Origin: a virus
DNA length: 52,275 nucleotides
IMG/VR virus record: IMGVR_UViG_3300002835_000266
Span: 1 to 52,275 of that record
Strand: one strand, 5' to 3'
Part shown: in pieces, positions 1 to 52,275 of the stretch
Layout: every line of letters starts with the position of its first letter
Numbering within the stretch: the stretch's first letter is position 1
The notes under the pieces: model-generated
Database searches by the model: none
Told to the model about the DNA's origin: nothing
The model's input: the letters and a program-made list of their open reading frames with translations, nothing else
Position numbers and translations under genes: made by a program

Positions 1-15
1 CAAAGGAGGACTGAC

Positions 16-219
16 ATGAGAAAGCACGCCGATTTTGTTCTGCTGATCGACGGCAACGCCAACTGCTATGCATCCGACTACGACACCATCATCGGTCGAC
101 TCAACGAGCAGTACGAGAAAAACCCCGCCCGTGAATTCCTCATCACGCAGATCGTGGGCACAGTGGACAAACCCACGGTGCCTGTCATTCGCTGCGCCTA
201 TGGCGCAAAAAACATTTAA
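16..219 (+). CDS. Hypothetical early phage protein (67 aa)
   Basis: Small protein of unknown function at the left edge. A strong ribosome binding site (AAAGGAGGA, positions 2-10) sits just before the ATG, so the start is well supported. I see no catalytic motif, signal peptide or membrane segment; the protein begins with a short hydrophobic beta-like stretch (FVLLIDG). Its TAA stop lies inside the first dyad element (213-228), which also supplies the ribosome binding site of the next gene, so the two are probably translationally coupled. Confidence 0.75.
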   Translation: MRKHADFVLLIDGNANCYASDYDTIIGRLNEQYEKNPAREFLITQIVGTVDKPTVPVIRCAYGAKNI

Positions 220-228
220 GGTTAAAAG
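213..228 (+). promoter_or_regulatory. Dyad/RBS element, copy 1 (GG centre)
   Basis: CATTTAAGGTTAAAAG, one mismatch from the consensus CTTTTAAGGTTAAAAG. It contains the TAA stop of the upstream gene (217-219). AAGG at its centre is 8 nt before the ATG at 230, so it serves as the Shine-Dalgarno of the next gene. The two 7-nt arms are inverted repeats. Confidence 0.8.
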
Positions 229-229
229 T

Positions 230-475
230 ATGACAACCAAGATCACGCTCAACTACGAAGAACGCGAAGCACTGGCTACGGTGCGCAAGCTACTCAAGCG
301 CAACCCCGAGGCGTTCGGCCTACTCATGGCAGACATGAGCAAAGAGGCCGCAGTCAACGTACTGCTGACTGCCAAGAAAGAGATGCAAGACCTGCACCTC
401 ATGGCGCAAGCAATGGTGCTTGCAGCCAGCGAAATAGTGAAGATGGACAAACCAACCGAAGGAGAAAGCAAATGA
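230..475 (+). CDS. Hypothetical early phage protein (81 aa)
   Basis: Small, mostly helical protein of unknown function. The start at 230 is chosen because the dyad element places AAGG 8 nt upstream; an in-frame ATG at 68 would overlap the previous gene almost entirely. The sequence has a Leu/Ala-rich helical core and a charged C-terminus. Its stop overlaps the next start as ATGA (472-475), so it is co-translated with the following gene. Confidence 0.75.
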   Translation: MTTKITLNYEEREALATVRKLLKRNPEAFGLLMADMSKEAAVNVLLTAKKEMQDLHLMAQAMVLAASEIVKMDKPTEGESK

Positions 476-1194
476 ACGCACACACCAAACTCAAACTGCA
501 CCTCGACCGCTGGATGTACAAGCGTGGCCAATTCAAAGGCGACGCACCTGCCGACCCGGCACGGCGCAGCAAGTCTCACTTCCGTGTCATCCAAGGCAAC
601 GGTGGCCAGATGATCGTGCGTATGCACAACGCTGACCTGATCACTGCCTATGAAGATGGGCGCATCAGGCTTCACACCAACGGCTGGCATCACTCACCGA
701 CAACACGCGCATGTATGAACGACGCGTTGTGTTTCGCTGGGCGCGGGCACATCGGCAGCGTGCGCAAGTGGGGCACAAGCACCACCGGCATCCGTATGAA
801 CGGCAAGACGTACCGCTACTATGACAAGATGGAATTCAGCGCCGAGGGCGAGCTGCTCACTGAGCCCGAAGAATTCATGGCCAAGCGCGTGGACAGCGAT
901 GAGACTGCCGAGTTCCGCCGTGAAGTCAAAGAGTCGGGCTTTGCCGATGTGTTCCCTCTGCTGTTTCAATCAAGCACCGCTGAGGATGCAGCCTATGTGC
1001 GCAGCACCAGAGACGCCATGACCTGTGAGCACCTGACCAACCAGTGGCCAGCCGTCGTAGCCTCCATCAAATTCTCGCAGGGGTATCGCCCGGTACAGCT
1101 ACACCACGACCACAAATCTGCATGGCGGGCGCTCATTGCCCGCTGCACCAAGAACATGACAGTCATCGTCGGCACCGGCGTGACAGTCTTGTAA
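472..1194 (+). CDS. Hypothetical phage protein (240 aa)
   Basis: Protein of unknown function, preceded by GGAGAAAGCA and joined by an ATGA overlap to the upstream gene. It is basic at the N-terminus and has several His-rich stretches (WHH at about 72-74, LHHDH near 210-214), but no motif I can assign to an enzyme family. It ends 19 nt before dyad copy 2 and may close the first small transcription or translation unit. Confidence 0.75.
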   Translation: MNAHTKLKLHLDRWMYKRGQFKGDAPADPARRSKSHFRVIQGNGGQMIVRMHNADLITAYEDGRIRLHTNGWHHSPTTRACMNDALCFAGRGHIGSVRKWGTSTTGIRMNGKTYRYYDKMEFSAEGELLTEPEEFMAKRVDSDETAEFRREVKESGFADVFPLLFQSSTAEDAAYVRSTRDAMTCEHLTNQWPAVVASIKFSQGYRPVQLHHDHKSAWRALIARCTKNMTVIVGTGVTVL

Positions 1195-1212
1195 GCCGAG
1201 CGCAAGCTCATT

Positions 1213-1228
1213 GTTTTAACCTTAAAAC
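1213..1228 (+). promoter_or_regulatory. Dyad element, copy 2 (CC centre)
   Basis: GTTTTAACCTTAAAAC, a perfect inverted repeat apart from the two central bases. It lies in the 89-nt gap before the AAA+ ATPase gene. With a CC centre it cannot be a Shine-Dalgarno; that gene has its own AGGA at 1272-1275. The element is followed by AAAACTTC, as in copies 4 and 5. Confidence 0.75.
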
Positions 1229-1232
1229 TTCT

Positions 1233-1259
1233 CTCAACTTTCTCAACTTTCTCAACTCT
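1233..1259 (+). repeat. Short tandem repeat CTCAACTTT x3
   Basis: Three consecutive 9-nt units (1233-1241, 1242-1250 and 1251-1259, the last imperfect) lie between dyad copy 2 and the ATPase start. They make an unstructured pyrimidine-rich leader. Function unknown. Confidence 0.8.
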
Positions 1260-1283
1260 CTCACTTCAATCTAGGAAATCATC

Positions 1284-2345
1284 ATGAACGTCAATTTGAA
1301 ACAAGCCGCCACCCTGATCCGCAACGTGGGTTCTTCCAACACTCTGCTCTTGCGCGGCCAGCCCGGCATCGGTAAGTCCTCCATCCTGCAGACCCTGCAG
1401 CGTGAGTTGCCTGACTATCAGGTGTGCTACATCGACGTGGCCAACCTCGACCTTGGCGACTTGGGTATGCCAGTCATCGACAAAGAAACCATGACCACCA
1501 GCTACGCACCCAACGTGCGCTTCGGTGTGGGCCGTAACCAGAACCGCCCTGTCGTGCTCATGCTCGACGAGCTGGGCAAAGCGTCCCGCCCTGTGCTCAA
1601 CATGCTGCTGCCTGTCATCCTCGAACACCGCATCGGTGACGTGGAGCTGCCTACGGGGTCTATCGTTTTTGGGACTACGAATTTGGATACGGATGGGGTC
1701 GGTGACAACATCCCTGCCCATGCGTTTAACCGTATGACTGTCGTGACTGTGGCCAACCCCACGGCCGACGAGTGGCTGGAGTGGGCATCGACCCACCATG
1801 TGGCCCCAGAGATCATGGCCTTCGCCAAGCAGTATCCGCAGGTGTTCGACTGCTATGCAGACCTCGACAAGAAGGACAAGAACCCCTACATCTTCAACCC
1901 CATGACGGGCAACATTCGGGCCTTCTGCTCGCCTCGTTCGCTGGCCAAGGCATCGAACCTTATCCAGCAGCGCAGCGTGCTTGGCACTGCCTTACTGCCA
2001 GCCCTTGCGGGTACTGTCGGTGAAGCTGCAGCCCGTGACATGGAGGCCCTTGTGAATCTGGCCGATCAACTGCCGCTGTTCGAGACCATCGTGAAGCAGC
2101 CCACCAAGGCCAAGGTGCCTGACAGTGCCGGTGCGCTGTTCATCCTTGCGTTCATGCTTGCTGGTCGTGTGGACAAAGACTCGATCGACCCCGTGATGGA
2201 CTACGCAGACCGCATGGCCGCTGAGTCGTTCGAGGCGCATGCCCTGTTCATCACCGCGCTGTGCTCCAACAAGGGCAAGGTCGGCATGGCGTGTAGCAAC
2301 CGCAAGTTCACGACACACGCTGCCAAGCTGGGCAAATACTTTTAA
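1284..2345 (+). CDS. MoxR-type AAA+ ATPase (353 aa)
   Basis: AAA+ ATPase of the MoxR/CobS kind. Walker A is GQPGIGKS at residues 25-32, Walker B is VLMLDE at 91-96, and a sensor-1-like GTTN is at 130-133. MoxR ATPases usually act as ATP-driven chaperones together with a von Willebrand A (VWA) protein. Such a protein is encoded 1.6 kb downstream (3967-5172), so the pair probably works together; the substrate is unknown. The start has AGGAAATCATC before the ATG. Dyad elements bracket the gene, and its stop codon lies within copy 3. Codons 125-139 (about 1656-1700) are unusually rich in T- and G-ending codons compared with the rest. Confidence 0.9.
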   Translation: MNVNLKQAATLIRNVGSSNTLLLRGQPGIGKSSILQTLQRELPDYQVCYIDVANLDLGDLGMPVIDKETMTTSYAPNVRFGVGRNQNRPVVLMLDELGKASRPVLNMLLPVILEHRIGDVELPTGSIVFGTTNLDTDGVGDNIPAHAFNRMTVVTVANPTADEWLEWASTHHVAPEIMAFAKQYPQVFDCYADLDKKDKNPYIFNPMTGNIRAFCSPRSLAKASNLIQQRSVLGTALLPALAGTVGEAAARDMEALVNLADQLPLFETIVKQPTKAKVPDSAGALFILAFMLAGRVDKDSIDPVMDYADRMAAESFEAHALFITALCSNKGKVGMACSNRKFTTHAAKLGKYF

Positions 2346-2354
2346 GGTTAAAAG
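2339..2354 (+). promoter_or_regulatory. Dyad/RBS element, copy 3 (GG centre)
   Basis: CTTTTAAGGTTAAAAG, perfect consensus. It contains the TAA stop (2343-2345) of the AAA+ ATPase gene. AAGG is 7 nt upstream of a possible TTG start at 2355. Confidence 0.85.
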
Positions 2355-2582
2355 TTGAAACCCCTACGCTCGGGGGGCATGTACATGTTCCCTTTGTCGC
2401 ATGACATATACGCCGCCGTACCTCAACGGGTATGGTGGGCACCGTGGCGGTGGTCACTTGGGGTCATCTACTGGAGGAGCCCAGCGGATTTCGCTCCGCT
2501 CCGCACCATCGCAACCAACCTAACCAAGGCCGAGTGCATCGGCCTCATAAAACTTTTAGGATATCCCCATGAAATCCGATAG
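2355..2582 (+). CDS. Hypothetical small protein, possible TTG start (75 aa)
   Basis: Unknown function. The TTG at 2355 is favoured because dyad copy 3 places AAGG 7 nt upstream, as for other genes in this arm. An alternative is ATG 2385, preceded by a GGGGGG run at 2372-2377, giving 66 aa. The protein is Trp-rich in the middle (VWWAPWRW) with a more ordinary C-terminus. The stop lies 14 nt inside the next gene. I am fairly sure that this frame is translated and less sure where it starts. Confidence 0.55.
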   Translation: MKPLRSGGMYMFPLSHDIYAAVPQRVWWAPWRWSLGVIYWRSPADFAPLRTIATNLTKAECIGLIKLLGYPHEIR

Positions 2583-2715
2583 CCAACTGATCAGCGAGAT
2601 CGACACGGCCTTGCGCAACCTTGAGCTTTTGTTCCCCCTTGCGGGGGACCAGCTCGACCAACTCACCGCGCTGTACACAGTCACCTACATGCTCAAACTG
2701 AGGGCCATGAAATGA
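2569..2715 (+). CDS. Small helical protein (48 aa)
   Basis: Very short ORF with a good context: TTTTAGG ends 8 nt before the ATG. That sequence looks like a half-site of the dyad element (AACTTTTAGG at 2551-2560) reused as a ribosome binding site. The product is a Leu-rich amphipathic helix of unknown function. Its stop overlaps the next ATG (ATGA at 2712-2715), which supports expression as part of a coupled chain. Confidence 0.6.
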   Translation: MKSDSQLISEIDTALRNLELLFPLAGDQLDQLTALYTVTYMLKLRAMK

Positions 2716-2819
2716 CCTATACCTTGTGGCGTTACTGCCCACGTACCGGGTTCCGCGAGACGCTCAACTTCGACGGACCCCTTCGCAACAAACCAAAAGG
2801 ATGGCGCGTATGCCAGTGA
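2712..2819 (+). CDS. Very small protein (35 aa)
   Basis: It starts in an ATGA overlap with the preceding gene and its stop overlaps the start of the next gene at 2810. It contains two Cys and several aromatic and basic residues (LWRYCPRTGF). Function unknown. Support comes from exact junction overlaps at both ends rather than from similarity. Confidence 0.5.
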   Translation: MTYTLWRYCPRTGFRETLNFDGPLRNKPKGWRVCQ

Positions 2820-2968
2820 CCAAACAAGACAAGCGGGAGTTCCGGGGCTACTGCGAGCGGTGCACCGACAAACAACTGCGCAACGTGCTGATCAAAGAGA
2901 CACTGGCACGGCGCACCAGCTACGCGCAGATTGCGCGTGAAGTAATGAAAGAAAGGGGCATCACATGA
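2810..2968 (+). CDS. Small basic protein (52 aa)
   Basis: Basic protein with one CERC pair (CxxC) near residues 15-18 and a helical C-terminus. Start 2810 is chosen because AAAAGG (2795-2800) lies 9 nt upstream; the in-frame ATG at 2801 would be too close. The C-terminal TSYAQIAREV segment resembles the first helices of an HTH, but one motif is not enough to call a DNA-binding protein. Stop overlaps next start (ATGA). Confidence 0.6.
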   Translation: MPVTKQDKREFRGYCERCTDKQLRNVLIKETLARRTSYAQIAREVMKERGIT

Positions 2969-3174
2969 ACTTCTCTGAACTCGAATACATCCTGATGATC
3001 GCAGTGGCTGTGCTGCTGTGGCGCAACTCTGTGCTGCGCGGTGCTGCCGCGCAGGAAGAACGCAGAGCCAACCGGTACGCCAATTGGATGATGGGCATCT
3101 ACAACAAAAAGGGCCGTGTCGTGCACAAGGACAACGCCTACTACTATGAGGAGACTCCCGATGCTAATCATTGA
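2965..3174 (+). CDS. Small membrane protein (69 aa)
   Basis: Residues 8-19 (YILMIAVAVLLW) form a short hydrophobic segment, followed by an Arg-rich stretch and a charged C-terminus. This fits a single-pass inner-membrane protein with the C-terminus in the cytoplasm. Joined by ATGA overlap to the upstream gene. Function unknown. Confidence 0.65.
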   Translation: MNFSELEYILMIAVAVLLWRNSVLRGAAAQEERRANRYANWMMGIYNKKGRVVHKDNAYYYEETPDANH

Positions 3175-3355
3175 AACAACCAGCAACGGCCAGCGAATGG
3201 TCAAGGTCAAGAAGGACTGGCACCCCGGTCGCATGGGGTCGCAGTACACAGCCCCACGACGCAACTTTGTGACGGGCGACAGCGCAGAGCTTGTGCAGCG
3301 CGCACTGCTCAAGAAACCCATCACCACGCTCACCCCGTGGTGGGTACGTCGTTAA
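3161..3355 (+). CDS. Small basic hypothetical protein (64 aa)
   Basis: Start at 3161 is preceded by GAGGAGACTCCCG, a strong ribosome binding site, and overlaps the end of the upstream membrane-protein gene by 14 nt. The product is basic (many Lys/Arg) with no known motif. Its TAA stop directly abuts dyad copy 4. Confidence 0.65.
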   Translation: MLIIETTSNGQRMVKVKKDWHPGRMGSQYTAPRRNFVTGDSAELVQRALLKKPITTLTPWWVRR

Positions 3356-3371
3356 CTTTTAAGCTTAAAAC
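3356..3371 (+). promoter_or_regulatory. Dyad element, copy 4 (GC centre)
   Basis: CTTTTAAGCTTAAAAC, immediately after the TAA stop of the upstream gene. The next gene has its own GGAG (3376-3379), so this copy is not a ribosome binding site. It is followed by TTCT, like copy 2. Confidence 0.75.
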
Positions 3372-3385
3372 TTCTGGAGAAAATT

Positions 3386-3937
3386 ATGAGTGAAAACGCA
3401 TTCGACATGGTGCGCAAGATACGCCACCTTCCCGGCTTGAAGCTGACTGCAACGCTCGACCCAACGCGGGTTTCCAAGCGCGTGAAGACCGCCGCGCAGA
3501 AGATGCTTCGCACTGGTGTTCTGACAAATGGATATGCCAGCCAGTCTCGTATGCTGGCCCATCAATTGTTAAAGGATGCTCACGTAGAAGCAGTGGCATC
3601 CAACACCAAGTGGGGGGTCAGGATTCTCGCCGTTCCGCAACTGACAAAAGATGACCGAGCGCAGATCGCGGAGTTCATCAATGCTGCGCGGATGATCGAG
3701 CTTGCCGACATGGCTTCCACCAAGCAGGCTTCGTACATCCACGATCGGTACACCAGCATACTGACCCAGTTCGAGACGCACAAGGGCGTGCACTTCTCGT
3801 TCAACTTGTATCAGCCAACACTGCAATCACAGATTGTTGACCTGATATCCGCACGGCGCACACCCGAGCGGGTCAAAGCCCACGAGGCGCTGGCCGACAA
3901 GCTCGACAGCACCGAACCTTTCCACATCAACTTTTAA
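3386..3937 (+). CDS. Hypothetical phage protein (183 aa)
   Basis: Soluble, mostly helical protein of unknown function, preceded by CTGGAGAAAATT. It lies between the AAA+ ATPase and the HExxH/VWA gene and is bracketed by dyad copies 4 and 5; its TAA stop (3935-3937) is inside copy 5. Position suggests a role with the MoxR/VWA pair, but nothing in the sequence proves this. Confidence 0.75.
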   Translation: MSENAFDMVRKIRHLPGLKLTATLDPTRVSKRVKTAAQKMLRTGVLTNGYASQSRMLAHQLLKDAHVEAVASNTKWGVRILAVPQLTKDDRAQIAEFINAARMIELADMASTKQASYIHDRYTSILTQFETHKGVHFSFNLYQPTLQSQIVDLISARRTPERVKAHEALADKLDSTEPFHINF

Positions 3938-3946
3938 CCTTAAAAC
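3931..3946 (+). promoter_or_regulatory. Dyad element, copy 5 (CC centre)
   Basis: CTTTTAACCTTAAAAC. It contains the stop codon of the upstream gene and sits 20 nt before the VWA gene start. That gene uses a separate AAGGA at 3955-3959. The AAAACTTC extension is shared with copies 2 and 4. Confidence 0.8.
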
Positions 3947-3966
3947 TTCAACCCAAGGAAATCACC

Positions 3967-5172
3967 ATGAACGTCCAAGATCGCATCAAGAAGGCCCACA
4001 TCAGCATCATGAACCACAAAAAGTTCTGTGCCTATGCTGGTGTCCTTGCCTGTGGCAAAGTCATTGTCGATGGGTCCGTGCCCACTGCAGCCACCAACGG
4101 CTGGGATGTGCGGTACAACCCCGAGTTCATCACCGAGAACATGAGCACCGACCCCGAGCTGCGCTTTCTTGTGCTGCACGAAGCAACGCACAAAGCCTAT
4201 CGCCACATGGCCACATGGAAGGCGCTGCATGAGCAGAACGCACGCATGGCCAACATCGCAGCCGACCACTTCGTCAACCTCATACTGCAAGACACCGATG
4301 CCGGTGAAGGCTTTATCAAGATGCCCAAGCTCGGCGTTCAACCCGACCCTAAGTACCGTGGCTGGTCTGTGCGGATGATCTACGCCGACCTCATGAAGCA
4401 GCAGCAACAACAAGAACAAGGCGCGGGGGAAGACGGCCAAGGTGACGAGGGCGGTCAAGGTGGTGCGGGTGATGGGCTCGACGAGCACGATTGGGACGGC
4501 AACCCCGCCAGTGGTGACCCCGCCAAGGAGCAGGAGCAAGCCAACGAGATTCAACGCGCCATACGCCAAGGCGAAATCATGCGCAAGAAAATGGCGGGCA
4601 AAGGTGCGGGTAATTCGGACGGCATGTTCGGTGACCTCATGGCCCCCAAGATCGACTGGAAGAAAGTGCTGCGCGAGTTCATCACTGAGACCTGTGCAGG
4701 TCGTGACGAGTCCTCATGGCGCAAGCCCAACCGCCGCTATCTCGGCATGGACATTTACATGCCCTCGATGGTGGGCACAACTATGACGGAGCTGGTGATC
4801 GGCTTCGACACATCGGGCTCGATCTTTGGCAGCAACGAGATGACGCGGTTCGTGTCTGAGATTAAGACCATCATCGAAGATGTCAAGCCAAGCAAGGTGC
4901 ATGTGATCTATTGGGACACCGAAGTCGCAGGGCACCAGACGTTTGATGAAGGCCAGTTCGCTGTGCAAGACCTCAAGATCAAAGGCGGTGGGGGCACGGA
5001 CGGCTCAGTCCTGTTCACCTACCTGCGAGACAAGAACATCAACCCTCAAGCCATTGTGCAGTTCACCGACGGATACGTTGGCGATTGGGGCCGCACCGAT
5101 GTACCCACACTGTGGGCTGTGACGTCTGACTTGCAAGCGCCGTTCGGTACGACCATCAAGGTGGAAGTATGA
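3967..5172 (+). CDS. Putative HExxH metallopeptidase-like / VWA-domain protein (401 aa)
   Basis: Two-part protein. The N-terminal part has an HEATH zinc-binding motif (residues 71-75) as in the DUF2201-type putative metallopeptidases. A low-complexity acidic, Gln- and Gly-rich linker follows at about 140-200. The C-terminal part is a VWA-like domain with MIDAS motif DTSGS (281-285) and TDG (367-369), which should bind a divalent metal and a partner. VWA proteins commonly pair with MoxR AAA+ ATPases such as the one at 1284-2345, so a chaperone or remodelling pair is likely. Whether the HEATH motif is catalytic is unknown. AAGGAAATCACC precedes the ATG. The stop overlaps the next start (ATGA at 5169). 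Confidence 0.88.
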   Translation: MNVQDRIKKAHISIMNHKKFCAYAGVLACGKVIVDGSVPTAATNGWDVRYNPEFITENMSTDPELRFLVLHEATHKAYRHMATWKALHEQNARMANIAADHFVNLILQDTDAGEGFIKMPKLGVQPDPKYRGWSVRMIYADLMKQQQQQEQGAGEDGQGDEGGQGGAGDGLDEHDWDGNPASGDPAKEQEQANEIQRAIRQGEIMRKKMAGKGAGNSDGMFGDLMAPKIDWKKVLREFITETCAGRDESSWRKPNRRYLGMDIYMPSMVGTTMTELVIGFDTSGSIFGSNEMTRFVSEIKTIIEDVKPSKVHVIYWDTEVAGHQTFDEGQFAVQDLKIKGGGGTDGSVLFTYLRDKNINPQAIVQFTDGYVGDWGRTDVPTLWAVTSDLQAPFGTTIKVEV

Positions 5173-5429
5173 AGCGCCTTAGCAAGCGGTGGGAAGCGCT
5201 CAAGCGCGTAACGAGCCGAGCCCTGTATCGGTCATTTTTGCCGGAGATTAATGGAGACGGGATGTGCTGGGGCTGCATCGAAGCCAAGTCGCTCGATGGG
5301 CCGTTCCGATTGGAGATATGGAACCACACTGAAGGGGAGTGGGAGTTTGTGCTGGACTTCCCCACATTCAAAGAAGCCAAGGCAGTCGGCCGACTGCTGG
5401 CTGGCGTAGCCCTCAGCAAAGACATGTGA
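5169..5429 (+). CDS. Hypothetical protein, paralogue 1 (86 aa)
   Basis: Starts in an ATGA overlap with the VWA gene, preceded by GGTGGAAGT. It appears to be a diverged duplicate of the next gene: both are 86 aa, begin MK-L-KRW, have a Trp-rich middle and end with an AKA-x-GR-x-LA helix. Trp-rich beta strands followed by a C-terminal helix suggest a small alpha/beta fold. Function unknown. Confidence 0.7.
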   Translation: MKRLSKRWEALKRVTSRALYRSFLPEINGDGMCWGCIEAKSLDGPFRLEIWNHTEGEWEFVLDFPTFKEAKAVGRLLAGVALSKDM

Positions 5430-5438
5430 GGTGGAAGT

Positions 5439-5699
5439 ATGAAAGAGCTTGCAAAACGCTGGTCCCGGACATCGCCGTGGGCCCCAAGTTCATGGATACT
5501 CATGGACTCCACGCTGGGTTGGAATTGGGCCCTCATACGACGTAGCAACGACGACACCGAGTGGGAGTTGCGGGTGTGGAAAGTAAACAAGAACTGCAAC
5601 AAAATCTTCGGAGTTTGGGAGTGGGTCACCAACATCAAATCCCTGCGCGCTGCGAAAGCAGCGGGGCGCATCCTTGCCGCCAAGGCAATAAACTTTTAA
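5439..5699 (+). CDS. Hypothetical protein, paralogue 2 (86 aa)
   Basis: Same length and layout as the preceding gene and nearly the same leader (GGTGGAAGT before ATG), consistent with a tandem duplication. Trp-rich, with the AKAAGRILA helix at the C-terminus. Its TAA stop (5697-5699) is embedded in dyad copy 6. Function unknown. Confidence 0.7.
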   Translation: MKELAKRWSRTSPWAPSSWILMDSTLGWNWALIRRSNDDTEWELRVWKVNKNCNKIFGVWEWVTNIKSLRAAKAAGRILAAKAINF

Positions 5700-5708
5700 G
5701 GTTAAAAG
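5693..5708 (+). promoter_or_regulatory. Dyad/RBS element, copy 6 (GG centre)
   Basis: CTTTTAAGGTTAAAAG, perfect consensus. It contains the upstream stop and puts AAGG 8 nt before the ATG at 5710. Confidence 0.85.
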
Positions 5709-5709
5709 T

Positions 5710-5838
5710 ATGAAATACAAAGGCCCTGCCGAACCCATACCAACCAGCCGCCGATCATGGATCGATGTGGTTGAAATCATCGTGTACGTCTGCTGTGTAG
5801 GCGTGCTGTTAATGGACATACTTATTTGGAGACCGTGA
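5710..5838 (+). CDS. Small membrane protein (42 aa)
   Basis: Short ORF with a dyad-type ribosome binding site. Residues 17-40 are strongly hydrophobic with two adjacent Cys, so this is probably a single-pass membrane peptide. The TGA stop overlaps the next ATG (TGATG at 5836-5840). Function unknown. Confidence 0.6.
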   Translation: MKYKGPAEPIPTSRRSWIDVVEIIVYVCCVGVLLMDILIWRP

Positions 5839-6236
5839 TGGGATACAGAAGTGATTTGGTAGTGTTGATCTACCCCGATACCGAAACCGCCGCCGATGCG
5901 GCACCCAAGTACGAGCAGCTCAAAGTGCTGCTGGCTACGACGTTCAAGGATGTGGTAGCGGACAAGTACTTCGAAAGCTGCATGACGTGGATCGACGAGT
6001 CCCATGTGCTGAAGTTCAAGTTCGATGATGTGAAGTGGTATCCGAGCTTTTCGGATGTGCAGAGGTTCGAGAAGATGCTGGCCGTGTTCAGTGGCGATGA
6101 CGCGGATGGCATTGAGGGGTACTGCACAGAGTTCATCCGTATTGGCGAGGAGTCTAATGACATAGAGCTACGCAACTCGGGTGACAACTGCGAATGCCAC
6201 CTGCAGGTTCGTAGCGAAATCGATTGCAACGTATGA
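5838..6236 (+). CDS. Hypothetical phage protein (132 aa)
   Basis: Start 5838 has GGAG 6 nt upstream and overlaps the previous stop; an in-frame TTG at 5826 is less likely. The protein starts with a beta strand (DLVVLIYPDT), is acidic and has four Cys, three of them near the C-terminus. No family recognised. ATGA overlap with the next gene. Confidence 0.7.
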   Translation: MGYRSDLVVLIYPDTETAADAAPKYEQLKVLLATTFKDVVADKYFESCMTWIDESHVLKFKFDDVKWYPSFSDVQRFEKMLAVFSGDDADGIEGYCTEFIRIGEESNDIELRNSGDNCECHLQVRSEIDCNV

Positions 6237-6523
6237 CCATCAAAAATCTAATCCGCAGCTGGCTCGGCATGAACGATACCCGCGACACGCTCATGCTCAA
6301 CGCCGCCCCCACGCCTCATCACGAGCGACACCACACGGCCACGCGCACTTTCGTGCTGCACGAAGCGATGAACGGGACATACATCGTGTTCACACGTCAG
6401 CGGTACAACCCGAACGGTCCCGACTTGTTCGAGCAGACCGTGTACATCGTGCAGCCCGGCGAGGCGTTGATTGATGCGATCAGTACCGTGTTGGTCTTAA
6501 CAGCCAACGGAGCCGCCCCGTGA
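6233..6523 (+). CDS. Hypothetical phage protein (96 aa)
   Basis: Starts in ATGA with the preceding gene; an in-frame TTG at 6224 is unlikely. A His-rich stretch lies at about 29-34 (HHERHH) and a beta-rich C-terminal half follows. Function unknown. It ends in a GTGA overlap with the next gene. Confidence 0.65.
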   Translation: MTIKNLIRSWLGMNDTRDTLMLNAAPTPHHERHHTATRTFVLHEAMNGTYIVFTRQRYNPNGPDLFEQTVYIVQPGEALIDAISTVLVLTANGAAP

Positions 6524-6819
6524 CCATCGACGACTTCGAGTGGGTCGAAAAAGGGTTCGATACGTGGCTCCTCGTGCACAAGCGACACGACATGACCATT
6601 GCAAGACTGCAATCGTACGAAGGGTGGAACGTGATTGTGCTAGGGGTGTACTCCCGCATCGACCCACTTGTCGTCGAGTCTTTCGACGCAGCCAAAGCCG
6701 TTGCCACCATCACAGCAATCAACAACATGGAGAACTTTCCTGATGCCAACAATTACCGCACAAGAGCTCTCAGAGCAGGACCCCAAAAGATTCCAAAAGG
6801 AGTATTCAAAATGGACTGA
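6520..6819 (+). CDS. Hypothetical phage protein, GTG start (99 aa)
   Basis: GTG start at 6520 overlaps the upstream stop (GTGA). Acidic alpha/beta protein of unknown function. Its last 77 nt overlap the start of the next gene in another frame, an unusually long overlap for this arm, so one boundary could be misjudged. Confidence 0.6.
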   Translation: MTIDDFEWVEKGFDTWLLVHKRHDMTIARLQSYEGWNVIVLGVYSRIDPLVVESFDAAKAVATITAINNMENFPDANNYRTRALRAGPQKIPKGVFKMD

Positions 6820-7381
6820 GTACAACCTCGACTACGACTGGTGGGAGTACGCGCAGGACCACCTGAAAGAGAAGCTGGAACCTGCGGGTGTAAGCGTTCG
6901 CACGCTCCAGTTCAGCCTGTCGTACAGCCAAGGCGACTACGCCACGTTCGAGGGCTCGATCAACGTGGCCATGTGGATGGATGTGACCAAGGACGGGCCC
7001 GACACCGAGGACACGCCGACCTACGCCGAGAAGTACCCGGCCTTGCGACTGGCGATGGAGGACTACGGCGAGCACGCCAGCGTCACGGCATACAACCGAT
7101 CTAGTGCGCGTGTCAATCTGGATGGTAGTTGTGTGGGCAACACGTATGCCGCTGGCATCTTTGCAGGGCTGGAGTCAGAGGCGTGGGACGAGTTGATCGA
7201 GGACCAGTACGCCAGCGCAGGGCTTGAGAAAGCACTGCAGGACTACGTGGACGACATATCCCGACAACTCTACCGCGACCTGCGTGCCGAGTACGAGCAC
7301 CTGAATAGCGAGCAATCGTTTATCGAGTCGTGCGAATGCAACGACGTAACTTTTGAAATTGAAGAGGAGTGTGAAGCATGA
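6743..7381 (+). CDS. Phage 'antitoxin-like' family protein (212 aa)
   Basis: Acidic protein with a W/Y/D-rich helix (YDWWEYAQDHLKEKL) followed by a beta segment LSYSQGDYATFEGS. This pattern resembles a phage protein family I remember being annotated as antitoxin of a toxin-antitoxin stability system, whose members share an FSQGDG-like signature. The name is historical and the function is not established. GGAG lies 10 nt before the ATG. Two Cys sit near the C-terminus (ESCECND). ATGA overlap with the next gene. Confidence 0.65.
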   Translation: MPTITAQELSEQDPKRFQKEYSKWTEYNLDYDWWEYAQDHLKEKLEPAGVSVRTLQFSLSYSQGDYATFEGSINVAMWMDVTKDGPDTEDTPTYAEKYPALRLAMEDYGEHASVTAYNRSSARVNLDGSCVGNTYAAGIFAGLESEAWDELIEDQYASAGLEKALQDYVDDISRQLYRDLRAEYEHLNSEQSFIESCECNDVTFEIEEECEA

Positions 7382-7635
7382 AATACCAAATTTCCATGTG
7401 CGGCAGAAATGTTGTTTTGACTGAGGCCCAACTGGAGCTGCTGGTAACGGCAGTGCAAGACGCCGACCAGATCAATGAGAAATACGTGGGCAGCGGGGCT
7501 GGGTCCCAAGGGTCCGGCAACAACTACGTTCCGGTGATCGAGCGCAAGCTGCTGCACGACTGGCTGCAGGTAAACGTCATGCCAGATGACTACGTGGAGG
7601 CCGTCAAGCTCTCCATGAAATTGACCTCCGCTTGA
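7378..7635 (+). CDS. Hypothetical phage protein (85 aa)
   Basis: Starts in ATGA with the preceding gene. Small alpha/beta protein with a Gly/Ser-rich loop (GSGAGSQGSG) in the middle. Function unknown. Its TGA stop is 5 nt before dyad copy 7. Confidence 0.65.
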   Translation: MKYQISMCGRNVVLTEAQLELLVTAVQDADQINEKYVGSGAGSQGSGNNYVPVIERKLLHDWLQVNVMPDDYVEAVKLSMKLTSA

Positions 7636-7640
7636 CAAAA

Positions 7641-7656
7641 CTTTTAAGGTTAAAAG
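7641..7656 (+). promoter_or_regulatory. Dyad/RBS element, copy 7 (GG centre)
   Basis: CTTTTAAGGTTAAAAG, perfect consensus, just after the upstream stop. AAGG is 9 nt before the ATG at 7659. Confidence 0.85.
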
Positions 7657-7658
7657 AA

Positions 7659-8582
7659 ATGAACTACATCACTGATACCCAACCCAACACCGTAGCCGGT
7701 GTCGCTCGCTCCGCCATGATGGTGGACCTGCACATCTCTGTGTACTCCGGCCGCAAGCAGGACAAGACCACGCAAGGCGAGGTCACCACGGCCAAGGGCT
7801 CCGGCTCGAAGAAGGCTGCGTCCGTCTACAAGAACCTGTTCGCTGAGTGCAAAGAGCTGGACGCACTGACCAAGTTCCAAGCCCGCGCCCGTGCTGAGCA
7901 CTACCGCCTGACACTGCCGTGGAACGACCAAGGCGCACGGCTGCTGCCCACTGCCTCACTGCTGGAGTACCAGCAGACCATGGGCCGATACCGCAACGAG
8001 TTCGATCGACTGGTTGATGCGTTCCTTGACAAGTACGACACGCTGGTGGCGGCTGCTGCGTTCCAGCTCGGCACGCTGTTCGACCGCAAAGAGTACCTGT
8101 CCCGCGCTCAGGTGGCGCTGCGCTTTCGCATGGAGTCTAGCTTCACGCCACTGCCTACCTCGGGTGACTTCCGCCTTGACGTGGAGAGCTCAGTGCAGCG
8201 TGATCTGGTCGAGCAGTACGAGCGCCGCATGGAGGCCAAGCTGGCACAGGCTAACCAAGACTCGTGGAGCCGCTTGCATGAGGCCCTGCTGCGCCTGTCT
8301 GACCGGCTGGTGATCGAGGAGGACGGCACCAAGCGCAAGTTCCACGACACCATGGTCACCGGCGCGCTGGAGCTGTGTGACCTGCTCACCGTCATGAACG
8401 TGACCAAAGACCCGCAGCTTGAGTCAGCGCGCCGTAAGGTTGAGGGCGTATTGTCCGGTGTAACACCAAAGGAATTGAGAGATGAGCACAGCACACGAGT
8501 CCAAACCAAGCAGCGAGTCGATGAAATCCTTGATGCCTTCGACTGGGGGATGGGGAGTGATGATGCCGGACTGGAGGGATGA
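7659..8582 (+). CDS. Hypothetical protein, possibly DUF3150-like (307 aa)
   Basis: Long, mostly alpha-helical, charged protein without enzymatic motifs. Length and composition recall DUF3150-type proteins, which I remember near MoxR ATPase and VWA genes in proteobacterial mobile DNA. If that is right, this is the third member of the MoxR (1284) and HExxH/VWA (3967) set. The resemblance is from memory and not verified. Start 7659 is fixed by dyad copy 7; an in-frame upstream start at 7632 is unlikely because it lies inside the previous gene. Confidence 0.6.
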   Translation: MNYITDTQPNTVAGVARSAMMVDLHISVYSGRKQDKTTQGEVTTAKGSGSKKAASVYKNLFAECKELDALTKFQARARAEHYRLTLPWNDQGARLLPTASLLEYQQTMGRYRNEFDRLVDAFLDKYDTLVAAAAFQLGTLFDRKEYLSRAQVALRFRMESSFTPLPTSGDFRLDVESSVQRDLVEQYERRMEAKLAQANQDSWSRLHEALLRLSDRLVIEEDGTKRKFHDTMVTGALELCDLLTVMNVTKDPQLESARRKVEGVLSGVTPKELRDEHSTRVQTKQRVDEILDAFDWGMGSDDAGLEG

Positions 8583-8877
8583 AGATGCCGCACGCCAATA
8601 CAGCAACAAACGATACCCACACATGACAACACCCAATGAACGCGAATACAGATACGAAGAACGGTACGACGAGTACATGCTCAAGTGCTGGCACGAAGGT
8701 GTTGAGACCTCATGGCGCGGCTATGTGGACAGTCGGCCTGAATGGCTTGAGCGCATCCTCAATACCGCCCTTGTTGGGGGCCACCTCAAGCGTGTCTCCC
8801 AACCCCCGCCCGACGCCATCGTCTGGTTCACCACCGACCTCGGCAACAACCTCATAACCTTTCTGGAGCTGACATGA
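8482..8877 (+). CDS. Hypothetical phage protein (131 aa, start uncertain)
   Basis: The frame is supported by its ATGA junction with the next gene. Start 8482 has AAGGA 8 nt upstream but overlaps the previous gene by 101 nt. Starts at 8560 or 8563, preceded by GGGGAGTG, would give about 104 aa with only about 20 nt of overlap. The protein is Trp/Tyr/Arg-rich (YRYEERYDEYM). Function unknown. Confidence 0.6.
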   Translation: MSTAHESKPSSESMKSLMPSTGGWGVMMPDWRDEDAARQYSNKRYPHMTTPNEREYRYEERYDEYMLKCWHEGVETSWRGYVDSRPEWLERILNTALVGGHLKRVSQPPPDAIVWFTTDLGNNLITFLELT

Positions 8878-9038
8878 TTTATGAAAACCTGACCGATGAA
8901 GAACTACTGCGAGTAGCTGACGGCCAAGCAGGGCTTATCAAAGCCCTTGCCGAACGGCTGGAGATGCGCTTGCGCGACATCAAAGAAATCGACAACCCCA
9001 CACAGGTCGAAGACGACCGCCAACTCAAATTGTTTTAA
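8874..9038 (+). CDS. Small helical protein (54 aa)
   Basis: Short ORF in an ATGA overlap with the previous gene. Predicted amphipathic helix rich in Leu, Glu and Arg, ending KLF at the TAA, which is inside dyad copy 8. Function unknown. Confidence 0.65.
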   Translation: MIYENLTDEELLRVADGQAGLIKALAERLEMRLRDIKEIDNPTQVEDDRQLKLF

Positions 9039-9047
9039 GGTTAAAAG
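9032..9047 (+). promoter_or_regulatory. Dyad/RBS element, copy 8 (GG centre)
   Basis: GTTTTAAGGTTAAAAG, one outer mismatch. It contains the upstream TAA (9036-9038) and puts AAGG 10 nt before the ATG at 9051. This is the last intergenic copy. Confidence 0.85.
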
Positions 9048-9050
9048 AAA

Positions 9051-9524
9051 ATGCCCGATCTCAAATCTGAAATGGCCAAAGTAATCAACGCATGGGACAC
9101 CACTACTATGACGCAAACTGAGCCACGCCCGCACGGGGCCATAACCAACAACGTCACACGAGTCGTGTTCGATACGATTGCTGCAAACCCCGGCATTGAC
9201 CGCCGCGCATTGATAGCCCGGTTGACCGCGCAGGGATTCCTGACAAACTCCACATCGTCAATCGTCACGCAACTGCTGCGCAAGGGCAACCTGCGTATCA
9301 AAGACGAAAGCCTGTTCACAGCGCAGCCGACATACGCGCCGCGCAAAGACCCCAAGACGCGCCCCGCCAAGGTCGCCAAGGTCGCCGTGGTGGCAGAGCC
9401 AGAAGCCAAACCTGCAGCGCCGCAGATCAACGCTGCGTGGGATGCCGAGACCCTGCTCAACAACCTGAGCATCAAGCAAGCCCGTGCGATGTACGACGAG
9501 CTGCGCAAAATCTTCGGGGGTTGA
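9051..9524 (+). CDS. Winged-helix-like protein (157 aa)
   Basis: Residues about 33-85 look like a winged-helix fold: a first helix (VVFDTIAANP), a second (DRRALIARLTAQG), a recognition-helix-like segment (STSSIVTQLLRKG), then a strand (LRIKDESLF). A Lys/Ala/Pro-rich linker leads to a short C-terminal helix (KQARAMYDELRKIFGG). DNA binding is plausible, and the protein is a candidate for recognising the dyad elements, but this is inference from fold pattern alone. Confidence 0.6.
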   Translation: MPDLKSEMAKVINAWDTTTMTQTEPRPHGAITNNVTRVVFDTIAANPGIDRRALIARLTAQGFLTNSTSSIVTQLLRKGNLRIKDESLFTAQPTYAPRKDPKTRPAKVAKVAVVAEPEAKPAAPQINAAWDAETLLNNLSIKQARAMYDELRKIFGG

Positions 9525-9525
9525 G

Positions 9526-9726
9526 ATGACCATACCACCCGAACTGCGAGACCGACTGATCGAGGTTTTGCGCATAGCGCACGACAACGCTTTGGAGGCG
9601 CACCAAGATGCGCAAGTCCGTTACAAGGGATACAAGCAGCATCGCATTGACGCGCTTGGAGCCGAGGCGGTAGAAACCGAATTGGTATTGGGAGAAGTTC
9701 TGATGCTGAAAGCGAGGGAAGCATGA
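9526..9726 (+). CDS. Small helical protein (66 aa)
   Basis: Start 9526 follows GGGGGTTGAG; the upstream in-frame ATG would lie inside the previous gene. Almost entirely helical and charged, without known motif. ATGA overlap with the next gene. Confidence 0.65.
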   Translation: MTIPPELRDRLIEVLRIAHDNALEAHQDAQVRYKGYKQHRIDALGAEAVETELVLGEVLMLKAREA

Positions 9727-9839
9727 ACGAAGACGAAGACGAAGACAAGCCAACCCCGGCTGACGGGCAGTTGGTGTGGGTCGTGGTGGCCTTCATCGTG
9801 TTGATGCTGGGCCTGTTGACATTGAGGAGTTGTTTATGA
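9723..9839 (+). CDS. Small membrane protein (38 aa)
   Basis: Acidic N-terminus (MNEDEDEDK) followed by one hydrophobic segment at residues 17-34 and a short RSCL end. Probably a single-pass membrane peptide. Its end carries the ribosome binding site of the next gene (GAGGAG) within a 17-bp sequence that recurs at 10751-10767. Confidence 0.6.
   Translation: MNEDEDEDKPTPADGQLVWVVVAFIVLMLGLLTLRSCL
9823..9839 (+). repeat. 17-bp junction repeat, copy A
   Basis: TGAGGAGTTGTTTATGA. It matches 16 of 17 bases of 10751-10767. Each copy holds a GAGGAG ribosome binding site, the RSCL end of one gene and the start of the next. Confidence 0.8.
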
Positions 9840-10546
9840 CCACACAACTTGTTCGTTCGTCCATGAAGCTGATGGCTGACGCTGGAGTCGATATTGTTGA
9901 CATGAAATGGTTTGACATGACTGGTGCAGTTGGGGATAAGCAAAAAGCCAATCTTGATCCGGTGATGACGCATAGACCGCCTTTCGGCAAATGTTTTGTT
10001 GCGTGGCAGGGAAAGACAAGTCACCACCCAAGCTACGAGGTTTTGATGCTGGTGGCGGGAGAAGACCCAGATGAGGGTATTTCTGTGTCCATGTGGAAAG
10101 GCCCCTCTGGAACACGCTTGCGCCCTATTCCTGCAATGTTTTACTTCATTGAAGGTGACGAGATTCGTTATGGTTCTGTAAACGAAGATGAGCCGGTAGA
10201 CAAAGAACTTGCTGAATTAATGCTGGCGCAGCTTGGAGCTTGGTATAGCGGAATGGATCGTCGTATGGAGGCATACATCCCATCAGTGCGCGACACGTTC
10301 ACCAACCGCCGCAAGATTCAGCAAGGGAAATTGCCAACCTACGACTGGACAACGGTCTGGATTGAGCCAGCCAAGCCTCGATCAGAGGGCAAGGGGGGCA
10401 CACACGCATCCCCTCGCTTGCATGACCGCCGTGGTCATTTTCGGAGGCTTGCAAGCGGGAAAAATGTTTGGGTCAAGTCCTGCAAGGTGGGTGACGCCGG
10501 TAGGGGTGCGATATTTCACGACTACGCTATCAAGGAGAACCCATGA
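9836..10546 (+). CDS. Hypothetical phage protein (236 aa)
   Basis: Unknown function. Start 9836 is 6 nt after GAGGAG. The C-terminal third (about 178-230) has conserved-looking His/Arg/Gly-rich residues (SPRLHDRRGHFRR, KNVWVKSCKVGD) resembling a widespread phage hypothetical family. Codons end in T or A more often than in neighbouring genes, suggesting recent acquisition with the next gene. ATGA junction at 10543. Confidence 0.7.
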   Translation: MTTQLVRSSMKLMADAGVDIVDMKWFDMTGAVGDKQKANLDPVMTHRPPFGKCFVAWQGKTSHHPSYEVLMLVAGEDPDEGISVSMWKGPSGTRLRPIPAMFYFIEGDEIRYGSVNEDEPVDKELAELMLAQLGAWYSGMDRRMEAYIPSVRDTFTNRRKIQQGKLPTYDWTTVWIEPAKPRSEGKGGTHASPRLHDRRGHFRRLASGKNVWVKSCKVGDAGRGAIFHDYAIKENP

Positions 10547-10767
10547 CCAAAGACGAAGCAAAACAAAACAGCGGGTTTGCATTGAATCCAGTCGGATACA
10601 CAGGATTTTTTTGTGGTGGCCGAAACCCTGCTACGCAAGATTGCTTTTGGCGTTGCCGCATTCTTGAGGAAGATGGCGATCAGTTCATGGTCGAACTGGA
10701 GGACGGCAACAAAGGATGGATTCCAAAGAAAGAATTTACGCCATTAGCAATGAGGAGCTGTTTATGA
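10543..10767 (+). CDS. Hypothetical protein, possible SH3/Tudor-like (74 aa)
   Basis: The segment WRCRILEEDGDQFMVELEDG followed by KGWIPKKEF reads like a small beta barrel of the SH3 or Tudor kind. Three Cys lie in residues 1-40. It shares the lower-GC third-position composition of the previous gene. Ends in RSCL overlapping the next start, exactly as the gene at 9723 does. Confidence 0.6.
   Translation: MTKDEAKQNSGFALNPVGYTGFFCGGRNPATQDCFWRCRILEEDGDQFMVELEDGNKGWIPKKEFTPLAMRSCL
10751..10767 (+). repeat. 17-bp junction repeat, copy B
   Basis: TGAGGAGCTGTTTATGA, one mismatch from 9823-9839 and 928 bp downstream. The pair flanks the two genes with distinct codon use. Confidence 0.8.
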
Positions 10768-10952
10768 AACTTGCAGAGAACTACCTTGCCGTGGGCGCGG
10801 CGACTGAAAAAGGCTGTGCGCCTTGCGTAGTAATAGTGACTGGCAATGGTGTGGTTATTCGCATGCCCGAGCATGAGGCACGTAAGTTGGCTGATGACAT
10901 CCTGCGTAATGCCAACTACCTGTGGCCGATGGACGAGGAGAAGAACACATGA
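10764..10952 (+). CDS. Hypothetical phage protein (62 aa)
   Basis: Start 10764 is 6 nt after GAGGAG and overlaps the upstream stop. The small protein has a beta hairpin (VVIVTGNGVVIRM) and a C-terminal helix. Function unknown. ATGA overlap with the next gene. Confidence 0.65.
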   Translation: MKLAENYLAVGAATEKGCAPCVVIVTGNGVVIRMPEHEARKLADDILRNANYLWPMDEEKNT

Positions 10953-11104
10953 CCAAAGAAGACGCACTCAAACTGATCAAGCTGCTGTCCGCGATGGAGA
11001 GCTGGGCGTTCAGCACCAAGACCCAACTGCCCGACTACCTGCACGAAGACCTGTGTCTTTCTGTGGAGAAGTTGGAGAAAATTGTTTTGAAGGAGAAGCC
11101 GTGA
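10949..11104 (+). CDS. Small helical protein (51 aa)
   Basis: Starts in an ATGA overlap preceded by GGACGAGGAGAAGAACAC. Helical and acidic/Lys-rich. Function unknown. Its stop overlaps the next gene's GTG start. Confidence 0.6.
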   Translation: MTKEDALKLIKLLSAMESWAFSTKTQLPDYLHEDLCLSVEKLEKIVLKEKP

Positions 11105-11583
11105 GAAAGCGTAGCAAGTACAAACCCCGGCAGATCATCCCGGACACCATGACGTGGGTGCGTGCGGGCCTGAAAAAAGTTGACGAGATCAGCGCAGGCA
11201 CCACGCTCAAAATCCGCAACCACGATGCCATGAACAACCTGCGCCTTGGCGTGGCCGCGCGATTTGACATTGACGCGCTCATTGACGCTGCGAACATCAC
11301 CGAAGCGCTGGCCAATCGAGGCATAGGTGAGGACTGGAAGCCGGAGATACGCGCTGGGCAAGATGCCATCCTTGCACTGGCCCGCCGGGGTGTGGCCAAC
11401 AGCTTCCGGTTTGTCGCCAAAGGCCCTGAGCTTGTGGCTTTGAACCTGCTCATTGAGGTTCATGATGCGCAGCTTGAGACCGTGACCGTCAAGCAGCTTG
11501 AGACCGCCATGGCCGATGTCATGGAGAGCTTGCGCTTGAAGAAGATGCGGCCCATAGTGGAGCGCCCCCATGCAGGTTCTTGA
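11101..11583 (+). CDS. Hypothetical phage protein, GTG start (160 aa)
   Basis: GTG start in a GTGA overlap, preceded by GGAGAAGCC. Helical protein with an N-terminal basic patch (RKRSKYKPR), possibly nucleic-acid binding. No recognised family. Codon use returns to the strongly GC-ending pattern of the arm. Confidence 0.65.
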   Translation: MRKRSKYKPRQIIPDTMTWVRAGLKKVDEISAGTTLKIRNHDAMNNLRLGVAARFDIDALIDAANITEALANRGIGEDWKPEIRAGQDAILALARRGVANSFRFVAKGPELVALNLLIEVHDAQLETVTVKQLETAMADVMESLRLKKMRPIVERPHAGS

Positions 11584-11860
11584 CCTCGTTCAATTCGATC
11601 CTACCCGCAACTGTTTTGTTCTGAAAGGTGATATGCAAAACTACCCACCCAAGTGGCCCGACGGCACTCCGAAGTCCACCACCAATGTGTTTAACTGGCG
11701 CACAGACGCGCCGTCCACCGCGCCCAAAAAGCCACCCCTCAACGCACGAGCGAAAGACTTGAACTCCCATGGCGACTTCCACACCACCACCAAACTCAAC
11801 GCTGCGCGCATCCCCTACGGCCGCTCAGGAAAGTTCAAAGACCTCACTGCCAAAATATGA
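11570..11860 (+). CDS. Hypothetical phage protein (96 aa)
   Basis: Overlaps the previous gene by 14 nt; GTGGAG lies upstream of the ATG. Polar, Pro- and Lys-rich, with little predicted hydrophobic core, so possibly partly disordered. A 56-nt gap with no recognisable site follows. Function unknown. Confidence 0.6.
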   Translation: MQVLDLVQFDPTRNCFVLKGDMQNYPPKWPDGTPKSTTNVFNWRTDAPSTAPKKPPLNARAKDLNSHGDFHTTTKLNAARIPYGRSGKFKDLTAKI

Positions 11861-11916
11861 TTCGACGTGGCCCTTCCGCGTCGTCTATGGCACCATCCCC
11901 ACCCTGAAAGAAAACC

Positions 11917-12168
11917 ATGAGCCAAATTGAAATGTTCCCCGACCTGCAGGCTAGTGCGCTTGACGTGCAAGTTGCTGGCGACCACTACAAAACGCTGGCT
12001 ATCCAGCCTGTTGAGTACATCCATGCCAACAAGATTGGCTACTTCGAGGGCAACGTGATCAAATACGTGTCCCGCTGGCGCAGCAAGAACGGCATCAAAG
12101 ACTTGGAAAAAGCCAAGCACTACATTGAGCTGCTGATCGAATTGGAGACCCGCCATGGCAACGCCTGA
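11917..12168 (+). CDS. DUF3310 / SaV-like family protein (83 aa)
   Basis: Clear match to the DUF3310 pattern: DHYK near residues 22-25, IQPVEYI, GNVIKYVSR, then DLEKAKHYIE. The family is common in phage genomes and includes the C-terminal part of T7 gp1.7, a nucleotide kinase. A role in nucleotide metabolism is therefore plausible but not shown. It stands at the head of the replication module and overlaps the VRR-NUC gene by 14 nt. Confidence 0.85.
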   Translation: MSQIEMFPDLQASALDVQVAGDHYKTLAIQPVEYIHANKIGYFEGNVIKYVSRWRSKNGIKDLEKAKHYIELLIELETRHGNA

Positions 12169-12538
12169 AAGCCTTGTAAAGAAAAAAATCCATGCGATCC
12201 TTAAGGAGCGCGGGGCGTACGCCGTCAACTACATCGGCGGCATCTCCGCCAACAACGGCACGCCGGACATCCTTGCGTGCCTCCACGGGCGGTTCGTTGC
12301 GATCGAGGCCAAGGCTGGCAAGAACAAGCCAACCGACCTGCAAACTCTTAACCTTAAAAGAATTGACGATGCGGGGGGCCTTGCGTTCGTCATCAACGAA
12401 ACCAACCTGAGTGTGCTGGAGGTGATGCTCGATGACCCGACCCACGCCCGATCCAATTACAAGCTTTTTGCAAAGCCACTCACCGAAGCTGACGCCGGAG
12501 CAAGAGCGCCAACTAAACGCAAACCTAAAGAGGCGTGA
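12155..12538 (+). CDS. VRR-NUC domain nuclease (127 aa)
   Basis: Small PD-(D/E)XK-type nuclease of the VRR-NUC family. GTPD (35-38) supplies the acidic residue, AIEAK (49-53) the E-x-K, and Q63 and GG (74-75) fit the rest of the fold. Stand-alone phage members are typically structure-specific nucleases, possibly used in recombination or junction processing. A dyad-like sequence (12345-12360) lies within the coding region. The tail after residue about 92 is basic and may be dispensable. Confidence 0.88.
   Translation: MATPESLVKKKIHAILKERGAYAVNYIGGISANNGTPDILACLHGRFVAIEAKAGKNKPTDLQTLNLKRIDDAGGLAFVINETNLSVLEVMLDDPTHARSNYKLFAKPLTEADAGARAPTKRKPKEA
12345..12360 (+). promoter_or_regulatory. Dyad-like sequence inside the VRR-NUC gene
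   Basis: CTCTTAACCTTAAAAG, one mismatch from the consensus, but coding (LQTLNLKR) and not at a gene junction. It could be a chance match or a site for whatever binds the other copies. Confidence 0.35.
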
Positions 12539-12543
12539 ACGAT

Positions 12544-13055
<512 letters not shown>

Positions 13056-13059
<4 letters not shown>

Positions 13060-14945
13060 AGCTCATTACGATCGATCTGGAGACGTACTACAGCGCGGAC
13101 TTCGGGTTCTCCAAACTCACGACGGAAGAGTACGTGCGGGACCCGCGCTGGGAGACCATCGGGTTCTCCTACAAAGTCAACGACGGCCCAACGCAGTGGG
13201 TGCCCCGGCCCTACGTGACATCGGTACTGGCCAGCATCGACTGGTCCGATGCCATGGTCGTGGCGCAGAACACCGCGTTTGACGGTGCGGTCTTGGCGTG
13301 GCACTACGGCGTCAACCCGATGGCGTGGGTGGACATCATGGGCATGTCCCGTGCGCTGTACCCTCATGAGAAGTCGCACAGCCTCAAGGCGCAGGCCGAG
13401 CGCGCCGGTGTGGGGGTCAAGGGCGACGAGGTGGACGCCGCCAAGGGCAAACGCTACGCCGACTTCACCAGCACTGAGCTGGCCCGGTATGGCGCGTACT
13501 GCAGCAACGACGTGGCGCTGACCTACGACCTGTTCATGCGGTACATGGGCATGGGCTTCCCCAAGCAGGAGCTCAAGCTGATTGACCTGACGCTGCGCAT
13601 GTTCATCGACCCCGTGCTGGAGCTGGACGCAGTGCAACTGGCGGAGCATCTGGAGTCGGTCAAGGAGAGCAAGGTAACACTCCTCGAATCCGTGCGGGAC
13701 TACATGCTCAAGGACGCAGACCCCGAGTATGTGCACGCCATCTACACCGAGGGCACCGCAGGCCTCAAAACGCTGCTCATGTCCAACGACAAGTTCGCGC
13801 TGGCCCTGCGGTCACTGGGCATCGAGCCCCCCACCAAGATCAGCCCCGCCACCAAAAAGACGGCATGGGCATTTGCCAAAACAGACGAAGCGTTCAAGGC
13901 GCTGCAGGAGCATGAAGATGAGCGAGTACAAGCGTTGGTGGCTGCCCGACTCGGGAATAAAACCACACTGGAGGAAACTCGTACGGAGCGTTTTATTGGG
14001 ATGGCTCGTCGCGGCAAGTTTCCGGTTCCTCTGCGTTACTACGGTGCTCATTCTGGTCGTTGGTCTGGCCAAGATTCTGTAAACCTGCAGAACCTGCCGT
14101 CGCGCGGCGCGAACGCTGGCAAGATCAAGAAAGCCATCAGGGCCCCCAAGGGCTACGTGGTGATCGATTGCGACTCTGCGCAGATCGAAGCGCGAGTGCT
14201 GGCGTGGCTGGCCGGGCAGGAAAATCTGGTGCAGGCGTTCCGCGACAAGCACGATGTGTACAAGCTCATGGCCACACAGATTTACGGCATCCGCATGGAG
14301 GACGTGACCAAGACCCAGCGCCAAGTTGGCAAGACCGTGGTATTGGGTGCAGGCTATGGCGTCGGCCACGTCAAGCTGCAGATGTTCCTCAAGACCCAAG
14401 CTGGGGTCGAGGTCCCGCTGGAGGAGGCCAAGCGCATCATCGATACCTACCGCAGCAGCGCGTTCTGCATTGCTCAGTTCTGGCGCTCCGCTGGTGACGC
14501 GCTCAAGGCGCTGCTGACTGGTCAGACCATGCAGCTTGACGCTGTGGGGTTGATCCGCGCAGTGCCCGGCAAGGGTTTGACATTGCCCAACGGGCTGCAC
14601 ATCCAGTACCCCGGCTTGCGCGAGGTGCCCAACCCCGACACCGGCAAGTTTGAGATGGTCTACACCTCCAAGGGGCTGCCGGTACGCATCTACGGCGGGA
14701 AGGTCGTGGAGAACATCTGTCAGGCTGCGGCCCGCCAGATCGTGGCCGAGCAGATGCTGCGGGTGTCCAAGCGGTACAAGGTCGTGCTGACGGTGCATGA
14801 CGCTGTGGCCATCGTTGCCAAGAAGGAAGAAGCCGACGAGGCCCAAGCCTATCTGGAGGAGTGCATGAGCTGGAATCCCAAGTGGGCGGTGGGCTTGCCC
14901 CTGTCGTGTGAATCTGGTGTGGGAGCGAGTTATGGCGACTGCTAA
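13056..14945 (+). CDS. Family A DNA polymerase with 3'-5' exonuclease (629 aa)
   Basis: Replicative phage polymerase of the Pol I/T7 type. Exonuclease motifs: D7 and E9 (IDLETY), N72-D76 (QNTAFDGAV), Y148-x3-D152. Polymerase motif A is DSAQIE (373-378), motif B is R422-x3-K426-x3-L430-x3-Y434-G, motif C is VHD with D582. L430 aligns with E. coli Phe762; Leu here has been linked in the literature to slower, often temperate phages. No 5'-3' exonuclease domain. Codon use in 13951-14090 differs sharply from the rest. Starts in ATGA; GGGG precedes the ATG. Confidence 0.95.
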
Positions 14946-15186
14946 GGAAATAAAAGATCGTGCCCATGTGCGGTTCATGCAAGCCGGGTTCTTGCGATTG
15001 CAAGGAATGACATACGCCGCTATCGGTCTGCAAATGGGCGTAAGCGCGGCCCGTGCGCGGGAACTTGCGCAGAAATTTGACCGGAACTGCCAATGGACCG
15101 CCCGATACGGCGGCTTAAAACCGCACGAGTACATGGAGCTGGAACCCGTCCAAGATTGGCTTACAGTGTTGGCCAAGGACTGGTAA
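14932..15186 (+). CDS. Small HTH protein (84 aa)
   Basis: Residues about 26-48 (MTYAAIGLQMGVSAARAREL) fit a sigma-region-4-like helix-turn-helix, as in many phage regulators. GGGAG lies 6 nt before the ATG, and the gene overlaps the end of the polymerase gene by 14 nt. Probably a DNA-binding regulator or replication accessory protein; the target is unknown. Confidence 0.65.
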   Translation: MATAKEIKDRAHVRFMQAGFLRLQGMTYAAIGLQMGVSAARARELAQKFDRNCQWTARYGGLKPHEYMELEPVQDWLTVLAKDW

Positions 15187-15220
15187 ACTGGGGGTTCAAA
15201 CAAACCTCCGGTTCACTTCT

Positions 15221-15883
15221 ATGGCACTTGCACATTCCTATTCGTCCGTCAAAGACTACGAGGGCTGCGCCCGTCGTTATCACGAAGTCCGTATCCTTAA
15301 AAAATTCAAGTCGCAAGACACGCAAGCAACCCTTTATGGCACCGCAGTACACAAAGCCTTTGAAGACTACATCAAAGACGGCACCCCACTACCCGAACAG
15401 TTCGCACAGTTCCACCCATTTGTCGAGCCTCTTGCCGCCGTTGACGGAGAAATCCGCTGCGAGGACCGTATGGCGATCCGAGTTGACTTTAGCCCGTGTG
15501 GCTTTTTTGACAAAGACGTATGGTTCCGGGGCATACCGGACTATCTCGCCATCAGCACATCCGGCAAGACCGCACGAGTAGCCGACTACAAGACCGGCAA
15601 GTCCAGCCGCTACGCAGACACCGCACAGCTCGAACTCATGGCCGCTATGGTCATGCTGCACCACCCCACGGTGATGACGGTCAAAGGCGCGTTGCTGTTC
15701 GTAGTGGTTGGCGACATCATCAAAGCTGAGTACACTCGTGCGCAACTCCCCGAGATTCTGTCAAAGTGGGCAGGCAGAGCCGGGGCCATCGAGAGGGCTG
15801 TTGAGGTGGGGGTGTGGAATCCCCGCAGTTCGGCCCTTTGCAAATTCTGCCCCGTCTCTTCATGCGAGCACCATCATGGCTGA
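15221..15883 (+). CDS. Cas4/AddB-like PD-(D/E)XK exonuclease with Fe-S cysteines (220 aa)
   Basis: Motifs in order: C16 in an SYSSVKDYEGCARRY segment, GTAVH (40-44), GIPD (104-107), DYKTGK (122-127) with D122 and K124, QLELMA (136-141), then C207, C210 and C215. The layout of one N-terminal and three C-terminal Cys matches the [4Fe-4S] nucleases of the Cas4/AddB/RecB-like family, which resect DNA ends. In a phage without CRISPR genes nearby, a role in recombination or replication is likely. No strong ribosome binding site is visible before ATG 15221. Confidence 0.88.
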   Translation: MALAHSYSSVKDYEGCARRYHEVRILKKFKSQDTQATLYGTAVHKAFEDYIKDGTPLPEQFAQFHPFVEPLAAVDGEIRCEDRMAIRVDFSPCGFFDKDVWFRGIPDYLAISTSGKTARVADYKTGKSSRYADTAQLELMAAMVMLHHPTVMTVKGALLFVVVGDIIKAEYTRAQLPEILSKWAGRAGAIERAVEVGVWNPRSSALCKFCPVSSCEHHHG

Positions 15884-16163
15884 GAAAAAACGCGACTACG
15901 CCGCTGAGTACAAAAACTATCAGGGCACACCCAAGCAGCTCAAGGCACAGTCTGAGCGCCACAAGGCCCGCAGGGCTTATGAGAATGCCAACGGCACCCT
16001 GCCGGACACCGTGGATGTGCACCACAAGAAGGCCATGTCCAAGGGCGGCACAAACCATGCCTCCAATCTGGCAGCCATGCACGAGACAAAGAACACCAGC
16101 TTCGCGCGCAAGAAGGACGGCTCCATGAAGTCCGAAATTTCCAAGCGCGAGCGCAAAAAGTAA
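15876..16163 (+). CDS. HNH-endonuclease-like protein (95 aa)
   Basis: A compact HNH-type core: VDVHH (46-50), GG (57-58), N60 and N64, in a basic protein of 95 aa. Phage HNH proteins of this size either act in DNA packaging or are free-standing homing-type nucleases; the position next to the exonuclease does not decide which. It overlaps the exonuclease end by 8 nt and is followed by two hairpins, the second a terminator. Confidence 0.75.
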   Translation: MAEKKRDYAAEYKNYQGTPKQLKAQSERHKARRAYENANGTLPDTVDVHHKKAMSKGGTNHASNLAAMHETKNTSFARKKDGSMKSEISKRERKK

Positions 16164-16176
16164 TGTAGGATTTAGG

Positions 16177-16192
16177 CGTCGAGCAATCGACG
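16177..16192 (+). other. Hairpin with GCAA tetraloop
   Basis: CGTCGA-GCAA-TCGACG, a perfect 6-bp stem with a GNRA loop, 13 nt after the HNH stop and 27 nt before the terminator stem, which has the same loop. No U tract follows. May be an RNA-stabilising or protein-binding element. Confidence 0.6.
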
Positions 16193-16219
16193 TTCATGGG
16201 TTTCTCCAGTTGAGGATTA

Positions 16220-16248
16220 GCCGGGTAGGCAACTACCCGGCTTCTTTT
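16220..16248 (+). terminator. Rho-independent terminator
   Basis: Nine-base-pair stem GCCGGGTAG / CTACCCGGC with a GCAA loop, followed by TTCTTTT. It should end transcription of the left-arm operon before the helicase gene. Confidence 0.85.
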
Positions 16249-16279
16249 GCCGTCTATTCACTTTTCATTCACACAAATC

Positions 16280-17839
16280 ATGCAGATCATTCAAGACAAA
16301 GCGCTGCTGTTCAACACGCGCAAAGCAGGGCAGATCACTGCCATCATCCCCAAGAGCAAAGTCGTGGCCACCAACGGCGACGTCGATCAGCTGCTGGTCA
16401 ATTGGGGCTTTGACGAGGTGCAACTGCTGCGCAACATGGGCATCAAAGATGTCCCCAGCCCCATCCTCGGGCGGTACGCGTGGCCCGGCATGTACACCCC
16501 GTTCGACCACCAGCGCAACACTGCGGAGTTCCTCACCCTGCACACCCGATGCTTCGTGTTCAACGAGGCCGGGACCGGCAAGACAAGCGCCGCTGCGTGG
16601 GCTGCCGACTACCTCATGACGCAAGGCAAGGTCAAGCGCGTGCTGATCGTGTGCCCCGTGTCCATCATGGAGACTGCGTGGCGCTCGGACCTGTTCAAGA
16701 CGTTGATGCACCGCACTGCTGCCATTGCGCAGGGCACTCGCACGCAACGCCAAAGCATCATCGCGGGTGACTACGAGTTCGTGATCATCAACTTCGACGG
16801 CGTGAAGGTCGTTGCCGACGAGCTGGCCAAGGGCGGGTTCGATCTGGTCATTGTGGACGAGGCCAACGCCATCAAGAACGTGCAGACTGACCGGTGGAAG
16901 TGCCTCGCCTCGCTGATCACTCCAAGCACACGCCTGTGGATGATGACGGGCACCCCGGCATCGCAGTCCCCACTCGACGCCTATGGGTTGGCCAAGCTGG
17001 TGAACCCCGACGCAGTGCCGCGCTTCTTCGGCGCGTTCCGTGACCGCGTGATGATTAAGATGTCGCAGTATCGGTGGGTGCCGCGCCAAGACGCCCAGCC
17101 CATCGTGCACCAAGTCCTGCAGCCCGCCATACGGTTCACCAAAGCAGAGTGTCTCGACCTGCCCGACATGCTGTACTCGACCCGCGAGGTGCCGCTGACA
17201 CCGCAGCAGACCAAGTACTATGACGCAATACGCAAGCAAATGGCGGTCATCGCTGCTGGTGCTGAAGTCACGGCCGTCAACGCCGCGTCCATGCTCAACA
17301 AGCTCCTGCAGATTTCGCAAGGCGCTGTGTACACCGACGACAGAGACGTGGTTGAGTTCGACGTAGACAACCGGGTCAACGAACTGCTCGATGTGATCGC
17401 TGGGACCAACGAGAAGGTGCTCGTGTTCGTGCCGTACCGGCACACACTGGAGATGGTGGAGGACCGCATTGCCAAGGCCGGGTACACCACGGCATCCATC
17501 CACGGCGGCGTGGCCGCGAACAAGCGCGCTGACATCATCAAGGGCTTTCAAACGGAAGACGACCCGCGCATCCTCGTGATGGTGCCGCAGGCTACAGCCC
17601 ACGGGATTACCCTAACTCGGGCCAACCAAGTTGTGTGGTGGGGGCCGGTATCATCCACGGAAATCTACATCCAAGCCAACGCCCGCGCCCACCGCGCCGG
17701 GCAGAAGAACTGCGTAACCGTTACGCACCTGCAGGGCAGCCCCGTCGAGCGGCGCATGTACACACTGCTGCAGGGAAAGATCGATCTGCATCAGGCGCTG
17801 GTCGATCTGTACAAACAAGTGCTTGACGACAAAGTTTGA
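16280..17839 (+). CDS. SF2 helicase, SNF2-like (519 aa)
   Basis: Superfamily 2 DNA-dependent ATPase. Q-type PFDHQ (74-78), Walker A EAGTGKTS (96-103), motif II DEAN (193-196) in place of DEAH, TGTP motif III, and motif VI RAHRAGQ (469-475), typical of SNF2/Rad54-like translocases. It could remodel protein-DNA complexes or help replication. ATG 16280 has no evident ribosome binding site and lies 31 nt after the terminator; an in-frame TTG at 16247 would sit inside the T tract. Its last codons contain a promoter for the next gene. Confidence 0.92.
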   Translation: MQIIQDKALLFNTRKAGQITAIIPKSKVVATNGDVDQLLVNWGFDEVQLLRNMGIKDVPSPILGRYAWPGMYTPFDHQRNTAEFLTLHTRCFVFNEAGTGKTSAAAWAADYLMTQGKVKRVLIVCPVSIMETAWRSDLFKTLMHRTAAIAQGTRTQRQSIIAGDYEFVIINFDGVKVVADELAKGGFDLVIVDEANAIKNVQTDRWKCLASLITPSTRLWMMTGTPASQSPLDAYGLAKLVNPDAVPRFFGAFRDRVMIKMSQYRWVPRQDAQPIVHQVLQPAIRFTKAECLDLPDMLYSTREVPLTPQQTKYYDAIRKQMAVIAAGAEVTAVNAASMLNKLLQISQGAVYTDDRDVVEFDVDNRVNELLDVIAGTNEKVLVFVPYRHTLEMVEDRIAKAGYTTASIHGGVAANKRADIIKGFQTEDDPRILVMVPQATAHGITLTRANQVVWWGPVSSTEIYIQANARAHRAGQKNCVTVTHLQGSPVERRMYTLLQGKIDLHQALVDLYKQVLDDKV

Positions 17840-17850
17840 CAGTGTATAAT
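17823..17850 (+). promoter_or_regulatory. Near-consensus sigma-70 promoter
   Basis: TTGACG (-35, 17823-17828), 16-nt spacer, TATAAT (-10, 17845-17850). It overlaps the helicase stop codon and should start transcription near 17857, giving a short leader to the gene at 17885. Host sigma-70 RNA polymerase would recognise it. Confidence 0.8.
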
Positions 17851-17884
17851 TTAATTTCGTTCAACGTAAATCAAAAGGAACCCC

Positions 17885-18301
17885 ATGAGCACCGAAACAG
17901 AAACCCCCAAGCCGATCGACGCTCAGAAGCTGGTGAGCGTCTACATCAAAATCCGTGACGCCAAAGCCGCCAAGACCAAGGAGATGGAAGCTGAGATTGC
18001 TGTGCTCGACACGCAGTTGGAGACCATCGAGACTGAGCTGCTGGAGCTGTGCAAGGCCACTGGCCAAGATGGCGGCAAGACACAATTCGGATCGTTTCGA
18101 CGGTCCATCAAGACGCGTTACTGGACGTCCGATTGGGATGCCATGTACCGCTTCATCAAAGAACACGACGCCCCGCAACTGCTGGAGCGCCGCGTAAGTC
18201 AGACCACCTTCAAGGAATTCTTGCAGGAGAACCCTGACAAACTGCCCGAAGGTATGAACGTAGATTCCCGCTACGCGATTACCGTAACCCGTGCCCGTTA
18301 A
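17885..18301 (+). CDS. Hypothetical phage protein, coiled-coil (138 aa)
   Basis: Residues about 15-58 form a charged coiled-coil (KIRDAKAAKTKEMEAEI...). The C-terminal part (YWTSDWDAMYRFIKEHDA, FKEFLQENPDKLPEGM) is typical of a phage family often found just upstream of a ssDNA-binding-like gene, as here. I do not know its function; a role in replication or recombination is inferred from context. AAAAGGA lies 6 nt before the ATG. Confidence 0.75.
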   Translation: MSTETETPKPIDAQKLVSVYIKIRDAKAAKTKEMEAEIAVLDTQLETIETELLELCKATGQDGGKTQFGSFRRSIKTRYWTSDWDAMYRFIKEHDAPQLLERRVSQTTFKEFLQENPDKLPEGMNVDSRYAITVTRAR

Positions 18302-18316
18302 ACCTAGGAAATCAAC

Positions 18317-19222
18317 ATGAGCAATATGACACTTTTCAAATCCGGTTCCGTCGTTCCTGACTATCTGCGCGAAGCCGCAGACTCCACAACCAAAGACATT
18401 GCAGGCTCCTCTGGCGGCAAGCAAATTTCCATCAAGGGCGGCGTATGGCGCATGGTGGTGGGCGGCGAAGAGGTCGCCAAGAACGAAGATCGCGCCATGA
18501 ACTTGGTGGTGATCTCTGCCGGTAAGGGCGTGTCCCGCACGTTCTACGCTGAGAAATACGAAGAAGGCAAAGACATCAAGCCCGCGTGCTGGTCGGCCGA
18601 AGGCGTTGTGCCCAACGAAGAAGTCACCGAGCCACAAGGCAAGACCTGCGCTACCTGCCCACAAAACATTGAGGGCTCCGGTGACGGCAAGTCCCGCGCC
18701 TGCCGATACAGCAAGCGTTTGGCTGTGGCTTTGGAGAGCGATATCGGTGGCAACATCTACCGCCTGTCGGTTCCCGCCAAGTCGTATTTCGGCAAGGCCG
18801 AAGGCGACAAGATGCCTCTGCAGGCCTACGGCAAGTTCCTGTCTGGCCACGGTATCCCAATCACTGGTGTGGTGACCGAAGCTCGCTTTGACACTGCCGA
18901 AGCTGTGCCGGTGCTGAAGTTCCGCGCTGTGCGCCCACTGACGCAAGAAGAGTGGACGCTGGCCAAGGAGCAGAGCCAGACCGAAGAAGCCATGCAGGCG
19001 GTCGAGTTCAAGATGGTGCCAAGCAAGAAGGAAAACCAGCCGGCGCTGCCCGCAGCGTTTAAGGACGCCGACGTGCCCGCCAAGGCCGCTCCCGAGAAGG
19101 TGGAGGCCGAAGAGGTTGCTGAGCCCGTCAAGCGCCCCGCCAAGGCAAAAGCCGAAGCAACCCCTGCTGCATCCAAGAACGTGGCTGACATCCTGAACGA
19201 CTGGTCGACCGACGATGAGTGA
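18317..19222 (+). CDS. Probable ssDNA-binding protein with Cys cluster (301 aa)
   Basis: N-terminal domain with a Cys cluster (C in PACWSAEG, CATC, then ACRYSKR) likely to bind zinc, a beta-rich middle, a Lys/Ala/Pro/Glu-rich linker (about 230-285) and the acidic tail DILNDWSTDDE. A flexible linker with an acidic C-terminus is the hallmark of ssDNA-binding proteins such as SSB and T7 gp2.5. The assignment rests on architecture and position next to the primase-helicase. Preceded by AGGAAATCAAC. Confidence 0.65.
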   Translation: MSNMTLFKSGSVVPDYLREAADSTTKDIAGSSGGKQISIKGGVWRMVVGGEEVAKNEDRAMNLVVISAGKGVSRTFYAEKYEEGKDIKPACWSAEGVVPNEEVTEPQGKTCATCPQNIEGSGDGKSRACRYSKRLAVALESDIGGNIYRLSVPAKSYFGKAEGDKMPLQAYGKFLSGHGIPITGVVTEARFDTAEAVPVLKFRAVRPLTQEEWTLAKEQSQTEEAMQAVEFKMVPSKKENQPALPAAFKDADVPAKAAPEKVEAEEVAEPVKRPAKAKAEATPAASKNVADILNDWSTDDE

Positions 19223-19463
19223 GCGAACCCGAGGGTACGACTCCCTATTCATCCGCAGGGTAGAAGACGCTGATCAGAAGCCCACTGTTATGCAGTTGGC
19301 GGATGCATGCATCGAGAAAAACGTGGCGATCACTGACGTGGCTGCCATGTTCGGTGTGTCGCGCGCGACCATCTACAACTGGATGACTGGCCGGACCTCA
19401 CCGCACCCTCGGCACATGGCGCTTATCCCGAAGATCACAGCCCGCTTGCTCAAGCGTAAGTGA
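19215..19463 (+). CDS. Cro/HTH-like regulator (82 aa)
   Basis: Classic helix-turn-helix at about 40-60 (VAAMFGVSRATIYNWMTG). Basic C-terminus. It overlaps the previous gene by 8 nt and is followed at once by a strong terminator. A repressor or regulator of early transcription is likely; the operator is unknown, and the dyad elements are one candidate. Confidence 0.75.
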   Translation: MSERTRGYDSLFIRRVEDADQKPTVMQLADACIEKNVAITDVAAMFGVSRATIYNWMTGRTSPHPRHMALIPKITARLLKRK

Positions 19464-19474
19464 TCGCGCCCAGC

Positions 19475-19507
19475 GGGGCGGCAGGACAACCTGCCGCCCC
19501 TTTTTTG
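19475..19507 (+). terminator. Strong rho-independent terminator
   Basis: Eleven-base-pair perfect stem GGGGCGGCAGG / CCTGCCGCCCC, ACAA loop, then six Ts. It ends the transcript begun at the 17845 promoter. Confidence 0.95.
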
Positions 19508-19529
19508 TTCCAGTTACCCGTGAGGTTAT

Positions 19530-22364
19530 GTGACTGACTTTCTCAACTCCGTTCTGCCCACTCAGGGCGTGTATTGCACGGTGGGGATACGGGCCGGTGT
19601 GGTCAAGCAGTCGTTCCAAGAAACGATTGAAGCGGTCGATGCCGTAGGCGGCACGATGGATTCCAGTGGGGTCGATGCGTATTTCGCGCTGGCCTCCTAC
19701 AAGGATGATTCCGCCCGCACAGTAGACAACGCAGCATTCCTGCGTGCGTTCTTTCTCGACCTCGACTGTGGCATGGGGAAGCCCTATGCCGACCAACCCG
19801 CAGCGGCGCAAGCGCTGTCCGTATTCATCTCCGACACCGGGCTGCCGAGCCCCATGGTGGTCAACTCTGGTGGTGGCCTGCATGTGTACTGGCCCCTGAC
19901 GGCCGATGTGCCCGCTGCCGATTGGGTTCCCCACGCCAAGTCCCTCAAGCGCCTGTGCGCGCAACACAACCTGCATGCCGACCCCGCAGTCACTGCGGAC
20001 GCTGCGCGTATCCTGCGCACCCCCGGCACCCACAATTTCAAGGCCGGGCAATCACGCGCGGTCCAGATCGTTGCACAAGGTCAGCCGACTGATCTTGGCG
20101 TGTTCGCGGCCTGCCTGCCCCCGGCTCCGGTGGACTTGTCCGCTGCCAAGCAGTTCGGGATGGATGACACCTCCCGCGAGATGTCTAGCGGGGACTTCCC
20201 GCCTTGCTCGTTTGCCCGGATCGCATCGCGCAGTCTCAAGGACAAGGGCTGTGCCCAGATCAAGCACGCACTGGCGGACGCCGCCGTGCTGGCCGAACCC
20301 CTGTGGCGGGGCCTGCTGTCCATTGCGGTGCGGTGCGAAGACGGCCCAACAGCCATCCACACTGCGTCCAAGGCGCACCCCGGCTACACAGCGGCCAACA
20401 CCGAAGCCAAGGCGGCAGAGACCAAGGGCCCATACACCTGCCAGTGGTACAAGGACAACAACGGCGCGCTGTGCAAAGGGTGCACACAAACCGTGTCCAC
20501 GCCCCTCCTGCTGGGCAAGATCGTGGTGGCTGCCGAAGTCACAGACGATGCCTATGTGGTCGTGAAGGAGGCCGACGACGAGACCCCGGCAGTGGCCCTC
20601 TCAATCCCCGCGTATCCTTACCCGTACTTCCGGGGGACCAACGGCGGCGTGTTCCGCAAGGACCGGGACAAGGAAGGTGATGAGGTTGAAGTTGAAATCT
20701 ACCCGGACGACCTATACCTGACAGAACGATTCTTCGACTCCGACGAACACGGCAGTGGCGACGGGGAGATGGTGGGCATCAACCTGCACATGCGCAAGGA
20801 CGGTGTGCGCCGCTTCTTCGCCCCGGTCACGACCTTGTTCTCCACTGAAAAACTGCGCGACCTGTTGGTGCGCAACGGCGTCGTCGCCTACGGCAAAAAA
20901 CTGGAGCAACTCATGGCCTATTTCGCATCTGCAATCCGCAAGCTGCAGTCGCAATACGCAGCAAACAAGACCCGCAACCAAATGGGCTGGACCCCCGACC
21001 TGCTGGGGTTCGTTCTTGGTGAAGTGGAATACACAGCCAACGGCGCGAAGCTGGCTCCACCGGCCAGCGGGACAAGGCAGTTGGCCAGCGCCTTCAAGCC
21101 CACGGGCACGCTGGCCGAGTGGAAGCGGATCGCCAACTTCTACGACCGCATTGGCCTTGAGCCGCATGCGCTGGCGCTGTTCCTTGGCTTTGGCTCCCCC
21201 CTGCTGCGCCTGATGGACGGCAACGTGGTCAAAGGGGCCATGGTGCACCTCAAGCACAACGGGTCCGGCTCAGGCAAGTCCACCGCCCAGATGGTGGCCA
21301 ACTCGATCTTCGGGCACCCCGATGACCTGCTGATGAAGAAGGAAGACACCTACGCGGCCAAGATGCACATGCTGGGCATGGTCAACAGCCTGATCTTCAC
21401 GGTGGACGAGATCACGAACGAAAAAGCAGAGGTCCTGTCCGATATGGCCTACGGGTTCACATCGGGGCGGGGCAAGCACCGCATGGAGTCGCAGACCAAC
21501 AAGATGCGGACCAACAACACAACGTGGTGCAACTTCACGCTGACCTCGGGCAATGCATCTGTGACGGACGTGCTGCAGCAGTACAAGAGCACCGCTGACG
21601 GCGAGCTGCGCCGCGTGCTGGAAATCTCAGTGCCCACATACACCGGGGCCTCGAAGCAAGAGATCGATGCCGTGTTCAGCAAGCTCAACACCAACTTCGG
21701 CGTCGCCGGGCCAATCTACATCGACCACGTTCTGCGCAACTCCGACGAAGTGCGCCGCCTGCTGACAACGATGCAGGCCAAGATCGACAAGGAACTGGGC
21801 TTGGACCAGACCGACCGGTTCTATTCATCGATCATGACCTGTGCCTTTGTGGGCGCGCTTGTCGCCAAGCGCCTTGGCCTGCACGACCTCGACATCCCCA
21901 AGGTGTACCGGTACGCAGTGGCTCTCGTGCGGGACAGCAAGCAGTCCACCAAGGCCGACGTAGGCGACTCGATGACAACGGCGCAGGAGACACTGGCAGC
22001 GTTCGTCAACGAGAACGTGAACAACGCGCTGGTGGCACCATTTACCCCACGCGGCAGCCTGCCGGAGCGCCCAGCCGTATCCCCCAAGGGCCCGCTGCGC
22101 ATGCGGTACGACCCCAACTCCCGGGAGCTGTCCATATCGGTGGCGGAGTTCCGCAAGTTCTTCTCCCTGCGGCAAGTGGACGTGCGCGACAGTGTGGCCA
22201 AGCTCACAGCAGCCAAGTTCCTCAAGAACAACGGCTTGTCGGTGCCAGTGCGAATCGGCGCTGGCGCGGTGGGTGGCCTGAGCGGTATTGCCGTGCGGTG
22301 CTATGTGTTTGATGGAGACGCCATCGGTGTCGACGAAACCGCCTTCCCCTCTCCCGACGCCTGA
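19530..22364 (+). CDS. Primase-helicase, AEP primase + P-loop helicase (944 aa)
   Basis: The N-terminal part is an archaeo-eukaryotic-type primase: D77/D79 in FFLDLDC, SGGGLH (113-118) and DPAVTADAARILRTPGT (151-167). The C-terminal part is a DUF927/SF3-like helicase with Walker A GSGSGKST (578-585) and Walker B TVDE (624-627). It should prime and unwind DNA for the family A polymerase. GTG start with GAGGT 4 nt upstream, only 23 nt after a strong terminator, and no clear promoter in between. Length fits fused phage primase-helicases. Confidence 0.92.
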   Translation: MTDFLNSVLPTQGVYCTVGIRAGVVKQSFQETIEAVDAVGGTMDSSGVDAYFALASYKDDSARTVDNAAFLRAFFLDLDCGMGKPYADQPAAAQALSVFISDTGLPSPMVVNSGGGLHVYWPLTADVPAADWVPHAKSLKRLCAQHNLHADPAVTADAARILRTPGTHNFKAGQSRAVQIVAQGQPTDLGVFAACLPPAPVDLSAAKQFGMDDTSREMSSGDFPPCSFARIASRSLKDKGCAQIKHALADAAVLAEPLWRGLLSIAVRCEDGPTAIHTASKAHPGYTAANTEAKAAETKGPYTCQWYKDNNGALCKGCTQTVSTPLLLGKIVVAAEVTDDAYVVVKEADDETPAVALSIPAYPYPYFRGTNGGVFRKDRDKEGDEVEVEIYPDDLYLTERFFDSDEHGSGDGEMVGINLHMRKDGVRRFFAPVTTLFSTEKLRDLLVRNGVVAYGKKLEQLMAYFASAIRKLQSQYAANKTRNQMGWTPDLLGFVLGEVEYTANGAKLAPPASGTRQLASAFKPTGTLAEWKRIANFYDRIGLEPHALALFLGFGSPLLRLMDGNVVKGAMVHLKHNGSGSGKSTAQMVANSIFGHPDDLLMKKEDTYAAKMHMLGMVNSLIFTVDEITNEKAEVLSDMAYGFTSGRGKHRMESQTNKMRTNNTTWCNFTLTSGNASVTDVLQQYKSTADGELRRVLEISVPTYTGASKQEIDAVFSKLNTNFGVAGPIYIDHVLRNSDEVRRLLTTMQAKIDKELGLDQTDRFYSSIMTCAFVGALVAKRLGLHDLDIPKVYRYAVALVRDSKQSTKADVGDSMTTAQETLAAFVNENVNNALVAPFTPRGSLPERPAVSPKGPLRMRYDPNSRELSISVAEFRKFFSLRQVDVRDSVAKLTAAKFLKNNGLSVPVRIGAGAVGGLSGIAVRCYVFDGDAIGVDETAFPSPDA

Positions 22365-22365
22365 C

Positions 22366-22575
22366 GTGCAGCAGTTCACCCTGCATGGGGTGGACTACTT
22401 CATCCAATGGCACCTGCTCTCAATCGGGGCGTCATTCTTCCTGCCCACCACGGCCACCAAGGCCCAAGCCGCCCGCGCCCTGCGGCCGTACGCCCGTCAT
22501 CTGGGTATACAGCTGCAGGTGGGCAACCGCTGCGAGTACGGACGCTACGGCGTCCGCGTGTGGCGCGTTTACTGA
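22366..22575 (+). CDS. Small hypothetical phage protein (69 aa, start uncertain)
   Basis: Pattern FTLHGVDYFIQW, GASFFLPTTAT, then EYGRYGVRVWRVY resembles a small phage family with the same W-x-L...G-S-F-F-P...G-V-R-V-W layout. GTG 22366 follows the primase stop by 1 nt, but no ribosome binding site is clear; ATG 22312 is an alternative. The TGA stop lies inside the opposing gene (7-bp convergent overlap). Function unknown. Confidence 0.65.
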   Translation: MQQFTLHGVDYFIQWHLLSIGASFFLPTTATKAQAARALRPYARHLGIQLQVGNRCEYGRYGVRVWRVY

Positions 22576-25500
22576 CGGATCGCGGTCTTGGCCTCGCGCA
22601 CCCAGCCGACCAGCTCGACCTCCATCTGCTTGATTTCCTTGAGCTCGGCTTCGCGCTCTTCGGCCGACATATCCGCAGCGGCGTCCTTGCCGTTGAGGAA
22701 CTTGCGGTAGGCCCGGGTGCGCTCAAGCTGCTCCAGCGTTGAGTTGATTGCCGACTCCATCATCAGCACGTCTGCGTTCTTCTCTGCGTAATCGACGGCC
22801 CGGTCAAGGTCCGTCTTCATCAGCTCGGCCAGCGTGGCGTTGGCGCGGCCAACCTTCTCCCGCTCGTCATAGAACTCAGTCATGCGGCGTGTGCCCACGG
22901 GGTCGTACAGGTAGTTGCTCAGGAGCGCGTACTTGTGCAGTGGGCGGTCAACTCGCGTTGGGTTCAGCAGGCTGTCAGTCGTGGCCACCAGCAGCCCGGC
23001 AGTCGAGCCGAAGTACCCGCTCAGTGCGTTGTCCACCAAGATGGGCGAGATTTTGTCCACACCCACCACGTCACGGCTGAAGTTGGCAATGGCGATGGCC
23101 AGCTCCGACGTGTTCGACGCCCGGCGCATGCTGGGGTCCTGCTGCTTTTGGTAGATGCCTTCCAGCTCCCGGCCAGTGAAGAACGAGTAGTTGGTCCATG
23201 CTTCCAGCAAAGGTTTGGCAGCCTGCGGGATAGGCACCGTGCGGCCGACGTACTGCTCCATGATGTAGGCCAGAGCCGTGCGGGTGGCCTCCCATGCAGT
23301 CTGCTCCTCTGGGGTGCCTTGGCGGCGCATGTACTCGACGATGCGCTCCGGGATGACCTTGAACAGCGCACCCAGTTCGGTTGGCACCGGCAGTTTGTAG
23401 CCGCCCGGCAGTATCCAGTTGCTGTCCCGGGTGCGCAGGTCCATCTCGTTGTAGTCTTCGTCGTCATCCCCCTTGCCGAGTGCGTACAGCGTGCTCAGTG
23501 TCATGGCGATGGCAGCCCGGCTGTAGAACATGCGACGCGCTTGGGCCCGGCCCACTGAGGAGCTGGAGTCCTTGCCGGATGCGGCGCGGTACAGCACGTC
23601 CATACCTTGGATGTATGCGTTGAAGAACGGGATGGTGGTCACCATGGCACCGACGAAATCGGAAGCGCCACGGCGGCGGAAGTTGATGAATTCCCGGGCC
23701 CGGGTCTGCGCCAGCAGTTGATCGCCTTGCGACTCCTTGATCGTCTGGTCGTAGATGGCCTTGCGCACGGCCAAGTCAGACGCCCGGGTGATGCCCTCCA
23801 GTCGGTGCATGAGGGTCTCGAACTTGCCGCGTGGGCGGTAGCCGATGTCCTTGAGCAGCGACACTGCAGGCTTACCCTGCTGGAAGTCGAATTCACCTGT
23901 GAGACCCAGAGCCTCCATCTCGCTCACGGTGGGGTGGCGGATACCGCGCAGCTCAGCCAGTGCAAGCCCGCCGAAGTTGGAGAGCGTCATGCGCAGCAGT
24001 GCGCCGGGATTCTTCACACCGGAGGTCATGATGGCCCGCTGCACGTCGTCCGTCACCTGCTTGAGCGCAAAGGGCGGCAGGATCGTCACCGACTTGCGCA
24101 GCACGTTGGACACTTGGCCCAGCACCTGCAGCCACTTGGCCTTGGGTGGGTTGAGTTCTTGGAAGGCTGCCGCGTCGTAGCTGGACGGCAGGTCCCAGTA
24201 CATGAGCTCGCCCTTGACGTAGGCCTTGGCCGTGCGGTGCTTGGTGCCGGGCATGCGCGACGGCTTGCCGGTGTACCCCAAGTCCTCCAGACTGCGCAGG
24301 GTTTGCACTCGGGCATCGTTGGTCATAACTTGGCCAACCATCCAGCCCATGGTGTTGAGGTAGTTCTCGAACACGTTGCCTACAGGCCGATCAAACGAGC
24401 CCTTGAGCTCGGGGTTCTTGGTCAGCATCAATGGCGCACGCCCGGTGGTCCGCTTGACTGCAGTGAAGCGCTCTGCGAAGTCATCAATGCGGTCGAACGG
24501 CACGTAGCCGATCACGGACTTCCACTCGTCGCCCTGCTCCTTGGACAGCCGGCCCACTTTCACCATCTGGTCGACCAGCGCAATACGGGGCTTGTCCATG
24601 GCAGCGTTCATCTCTGCAAACGCTGGGTCTGCGTTGTACTCAGCCACCAGCAGCGCGCGGTCTGCATCCTTGATGTGTTTGGGGAAGTCGGGGTTGGTCT
24701 TTAGCACCTGCTCCAAACGGTAGGCCTCGATGACCCGGCTGGCAAACTGCTCGGCGCGCTCTTTGCTGCGGCCGGTGCGCTCCCCCCATGCGTAGATCAG
24801 CGGGAACACGTCGGTGGGCGCACTGCCATCGGCGGACTTGACCACTTTGTACTGGCCTGTTTCCTTCTCCTTTTGCAAGGAGCCCTCTTGGAAGTACGCC
24901 AGCAGCAGCTTGGAGTAGTCCTGCGCCTGACGGTACAGGCCCATGGGGTTGAGCTTGCCCAAGCTGTCGCGCACCGCGCCGTTGAAATGCCCGCTGAGCT
25001 TGTCCTCAACGGCAGCAGCAGAGTCGGCCACAGCCACGCGGAACTTGACCCCACGGCTTGGCTCGGCCGCAGCGCGCTCGCTGTCCTGTGCCCCTTTGAA
25101 CATGCCCAGCACGCCGCGCTTGTCGATCGGTGTCAGATCGCCCATGCTGTCAACCACGTCTTCTGCGGTGTAGCTCTTGGCAAACTGCTTGCCGGTCTGC
25201 TTCTGCGCGCCCTCCATCTCCTCTTTGGTCAGGCCCAACAGGGTGTCGCCTACGCGCAACGCTTCGGACAGGGCGGTGTCGGCCTTGGCCGGAATGCCCA
25301 GCAAGTCACGTACGTAAGTGACGAACTTGTTCCATGCAGTCTGACCCTTGTAGGGGATAGTCTCCATGTACTGCTGCATCTCGCGGTTGGTCATGGACCA
25401 GACGAGAATCTCGTGCGAATCCGCAAGCGCGTTGTTCATACCGTTGTAATACCGCTGCTCGAAGTCGGTCAGCTTTGTGCCCGAGGCTGCGCGGTCGTTA

Positions 25501-28313
25501 AAGTGCTTGACAACAGCGCTTTGGAGCGCGAGGAGCTCGCGCACAGCCGTGCCGACTTTGGTGCCTTCAGCAGACTTGTAGCGCCCGACTTCAATAGCGC
25601 CCAACGTCGCTGCATGCAGCAGCTCATGCAAAATCACCTCGGGAGTAGTGCCGGATAAGGTGCCGTTGGACGGATGGTTGAGCGTGATGGTAATGGTTAC
25701 GGGGCCGCTGCCAGCGGTGCGTTTGCCTCTAAAGTTTGTCGAGCCCAAGGCCCCGATCAAACGCCGCCCTTCGTCGGCAACCTTTACGGGGTTGAGCACT
25801 ACCCCCATGTCTTGCAACTGGCGCAGTTTGACCAGCACCCGCTGCGCAATGACTTTCTGGTCAGGGTCAGGCAGGTTTTGCGCCGCCCATTGGGCCACGT
25901 CCACCATGGGCTTGCCGCTGATCGCTTTGAGCGTAGCTTCGTCCGACGGCGTTGAGGTCTTGGTGGGGGTTGCAGGTTCGAGTTCCGGCTCCTTGGTGAA
26001 GTCCAGCTCCATTTGACGCTTGTCTTTTTTGGCTGCGGCGGGGGCCTCTTCTGCCTCGGCCTCGGGCTTCTTCCGCTCCGCGTACTCGATCTCTTCCTTC
26101 TTGGTCATCGGGAACAGCATGGCCTGCGGGCCTCGCAGGATTTCCTTCTGGCCCTCTTCCATGCCGAACTCCGACGTGCCGGTGGGCTCGTACATTTTCT
26201 CTGGGATCGGCTTGGACGGCTCAGCTTTCTTGGGTGCCGCAGGCGCAGGCTTGGCAGCGGCGGGTGTGGGCCGTTGGGCTTTCTCCAGTGCCTCAAGGCG
26301 GCGCTTCATGTCCTCAGCCTCGGCCTTGCGGGCGGCTTCCGCATCAGCCGCTTCGGCTTCTACCGTGGGTGCTGGTGCTGGTGCTGGTGCTGGTGCTGGC
26401 TTGGCTGGTGTTACTGCAGCCGGCTCTGTTCCTTGAGCGCCATCTCCCGACACAACAGGCCGTCCAGCAGATACCAATCCGCGTCCGTCAGGTGCGACAG
26501 GTTCTCCGGCGGTAGCGGGTGCTCCGGCTCCGGGTTCAGGAACGATGGGGGCTGCAGGCTCACTAGGAACTCCCACGCTTGGCTCACCAGCTCGGGGCTC
26601 ATCTCGCTGCTCAACTGCAGGCGTCGGGGCAGGGGTCGGCTCACTGGGTTTCTCCTTAAACGGCGCTGGCTGCGGTGCCAGCAGTTCACGCAAAATCTTG
26701 GCCCGTTTGCCGGGCCCGTCAACAAGCGTCGGGTCTTTGTCGACCATTGCCTGCACTTCGGCTTGCGTCTTGCCAACTACGTTCTTTTCGAACCAACCCT
26801 TGGTCGTGGACGGCGCGATGCCCGTATCCAACACGTTCTGCAGAGTAAACGGCTGCGCCACCTCACCGCCACGCATTGGCAGTTTGTACTGGTACGGCCC
26901 ACTTCGAGCGTATGTTGGCACAGGGGTCGGCTCGCCGGGCTCTTCGGGTTTTTTGGCCTCGGGGATTTTTGGCTCCACGACGCCTTCGCCAAGGTCTTCG
27001 CCCGGGAACAACTCACCCTGCGTGCGGGCTTTGACTTCATCCGGCTGGGTCAGCAGATCAGGGGCGTTGGCCAATGCTGGGAACTTCTTGCGGGTAGCGG
27101 CATCTTCGGCGGCTGCAGCGACAGCCAGCTCCTTCTCGGCGCGGATGCTCTCAATGTCACTCTGGGTGAAGAGCTGCATCTGCCCGGTCAGCTCCGCCAC
27201 GCGCGCTTTGACCTCTGGGGTCTGGGGCTGCTGGCGCAGGCGCTCGCGCTCCGTAGCCATGTCGGCGTACTCACGCTGGAAGTCAAGGCCGAGGTCTTGC
27301 TGCCCTTCGGGTACGGCCATGGCCGCAGGCGGCTCAGCGGGTTCTGGGGCGCGGACCACAGGCTTACCAAACAGGTCCCGGTCTGGCTCGGCGGGGACGG
27401 CGCGCTCGTCCGGCGCAAGCAACTCGCCCTGAACGCCCGGGGCGGTAACCAAGGGAAGGCTGGGCGGGGTTGGTTGGGCTGCGGCTTTTGCTGCGGCGGC
27501 TGCATCATCTTCTGCTTTGGCGGCGGCTGCGCCGCGTGCGCGTCGGCCGATGGCCAAGTCCAACAGACCCTGCACGATCGCGCCGGTTGCGCCGCCGTAG
27601 GCAGCTTGCTCTCCCAACCCGTCAATGAGCGCCTGCTCTGGCTTGTAGACACCCCGGGCGATCATGTTCTGGGCAAGGCCCGACGCGACTTCCTGCGCGG
27701 CTTCTTCACCACCTGCAACAAAGGCACGCTTGACGGCCTCCACCCCTGCAGCTTTGGACGCCGTGGGGATGCGGGACAGGATACGGATCGGGGCGAACGC
27801 CTCCAGTGCGCCGGGGATTACACCCAAGGCCGTGGCAGTGCCGCGTTGGTCTGCGGTAGCGCCTTCTTGCTCAGCACGCGTGCGGGCTTCTCCGGCTCCG
27901 GCACCAACACCCATACCAACGGCAGCCGCGCGCCCCGCCAAACCGAACGGACCGGCAAGGAGAAACGGCGCGGTGGAGCCGATGGCCTCACTCAACTTGC
28001 GTGGGATGGATTCTTCGTACCCGGGGGCTGCAGCAAACGGCGCTTTGGCGGCAGCGGCCACCGACTTGATCTTCTCCCGAGCGGATTTCTCCATGTCCTC
28101 GGGCAGCAGCGCCGACGCGCCTGTGGCAGCGCTCTCGACCAACCCAACTGCGCCGGGCACGAGGCCCTTGAACAGTTCCTTGGCCCCACCCAGCATGGTG
28201 GTAGGTTGGCTTGAAGCCAGAACCCGTTTGACCGTCGCTTGAATTACGCTAGGGTCGGTGCCGTCAGGAAACTCAAGGACTCGTCCATCGGCCAGTTCTG
28301 CTTCAATCGCCAT
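22569..28313 (-). CDS. Giant internal/polyvalent virion protein with HELLH motif (1914 aa)
   Basis: Last gene of the late arm. Order: N-terminal GRVLEFPDGTDPSVI segment, Ala/Gly-rich hydrophobic region (about 100-200), a long Pro/Ala/Glu-rich low-complexity linker (about 280-840), a zincin-like motif HELLH at 896-900, then a helical region with an IPFFNAYIQGMDVL segment near 1560-1575 like the large polyvalent-protein-associated domains. Such proteins are packaged in virions and ejected into the host. A protease activity is possible but the third zinc ligand is not identified. GAGGT lies upstream of the ATG. Confidence 0.82.
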   Translation of the reverse strand: MAIEAELADGRVLEFPDGTDPSVIQATVKRVLASSQPTTMLGGAKELFKGLVPGAVGLVESAATGASALLPEDMEKSAREKIKSVAAAAKAPFAAAPGYEESIPRKLSEAIGSTAPFLLAGPFGLAGRAAAVGMGVGAGAGEARTRAEQEGATADQRGTATALGVIPGALEAFAPIRILSRIPTASKAAGVEAVKRAFVAGGEEAAQEVASGLAQNMIARGVYKPEQALIDGLGEQAAYGGATGAIVQGLLDLAIGRRARGAAAAKAEDDAAAAAKAAAQPTPPSLPLVTAPGVQGELLAPDERAVPAEPDRDLFGKPVVRAPEPAEPPAAMAVPEGQQDLGLDFQREYADMATERERLRQQPQTPEVKARVAELTGQMQLFTQSDIESIRAEKELAVAAAAEDAATRKKFPALANAPDLLTQPDEVKARTQGELFPGEDLGEGVVEPKIPEAKKPEEPGEPTPVPTYARSGPYQYKLPMRGGEVAQPFTLQNVLDTGIAPSTTKGWFEKNVVGKTQAEVQAMVDKDPTLVDGPGKRAKILRELLAPQPAPFKEKPSEPTPAPTPAVEQRDEPRAGEPSVGVPSEPAAPIVPEPGAGAPATAGEPVAPDGRGLVSAGRPVVSGDGAQGTEPAAVTPAKPAPAPAPAPAPTVEAEAADAEAARKAEAEDMKRRLEALEKAQRPTPAAAKPAPAAPKKAEPSKPIPEKMYEPTGTSEFGMEEGQKEILRGPQAMLFPMTKKEEIEYAERKKPEAEAEEAPAAAKKDKRQMELDFTKEPELEPATPTKTSTPSDEATLKAISGKPMVDVAQWAAQNLPDPDQKVIAQRVLVKLRQLQDMGVVLNPVKVADEGRRLIGALGSTNFRGKRTAGSGPVTITITLNHPSNGTLSGTTPEVILHELLHAATLGAIEVGRYKSAEGTKVGTAVRELLALQSAVVKHFNDRAASGTKLTDFEQRYYNGMNNALADSHEILVWSMTNREMQQYMETIPYKGQTAWNKFVTYVRDLLGIPAKADTALSEALRVGDTLLGLTKEEMEGAQKQTGKQFAKSYTAEDVVDSMGDLTPIDKRGVLGMFKGAQDSERAAAEPSRGVKFRVAVADSAAAVEDKLSGHFNGAVRDSLGKLNPMGLYRQAQDYSKLLLAYFQEGSLQKEKETGQYKVVKSADGSAPTDVFPLIYAWGERTGRSKERAEQFASRVIEAYRLEQVLKTNPDFPKHIKDADRALLVAEYNADPAFAEMNAAMDKPRIALVDQMVKVGRLSKEQGDEWKSVIGYVPFDRIDDFAERFTAVKRTTGRAPLMLTKNPELKGSFDRPVGNVFENYLNTMGWMVGQVMTNDARVQTLRSLEDLGYTGKPSRMPGTKHRTAKAYVKGELMYWDLPSSYDAAAFQELNPPKAKWLQVLGQVSNVLRKSVTILPPFALKQVTDDVQRAIMTSGVKNPGALLRMTLSNFGGLALAELRGIRHPTVSEMEALGLTGEFDFQQGKPAVSLLKDIGYRPRGKFETLMHRLEGITRASDLAVRKAIYDQTIKESQGDQLLAQTRAREFINFRRRGASDFVGAMVTTIPFFNAYIQGMDVLYRAASGKDSSSSVGRAQARRMFYSRAAIAMTLSTLYALGKGDDDEDYNEMDLRTRDSNWILPGGYKLPVPTELGALFKVIPERIVEYMRRQGTPEEQTAWEATRTALAYIMEQYVGRTVPIPQAAKPLLEAWTNYSFFTGRELEGIYQKQQDPSMRRASNTSELAIAIANFSRDVVGVDKISPILVDNALSGYFGSTAGLLVATTDSLLNPTRVDRPLHKYALLSNYLYDPVGTRRMTEFYDEREKVGRANATLAELMKTDLDRAVDYAEKNADVLMMESAINSTLEQLERTRAYRKFLNGKDAAADMSAEEREAELKEIKQMEVELVGWVREAKTAIRQ
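25614..25628 (-). other. HELLH zincin motif (site within the giant protein)
   Basis: Codons for H896-E897-L-L-H900 in the context PEVILHELLHAATL, the usual hydrophobic frame of gluzincin/metzincin active sites. Confidence 0.75.
26368..26400 (+). repeat. GGTGCT hexanucleotide repeat, 5.5 copies
   Basis: In-frame microsatellite encoding alternating Ala/Pro within the low-complexity linker of the giant protein (- strand). Copy number may vary between isolates without a frameshift. Confidence 0.85.
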
Positions 28314-28321
28314 ACGCTACC

Positions 28322-30121
28322 TCATTTGATTGGGTTCCCTTGTGCGTCAAACCGCATGCGGGTGGTTCCGCCGGGGCTTCCTGCGCCGGGGGCTGGCGCA
28401 ATTGTACGGCCCTCTGCCGCTGCCAGCAACCGATCAGTCTCCCGTTGCACCATCATGTCAACAAGGCCCGGGTTCTTGCGGGTATCCGCCAACAACCGCA
28501 TGTTGGTCTTGAGCTCGTTCTGCACGTTGTCTTTGGCCTTGTTGGCAATCTCAGCGCGCTGGTTTGGCGTCAACTCAGTCTTGCCACTTTCACGGGCAGC
28601 CGCACTGATCCGGGTAGCCTGAAGTTGGGTTGCGTTACGCTCGCGTGCCTCAGTAGCTCTTTGGTCAATCTCAAGGCGCTTGAGCGTGTTCTCCTGTGCC
28701 AACTTTGCGGCTTCACGCTCGTCCGTAACGAGTGCTTTGGCAGCTTCGAACTCTTCCTTGTAGACCTGATCGAAGCGGGCTTTGCCCACGTTGTACTGTT
28801 CGGTGGCGAACGCCCGCACGGCGTCGATTTTCTTCTGCGAGATTTCCAGTGCCTGCTTCGACAGATCGAACTGCTCCAGTTGGCGAGCCTTTTCGGCTTT
28901 GCGCAGGCCAGCAGCACCGGCAGCCCCAGCCTCGAACGAGGACATGCCGCGAGGTGTGGCAGCGATCTGGCCAAGGTACTCCATAAGCTGGCCGAACGAG
29001 TCTTGCGGACCTTCCAGTTGGGCCTTGCGTTTTTCCAGCTCCGCAATCATGCGGTCGTGGGTTGAGGTGTCCAGCTCGCCAATTTCCTTGCGGCGGCGGG
29101 CTTGCTCAGCTTCGCGCTCGGCCATGGGGTCCATGTCCAGTCTCGCCTTTATCTTCTGAGCGGCGTCTGAGACTTGGGCAGGTGCCGTAGGCTGTTCGAC
29201 TGGAGCTGGTGTCGGTGCAGCAGCCACGGGTGCTGGAGCCTGCTGGCGGCGCTTTTGGTCAGCCAGTGCCTTCAGGTCTGCAATGGGTTTTGGTGCGGGG
29301 GGCGCGCTGCGCGATGCTGCGTCGGACGCGTTGATGGCTCCACGATTCTCCGCTTGTGTTGGCGCAGGCTTCTTGGCCGCGACTTCACGAGCAGAAGCTT
29401 CGGATGCGGGCGCATTTTCTGAAGACGCCAAGAAGCGAGCGCGGGCGTCCATGAGCGGAGTCATGCTGGTGCCGCCGTGCTGCGTCAGGCCATACAAACC
29501 ACGGATTGGGGCAGCGACGACATCGCCAGCAGCGGCCAACGGCGCAGACAAAAACGCCAAAGCTTTGAGGATGCCTTCGTTATCTTTTTTGCGCTCTGGG
29601 CGCTCCGCGTCTTCCCGGTTCTCGCGGTACAGCTTGTCAATACGGGTCTCGTATTCTTCGCCCTCATCTCCGCCTTTTTTGAACGCAACGATGCCGCCAC
29701 CCGCGAGGCCGAACTCCACGGGCAGATCGTCGATGCCTTGGGCGCTGGGTTGCGCTTGGGCAAATTGCGTCCCTTCTGGGACTGGACCGGGGCCAGCTTG
29801 CTGCATCATGGCCTGCATGGCTTGTTGCTTTTGCTGGGCTTGAACTTGCTGGGCTTGCATCTTCTGGCGGGCCTGCTCGCGCACGGAATCCATGACGGTG
29901 GGGGGCTTGCCTTGTGGGCCTTGCATCTGGGCAAGTTGGTCCATGGCCTGTTGCTTGGCCACGGCGTCTGTTTCGTTCGTGACGATGTTCAATGCCATCA
30001 GCTCGTGCAGGTCTGGTGGCAGGCCGGGCTTGCCCTGCTGCTCTTGCTGGATGCGCTGCTGGAGCGGTGCTGGGTTCCCACGGAACAGGGAGGCGATGCC
30101 TTGGGCGCTGGGTTGACTCAT
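28322..30121 (-). CDS. Internal virion/ejection-type protein, coiled-coil (599 aa)
   Basis: Gln/Ala-rich N-terminus (about 85-115), a GLAGGGIVAFKKGG motif near 138-151, a hydrophobic stretch (LAFLSAPLAAAGDVV, about 187-201), a Pro/Ala linker, and a long charged coiled-coil (about 340-540). Composition and position between two other giant genes suggest an ejected or internal core protein. No enzyme motif seen. AAGGACAGATC precedes the ATG. Confidence 0.7.
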   Translation of the reverse strand: MSQPSAQGIASLFRGNPAPLQQRIQQEQQGKPGLPPDLHELMALNIVTNETDAVAKQQAMDQLAQMQGPQGKPPTVMDSVREQARQKMQAQQVQAQQKQQAMQAMMQQAGPGPVPEGTQFAQAQPSAQGIDDLPVEFGLAGGGIVAFKKGGDEGEEYETRIDKLYRENREDAERPERKKDNEGILKALAFLSAPLAAAGDVVAAPIRGLYGLTQHGGTSMTPLMDARARFLASSENAPASEASAREVAAKKPAPTQAENRGAINASDAASRSAPPAPKPIADLKALADQKRRQQAPAPVAAAPTPAPVEQPTAPAQVSDAAQKIKARLDMDPMAEREAEQARRRKEIGELDTSTHDRMIAELEKRKAQLEGPQDSFGQLMEYLGQIAATPRGMSSFEAGAAGAAGLRKAEKARQLEQFDLSKQALEISQKKIDAVRAFATEQYNVGKARFDQVYKEEFEAAKALVTDEREAAKLAQENTLKRLEIDQRATEARERNATQLQATRISAAARESGKTELTPNQRAEIANKAKDNVQNELKTNMRLLADTRKNPGLVDMMVQRETDRLLAAAEGRTIAPAPGAGSPGGTTRMRFDAQGNPIK

Positions 30122-30130
30122 GATCTGTCC

Positions 30131-33100
30131 TTAATTTTTTGCGGGGGCTGCTGTCTTGCCACTCAAGATGTCCAAGAGCTGCTGTACTGTCGTGGCCCCG
30201 CCAGCAAACTGCTGCAAATTACTGGCCCCCGGGATGTTGTACGACTGCGCCGCCAATGGCAAGCCCGAGAGCAGCGACTGCTGGAACTGCACCATCTTGT
30301 AGGGGTTCAGGCGAGCTTCCTCGAACTGCGCCTTGTCGGCTGCAATGCCCTCCGACTCGATGCCACGCTGAACACCGCCAGCTTCCAGTGTGCCGCGCAG
30401 GTTCGCCAGATCGGACTGCGACTGGAGAGCCCCAGCCTGAGCTTGGGTCTGTGCACCTTGCAGGCCAGTCTGCAAACCCTGCAGGCCAAACGTGGCACCG
30501 AACTGCGCCTCTTGTGCGCTGCGTGCTTGGTCGGCATTGAACTGCTGCATGGCTTTGTCGTAGGCGGTGGAGTACCCCTGCGCCAGCGCATCGGACTGTT
30601 TGCCCATCAGGTTGCGGCGACCCTCAGATTCCATGATGGCCTGACGGCTACCGCCATACGCCCCGGCCTGCGTCAAGCGGCCAGCGTCTTGAACGCGGGC
30701 AATATCCGCAGCACGTTGCATTTCAGCCATCTGCGGACGCAAAGCGGACTCAAGGTACGGGTTCATGTACTGCTGCGCAATGTTTCCAACCGGCTGTGAG
30801 GCCTGTGGCTGCTGTGGCTGTCGGCCCTGCTGACCTTGCATCAGACCGGGCAGGCCAGCTTCCTGACTTGGTGGGCGCATAACGCCCCCGGTCATTGCAT
30901 CGCCCTGCATGAAAGGCTCGGACGACTCGCCAAAAGGCAGGGGCGTGCCTCCGCCAGTGGAAGGCTCTTGCTGAAAACCCGGAGGCAGCTTGTTGCTAGG
31001 GAGCGTTGACATGCCACCCTGAAGTCGTGGGTCGCCGGGTTGCAGCTTCACGAGATCGCGGGACTCAGCGCCCGTAGCTGGGTTGTATTGCGAGCCGCCA
31101 TATTCACGCATGGGCTTCGTCTGAAACATGCCGCGACCGTCTTCCGAGCGATACGTTCCTGTGCTTTCATCAAAGTCACGAGAGCCCCCGGCGTAGTTAA
31201 TGCCATTGTCTTGCTGGGGGTCGTAATCGTTGCGGGGGCCGTCGGCAAGAAGGGGCTCCCGACCGTTATAGATTCCCGCTGGTGGAGGGGTGGGGCCTCC
31301 TGTGGGTGGAGGTGCCACACCGGGGCGTGGCATTGGGATGGGGTTGGAGGGAGTGCCCATCGGGTAGGGCTGCTGCTGGGGCATGCCCATGCCCATGCCG
31401 TAGGACGGAGCCATGTCCAGACCCGTTCTGTTTGGTGTGCCCAAGAACGATGTGGTCTGTGGGGTGTACCGCATGTTTGCCGCCAAGTTGGCGATGCCGC
31501 CAGCAGTGTTGGCAGCCTGACCAATAGAGCCGGGCGTGCGAAGATTCCCGGCCATGTTGAACGCTTGGTTCTGCAGTTGGGATGAACCCGCTGTCAGCGG
31601 GCCGGTGTAGGCATCGTATGGCTTGTTGGCCAGTGCCGCGCCTTGGCCAAGCATATTGGTGACGTAATCGCCACCCCAGTTGGACAAGCTGGACTCGGAG
31701 CCTGTAGCCCCGGCGGGCATTGTTGTTCCGCCTGTTGCGTATTTTTTCACAGAGCCTCCCGGCATGAATTTGTTGGGGTCGATTTGCTTGCCCTGCTCGG
31801 TGGTGCCGGTGCGCTCTTCACGAACACGGTCCATCATGGCGTACAGCTTCTTGGCACCCTTTTTGGCGTCACCGCCACCAATTTTTTTGACCATCTCAGG
31901 GGAGATGAACGCTTCTTCGTTGGCAACACGGGCCTCTTGCTTGCCGCCAATGGTTGTAGGGATGGAGTCGCTCATGCCATCGCCTTTACCCTTGATGGGC
32001 TCAGCTCCAAGGTTTGAAACAAGCAGCTTTAGGCCAGCTTCGGAACTGCCGTTGCCCAAGTGGCTCACCACGTCAGCGGGAATCACAAATCCATTTGGCA
32101 AGAGACCCCCCGCAGCAGCGCCGATGACGGGTTCGTTTTGCGCACCGTATGCCTTGGCTGCATTAAGGGTTGATTCGTCAACACCAAACTGCTGCATAGC
32201 ACCCTGCAGCGCCTCCTGCGAAGGATTGGTGGCAAGAAAGCTGTTGATGCTGTCGTAAACGCTGTTGATGCCGCCTGCAGCTTGACCCTCTTGGCTGCTG
32301 GCCCAATCGTTCACATCGGGCGGTGGAGCTGCGGGCTGGGGCGCGGGCTGCGGTGCTGGTGCCGCCCCAGCAATGCCGCCGCCCACGGTGACATTAGGAG
32401 CGGCTGCGGCTTGTTGTTGCCCGCGCTGAGCAGTGGCTGCTGCGCCAGCGGTCTGCTTGGCCATCCAATTAGGGTCCTCCCACATGCCGTATCCCTGCGG
32501 AGAATGCGCAAGTGTTGGGTCCAAACCCATCTGTGTGGCCGAATACATGGCATCGCGGCGGTCCTGCCGTTTCAGTTGCTCTTGAGCTTGCTGCTGGACG
32601 ATTGGACTGTTGTAGGGATCAGTGATGCCTTGCTTGGCATACACATCAGCCAACGTGCCCTGACCCAGCGGGTTTGCTTGAGTCATCTGCCACTGGATGT
32701 AGTTTTTCACCTCTTCCGGGGTGGCGTCTTTGTTGGGGTCCATCGAAAACGTCAGGCCCTTCATGAGCTCGGCATCCTCGGCTGACAGGGTGTCCTTGTT
32801 AGCCGTCACCGCTCCACCAAAGGCGTTGACCCGGTAACCATCTGGCGTTATCACATCACCCGTCTTGGGGTTGTAGATTCCTTGAGCGGTAAGGATGCGA
32901 CCGTCCGGCAGCGGCGTTCCTTTCGTTGCGCCTGTGTATGGGGTTTGCTGATAGCCGGGCCGCGCAATAGCGCCATATTGGCCGGGCACAGAGACTGCGG
33001 AACCGCCCGGCTTAGTAGCACCCGGCGTTGGAACGCCACCGCCTACAACCACATTACCGGAACCGCCACCCGAGCCCCCGCCAACCACTGGTGTTGTTGG

Positions 33101-33778
33101 GGTTGTTGGGGTTGTTGGGGTTGTTGGTTTCGGATTCAACTGGTTCAGCAGCGTGACCAAATCAGATTGGCCGAGACCACCCTGTTGGCCCTCGTATGTG
33201 GCACCACGGTTGAATGGGTTGTTGATGGCAGCTTGGCGCAGCTCCTCCAAGGTCTTCTCGTTGGAGGAAACAACATTACCTTTTTCGTCGCGGAACGTGG
33301 CACCACCGCCGTAGTTGATGCCGCCCGAGCCGGGACGACGACCCACAGGAGGCGCTGTCAGCATGTTGCTTGTGGCCGTCAGTTTGGGAATTTTGCCTTG
33401 GTAGCCGGTGGGCGTGGAGCCGCTTGGGCGTGATGCCGCTAGCAACCCACCACCAAGAGCGGCCAACTGGGCGGGGTTTGTCAGAATGCCTTTGAGTTGG
33501 TTCCAAAGCGGCGTCCCATAAGAAGCAATAATTTTCTCCATGGCGGCACGCGCCGCTGGAGTCATTGCACCCTGCAGCCAATCCGAGTAAGACTTGCCAC
33601 CAGTAATTTCTTTCAATTCCTGTTCCGGGATAAGGCCCGCTGCCGTGTCTGCATCAGCGCCATCATCGCTCGGCGAAGGGGTGTCGGTTCCGTAGCCGGG
33701 GATTACAACTTCCGTTACCGGGGTCTCGCTCTCGCCGTTATCGCGCAGCTCGCCGTCTTCATCAATGTAAAGCGCCAT
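30131..33778 (-). CDS. Large internal/ejection-type protein (1215 aa)
   Basis: Mosaic of low-complexity and helical regions: acidic N-terminus, a Gly/Ala hydrophobic segment (LAALGGGLLAAS, about 106-117), a PTT repeat (about 219-230), a central region with AAAGGLLPNGF and KYATGGTTMP motifs, Pro/Gly/Gln-rich stretches, and a C-terminal helical part rich in QFNADQAR and GLQGLQTGLQGAQ repeats. This C-terminal pattern is common in podophage internal proteins from environmental phages. Function inferred. AAGGAG precedes the ATG. Confidence 0.7.
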   Translation of the reverse strand: MALYIDEDGELRDNGESETPVTEVVIPGYGTDTPSPSDDGADADTAAGLIPEQELKEITGGKSYSDWLQGAMTPAARAAMEKIIASYGTPLWNQLKGILTNPAQLAALGGGLLAASRPSGSTPTGYQGKIPKLTATSNMLTAPPVGRRPGSGGINYGGGATFRDEKGNVVSSNEKTLEELRQAAINNPFNRGATYEGQQGGLGQSDLVTLLNQLNPKPTTPTTPTTPTTPVVGGGSGGGSGNVVVGGGVPTPGATKPGGSAVSVPGQYGAIARPGYQQTPYTGATKGTPLPDGRILTAQGIYNPKTGDVITPDGYRVNAFGGAVTANKDTLSAEDAELMKGLTFSMDPNKDATPEEVKNYIQWQMTQANPLGQGTLADVYAKQGITDPYNSPIVQQQAQEQLKRQDRRDAMYSATQMGLDPTLAHSPQGYGMWEDPNWMAKQTAGAAATAQRGQQQAAAAPNVTVGGGIAGAAPAPQPAPQPAAPPPDVNDWASSQEGQAAGGINSVYDSINSFLATNPSQEALQGAMQQFGVDESTLNAAKAYGAQNEPVIGAAAGGLLPNGFVIPADVVSHLGNGSSEAGLKLLVSNLGAEPIKGKGDGMSDSIPTTIGGKQEARVANEEAFISPEMVKKIGGGDAKKGAKKLYAMMDRVREERTGTTEQGKQIDPNKFMPGGSVKKYATGGTTMPAGATGSESSLSNWGGDYVTNMLGQGAALANKPYDAYTGPLTAGSSQLQNQAFNMAGNLRTPGSIGQAANTAGGIANLAANMRYTPQTTSFLGTPNRTGLDMAPSYGMGMGMPQQQPYPMGTPSNPIPMPRPGVAPPPTGGPTPPPAGIYNGREPLLADGPRNDYDPQQDNGINYAGGSRDFDESTGTYRSEDGRGMFQTKPMREYGGSQYNPATGAESRDLVKLQPGDPRLQGGMSTLPSNKLPPGFQQEPSTGGGTPLPFGESSEPFMQGDAMTGGVMRPPSQEAGLPGLMQGQQGRQPQQPQASQPVGNIAQQYMNPYLESALRPQMAEMQRAADIARVQDAGRLTQAGAYGGSRQAIMESEGRRNLMGKQSDALAQGYSTAYDKAMQQFNADQARSAQEAQFGATFGLQGLQTGLQGAQTQAQAGALQSQSDLANLRGTLEAGGVQRGIESEGIAADKAQFEEARLNPYKMVQFQQSLLSGLPLAAQSYNIPGASNLQQFAGGATTVQQLLDILSGKTAAPAKN
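33090..33127 (+). repeat. GGGGTTGTT 9-mer tandem repeat, 4 copies
   Basis: Encodes PTT repeats on the - strand within the 1215-aa protein. In-frame, so copy-number change is tolerated. Confidence 0.85.
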
Positions 33779-33779
33779 C

Positions 33780-35276
33780 TCAGCTCCTTAAAAGCCGCGC
33801 AAGTTCGCGGGCTCGTGTAACAGGGTCACCTGCCGGAGGCGCAGACAGGGAAGTTCCAAAAATATCTTCCATCAATTGTACGTCTGCAGAGTTATCCTGA
33901 CCAGATGACACAATCGTTGGTGCGGCTTGCTGTCCGCCGCCCAAAAGGGATGCGAGCTGGTTGATGTCGATGCCCTGCCCCGGCTTGGTTGGAACCTTGG
34001 CCACCCCCGCAGGTGGCTTTGCCGCAGCGCCCGGAGTTTTGGGGGCACCTGCGCCAGCGCTGTTCATGATCTGCTGGCCAGTCAACGGCGTCTTGCTGTT
34101 CTGCATGTAGCTGGTGTCGATCACCGTGCCGTCGGGCAGAGTCCAGTTGCCAGTGTCTGGGTTGTATTGGTAGTCGTCCATGGAACCAATGTTGGTCCCC
34201 GAGGTCTCATTGGTCAGATCGCCAAAACTCAGAGCACCGCCTTCATCCGGCATGAAGTGGCCAGTGATCTCGTCAAAGTACCCCTTGGTGTCCGGGGCAT
34301 AGGTAGGCGGGGCAATATAACCCTCACCACCCGGGGCAAAGTACCCCTCGATCATGTCAGAGCTTTTGGGTCCGTCGAAAGCATCCTTTGGTAAAAAACC
34401 AGCGCCAGCCTTGATGATGGCCGCTGGGTCCTCGCTTTGGAGGGCCGTAACCATGCCAAGTGCCTTGCCGATGTCTTGCGTGGAGAACCCGGCCACCTCA
34501 GAAACACCGGCCAAGTTTGCCCCGCCGAGCGCAGCGCCCAGCAGGTCCTTGCTCTCCAGCGCCTTGAGCACGGTCGCAGCCTGCCGTACGTTGTTGAGTG
34601 TGTTTGCCGTCTCGATACTTGCCCCGAGTTTTCCAGCCAGCGGCACTGCGGCGCTCAGGCCAGACAGCAGCGCCTTTTCCCAATCGCCTTTGGATGCCGC
34701 GTATGCAGCATTGGCCGCAGCGATGTAGGGGCCGACGCCGGGGATAAACGGGGCAACCATGTTGACGGCAGGGCGCAGGAAGTCCTCACGAAACTCCATC
34801 CAATCGCTTTGCTTTGGTGTTGAATAGGCCACAGGCGTGCCATCAGGGGCAAACTGCAACTTGTATTCGTTTTTAAAACCATGGTTAGGCATAGTGACAG
34901 CCGCACCTGTGGGTTTGTGGTACAGCTCGGTGTCCATGTAGGTCTCAGGCCCGTTGTACCCGTCTTGCGTGCGCTCCACTTGCCTCTGGCCAAGGTCGTA
35001 GATCGAGTCGGTGCCGGTCTCTGCCAGCCGGAAGGCAGTATCCCAGACCGTATCAGCTTCCCCAATCTTGCCAGCAGAGGTCGGCACCTTGTATTTCTTT
35101 TTCTGGTCTGCCAACTCTTGGTGAATGGCAATCACCCGATCCGCAAACGACAGTCCTTTTTCGGACTTACCGCCCTCAAGACCGCCGTACGTCTTGCGGA
35201 TGAAGTCGGCAGTGATGTCGCCAGAACGCGCTTGATTGGCGTACTGGGAATATGCGTCGTCCCATGGGTTTGCCAT
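33780..35276 (-). CDS. Putative ejection protein with glycine-zipper-like segment (498 aa)
   Basis: Residues about 170-216 (VNMVAPFIPGVGPYIAAANA, then SGLSAAVPLAG) are Ala/Gly-rich and hydrophobic, as in membrane-penetrating ejection proteins. The C-terminal third is Pro/Gly-rich and ends in a conserved-looking short helix (VTRARELARLLRS). No enzymatic motif. It is one of four consecutive large genes that probably form the internal core. AAGG lies before the ATG. Confidence 0.7.
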   Translation of the reverse strand: MANPWDDAYSQYANQARSGDITADFIRKTYGGLEGGKSEKGLSFADRVIAIHQELADQKKKYKVPTSAGKIGEADTVWDTAFRLAETGTDSIYDLGQRQVERTQDGYNGPETYMDTELYHKPTGAAVTMPNHGFKNEYKLQFAPDGTPVAYSTPKQSDWMEFREDFLRPAVNMVAPFIPGVGPYIAAANAAYAASKGDWEKALLSGLSAAVPLAGKLGASIETANTLNNVRQAATVLKALESKDLLGAALGGANLAGVSEVAGFSTQDIGKALGMVTALQSEDPAAIIKAGAGFLPKDAFDGPKSSDMIEGYFAPGGEGYIAPPTYAPDTKGYFDEITGHFMPDEGGALSFGDLTNETSGTNIGSMDDYQYNPDTGNWTLPDGTVIDTSYMQNSKTPLTGQQIMNSAGAGAPKTPGAAAKPPAGVAKVPTKPGQGIDINQLASLLGGGQQAAPTIVSSGQDNSADVQLMEDIFGTSLSAPPAGDPVTRARELARLLRS

Positions 35277-35277
35277 A

Positions 35278-35532
35278 TCAGACCTTCACTTTCAATACGT
35301 TGGACGCCGTGGTGTCCCGGTATACGTCACCCACGCGCAGATTGGCCACATCCGCCTGCGTTGGAAGCGTGTTGATGTCGATGTTTAAAGCGGCAATGTT
35401 GATTGGTTGCACAGCATTGATCTGCTTGAAGAACAAGTTGAAGATGTTCTGCATCTGGTCCATGAACGCAGTGGTGTACTGCGCTGGCGCGGCGGTTGGC
35501 CGAGGCGGGGTTACGCGACTGAACATGCCCAT
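35278..35532 (-). CDS. Small virion-region protein (84 aa)
   Basis: Pro-rich N-terminus, a helix (QYTTAFMDQMQNIFNLFFKQ) and a beta-rich end (VGDVYRDTTASNVLKVKV). Position between a tail protein and the ejection proteins suggests a minor structural protein. GGAG lies before the ATG. Confidence 0.65.
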   Translation of the reverse strand: MGMFSRVTPPRPTAAPAQYTTAFMDQMQNIFNLFFKQINAVQPINIAALNIDINTLPTQADVANLRVGDVYRDTTASNVLKVKV

Positions 35533-35534
35533 GG

Positions 35535-37445
35535 TTATCTCCGTCCGTCAGGTCTGAGGTCGAGTCGGGGAGCCCCAAGCTGCCACGTTACGCCAAGCCC
35601 ATCGCTCTCCACCTTCACAGACATCTGACGTGCCCGCACCCGGGTGAAAATCTGGCCGGTGAATTCTTCAATCGGCAGAACTGCGGTGCGCGTGATTGGC
35701 CGGTTGTTCTCACCTCCCACCGAAGGAGGCGTGGTGTACCCAGAACCCGAGTTCTTCAGAGGCTGCATGTACATCCGGGCCGTAGGGGACGCGGCGTCAG
35801 ACCCCCGGAAAGTGATGTCCGGCAGGACGCGGTATAGGAACATGAAGTTGTGCCCGTCGTCCAGATCGAATTCAGCGGACGTGATCGTTGCTGCGATTGG
35901 CGTAGGCATGGCCGTGGAGTTGTCGTCCACACCCGACTCATGGTTCACAATGTTGTTCAGGTACGTCGCAGCAATTGGGTAGTCCCGCAGGCCGGAATCC
36001 AGCCATGCCGAGCGGCTCATGTTGCCGTAGTACCAGATGTCTTCAAGGTAGTTGTAGATGACGTACTTGTCCGCTACCAGCGATCCAGCAGAGCAGTAGA
36101 ACCACCAGACCTCGTTGAAACCCTCATTGGTCCCAGCAAACACCTGCGAATACTGGTCTTTGTCCAGATCGGAGAAGATGTACTGGCGCAGATCGCAGCG
36201 CAAGGTTTGGACTCGACCATCGTACTTGTAGAACTTGTCCACGCCCATCCAGAACGTGACGCCAGATGCAATGGTGACTGCGTTCTGGCTGACGATGGAC
36301 GTGTTGTCGCCCAGCAGTGTTGCGCCCCACACAGCCGGTGGTCCAAGGTACTGCAGGGCATACACGGCGTTGTCGGTGAACACAATGATTTCTTGGCGCG
36401 ATTGGATTGCCGTGATGATCTCTGAACCCCGGGATAGCTGCAGGCTACCCGCTTGGTTTGTTGCTGCTGGCGTCCAGTTTGCCGCATCCTCTTGGTCGGA
36501 CCAGCGGATCAACATCGGGTTTTGCGTGGCACTTCCAAGATCGTTGCATCCAAAGCACAGCACGAAGCGACTTACGTCCGAAACCAATATGGTGTTCTGC
36601 ACCGTGGGCACATCCGAAGCGCCGCCCAAGGATGTCAGGTTTACTGCCCGGGTGCCTGTGCCAGCCGAAGAGTCCCAGTAGTAAATGGCTCCGCCTCGTG
36701 GCCCGAAGATCAGGTCTTCGCCAAAGTTGAACTGGCTCCACAGGCGCAGGGTTTCCAAGGACGATGTGCCTGTACCCCATGGGCCAGCGCCCCAGCCGCC
36801 AGCGCCCCAGCCGACCAGCGGGACGGCGTACTCAAAGCCGGTGTTGATCTGGTAAGCGGCAACGACCGAAGCCCCGCCGCCCGGAGAGCCCGACACGTCA
36901 GTGGCGTTGGCCGTAGCCGAGACGGTGATGGTGTAGGAGTTTGCATCCACCACGGTGACTTGGTATTCTGCGTTGAGCACGCCCGCCGTGATGTTGCCGC
37001 CAAGGCCTACTGCCCCGCTGAAGGTCACAAAGTCCCCAGTGAGGCAGCCGTGTGCGGTGTCTGTGACGGTGATGACGCTGGAGCCCAGCGTGGCCACGAA
37101 CGGGTTGTTGTTGATCGTCGGGGAACCGCGCAACGGCGTGATGTCGTAGTACGAGCCGCCGTTTTCAATGTAGAACTTGAGGTTCGTGCCCACGCCCAGC
37201 AGGTTGGCCCCGCCCAGCGTCACCCAGTTCCAAAGCGACCGGCATACACCAAGGAAGGAGTTTGCCGAGATGCGCTCCCAGCCACCGATCTTTTCAGGTG
37301 ATCCAGAACGGAACCGAATCTTGTCGCACTCGTACCAGCCAGCAGAATACGCGCCGTTGACCCCCGTGGGTCCGACATTTTCTGAGAGGTAGCGCGTGTT
37401 TTCGCGGCTTACCCCCGGGCGGAATAGTAATTTTTTGAGTGGCAT
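35535..37445 (-). CDS. Large tail/stabilisation protein, possibly P22 gp10-like (636 aa)
   Basis: Long beta-rich protein starting with a basic N-terminus (PLKKLLFRPGV) typical of phage tail-hub or DNA-stabilisation proteins. It contains a Trp/Gly repeat (GWGAGGWGAGPWG, about 217-229) and many aromatic strands (WWFYC, IWYYG). P22 gp10-like hub is my best guess from position, length and N-terminal pattern; fold was not checked. GAGGTAAC precedes the ATG. Confidence 0.65.
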   Translation of the reverse strand: MPLKKLLFRPGVSRENTRYLSENVGPTGVNGAYSAGWYECDKIRFRSGSPEKIGGWERISANSFLGVCRSLWNWVTLGGANLLGVGTNLKFYIENGGSYYDITPLRGSPTINNNPFVATLGSSVITVTDTAHGCLTGDFVTFSGAVGLGGNITAGVLNAEYQVTVVDANSYTITVSATANATDVSGSPGGGASVVAAYQINTGFEYAVPLVGWGAGGWGAGPWGTGTSSLETLRLWSQFNFGEDLIFGPRGGAIYYWDSSAGTGTRAVNLTSLGGASDVPTVQNTILVSDVSRFVLCFGCNDLGSATQNPMLIRWSDQEDAANWTPAATNQAGSLQLSRGSEIITAIQSRQEIIVFTDNAVYALQYLGPPAVWGATLLGDNTSIVSQNAVTIASGVTFWMGVDKFYKYDGRVQTLRCDLRQYIFSDLDKDQYSQVFAGTNEGFNEVWWFYCSAGSLVADKYVIYNYLEDIWYYGNMSRSAWLDSGLRDYPIAATYLNNIVNHESGVDDNSTAMPTPIAATITSAEFDLDDGHNFMFLYRVLPDITFRGSDAASPTARMYMQPLKNSGSGYTTPPSVGGENNRPITRTAVLPIEEFTGQIFTRVRARQMSVKVESDGLGVTWQLGAPRLDLRPDGRR

Positions 37446-37476
37446 CGGTTACCTCGGCTTTGCGGCATTTTCGCAC

Positions 37477-37992
37477 TTAACTCAGAAACAGCGCAATTTC
37501 AGCTTCCCGGCGCTTGACCAGCCCGGGCAGAACCTTGCCGCCACCCTTGGTCCAAGCCCGGAACGCATCGGCTGCACCCTCCCAGTCACCCCGGTTGGCC
37601 TTCATTCGGATGGTGCTGCGCTGGAGGTTGCCTAGCCCGAAGTTGAAGGAAATAGAGACAAGAGCGTCAAAAGCGCCTTGACGCCCAACCACGCTGGGAA
37701 CAAGACGAAGAACACCCCGTTCAAAAGTTCCGACATCAACTCGGAATAGTTCGTCGATCTCTTCTTTTGTCCAGACACGGTTGTCCTCCGGTTTTAGTGG
37801 GAACTCACTGCGGATCATGGGGATGTCGGCTTTGGTCTTGCCCGGTGGCCGGACCATGGGAAGCCTGATCTGCTCTTGGTACAGGACATGGCCGTAGCCA
37901 ATCGTCCAGATGTGCGCTGGGCAAAGGTAGGGCCGAGAGCGTTTGCCCTCGAACCGGTGCATCAGGTCTTCGCCTGCCTTGCTCAGTTTCAC
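37477..37992 (-). CDS. Endolysin, GH24 lysozyme (171 aa)
   Basis: T4-type lysozyme (muramidase) that cuts peptidoglycan at lysis. E15 in FEG, C24 where T4 has Asp20, and T30 in TIGYGH give the E-8-C-5-T spacing known in active GH24 lysozymes (Cys is an accepted replacement for Asp). Downstream: LVSISFNFGLGNL and GGGKVLPGLVKRREAE, the usual family end. No signal sequence, so export would depend on the holin encoded just upstream (ATGA overlap at 37989). Confidence 0.93.
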   Translation of the reverse strand: MKLSKAGEDLMHRFEGKRSRPYLCPAHIWTIGYGHVLYQEQIRLPMVRPPGKTKADIPMIRSEFPLKPEDNRVWTKEEIDELFRVDVGTFERGVLRLVPSVVGRQGAFDALVSISFNFGLGNLQRSTIRMKANRGDWEGAADAFRAWTKGGGKVLPGLVKRREAEIALFLS

Positions 37993-38495
37993 TTCTTGCT
38001 CCAGCCGCGAGAGCCAAACCAGAAACCGATGATGCCACCAAGCATTGCCATCTCGTCAGCACTGAAGATCAGGTCGGAATAGCGGATCACGTCGTCAATG
38101 CTTTGGATCAGGGTTGGGTGACTCCACAGGTACACCGCCATGAAAGCGTTGATCGCCACCAGCTCCAGAACGAATATGTAGGTCACCATGGGCCGCACGG
38201 TGCCCACAAAGTTAACGACCCATGTACTTGCCCTTGCCAACACCTTTTCATCGTGCGAGAGCGCGGCTTCGGTCATTCGAGCATCGGTCTCCATTTGGAC
38301 CTGTTCGGTACGGATTTCCTCAATCTTTGCTTGGGCGGCAAACCCGGCAGCGGCCATAGCCAACTCGCGCTCGTTCTGCAGCGCCGCCAGCTTCAGCTCG
38401 TGCGCCTGATCGGCCTTGTTCTGGAAGTACTCCAGCAGCTTCGGCAAGCCGGAGATCAGCAGACCCCCAAGTGTTGAAAGAAGTGTAAGCATCAA
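37989..38495 (-). CDS. Holin, 3-TM type (168 aa)
   Basis: Hydrophobic segments near 4-20, 104-124 and 147-161, a charged helix between the first two, and a typical end IIGFWFGSRGWSKK found in 3-TM holins. It should make the membrane pores that release the endolysin encoded directly downstream. Confidence 0.82.
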   Translation of the reverse strand: MMLTLLSTLGGLLISGLPKLLEYFQNKADQAHELKLAALQNERELAMAAAGFAAQAKIEEIRTEQVQMETDARMTEAALSHDEKVLARASTWVVNFVGTVRPMVTYIFVLELVAINAFMAVYLWSHPTLIQSIDDVIRYSDLIFSADEMAMLGGIIGFWFGSRGWSKK

Positions 38496-39109
38496 TTACC
38501 CCTTTTGGTTAGCATGGCGCTGGCGATCTCCAGCATGAATTTTACTTGCTCGATGTCTTTCGGTGGCTCCGCCCAGCCCACCGTGATCTGCCCGACAAAC
38601 CTGTGGCTGTCTGGCGGAACGCTCACCCGGCAGGTAAACGCGACCCCTTTGCCCAGATACCACAGGCCCACCTCAGACTGTGCGTAGCGGTACTCCCCGC
38701 AGGGGGTCTCGTTGGTCATCAGCTTGACCACATCCGAATTGTTGGCAGCATTGTGGCTGAACAGCCCAACGTCGATATCCTCAACGCCCTTGTCCCGACC
38801 ATCCTTGGTGTAGGCCCGGTACAGCACCCGACTGTTGAACAGCGGGTTGACTTTGAACACCGCCACCACTGCAGCGCCCGTTTGCTTAAACAGCATGGCG
38901 CTGGCCTCGTCAGTCCGGCTGGTGTTGATCTCCGGCAGCTTCTTGGACTCCTTGTAGGCGTCGCGCATGAACTCTTGGTTCTGCCACAGGAAGTAGCCAG
39001 CGAAGGCCACCACGCCCATAAGCAGGATCGCGAACAGCTTGAACGGCGAGTCCACATACCCGAGCACTTTGTCTAGGGTTGTGTTGGCGTTCAGCTTGTC
39101 GTCGCTCAT
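38492..39109 (-). CDS. Single-pass membrane protein (205 aa)
   Basis: Transmembrane helix at about 23-42 after a short charged N-terminus; the rest (about 43-205) is probably periplasmic, with two Cys (C in ETPCGEYR and FTCRVS) that could pair. Lies in the lysis region, with ATGA-type overlap with the holin, so a lysis or membrane role is likely. Family not recognised. Confidence 0.65.
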   Translation of the reverse strand: MSDDKLNANTTLDKVLGYVDSPFKLFAILLMGVVAFAGYFLWQNQEFMRDAYKESKKLPEINTSRTDEASAMLFKQTGAAVVAVFKVNPLFNSRVLYRAYTKDGRDKGVEDIDVGLFSHNAANNSDVVKLMTNETPCGEYRYAQSEVGLWYLGKGVAFTCRVSVPPDSHRFVGQITVGWAEPPKDIEQVKFMLEIASAMLTKRGN

Positions 39110-39555
39110 TTTTTGATGTACAGCATGTAAATGATGATGCCGTAAATAAGCAGGCCAGTAAGGATGAGTGAGGCCACGCCAAGCACCAAATACTCAATGA
39201 GCTGGTCCATCTTGGCTTTGCGCAGCTTGATGGCCTTAATTTCGGCCTCTTTGGCTTCCCTGCGCCTACGAGCAGCGGCAGCTTGGAACTTCTGCCAGTC
39301 AGCCCACATGCCCGGACGGCCTGCGTAAACCATGCGTTCACGCAGCTCAACCTCTTGGGCATTCAACTGCTCCAGAGCCATGAACTCTTCGAGGTCAGAG
39401 CCGCCACCCTTTTTATTGGCTTTTTCCTGAATCTTGGCTTTGTTGTCGAAGTAATCAAAGACCCGAGAGCCGAGCTGGTGTAGCTCTTTGCCGTTGGCCA
39501 GCGCACCTTTTATTACTGCGAAGGCTGCATTCGCTGCTGCAATTTCGGCAAGCAT
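39106..39555 (-). CDS. Membrane-anchored helical protein (149 aa)
   Basis: Charged helices (about 30-118, including an RRRREAKEAEIKAIKLRKAK stretch), then a C-terminal hydrophobic segment (about 120-147) ending in LYIKK. Looks like a tail-anchored membrane protein of the lysis cluster; I recall similar short proteins in marine phages. Could play a spanin-like or antiholin role, but this is not shown. Confidence 0.65.
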   Translation of the reverse strand: MLAEIAAANAAFAVIKGALANGKELHQLGSRVFDYFDNKAKIQEKANKKGGGSDLEEFMALEQLNAQEVELRERMVYAGRPGMWADWQKFQAAAARRRREAKEAEIKAIKLRKAKMDQLIEYLVLGVASLILTGLLIYGIIIYMLYIKK

Positions 39556-39654
39556 CTACAAACTCCATACAAGCTGAGCAAAAATTCTTGCGCACCAAAC
39601 CACCAGCCCAATCAGAAGGGCCGCTGCACAGAATGCTACGGCCCAGTCTTTCAT
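39556..39654 (-). CDS. Tiny membrane peptide (32 aa)
   Basis: Fills exactly the gap between two neighbours: its ATG overlaps the lipoprotein stop (ATGA) and its TAG directly precedes the next ATG. Residues 4-20 and the end are hydrophobic (AVAFCAAALLIGLVVWC). The exact fit and membrane character in a lysis cluster argue for a real gene. Confidence 0.6.
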   Translation of the reverse strand: MKDWAVAFCAAALLIGLVVWCARIFAQLVWSL

Positions 39655-40247
39655 GGCACCGTGGCTTGTGTGGTGGTTGTCGTTGTGGTGTTGGTACTGG
39701 TCACCACAGTTGGAGTAGCCGTATTGTCAGTAATACCGCCACCAGCAAGGCGACCACTGTTGCCAGAGTTTGACCCACTGTTTGCCCCTATGCTGTACGA
39801 ACCTGCGCCAATTACACCATTGCCGCCGATGGTTGTCACGTTGGCCGCTGGCGCTTGAATCTGCGAGGCGATGCCCACGAACGCTGCGTTGGTGCTGACA
39901 CCCAGAGCTGTTGCATTGTCAGACTGGCGCATGCCCAAGCTGGTCTGCTTGTTCACGGTATACACCTGTCCGATGGTTGGCAGCAGCAGGCCGGTCCACT
40001 GCATGGCGTAATCAGCCCAGTTCTTGGGAGCGTTGATCTGCGCGTTCTGCTGACCGCCACCCATCTGAAGGGACATCACCGCAGCGACTTTGGCTGTGGT
40101 GTCACCTTGCCGAGCGATGTCAGCAAGGGCTTGGAAACGGGCTGTCTGGGCCGCTGCTTGAGCTTTATGGGCTTCGGCATAGGCTTGGTACTCGGCAGTG
40201 GCGCAGCCTGTCAAGGACAGGGCACAGAGAATGGCGATCAGGCGCAT
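39651..40247 (-). CDS. Putative lipoprotein (198 aa)
   Basis: Signal peptide with lipobox LTGC (C15), so probably lipid-anchored in the envelope. Ala/Gln-rich helical part (about 20-70), then Gly/Ser/Asn- and Thr-rich low complexity up to the end. Too long for a typical Rz1 outer-membrane spanin but located in the lysis cluster, so a spanin-like or envelope role is possible. AGGAGCC precedes the ATG. Confidence 0.75.
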   Translation of the reverse strand: MRLIAILCALSLTGCATAEYQAYAEAHKAQAAAQTARFQALADIARQGDTTAKVAAVMSLQMGGGQQNAQINAPKNWADYAMQWTGLLLPTIGQVYTVNKQTSLGMRQSDNATALGVSTNAAFVGIASQIQAPAANVTTIGGNGVIGAGSYSIGANSGSNSGNSGRLAGGGITDNTATPTVVTSTNTTTTTTTQATVP

Positions 40248-40255
40248 GATGGCTC

Positions 40256-40726
40256 CTACAAAATGTGTGACAAAGCTGCTACCGGCACCAATGCGCCGAA
40301 CGAGCAGATAATACGCTCGCCACCAGAAATTGGCGTGCTCCCATGACGTTCAAGACTTGCCAGACAAAGCCAAAGATCGCCCTCTTCGACTGGCACAACA
40401 ACCCCATCCAAAATCGGATCGCCGCCCGCTGCGGGTTTTTTGACCATCCAGTTACAGCGAGTATGCACATACCCAACAGGAGCACCGTCTTTATGGGTGT
40501 GCGTTGCCGCGCCATCCAAATAGTGGTTGCCAATAAAGTTCCTGAACTGCGGTTCGCGCATAGTTTCCGTTATGCCAAACGCCGCAAATGCCTCATCTCG
40601 GAATGGGGCGTCTTCATAACTCATAAAGCGCCTGCCAAAACTGTTGTCGCGGTACACCCCTTCTGGCATATTAAAGCAGTCGGGATGCTTCCAACCCTTG
40701 ATGACTCGCGGGGTTTGCAGCAGCAC
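40256..40726 (-). CDS. 2-oxoglutarate/Fe(II) oxygenase-like protein (156 aa)
   Basis: Double-stranded beta-helix fold with H78-x-D80 (THTHKD), H128 (ERHGST) and R138 (GGERI); the His-x10-Arg spacing and the two-His/one-Asp triad match Fe(II)/2OG dioxygenases. Substrate unknown: hydroxylation of a virion protein or of DNA bases are options. GTG start with GGAGA upstream. Directly follows a cupin-type gene. Confidence 0.7.
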   Translation of the reverse strand: MLLQTPRVIKGWKHPDCFNMPEGVYRDNSFGRRFMSYEDAPFRDEAFAAFGITETMREPQFRNFIGNHYLDGAATHTHKDGAPVGYVHTRCNWMVKKPAAGGDPILDGVVVPVEEGDLWLCLASLERHGSTPISGGERIICSFGALVPVAALSHIL

Positions 40727-40727
40727 T

Positions 40728-41084
40728 TTAGGTCTCCGTGGCGCGGCTTGCGAACACTTGCTCGGCTCCGGCGGGGATCATGTCCTCCGAAACCGTATCG
40801 CCACCATGCTCTGCACTGTCAGCGGTGTGCAAGCAAACGCAAACGGTTCCGGCTTCTTGACCTACCAATTCATGTTCCAACTCTGCTGCAATCCAGATGA
40901 GCTGCGGGGCTTTAAACACAGTCTCTTTGCCGCGACACCGCACCAAAACCGAGCCGTGCGCTACCAGCGTTGCATGATCATACTGGTGGGTATGCCCCAA
41001 CTCAATGTCCCCCACATTTTGAAAATGCATCATGCGGGTAAAAAGTTTGTGTATGTGCGCAATTCGGATGTTTGGTTGTGCCAT
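40728..41084 (-). CDS. Cupin-like protein (118 aa)
   Basis: Small beta-barrel with HTHQYDH (31-37) and H71 (EHEL), which fit cupin metal-binding positions. Such small cupins may bind a metal or sugar; here, between tail-fibre and lysis genes, a structural or sugar-binding role is plausible. Function inferred only. GGAG before the ATG. Confidence 0.65.
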   Translation of the reverse strand: MAQPNIRIAHIHKLFTRMMHFQNVGDIELGHTHQYDHATLVAHGSVLVRCRGKETVFKAPQLIWIAAELEHELVGQEAGTVCVCLHTADSAEHGGDTVSEDMIPAGAEQVFASRATET

Positions 41085-41086
41085 TT

Positions 41087-41515
41087 TTAAAGCTCCACAA
41101 TATCAATTTTTCCGTTAGCATTTTCCGGGACAATAACCCAAGATACAGTCGCCTCATCCCAAGTGTAATACGGAGGGCTGTTCGGCTCCGGCATTGGCAC
41201 GGGTGATTCCCACAAATACGAAAAGCTGTTCATGACCCATGAAGGATAGGGCGACGGAGACGCAAAGCCCCCACCCTCTGGTCCGTTGGGTAGCCACGTA
41301 AAGCCAATCCCTGCAAAGTTCTTGCGAAACGCTTTGGACTGGTCGGGATCAGGTGTATTGGTGTTGGGGGTGTAATACACGCCGCCATGCGTGTTATAGC
41401 TGGTTTGCACCCAAGTTGCTGGGTCGCCCCAGCTACCCGTGTCAATCTCTGCTTGGTCAATGACCAGCACGCGCCGGACAATGCTGTTCTCGTCGATTTG
41501 GGCAAATTGGCTCAT
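41087..41515 (-). CDS. Conserved phage virion-region protein (142 aa)
   Basis: N-terminal MSQFAQIDENSIVRRVLVID, a WVQTSYNTHGGVYY block, then RKNFAGIGFTWL and a PYPSW motif. This pattern recurs in many marine and freshwater phages next to tail-fibre genes. Function unknown; likely a minor tail or fibre-associated protein. ATGA overlap with the glycine-rich adhesin gene. Confidence 0.75.
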   Translation of the reverse strand: MSQFAQIDENSIVRRVLVIDQAEIDTGSWGDPATWVQTSYNTHGGVYYTPNTNTPDPDQSKAFRKNFAGIGFTWLPNGPEGGGFASPSPYPSWVMNSFSYLWESPVPMPEPNSPPYYTWDEATVSWVIVPENANGKIDIVEL

Positions 41516-42543
41516 GCTGTAAATGTCCCAGAGGATGTGAAGGTGTGGTATGTATAGCCGCCAGCAGAAGTGACTGTGCCGCCAGTGCCGCGCTGGGAGC
41601 CTGCATAACGGATGATGACGACGCCTGAACCGCCGCTGCGTCCAACACCGCTGTAAACGGTAGCCCCGCCACCGCCACCGCCTGAGTTTGCCGCCCCGTC
41701 TGTTGCGGCAGTATCTACCCCCGAAGCTCCACCCCCGCCTAGACTTCCCGCAGCACCGACATTATAAGCAACAGTACTGTACCCGTATGGTGTGGCAAAT
41801 GCAGTAGAACCGCCGCCCCCTGCATACGCAATACCGTTTAACCACACCTTTCCAGCCCCGCCAACACCCCCAGAGGCCATGCCACTGGCAGTCCCCGCAG
41901 CATTTGCACCGCCGCCGCTGCCGCTCCGAGCCACCCGGTAAAAATTGTTATACCCTTGGTAAACGTCGGTAGCTGTGGCGGTGCCTCCGTTGTTTCCTTG
42001 CCCGGAAATTCCAGTCCCGGCAGTGAATGATGGGTAGGTAGAAGCACCGCCGCCAGACCCGCCACTTGTGGCACCAGCGGCGCTGGCGGCTCCGCCAGCC
42101 CCACCGCCTATAGAAGTAGTGCTATTGAACGACGAATTATTGCCGCTACCGCCTGTAGCGGCACTGGGGGCACTTACCGCTGCACCACCTGACCCTACTG
42201 TCGCTGTGTATGAAGCCCCAGATGCAACAGTTATTGCTGAAATGGCTTGGTAACCGCCAGCGCCGCCGCCCCCTTGCCCAAGATAGGACCCCCAACCCGG
42301 CTGCCCGGTCCCACCTGCACCACCACCAGCAACAACCAAATATTCAATGGTGTAGGCGTTCGCTTTTCCATACAACGAGTTCATGCTCCACGAGGTGCCG
42401 CTACCACCAACACCTGCAAGAGTGCGGACTGCTGCATCGTTCATTGAGATAGTCGCGGTCAGGCTCAGACCGAGTTCTTGAGCGACACTGACTGGGCTTG
42501 ATGTGCCTCCCATGTTCAGGGGGCCGCTTGCTGGCATTACCAT
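41512..42543 (-). CDS. Glycine-rich tail adhesin (343 aa)
   Basis: After an N-terminal part (about 25-65, DAAVRTLAGVGGSGTSW, SLYGKA) the protein is dominated by Gly-rich segments (VVAGGGAGG, GGGGAGGY, GGGGGG) alternating with Ser/Ala/Thr strands, ending in TYHTFTSSGTFTA. This is the layout of phage glycine-rich fibre-tip adhesins, where Gly-rich loops form a polyproline-II brush and variable loops contact the receptor. Host-recognition role inferred. AAGGAG before the ATG. Confidence 0.8.
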   Translation of the reverse strand: MVMPASGPLNMGGTSSPVSVAQELGLSLTATISMNDAAVRTLAGVGGSGTSWSMNSLYGKANAYTIEYLVVAGGGAGGTGQPGWGSYLGQGGGGAGGYQAISAITVASGASYTATVGSGGAAVSAPSAATGGSGNNSSFNSTTSIGGGAGGAASAAGATSGGSGGGASTYPSFTAGTGISGQGNNGGTATATDVYQGYNNFYRVARSGSGGGANAAGTASGMASGGVGGAGKVWLNGIAYAGGGGSTAFATPYGYSTVAYNVGAAGSLGGGGASGVDTAATDGAANSGGGGGGATVYSGVGRSGGSGVVIIRYAGSQRGTGGTVTSAGGYTYHTFTSSGTFTA

Positions 42544-42552
42544 GTTCGCTCC

Positions 42553-43434
42553 TTATGGGGTGCCGTAGGCGGTTACGTTGTCTTTGGCGATCAGAGCGCC
42601 TGCGCTGCTGAACGAGGCAACCACTGTGCCGCCATACTTGATCACGAGCTTACCGCCTTCTTCCATGATTGTGAAGTTGGTTGTTGTCAGGCTTGTGACG
42701 GAGCCGCCCAGCGTGATGTTGCCCGTGGATGTCACCGTGCCCGAAAGCGTCAGGCCGTTGGCGGAGCCAGTACCTGCAACAGAAGAAACCGAGCCACCAC
42801 CAGTGCCTGCGCCGATGGCTGTGCGGAAGTCCGAAGCACTCAAAGATGAGACGGTGTTGTCTGCATTGAAACGTGGGAATGTCACCGCGCTTGGATTGGT
42901 GATCGTGAAGAGGTTGCCGCCCAGCGTTGTTGCGCCGAAGTTGGTCCGTGCCGCTGATGCAGTTGACGCGCCTGATCCACCAGAGGCAACAGGCAGGGCC
43001 GTCAGCAAAGTCAAGGAAGACAAGAAGCTGATCTGCTCGCCCACGTCTGTACCGTCGTTGTACACCACCGTGCGCGTACCGGGAGGGACTGCCACACCGG
43101 TCAGGCCAGACACCTTGACTGTCACAGCGAAGCTGGAGCCGTTGATGACGATGTAGGGCTTCTGGATAGCGGGAACATTCACCGTGCCCGCAGCAGACAC
43201 CGCGCCGGAGGCGATGTTCAAGCACAGTGCCCGGGCATCCTGAGCAGCCGTGGTGTTGGCCAGCGTCAGTGTGCACACGTTGGCTGTGAAGTCTGCTGCT
43301 TCCAGTGTCGCCATACCCGCAATGGCCTGCTCGATGGCAGTACCAATGTTGGAGTTGGTCGTGGTGCCCCAAGTGCCTGACTGCTCACCGTTGCCGATCA
43401 GCTCAAACTTTAGGTTGGAGAAGGTGCTTGACAT
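42553..43434 (-). CDS. Tail-fibre-like structural protein (293 aa)
   Basis: Beta-rich Thr/Ser/Gly/Val repeats (SGGSGASTASAARTNFGA, GTVTSTGNITLGG) typical of fibre or collar proteins. N-terminal part (SNLKFELIGNGEQSGTWGTT, AIEQAIAG) is a recognisable attachment-type segment. It belongs to the fibre set with the S74 protein and the glycine-rich adhesin. AAAGGA before the ATG. Confidence 0.72.
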   Translation of the reverse strand: MSSTFSNLKFELIGNGEQSGTWGTTTNSNIGTAIEQAIAGMATLEAADFTANVCTLTLANTTAAQDARALCLNIASGAVSAAGTVNVPAIQKPYIVINGSSFAVTVKVSGLTGVAVPPGTRTVVYNDGTDVGEQISFLSSLTLLTALPVASGGSGASTASAARTNFGATTLGGNLFTITNPSAVTFPRFNADNTVSSLSASDFRTAIGAGTGGGSVSSVAGTGSANGLTLSGTVTSTGNITLGGSVTSLTTTNFTIMEEGGKLVIKYGGTVVASFSSAGALIAKDNVTAYGTP

Positions 43435-43436
43435 GA

Positions 43437-45773
43437 TTATCCTTTCGCCTCAAGGGCGGCTATGCGAGCTTCGAGCGCAACAACACGTTCCGCCAACTTT
43501 ACAGCAGCAACAAGGGCTGCGTTTCCGTATGCGAGGGTGAGGTTGCCTTTTTCATCAGTCTGGACCACCTCTGGCAAAAACGCCTGCATTTGCTGAGCGG
43601 ACACACCGGCCTGCCGGTCGTCTGAATCAATCCGGGTGTATGTGCCGTGCTTGATCTTTGCCAACTGCGAAAGAAAATCACCGGGTAAATCGGCCCAGTC
43701 TTTTTTCAATCGCTCATCAGAATACGCAGTGACGTTGCCCGTGCAGACCAAGTTGCCAGCGTTTAGGTTGTAGTTTGTCCCGTCCCAGTACAGGTAGTGA
43801 GAGCCCGCGCTGCTGAGGTAGATTACCCCGGTTGTACCGCCACTTCGGTATGCAGTCATATCTCCGTTGACCGCAGTAATTCCAGTACTGACGCCGGATG
43901 TGTTTGGAGTGGCGGTAAGTCTTGTAACTGAAACCGTCCCCGCGCTGAAGTTGCCAGAGGCATCCCGAGCAACGAGCGTTGAAACGGTGTTGGCGCTTGT
44001 TGCGTTCGATGTGACGGTGAACGTCGCGTTGCCTGATTGGTTGGCGGTGAATGTCTGAGAACCCGACAGGCCAGTGCCCGACACGTTCATTGTGAGCGTG
44101 CCGTTGTTGACGTTGGCCGCTGTGGTAGCCGTCGTAGCGTTACCGCTCAGTGCCGCAGTGATCGTGCCTGCGCTGAAGTTGCCCGAGGCGTCACGCGCTA
44201 CGACCTTGCTGGCCGTGTTGGCGGATGTGGCGTCCACTGCCGCAGTGACTGCGCCAGAGCCGTTGTAGCTTGTACCGGTCAGATACGAACCCAATGTCAA
44301 AGCGTTCAGGTTGCTGCCCAAGGCCACACCCGAGATCGTGCCAGCACTCCATGTGAACGCAGAGCCGTTCCAGTTCAGAACTTGGTTGGAGGCTGTGGGC
44401 GCTACCGCGAATGTCGTGGCCCCTGATCCGGTCTGGTACGCAATCTGGTTGGCCGCGCCGCCTGCAAGGTTGGTCGCTGTGGTTGCGCTTGTTGCCGAAC
44501 CGCTCAGTGTGGCCGTGATAGTCCCGGCGCTGAAGTTGCCCGATGCGTCACGCGCCACGACCTTGGAAGCAGTGTTGGCGTCCGTGGCATCCACGGCAAA
44601 AGTGCGGGCTGCGGAGCCATCAAACGTGCCGCCAGAAGTCAGGAACGTGCCCGCTGTCAGAGCGTTGGCCACCGAGCCAGCTTGGCCTGAGATGTTGCCC
44701 GACACCGCTGCGCCCGAGATGGCGATGGCCGTGGGGGTGACGCCTGTGACTTGACCTTGTGCGTTCGTGGTGATTACCGGCACCGTAGCGGCATCGCCGT
44801 ATGTGCCAGCAGTACCCGTGTTGGTGATGCTGAACTGTGTGCCAGAGAGGGTCAAGCCCGTGCCTGCGCTGTAAATCTGCGCGGAGCTGATCTGGGCAAA
44901 CGTGATGTTGGTTGTGCCAAACGTGATGACGCCGGTCGTGTTGCAGGTGTATGTCTCACCTGCGCCTGTTGCGCCTTGCTGCACAAAAACGGTAGAGCCT
45001 TCGCTCAAGCCCGCAGCATTGTTGATGACGTAAGTGTCCGCATCACTGGAGCGAGTCAAAATCCAGTTGGTCGATCCCGAGCCCACGTTTGTCACCACGT
45101 AGATACCGTTTTGTGTCTGGGTAGTCTGCTGATACACCAACACGCGATCCGCCACGCTGACCGTCACACCATCAATTACCAAGGCAGCTTGTGCCCCTGC
45201 GTTGGTCAGAGTTGCGCCCACACCGGCGGTGCCGTTGTTGTACGTTGCGTTCAGGTTGATCGGTGCTTCCACCCGCACTGGCTGGTGGAAGTGGATGCCG
45301 CTCGCTATGAGCGCATCGACGTAGGTCTTGTTGACCAAATCGTTTGCGCTGGCAGGTGCTGTTGAAACCGTGCCCGCTGTAATGTTGGCGGTGGTGATGT
45401 TGGCCGTGCTCGCACCCAAGGTGCCGATGTCCAGCACCGAAACGGCAGAGCCCGCTGCGTCCAGATACACCGCACGCGAAGATGGGTATGTGACAAACAC
45501 GTCCTTGGAGCCAGCGCCAAAGTTCACCAGAGAACCAGCGTTGCTGGACGACACCACGGTTGTGCGCGACAGGGTTGTGCCCGAGGATGTGTAAGTGCCG
45601 ACGCCCACTTCCCAAGCGCCAGATGCCGAGTCCACAATGGCGTAGAAGGTCTGGTTGCCGTCACCAACAGCGGCAAAGGACTGGAACCCTGCGGCTGCGC
45701 CAGCCAACGTAACCGTGCCGGTGCCGGTTGTTGTGGTCGTTTCCTTGACGCGATCTTTGAGTACCAATGCCAT
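43437..45773 (-). CDS. Tail fibre with peptidase S74 chaperone domain (778 aa)
   Basis: Long beta-helical fibre ending in an intramolecular chaperone. Repeats in the middle (VARDASGNFSAGT with three copies, SANTASKV) build the shaft. The C-terminal 94 residues start SDERLKKD (S685, K690), the Ser/Lys dyad of the S74 auto-protease, followed by an ALEARIAALEAKG coiled-coil. The domain assembles the trimer and then cuts itself off. AAGGA before the ATG. Confidence 0.9.
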   Translation of the reverse strand: MALVLKDRVKETTTTTGTGTVTLAGAAAGFQSFAAVGDGNQTFYAIVDSASGAWEVGVGTYTSSGTTLSRTTVVSSSNAGSLVNFGAGSKDVFVTYPSSRAVYLDAAGSAVSVLDIGTLGASTANITTANITAGTVSTAPASANDLVNKTYVDALIASGIHFHQPVRVEAPINLNATYNNGTAGVGATLTNAGAQAALVIDGVTVSVADRVLVYQQTTQTQNGIYVVTNVGSGSTNWILTRSSDADTYVINNAAGLSEGSTVFVQQGATGAGETYTCNTTGVITFGTTNITFAQISSAQIYSAGTGLTLSGTQFSITNTGTAGTYGDAATVPVITTNAQGQVTGVTPTAIAISGAAVSGNISGQAGSVANALTAGTFLTSGGTFDGSAARTFAVDATDANTASKVVARDASGNFSAGTITATLSGSATSATTATNLAGGAANQIAYQTGSGATTFAVAPTASNQVLNWNGSAFTWSAGTISGVALGSNLNALTLGSYLTGTSYNGSGAVTAAVDATSANTASKVVARDASGNFSAGTITAALSGNATTATTAANVNNGTLTMNVSGTGLSGSQTFTANQSGNATFTVTSNATSANTVSTLVARDASGNFSAGTVSVTRLTATPNTSGVSTGITAVNGDMTAYRSGGTTGVIYLSSAGSHYLYWDGTNYNLNAGNLVCTGNVTAYSDERLKKDWADLPGDFLSQLAKIKHGTYTRIDSDDRQAGVSAQQMQAFLPEVVQTDEKGNLTLAYGNAALVAAVKLAERVVALEARIAALEAKG
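43940..44605 (-). repeat. Imperfect repeats in the S74 fibre gene
   Basis: Three copies of a roughly 50-nt unit coding VARDASGNFSAGT (near 43944-43995, 44173-44222, 44530-44580). Such repeats can recombine and lengthen or shorten the fibre shaft. Confidence 0.75.
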
Positions 45774-45782
45774 TTTGAGTCC

Positions 45783-46466
45783 TTACGATGGTATCTGCGT
45801 CCAGCCGGGGGACTGCACATCGTTGATATTTTGCCAGTTCGGTGTCTGGCTGTCGTCAATCGTGGCCCAGACCAACACCCCTCCGATGTTGATGTAAAGC
45901 TGCACGCCGGTCAGGTAGACGTTCTTGTCTTTGACTGCGCCCAGAGTGCTCAGGGCGCTGACAGCTTCCGCCATGGTGCCCGTGAAATTTACTTGAGCCA
46001 CTTGGGTGGCCGCGCCCGTGGCGCTCTCTGCGATGGCCACGGAGATCAGCAGGCCTCTGGCCATGTCGTCAGTGCCCGTGGCGGTCTCAGCCTGCGCCGC
46101 CAAGAAAGTGCCCACAGCAGTCTGTGCTGCCGTGCCGGTGGTGCTTTCCGCCTGTGCAGCCAAGAAGGTGCCAATGGCCGTCTGGGTTGCTGTAGCTTCG
46201 GCCTGCTCAAGCATGCTGGCCACCATGGTGGCGATCACCGACTGCACGTTGGCTGCGGTGGCGGATTCTTCCTGCGCGGGCCTGAACGTGGCCGTAGCTA
46301 CCTGCGCCTGCTGGCCGGTCACCGCCTCGTCAATGAGGCCCCCGCGAACAAGGCTCGGCACTGCGAAAACGCTCCCCGCCAAAGCCGTCTCGGCCTGCGC
46401 GACGGCAAACGTATTCCCGCCTAAAGAGGCGAAGGGTGCTTGGGCAAAAGTGACATCACCAAACAC
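45783..46466 (-). CDS. Repetitive virion-region protein, GTG start (227 aa)
   Basis: Ala/Thr-rich protein with an imperfectly repeated QTAIGTFLAAQAE unit in the middle (about 95-135). The C-terminal part (WATIDDSQTPNWQNINDVQS) is a compact beta module seen in other phage proteins. Likely a minor tail or fibre-linked protein. GTG start 6 nt after AGGGG. Confidence 0.65.
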   Translation of the reverse strand: MFGDVTFAQAPFASLGGNTFAVAQAETALAGSVFAVPSLVRGGLIDEAVTGQQAQVATATFRPAQEESATAANVQSVIATMVASMLEQAEATATQTAIGTFLAAQAESTTGTAAQTAVGTFLAAQAETATGTDDMARGLLISVAIAESATGAATQVAQVNFTGTMAEAVSALSTLGAVKDKNVYLTGVQLYINIGGVLVWATIDDSQTPNWQNINDVQSPGWTQIPS

Positions 46467-46478
46467 CGCTTGCCCCTA

Positions 46479-47057
46479 TCAGGCCGCGTCGAGCGAGAAG
46501 GTGTAGGTCACATTCAGCGTGTCGCCGTTGTCCACCGTCTTGTCGCCGCCAGTAAAGTCACCAGCCGAGAACAAGATGCCAGACGTGCCGCTGTTCACAC
46601 TGGCCAAGAACGCGCCAGCCACCACCGTGCCGTTCACCAGCATGGCAAACGAGGAAGGAGCTGCGGAGTTCGAGATCACCGATGGATCAGCCGTGGTGGC
46701 CGTGCCGAACGTCACTGCCTTGCGGTTGCCGGTGTAGGCTGTGCCGGGCACCAGTTCTGTCCATCCTGCGTGCGAAGCCAGCGTGTCAGCAGCGGCAAAG
46801 GTTGTGCCGGAGCCGGGGCCTTGGACCAAGCCAAGGAACCAAGCAGACGTGTAGCCAGAAGCAGCGAAATACTTGCTGTTCATGTCCTGCAGGCCTTGGT
46901 TGACCACGAGGTTGTGGAAGGTGTCAGACCACTTCTCTTTGCCGTCTGCGCCCACGCAGGTGACGGTGAACACACCGCCCGCGCCCACGCGCTCACCGCC
47001 TACACGGTTTGTGATCAGGCCTGCTGTAACGCTGTCGGCTGCTTTGCTGTGTTCCAT
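46479..47057 (-). CDS. Structural protein, tail or head decoration-like (192 aa)
   Basis: Beta-rich protein with Gly/Thr/Ser content typical of virion surface proteins: KYFAASGYTSAWFLGL and DGKEKWSDTFHNLVVNQG near the N-terminus. No assigned family. AAGGACACATC precedes the ATG. Sits between adaptor-like and fibre genes. Confidence 0.65.
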   Translation of the reverse strand: MEHSKAADSVTAGLITNRVGGERVGAGGVFTVTCVGADGKEKWSDTFHNLVVNQGLQDMNSKYFAASGYTSAWFLGLVQGPGSGTTFAAADTLASHAGWTELVPGTAYTGNRKAVTFGTATTADPSVISNSAAPSSFAMLVNGTVVAGAFLASVNSGTSGILFSAGDFTGGDKTVDNGDTLNVTYTFSLDAA

Positions 47058-47066
47058 GATGTGTCC

Positions 47067-47513
47067 TTATGAGATGCGCACGATTGCGCTGTTGGCATCG
47101 GCAGTTGGGAAAATGACTTGGAAGGTGTCGTTGCTCACGGTCTTGTCAGCGCCGAAGTCGAGAACAGCCACGGACTTGTTGCCCTCTGTGCTGTTGTAGA
47201 TCAACGCGCCCCGGGCTGTGAAGGTTGAGCTTGTCCAAGAGGTGTTGGCAAAGCTGAAGTAGGCCGTGGGCACGTTGGCGCTGTTGTTTGCAGCCACAGG
47301 TGTGGTCGTAATGACCAGTGTGTTGCCGCCAGCCACGTAACCCGTACCAACGACTTCACCTGATGTCGTGTAAACAGCCGTGGAGCCGTCCAGATTGGCG
47401 GCAGCGGTGTACAGCGCGATCTTGAACGTGTCGGGCGATGTCGGTCCAAAGTTGTGAATGCCCTGCGGCAGCTCCACCTTGAACGATGTGGTTGCGGTTT
47501 GCGCGATTGTCAT
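47067..47513 (-). CDS. Structural protein, tail-region (148 aa)
   Basis: Beta-rich protein (FKVELPQGIHNF, TFKIALYTAAANL, FQVIFPTADAN), the pattern of small phage structural proteins. Starts in an ATGA overlap with the adaptor-like gene. Function inferred from context. Confidence 0.65.
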   Translation of the reverse strand: MTIAQTATTSFKVELPQGIHNFGPTSPDTFKIALYTAAANLDGSTAVYTTSGEVVGTGYVAGGNTLVITTTPVAANNSANVPTAYFSFANTSWTSSTFTARGALIYNSTEGNKSVAVLDFGADKTVSNDTFQVIFPTADANSAIVRIS

Positions 47514-48163
47514 GACACTTTGATCCTTGTCTGACCGTCACGGTATGTGTCGGTGCGTTGTTTGCCGTCACCCAAGTTCTTGAGCAGCGCAATTGCCTGC
47601 ATGTACATGTCTTGGTACAGCTTCACCATGTCAGCCTCGCCCTTCATGAAGCGAATGGCCTCTACCAGTGCGCCGTTGAGCAAAGCAGAATCGAAGTTCT
47701 CACCCAGCCACGTCTCACCTGCGGTCACGATGGACTCGGGGTAGTAGTAGTAGTGCAGCTCAGCCGCGTAAGTGGCGTCCGGTGTGGGTCCCAAGATGAA
47801 CGTCAGCTCATTCACGTCGTTCGACTGAGGGCCGAAGATGGCGTAGTGCTTGGGCTTGCCGGTAGTAGCCGGATTGGGGTACGCCTGACGGATGAAGTTC
47901 ACGTCCTTGTCCAGCAGGAACTCGTAGTTCCCGCCTGCAGCCGGGTAGATGGCCAACGAGTACACCGACAGAAAATCATTCGGAGCAGCCAGATACTTGT
48001 TGTTCGCAGTCAACGTGCCAGTGACGTTCTTGCGCAAGTTGGCCAACTGCACCGTGTTGTAGATTTTCTGTTCCGCCTGCTGCGTGAACATGGCGTACTG
48101 CTCCTCTGTGAACTCGTTTTCACAGATGTCAGCAATGTTGATCTTCAGCTCGGCGTAGTTCAT
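47510..48163 (-). CDS. Head-tail adaptor-like protein (217 aa)
   Basis: N-terminal helix (MNYAELKINIADICENEFTE), a VYSLAIYPAAGGNYEFLLDK strand region, YYYYPES, then WLGENFDSALLNGALVEAIRFMKGEADMVKLYQDMYMQA helices. This layout is common in phage adaptor/connector proteins (P22 gp4-like). One of two such proteins in the window. Probably bridges portal and tail. Confidence 0.72.
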   Translation of the reverse strand: MNYAELKINIADICENEFTEEQYAMFTQQAEQKIYNTVQLANLRKNVTGTLTANNKYLAAPNDFLSVYSLAIYPAAGGNYEFLLDKDVNFIRQAYPNPATTGKPKHYAIFGPQSNDVNELTFILGPTPDATYAAELHYYYYPESIVTAGETWLGENFDSALLNGALVEAIRFMKGEADMVKLYQDMYMQAIALLKNLGDGKQRTDTYRDGQTRIKVS

Positions 48164-48166
48164 GCT

Positions 48167-48439
48167 TTATGCCATTGGGCCTCGGGCCATGGTGCCCTTC
48201 GTGGCGCAGCCAGTACCACGGATTTTGATGCCGGTGGTCTTGACGTTATCCGCGCCGGGGTCGTTGGTGCTCACGCGGGGCGTGGCTGTGTACCGCGTCA
48301 TCTTGTTCGCGGCCAAGGTGTTGGGGTCTTTCATGACCTTCATGCCCGCGCCGGGCTTGCCGTCCATGGTGTGCGGCTTGGCGTAGACGGCAGCGTTGCC
48401 GACTTCCTTGCCCATCACTTTTTGACTGAATTTGGCCAT
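48167..48439 (-). CDS. Small basic Gly/Lys-rich protein (90 aa)
   Basis: Basic, Gly/Lys/Thr-rich, ending GTGCATKGTMARGPMA, related to the ends of other small proteins in this arm (KGxTKG). Probably a minor virion protein or DNA-associated peptide. Function unknown. Real gene context: tight spacing with the adaptor gene. Confidence 0.6.
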   Translation of the reverse strand: MAKFSQKVMGKEVGNAAVYAKPHTMDGKPGAGMKVMKDPNTLAANKMTRYTATPRVSTNDPGADNVKTTGIKIRGTGCATKGTMARGPMA

Positions 48440-48441
48440 GA

Positions 48442-48636
48442 TTAACCTCGCTTTTGTGCTGCGACCTTAGCCAAACCACGGCCCATGGTCTTCATGTCGA
48501 TGTTGCGCTTGCCACCGCCGCTTTTGCCGGGGCTTCCACCCCTCATCTCTTTGGCTGTGGGGCCGCTGTCGCCCAAGTTTTTACCTTCGGTTTTGCCTTT
48601 TTTGGCGATGCCGTCAGCAGATCGTGTGAATGCCAT
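48442..48636 (-). CDS. Small basic Gly/Lys-rich protein (64 aa)
   Basis: Begins FTRSADGIAKKGKTEGK, the same motif as in the 50240 and 50466 genes, and is rich in Lys and Gly throughout. AAGGAG lies 7 nt before the ATG. Function unknown; Lys/Gly-rich small proteins may bind DNA or act in virion assembly. Confidence 0.6.
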   Translation of the reverse strand: MAFTRSADGIAKKGKTEGKNLGDSGPTAKEMRGGSPGKSGGGKRNIDMKTMGRGLAKVAAQKRG

Positions 48637-48646
48637 GAGTAACTCC

Positions 48647-49036
48647 TTAAGATACCGATATTGTCACTGTGCCGATCTGCACAGTCAACGCCAATGTGTT
48701 GGGTGTCAAGAGCGTATCAAACGACCTTGATCCACCCACCGGGTTCCATCCCCACTGAATGTCCCGAGAGCCGCCAGACAGGTTGCCGTCGTCATTCAGG
48801 CCAGATGTCACGTAGGTGGTGTCCCTGCGTGGGTTTCTCAGCGCCTGCGGGTCATCCACAGGGAACGTGCCAAGCATCAACTGAGGCTGATCAGGGTCCC
48901 AGCATGCCGGGCACACCAGCAACTCGTACTTGCGCTGCTTGATGATCTCAGTTTTGAGCTTCTTGAGCTTGAACTGCTGCCCGCAGCGATCGCACATGGC
49001 AATTGCTTTATGGCCGGCTGCGAACCGATTCCCCAT
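48647..49036 (-). CDS. Zinc-ribbon protein (129 aa)
   Basis: CDRC (15-18) and CPAC (42-45) form a four-Cys zinc ribbon, followed by a beta-rich part ending TVQIGTVTISVS. Similar zinc-ribbon proteins occur in podovirus structural regions. One-nucleotide overlap with the upstream adaptor gene (TGATG). Could be a minor virion or regulatory protein. Confidence 0.68.
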   Translation of the reverse strand: MGNRFAAGHKAIAMCDRCGQQFKLKKLKTEIIKQRKYELLVCPACWDPDQPQLMLGTFPVDDPQALRNPRRDTTYVTSGLNDDGNLSGGSRDIQWGWNPVGGSRSFDTLLTPNTLALTVQIGTVTISVS

Positions 49037-49731
49037 CAGTAGCTCCCAATCCGGGCCGCGCGCGGCACAAATCGTACAGCTGCTTTCTCCCGGTCCTCAG
49101 AGGAGGCCAAATCCCATGCTTCGTCGTACTGCTGCTTGAGGATGCCCAAGCGCTCCATGCCGCCGGGAATCTTCAGGGCAAGGTGATACGCCAAACCGGC
49201 CGTCATGGCTTCGTAGAAACGGAACGGCATATCCATGGTGTTCACACCCGTGCCAGCGTCCTGCATGCGGCGCAAGCGCCAGTACACGAACACGTAGGGC
49301 TGGGAGTTGTCGGGCACCGGCCACACTGTGAAGCGGGGGGTGTCCAGCCGCTCAATCCAGACCTGAATGGGCCGGGCCTGCTGCAGCTTGTTGGGGATGG
49401 TGGCGTAGGTGGAGACGCTGATCCGGGTGATGGTCAGGTCGGCCTGCGTCGACGCGCTACCCGCGCCCGTGCGGATCACATGCTCCAGCAAGTCCACGGT
49501 GTCAGCCGGGAGGTTGTATGTCGCTTGGCCGGGGATCAAATTGATCATGCCCTGCTCATACGTGAACATGTTCAGGCCCTTGTTGGCCCACTGCGAGAAC
49601 ATCAGGTTTAGCGACCGGCTGGCGGTACGCAGGTCATAGCCCGTGCGCAGCTCGCCACCGGCGCGTTCGAAGGCCTCCTCCACGATCTCCGTGAGGTCCA
49701 TGTTGAACGCTGTGGTGCCTGATGTGGTCAT
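49036..49731 (-). CDS. Adaptor / tail-tube-like protein (231 aa)
   Basis: N-terminal helices (LTEIVEEAFERAGGE, ASRSLNLMFSQWANKGLNMF) followed by NLPADTVDLLEH and WIERLDTPRFTVWPVPD strands, and PFRFYEAMTAGLAYHLALKI. This resembles T7 gp11-like tail-tube A or P22 gp4-type adaptors. Paired with the 47510 gene, it suggests a two-component connector. Confidence 0.72.
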   Translation of the reverse strand: MTTSGTTAFNMDLTEIVEEAFERAGGELRTGYDLRTASRSLNLMFSQWANKGLNMFTYEQGMINLIPGQATYNLPADTVDLLEHVIRTGAGSASTQADLTITRISVSTYATIPNKLQQARPIQVWIERLDTPRFTVWPVPDNSQPYVFVYWRLRRMQDAGTGVNTMDMPFRFYEAMTAGLAYHLALKIPGGMERLGILKQQYDEAWDLASSEDREKAAVRFVPRAARIGSY

Positions 49732-49961
49732 CGGAAGCTCGCTGTCTTTTTGGCGATGGTCTTGGGCTGGGCCACAAACTGTTTGCCCGCCGCCTTACCA
49801 GCACGCTTGGCTTTTGTGGTGGCCGCATACTCTGCGGGGCTAAGCGATTTTATCGCCTTCTCCGGCAAATAGCGCTCACCTGTTTTTGACGACGGCTTTC
49901 CGCTCTTGGTGCGCCACTTCTGGTCGCCCCAGTCTTTGAGGGATTGCTGGGGCGCTTTCAT
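49728..49961 (-). CDS. Small basic protein (77 aa)
   Basis: Start 49961 gives a protein beginning MKAPQQSLKDWGDQKWRTKS, with a following KPSSKTGERYLPEKAI motif and a Lys/Ala-rich end. W-x(n)-SGKPSSKTGERY is a small motif I associate with phage proteins of the DUF5872/DUF6321 kind. Function unknown. Confidence 0.6.
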   Translation of the reverse strand: MKAPQQSLKDWGDQKWRTKSGKPSSKTGERYLPEKAIKSLSPAEYAATTKAKRAGKAAGKQFVAQPKTIAKKTASFR

Positions 49962-49962
49962 A

Positions 49963-50238
49963 TCAGTCCCTGTACCCGCCGCCAGCGGCCTTGTACTTCT
50001 TGGCCACAAGCTGGGCCTTGCGGGCCGACCACTGGCCTGCCCCGGTGCCCTGCGTTGCGGCCGACTTAACTTGGCTCACGATCCGCTTGCGCAGCTCGGG
50101 CTTGGTGTAGTTGCCAGCCGCGTTGACTTTGCCGCCCTCAGCGTACTGCGTGAAGTCGGTGTCATCCCGGCGAGCTTTACGCTTGCCAGAAGGCATCTTG
50201 GAAGGGGAGATGGCCCCCATGCCGCGACTGGCTCTCAT
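49963..50238 (-). CDS. Small basic protein (91 aa)
   Basis: Basic N-terminus (SKMPSGKRKARR), a YAEGGKVNAAGNYTKPELRK motif, and a conserved-looking C-terminus GTGAGQWSARKAQLVAKKYK. I have seen this pattern in freshwater phage genomes next to tail genes. Function unknown; perhaps virion-associated. Confidence 0.62.
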   Translation of the reverse strand: MRASRGMGAISPSKMPSGKRKARRDDTDFTQYAEGGKVNAAGNYTKPELRKRIVSQVKSAATQGTGAGQWSARKAQLVAKKYKAAGGGYRD

Positions 50239-50239
50239 A

Positions 50240-50455
50240 TCAGCAAGTCCTGCCGCCCATGGCCATCTTGACCATCGTGCCCTTGGTGTGGCCCTTGGTC
50301 ACACAACCATCAGCACGAGTCACGCTGCCGCCCTTGGCCTTTTTGACCATGGGTGCAGGAGGCGTCTTGCTGGCTGCGTTGTAGGCTTTTTCAGCGGCTT
50401 CGGCAGCCTTCTTGTCCGCCATCATCTGGCGAGCTTCTTTTTCTGCTGGACTCAT
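50240..50455 (-). CDS. Small basic Gly/Lys-rich protein (71 aa)
   Basis: Helical N-terminus, then KKAKGGSVTRADGCVTKGHT and KGTMVKMAMGGRTC. The end is shared with the next gene upstream (50466). AAGGAG lies before the ATG. Unknown function; a family of small proteins in this region shares the motif. Confidence 0.6.
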   Translation of the reverse strand: MSPAEKEARQMMADKKAAEAAEKAYNAASKTPPAPMVKKAKGGSVTRADGCVTKGHTKGTMVKMAMGGRTC

Positions 50456-50465
50456 GTTGATCTCC

Positions 50466-50816
50466 TTAGCAGGTTTTGCCGCCGCTCATCATTTTGACCA
50501 TCTTGCCCTTGGTCTTACCCTTGGATGCAAGACCGTCACGGCTGGGGGAGGCAGTGCGAACTGCGCCCATCTTGGTTGTGCCAACAGAGCCCCCGGCCTT
50601 CAGGCCTTTGTGAGCCTTGGAAGCTGGTTTACCTGCGTGCTCTTTGAGTTTCATCATTGCGTCTTTCATATCGCCACCTTTAGAAAATTTGCGGCCCTTG
50701 TCCGCGTTGGAGAACTCTTTGCCCACTGACTGTGGGACGCCTGTTTTCTTCGCAAACTCCGGGCTGTGCGCTACCGCACGCATGAAGTCAGCTTGCTTTT
50801 TACTGCTGGACGGCAT
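50466..50816 (-). CDS. Small basic Gly/Lys-rich protein (116 aa)
   Basis: Start 50816 chosen over 50867 because it limits overlap with the neighbouring gene and begins with KKQADFMRAVAHSPEFAKK, a conserved phage motif. It continues with VGKEFSNADKG and ends GKTKGKMVKMMSGGKTC, shared with 50240. Possibly a virion protein; function unknown. Confidence 0.65.
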   Translation of the reverse strand: MPSSSKKQADFMRAVAHSPEFAKKTGVPQSVGKEFSNADKGRKFSKGGDMKDAMMKLKEHAGKPASKAHKGLKAGGSVGTTKMGAVRTASPSRDGLASKGKTKGKMVKMMSGGKTC

Positions 50817-51045
50817 TGCTGCTCCGCAGATTGTCAATTTTGCGCTCCAGCCGGTCAAACCGGTCAATCAACTGTTGCATGTCGGCCCGGAACTCCGAGC
50901 GCGTGATGTGATCCCGTGCCACTTCCTCGCGGGTGCGGTTGAGCAGGATGCCAAGACGGTTGATCTCGGCAAACTTTTCTTTCAGGATGAACCCGAGCAT
51001 GGCCACAATTGCGGTGAGCACGAGGTTCCAGACCATCATTTCCAT
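50800..51045 (-). CDS. Membrane-anchored coiled-coil protein (81 aa)
   Basis: Hydrophobic segment at 4-21 (MVWNLVLTAIVAMLGFIL) followed by a charged coiled-coil (about 25-75). Shape fits a small membrane-tethered phage protein. No specific function assigned; unlike an i-spanin, it is far from the endolysin gene. Confidence 0.65.
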   Translation of the reverse strand: MEMMVWNLVLTAIVAMLGFILKEKFAEINRLGILLNRTREEVARDHITRSEFRADMQQLIDRFDRLERKIDNLRSSNAVQQ

Positions 51046-51046
51046 A

Positions 51047-51301
51047 TCAGCACTTCCATCGCGCCAGTGACGCGGCTTTGCGAGTGGGCTTGCCCTTCTC
51101 GTCTTTCATTGGGCCGGGCATACCTGACATGCGTGCGCAGAACGAATCCTTGCGCTTGCCACCCTGCGGTTGCGGGGCTTTGAGGTTGCTGCCGGTGGCG
51201 GCGTTGTACTTGGCGCGGCCTTTGGCTGTCAGCCCAGCACCCTTGGATGCAGGCAACTTCTCGCCACGACCGATTGCAAGGGATGGGGTCTTCTTAGCCA
51301 T
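51047..51301 (-). CDS. DUF6321-like small protein (84 aa)
   Basis: Pattern KLPASKGAGLTAKGRAKYN then GKRKDSFCARMSGMPGPM and ASLARWKC fits the small phage family DUF6321, whose members end in an R/K-W-x-C motif. Two Cys. Basic. Function unknown. Its start overlaps the end of the glycosyltransferase gene with no clear ribosome binding site. Confidence 0.72.
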   Translation of the reverse strand: MAKKTPSLAIGRGEKLPASKGAGLTAKGRAKYNAATGSNLKAPQPQGGKRKDSFCARMSGMPGPMKDEKGKPTRKAASLARWKC

Positions 51302-52043
51302 TGACGACTTTCAGTTTGGGTGTGCAGTGCTGCTCGATTAGTGGCATCAGCACGGCCTCTTTGAAGCTGCGGTGGTATTCCTGAGAGCCAACGTGCGGCA
51401 GGGTGATCTCTGGGTCAATGAAGACCGTGAAACCGTCCGCCCGGGCACGCTTGCAGAACGTGTAGTCCTCGCCAACGTACTGGCCATTGGTCAACTCAAA
51501 GTCAAACAGGGCGCTCTCGTTGCGGTTGTACACATCGTTGAAGTAGGTCCACTCGGGGTGGTTGGCCACCATCTTCTCCAGCACATGGCGCTGAATCATC
51601 ATGAAGCCCGTGGCCACGTTCTCAACGCGCAGCATGCCGTGCGGGTCAAACTCAAGCGTGTTGGCCTCGTCGATGTAGATGTCCAAGAAGAACTTGCGGT
51701 CCTCGGCTCGGCGGGTGTACATCCCAGCGGTGATGTCCTTGCCGGTGCTCAGCGCCAGCAGGCGAAGCACAGACTCGGCGTCCACCACGATGTCGGCATC
51801 GACAAACAGAAAGTCCGTGCAGTCCGACTCCAAGAAGTTGGCGACCAGAATGTTTCTGGCCTTGGTGATAAGAGAGCAGCCCGACAGGTGCGACAGTTGC
51901 ACTTGGACACCAAACTGCGAAGCCTTGACCACCAAATCGGCCAAAGCAAACGAAGTTTTGATGTTCAACTTGCCGTCGTAGGCAGGGATCGCAATCATCA
52001 ATTTGCGACCTGCAACATCCATGGGGCGTATCTCTTCAGCCAT
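51294..52043 (-). CDS. Glycosyltransferase-like protein (249 aa)
   Basis: GT-A-type fold pattern: strand IAIPAYDGKLN (17-27), then a helix, SLITKARNILVANFL (57-71) and the metal/nucleotide-sugar DxD motif in FLFVDADIV (79-86), with a GEDYTFCKRARADG segment near the C-terminus that fits an acceptor/acid-base region. It could decorate a virion protein or host surface glycan. Family not determined more closely. Start overlaps the previous gene by 8 nt. Confidence 0.75.
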   Translation of the reverse strand: MAEEIRPMDVAGRKLMIAIPAYDGKLNIKTSFALADLVVKASQFGVQVQLSHLSGCSLITKARNILVANFLESDCTDFLFVDADIVVDAESVLRLLALSTGKDITAGMYTRRAEDRKFFLDIYIDEANTLEFDPHGMLRVENVATGFMMIQRHVLEKMVANHPEWTYFNDVYNRNESALFDFELTNGQYVGEDYTFCKRARADGFTVFIDPEITLPHVGSQEYHRSFKEAVLMPLIEQHCTPKLKVVNG

Positions 52044-52275
52044 AGAACACCGTGATCTTGGAAGTTGCCGGAATTGTTACATGGACGTCTGTCTGAAACA
52101 AAATCCCTTGACCGGGGATTGGCAAACTGATTGGCTGAGTTCCAGTTCCAATATTGAACTGCAACAGTATGGTTCCGCCTGATCCGCCATCACGAAAAAT
52201 AACATCCCCGGCGGTTCCGCCAGAAATGCAATGGTAGGCTTTGACGCGAGTACGATAAGCCACCACGGTAGCCGT
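52036..52275 (-). CDS. Virion-region protein, truncated at the right edge
   Basis: The frame stays open to the window edge, so the true start probably lies outside; within the window a GTG at 52266 would give 76 aa. Conserved-looking VAYRTRVKAYHC segment, GGSGGTILLQFNI and PGQGILFQTDVHVTIP, a compact beta protein of the kind common in environmental phages. Function unknown. Confidence 0.6.
   Translation of the reverse strand, partial: TATVVAYRTRVKAYHCISGGTAGDVIFRDGGSGGTILLQFNIGTGTQPISLPIPGQGILFQTDVHVTIPATSKITVFYG

Follow-up and report, generated by a model that had tools for sequence, protein, structure and literature searches.

Palindromic sites at the early gene junctions

The window, by which we mean the whole 52,275-nucleotide stretch of viral DNA analysed here, carries a short palindrome at the junctions of its early genes, including those preceding a MoxR-like ATPase gene and a VWA gene (Table 1). 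A sequence-only reading had listed eight such dyads between 213 and 9032, and each was located where it had been placed. Scanning with CTTTTAANNTTAAAAG, a pattern itself taken from the window, at ≤3 mismatches gives nine matches in 52,275 bases against 0.53 expected, a number reached by 0/100 dinucleotide shuffles; palindromes built from permuted half-sites, used as a control in the same genome, gave no matches. All nine copies lie within the first 12.4 kb and the late (minus-strand) region has none. Eight of the nine occupy junctions, compared with a background junction fraction of 0.18. These are the eight listed earlier, all rightly described as junctional; only the added copy at 12345 is intragenic.

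Table 1. Palindrome copies in the window
Site	Position	Strand	Context
CATTTAAGGTTAAAAG	213..228	.	junction; holds TAA of gene 16-219; AAGG 8 nt before ATG 230
GTTTTAACCTTAAAAC	1213..1228	.	5′ junction of MoxR-like ATPase gene (1284)
CTTTTAAGGTTAAAAG	2339..2354	.	holds TAA of MoxR-like gene; AAGG 7 nt before TTG 2355
CTTTTAAGCTTAAAAC	3356..3371	.	junction, 3161-3355 / 3386-3937
CTTTTAACCTTAAAAC	3931..3946	.	holds TAA of 3386-3937; 5′ junction of VWA gene 3967
CTTTTAAGGTTAAAAG	5693..5708	.	holds TAA of 5439-5699; AAGG 8 nt before ATG 5710
CTTTTAAGGTTAAAAG	7641..7656	.	5′ junction of gene 7659-8582
GTTTTAAGGTTAAAAG	9032..9047	.	holds TAA of 8874-9038; 5′ junction of 9051 gene
CTCTTAACCTTAAAAG	12345..12360	.	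ninth match; inside gene 12155-12538

The form CTTTTAA-NN-TTAAAAG proposed for the repeat holds for its core, TTTTAA-NN-TTAAAA, but not for the outer C and G, which are not kept as a pair: the outer position is S, and the flanks are A/T-rich (AA-S-core-S-TT). The overlaps with translation signals were correctly noted. The TAA of the upstream gene falls within the left arm in the five copies so marked in Table 1, and AAGG stands 7-10 nt before the next start at 213, 2339, 5693, 7641 and 9032. Among relatives, a site of the genome's own lineage is present at the 5′ junction of the MoxR-like gene in 21/23 genomes, of the VWA gene in 19/24 and of gene 7659-8582 in 14/24. The start at 2355 is a TTG, and its ORF was found in only 5/26 relatives. 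The position of the intragenic site is kept in 7/23 genomes, a conservation that protein-coding constraint could account for.

Palindrome classes among relatives and the nature of the target

A comparison of about 80 related viral contigs shows a distinct palindrome in every lineage, present in 5-20 copies per genome, with half-sites of the classes TTTTAA-, TT[C/A]TAA-, T[C/A]TTAA-, [A/G]TCTAA- and CCTAACA-type. Each site is made of two half-sites of 6 bp, separated as a rule by 2 bp (range 0-3 bp). Junctions, mostly those of early genes, hold 251 of 293 sites against 71.5 expected; they were assigned by gene calls, the distance to the next ATG-like codon having proved uninformative and been dropped. 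Copies agree within one genome, while between genomes both arms switch together. All eight orthologous sites are switched between two relatives, L038 and G021, whose DNA is mostly 84-89% identical, and on a tree of the VWA protein the palindrome class changes repeatedly. The sites are biased in orientation, though both orientations occur; a plain symmetric dimer would not require such a bias.

Neither a tyrosine integrase nor a serine recombinase was detected in ten near-complete relatives (61-68 kb); a plasmid-type prophage is conceivable. Megablast against isolates gave no matches for the early region. A search of GTDB genomes for a prophage or host returned one 70% relative, in a 4.7-kb contig of an Armatimonadetes bin; since this is probably a binned phage contig, we make no host call.

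According to the sequence-only reading, the dyad would itself be the ribosome binding site, folding in RNA as a stem that exposes the Shine–Dalgarno sequence and coupling it to the upstream stop codon. The stop codons held by five window copies and the AAGG that five place ahead of a start favour such a cassette, and four of the nine copies can indeed fold as proposed, but the other five fail to do so. The Shine–Dalgarno overlap is confined to GG-centred copies of the TTTTAA lineages and is missing in every other palindrome class: CC-, GC- and TA-centred copies have no Shine–Dalgarno sequence, and in the non-TTTTAA lineages a distinct GGAG follows the palindrome. The arms do change together between genomes, yet their pairing is not conserved. 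The flanking position is C..C in 91/129 TT[CA]TAA sites, with the A-T outside it kept, [AG]TCTAA sites show 30 A..C mismatches compared with 8 G..T wobbles, and mixed half-sites likewise break the pairing. Free hairpins would moreover not need the one sequence common to a genome's copies, and the copies at the promoter of c32, the first gene of the early operon, sit upstream of the -35 box and would hence fall outside the transcript. We therefore regard an RNA stem-loop or translational-coupling cassette as very unlikely. Because base pairing between the arms is not kept, the target is, judging from these sites, double-stranded DNA and not RNA. The other suggestion made from the window, a DNA operator for one regulator, gains strong support from the lineage-specific palindromes of the relatives, so that the earlier interpretation as a whole is partly supported. 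The overlap with stop codons and Shine–Dalgarno sequences in TTTTAA lineages probably represents a secondary use of an A/T-rich site at gene ends.

The c32 family as candidate reader

The best-supported reader of the palindromes, as suggested by covariation, is c32, a family of ~180-aa proteins without matches in Pfam, PHROG or PDB. The window record stops short of the c32 gene, which lies beyond its left end; the window's own regulator is thus unseen and the covariation was read from relatives. In an association confounded by descent, with 1-3 independent helix-palindrome pairs per class on well-supported branches, which ruled out a sign test, the predicted recognition-helix window of c32 assigns the palindrome class by 1-nearest-neighbour with an accuracy of 0.83 (29 taxa). 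Only 6 of 4525 windows from 17 other protein families in the same taxa reach this value. Parsimony on whole proteins failed to separate c32, since class changes on its tree are no fewer than on those of other proteins, and the test was therefore made at the level of windows. The two residues before a Tyr are AS with TTTTAA (28/28), VS with T[CA]TTAA (28/28) and TE with [AG]TCTAA (27/28), and the helix KSTAASYQS is identical in L008 and in G019, which lies outside the TTTTAA clade. Among held-out contigs, several of them near-identical to training contigs, the class was correct in 26/28 rule-covered cases (misses L193 and L199). Between L038 and G021, c32 is 54% identical, compared with 67-95% for three other fully aligned early proteins, two small ORFs excepted. 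No c32 was found in G010 and G014, the most distant site-bearing genomes.

The AF2 model of c32 contains helices at 61-75 and 81-97 (pLDDT about 90) that form one HTH-like helix pair. Searches of the c32 and c33 models against PDB and viral folds gave no significant PDB match, and the single match to c32 was an uncharacterised protein of an uncultured phage; DNA binding thus gains no support from fold matches. The c32 promoter resembles TTGACA-N17-TAnnnT, and in 17/24 cases an own-class site starts 26-29 nt before the -35 box. The centre of this site falls ~20 bp before -35, and alternative positions are displaced from it by about 9 bp. A site placed ahead of -35 would be equally compatible with activation and with repression.

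Other DNA-binding candidates were considered. The HTH_3 protein at 19215 was rejected as its recognition helix is near-invariant across all palindrome classes, and the 9051 protein because the same putative helix occurs in genomes with different palindromes. The 14932 protein has a sub-threshold sigma-r4 match in a Pfam scan. A further possibility is that the operators are read by another protein such as c33. Its gene likewise lies at the head of the early operon, and the protein combines a possible RHH-like N-terminus with a Mor/sigma-r4-like HTH. This HTH is plausible (Pfam Mor, E 0.0016; PHROG late transcriptional activator, 1.9e-5), and residue y of its helix (R-[VI]-y-Q) varies between some palindrome classes. 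However, c33 was not found in palindrome-bearing L038, G003, G009 and G021, its helix is much the same in T[CA]TTAA and TT[CA]TAA genomes, and its best window predicts the class less well than the c32 helix in the same 25 taxa (0.76 vs 0.88). A reader other than c32 is accordingly unlikely, and c33 was set aside as the main determinant on account of the weaker class prediction and the helix common to two classes. Altogether, it is fairly probable that the palindromes are double-stranded DNA operators along the early operon, most likely bound by a c32 dimer.

Mode of action

Beyond what was computed, namely that the sites form a network confined to the early region, that both arms switch in concert, that pairing is unconstrained and that the sites covary with the c32 helix, we infer a function in transcriptional control. 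The palindromes would form a distributed operator network along the early operon of an integrase-less phage family, each site offering two half-sites to a dimer of c32, a predicted helix-turn-helix protein. The site at the c32 promoter may provide feedback on this early promoter, and at operon-internal sites RNA polymerase might be blocked or paused, by likeness to the stoperators discussed below. Such repression or road-blocking is suggested by analogy. Alternatively, c32 could bind the same sites as an activator or as an anti-termination or elongation factor. The position of a site ~20 bp upstream of -35 at a strong sigma-70 promoter would suit such a role, as would the orientation bias, but the early promoters already possess consensus -35 boxes, and a promoter, when sought at junction sites, was detected at only 1/120; we hold this possible but rather doubtful. 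Many copies spaced along a limited region might also have a part in organising the DNA, whether in condensation, segregation, replication or packaging, and not in transcription, a role made improbable by their clustering at co-directional early-gene junctions and at the c32 promoter.

One might also think of an N4-type system, in which an injected virion RNA polymerase starts at hairpin promoters, since the early region has inverted repeats and a 1914-aa protein of the window matches PHROG virion-RNAP (E 5.5e-17). The sole PDB sequence match of this protein is, however, an internal virion protein and not the N4 mini-vRNAP. N4 promoters require a GC-rich heptamer with G at -10 and -8 (PMC4496689), in a hairpin of fixed orientation with a 3-nt loop. 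The palindromes, with A/T-rich arms, unconserved pairing and sites in both orientations, do not fit this description, which makes an N4-type promoter scarcely conceivable.

Whether c32 is a new regulator family reading operon-wide palindromes, in which a few helix residues set the half-site and a change of specificity alters all 5-20 sites at once, even between ~84-89%-identical, seemingly non-integrating phages, we judge to be evenly balanced. What was an anonymous repeat becomes a candidate regulator-operator system in tens of uncultured phages, and palindrome and c32 helix look like a regulatory lock and key that evolves fast. Their natural sets of matched helices and sites could allow a recognition code to be read, and make testable the long-standing question of how a regulator bound to many sites at once changes specificity. 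In phages that seemingly do not integrate, a distributed operator network is not readily explained by superinfection immunity; fast specificity switching, if true, would point to selection for mutual insulation of co-infecting phages outside classical lysogenic immunity.

Relation to described phage elements

The sequence-only reading knew of no described element of this form, thereby overlooking two. Cluster A mycobacteriophages (L5, Bxb1, TipsytheTRex) carry >20 short repressor sites per genome, the stoperators, in short intergenic spaces and promoters; their sequences are lineage-specific and shift with the repressor, one site lies in the repressor's promoter region, and their orientation is biased (PMC6550527, PMC9283540). 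In the stoperator system the bound repressor halts elongation. The palindromes likewise occur in many copies, lie in short operon gaps and at the c32 promoter, and appear, from covariation, to vary by lineage with the candidate regulator. In contrast, stoperators are 13-bp asymmetric sites, each read by a monomer that has two DNA-binding domains, whereas the present sites are palindromes with a 0-3 bp spacer and the c32 model has one predicted HTH-like helix pair. Stoperator phages are also temperate, and their repressor maintains lysogeny; in the ten near-complete relatives here, neither integrase nor resolvase was found.

The SAS and ESAS repeats of cluster K phages (TM4, Anaya, Pixie) lie a few nucleotides before the starts of non-structural genes, include the Shine–Dalgarno core and may hold the upstream stop codon, and the ESAS inverted repeats vary between subclusters and were proposed as DNA-binding sites (PMC3203893). 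The inverted repeats described here share with ESAS a lineage-dependent consensus. SAS is, however, an asymmetric 13-mer with its Shine–Dalgarno sequence at a fixed 3-7 nt from the start, while the overlap here is limited to GG-centred palindromes; SAS and the inverted repeat of ESAS (arms of 17 bp, spacer of 4-13 bp) are distinct elements, where we find one palindrome; and the SAS/ESAS paper names no regulator, while a candidate with matching variation is available here. Most likely, the network resembles stoperators and ESAS in layout, yet is palindromic, with a new reader family and in integrase-less phages. The conserved inverted repeats (CIR) of Streptomyces phage phiC31 are palindromic repressor sites across the early region; phage type and repressor differ, and the likeness lies in the scattered early-region palindromes.

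The palindrome in the window

The window is an entire IMG/VR viral record of 52,275 bp, and no phage isolate is a near relative of it. Among its gene products are a MoxR-like ATPase, a protein which on our own reading of the family we take to be a VWA protein, a DNA polymerase, a helicase, a primase-like protein and structural proteins. The first two have distant isolate matches (25-31%), several of them in what are presumably N4-like podoviruses.

The eight copies of a 16-bp dyad (core TTTTAA-NN-TTAAAA) that the sequence-only reading had placed at early-gene junctions were confirmed in position, and their overlaps with stop codons and Shine-Dalgarno sequences agree with its description. With up to 3 mismatches, the 16-bp pattern has nine matches where 0.53 are expected in 52,275 bases, a count reached by none of 100 shuffles of the window, and palindromes with permuted half-sites gave zero matches there. 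No site lies beyond 12.4 kb, and the genes called in that initial stretch are rightward; the late minus-strand region, from about 22.5 kb, has no copy. Gene junctions hold eight of the nine, the one at 12345 being intragenic. Promoter-like matches in the window were no more frequent than chance.

Coordinates of individual features in the window and in two related contigs (L025, L006)
Feature	Sequence	Position (strand)	Observation
VWA/metallopeptidase-like protein	window	3967-5172 (+)	PHROGs and some isolate records call it an HNH endonuclease, probably in error
Palindrome-like site	window	12345-12360	Within a conserved gene; seven genomes have it at this position, its bases differing with class; the conserved position could be due to codon constraint
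82-aa HTH_3 protein	window	19215-19463 (+)	Recognition helix near-invariant family-wide, therefore probably reads a fixed site
1914-aa protein	window	22569-28313 (-)	Matches PHROG virion RNA polymerase family; sole PDB match 9sfn_G, an internal virion protein; identification as a polymerase doubtful
c33 family protein	L025	5226-5711	Possible ribbon-helix-helix-like N-terminus and Mor/C-like HTH
c33 family proteins	L006	3267-4115, 4139-4381	As for L025

Lineage-specific palindromes in relatives

About 80 related loci were retrieved using the MoxR-like and VWA proteins, and 26 contigs were taken whole. Each relative has either the window core or a different one, uniform inside any one genome. 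Named by half-site, the classes with a 2-bp spacer are TTTTAA, TT[C/A]TAA, T[C/A]TTAA and [A/G]TCTAA, and those with a 3-bp spacer ATCTAA, TTCTAA and TTTTAA; further types are TTTTAACNNGTTAAAA, CCTAACATGTTAGG, GCCTAACANTGTTAGGC and CTGATACGTATCAG. With one mismatch allowed there are 5-20 sites per contig, located in the early region, and in 24 genomes, on gene calls made for this analysis, 251 of the 293 sites lie at junctions (71.5 expected). Junctions are common to lineages, an own-lineage site being found at the MoxR 5′ junction in 21/23 and at the VWA junction in 19/24. It follows from this sharing of positions that the two arms of a site change jointly and that the copies of a genome switch as a set. 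Concerted switching is most evident between the relatives L038 and G021, whose aligned DNA is mostly 84-89% identical: their eight orthologous sites all belong to the TTCTAACNNTTAGAA type in one genome and to the TTTTAACNNGTTAAA type in the other, and a single hybrid copy occurs at 9915 in G021. On the VWA tree the classes switch repeatedly, T[CA]TTAA and TT[CA]TAA being interleaved, TTTTAA occurring in two places and [AG]TCTAA in three.

The 68-kb contig G010 (L126-L129) carries the palindrome GGCACCNNNGGTGCC 12 times, beside its own CCTAACATGTTAGG sites. A 70% VWA relative (L166) comes from an uncultured Armatimonadetes bin, on a contig of 4.7 kb that is probably phage DNA caught up in the bin.

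DNA or RNA as the target

The dyad had been read as an RNA stem or as a DNA operator. If the arms were required to pair, mixed half-sites should be avoided, while in fact they are common: TTCTAA is paired with TTATAA, giving a C..T mismatch, in 24 of 131 TT[CA]TAA sites, and among [AG]TCTAA sites unpaired A..C (30) exceeds wobble G..T (8). Immediately outside the core, 91 of 129 TT[CA]TAA sites have C..C, the next pair outward, A-T, being kept in 103. Pairing between the arms is not preserved, and five of the nine window copies fail to fold as the proposed stem. Overlap of the dyad with a Shine-Dalgarno sequence belongs to GG-centred TTTTAA copies; TT[CA]TAA genomes have a separate GGAG Shine-Dalgarno sequence downstream. 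These patterns point to palindromes that act as DNA and not as RNA. The use of TAA and AAGG would follow from the A/T-rich core, and the preference for gene ends from sites not disturbing coding sequence, if this is required. The asymmetries of the sites are biased in orientation with respect to transcription, and strand sense therefore matters somewhat, though the core is symmetric.

A candidate reader of the palindromes

The protein sought was one tracking palindrome class and not genome descent. Two window proteins suggested as possible binders were rejected: the helix of the 19215 HTH protein (GVTRATVYNW) is essentially unchanged in all classes, and G006 (TTATAA) and G024 (TCTTAA) share one putative helix in the 9051 protein. 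The next candidate was c33, a two-domain protein at the operon start, of which G001, L008 and L036 carry a duplicated or split version. The family c32, of about 180 aa, is the first rightward operon gene and was found in most motif-bearing contigs reaching far enough left, the site-bearing G010 and G014 being without it. It came into view through the comparison of L038 with G021, between which it is 54% identical; two small neighbouring ORFs are below 50%.

Windows of 10 residues were scanned across protein families without preselection, each being used to predict palindrome class by 1-nearest-neighbour; the top window among families with at least 20 taxa was the predicted recognition helix of c32 (0.83, ceiling 0.97, 29 taxa). 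On matched taxa its accuracy was reached by only 6 of 4525 windows from 17 other families; the families with such a window have 13 taxa. The two residues preceding a near-invariant Tyr are AS with TTTTAA, VS with T[CA]TTAA, TE with [AG]TCTAA and ATCTAA, and other pairs with TT[CA]TAA (agreement 28/28, 28/28, 27/28 and 27/28). One relative, G019, groups with TT[CA]TAA phages but combines TTTTAA sites with the c32 helix of L008, KSTAASYQS. The rule was fixed in writing before new c32 loci were fetched, and 26 of 28 new rule-covered contigs with a recognisable site obeyed it (exceptions L193 and L199), a weaker test than the count implies because many are near training sequences and seven have a single site. 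Independent pairs on supported branches number 1-3 per class, none opposite, too few for significance. Whole-protein trees did not favour c32 over other proteins, so that the association, if real, is local to the helix.

The AlphaFold2 model of c32 has helices at 61-75 and 81-97 (pLDDT about 90), which by sequence and spacing we interpret as a helix-turn-helix arrangement, and a C-terminal helical pair that could serve in dimerisation. Sequence searches gave no significant match in Pfam and none in PHROG, PDB or isolates; the fold search had no significant PDB match and one match to an uncharacterised uncultured-phage protein.

A sigma-70-like promoter precedes c32 in 24 loci (-35 TTGACA in 23), with an own-class palindrome (0-3 mismatches) beginning before the -35 by 26-29 nt in 17, 18-19 in four, 32 in two and 12 in one. 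Junction sites have a promoter in 1/120. We propose that c32, produced early, would bind its own promoter region and, on accumulating, occupy the junction sites, where it may slow or stop polymerase inside the early operon or mask the operon otherwise. The frequently imperfect site at the c32 promoter would fit a concentration-dependent response. The main alternative is that c32 works by activation or anti-termination. In layout and lineage-specific site change, the nearest known systems are stoperators and ESAS, from which these phages differ in palindromic symmetry and a new protein family; integrase or resolvase was not found in 10 near-complete relatives.

A conserved block, CTCAGCGTAAGCGG...GGAGTCCCA...GGTGGGGTC, with no Rfam match at gathering threshold (L025), adjoins the c32 promoter on its upstream side in almost every lineage looked at, some 100-200 nt ahead of c32 (G001, G002, G018, G006, G008, G022 and others). 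In L025/G018, G006, G007, G022 and L201, a second, TGTTACANTGTAACA-like palindrome is present 2-4 times in the leader that separates c32 from the early genes.
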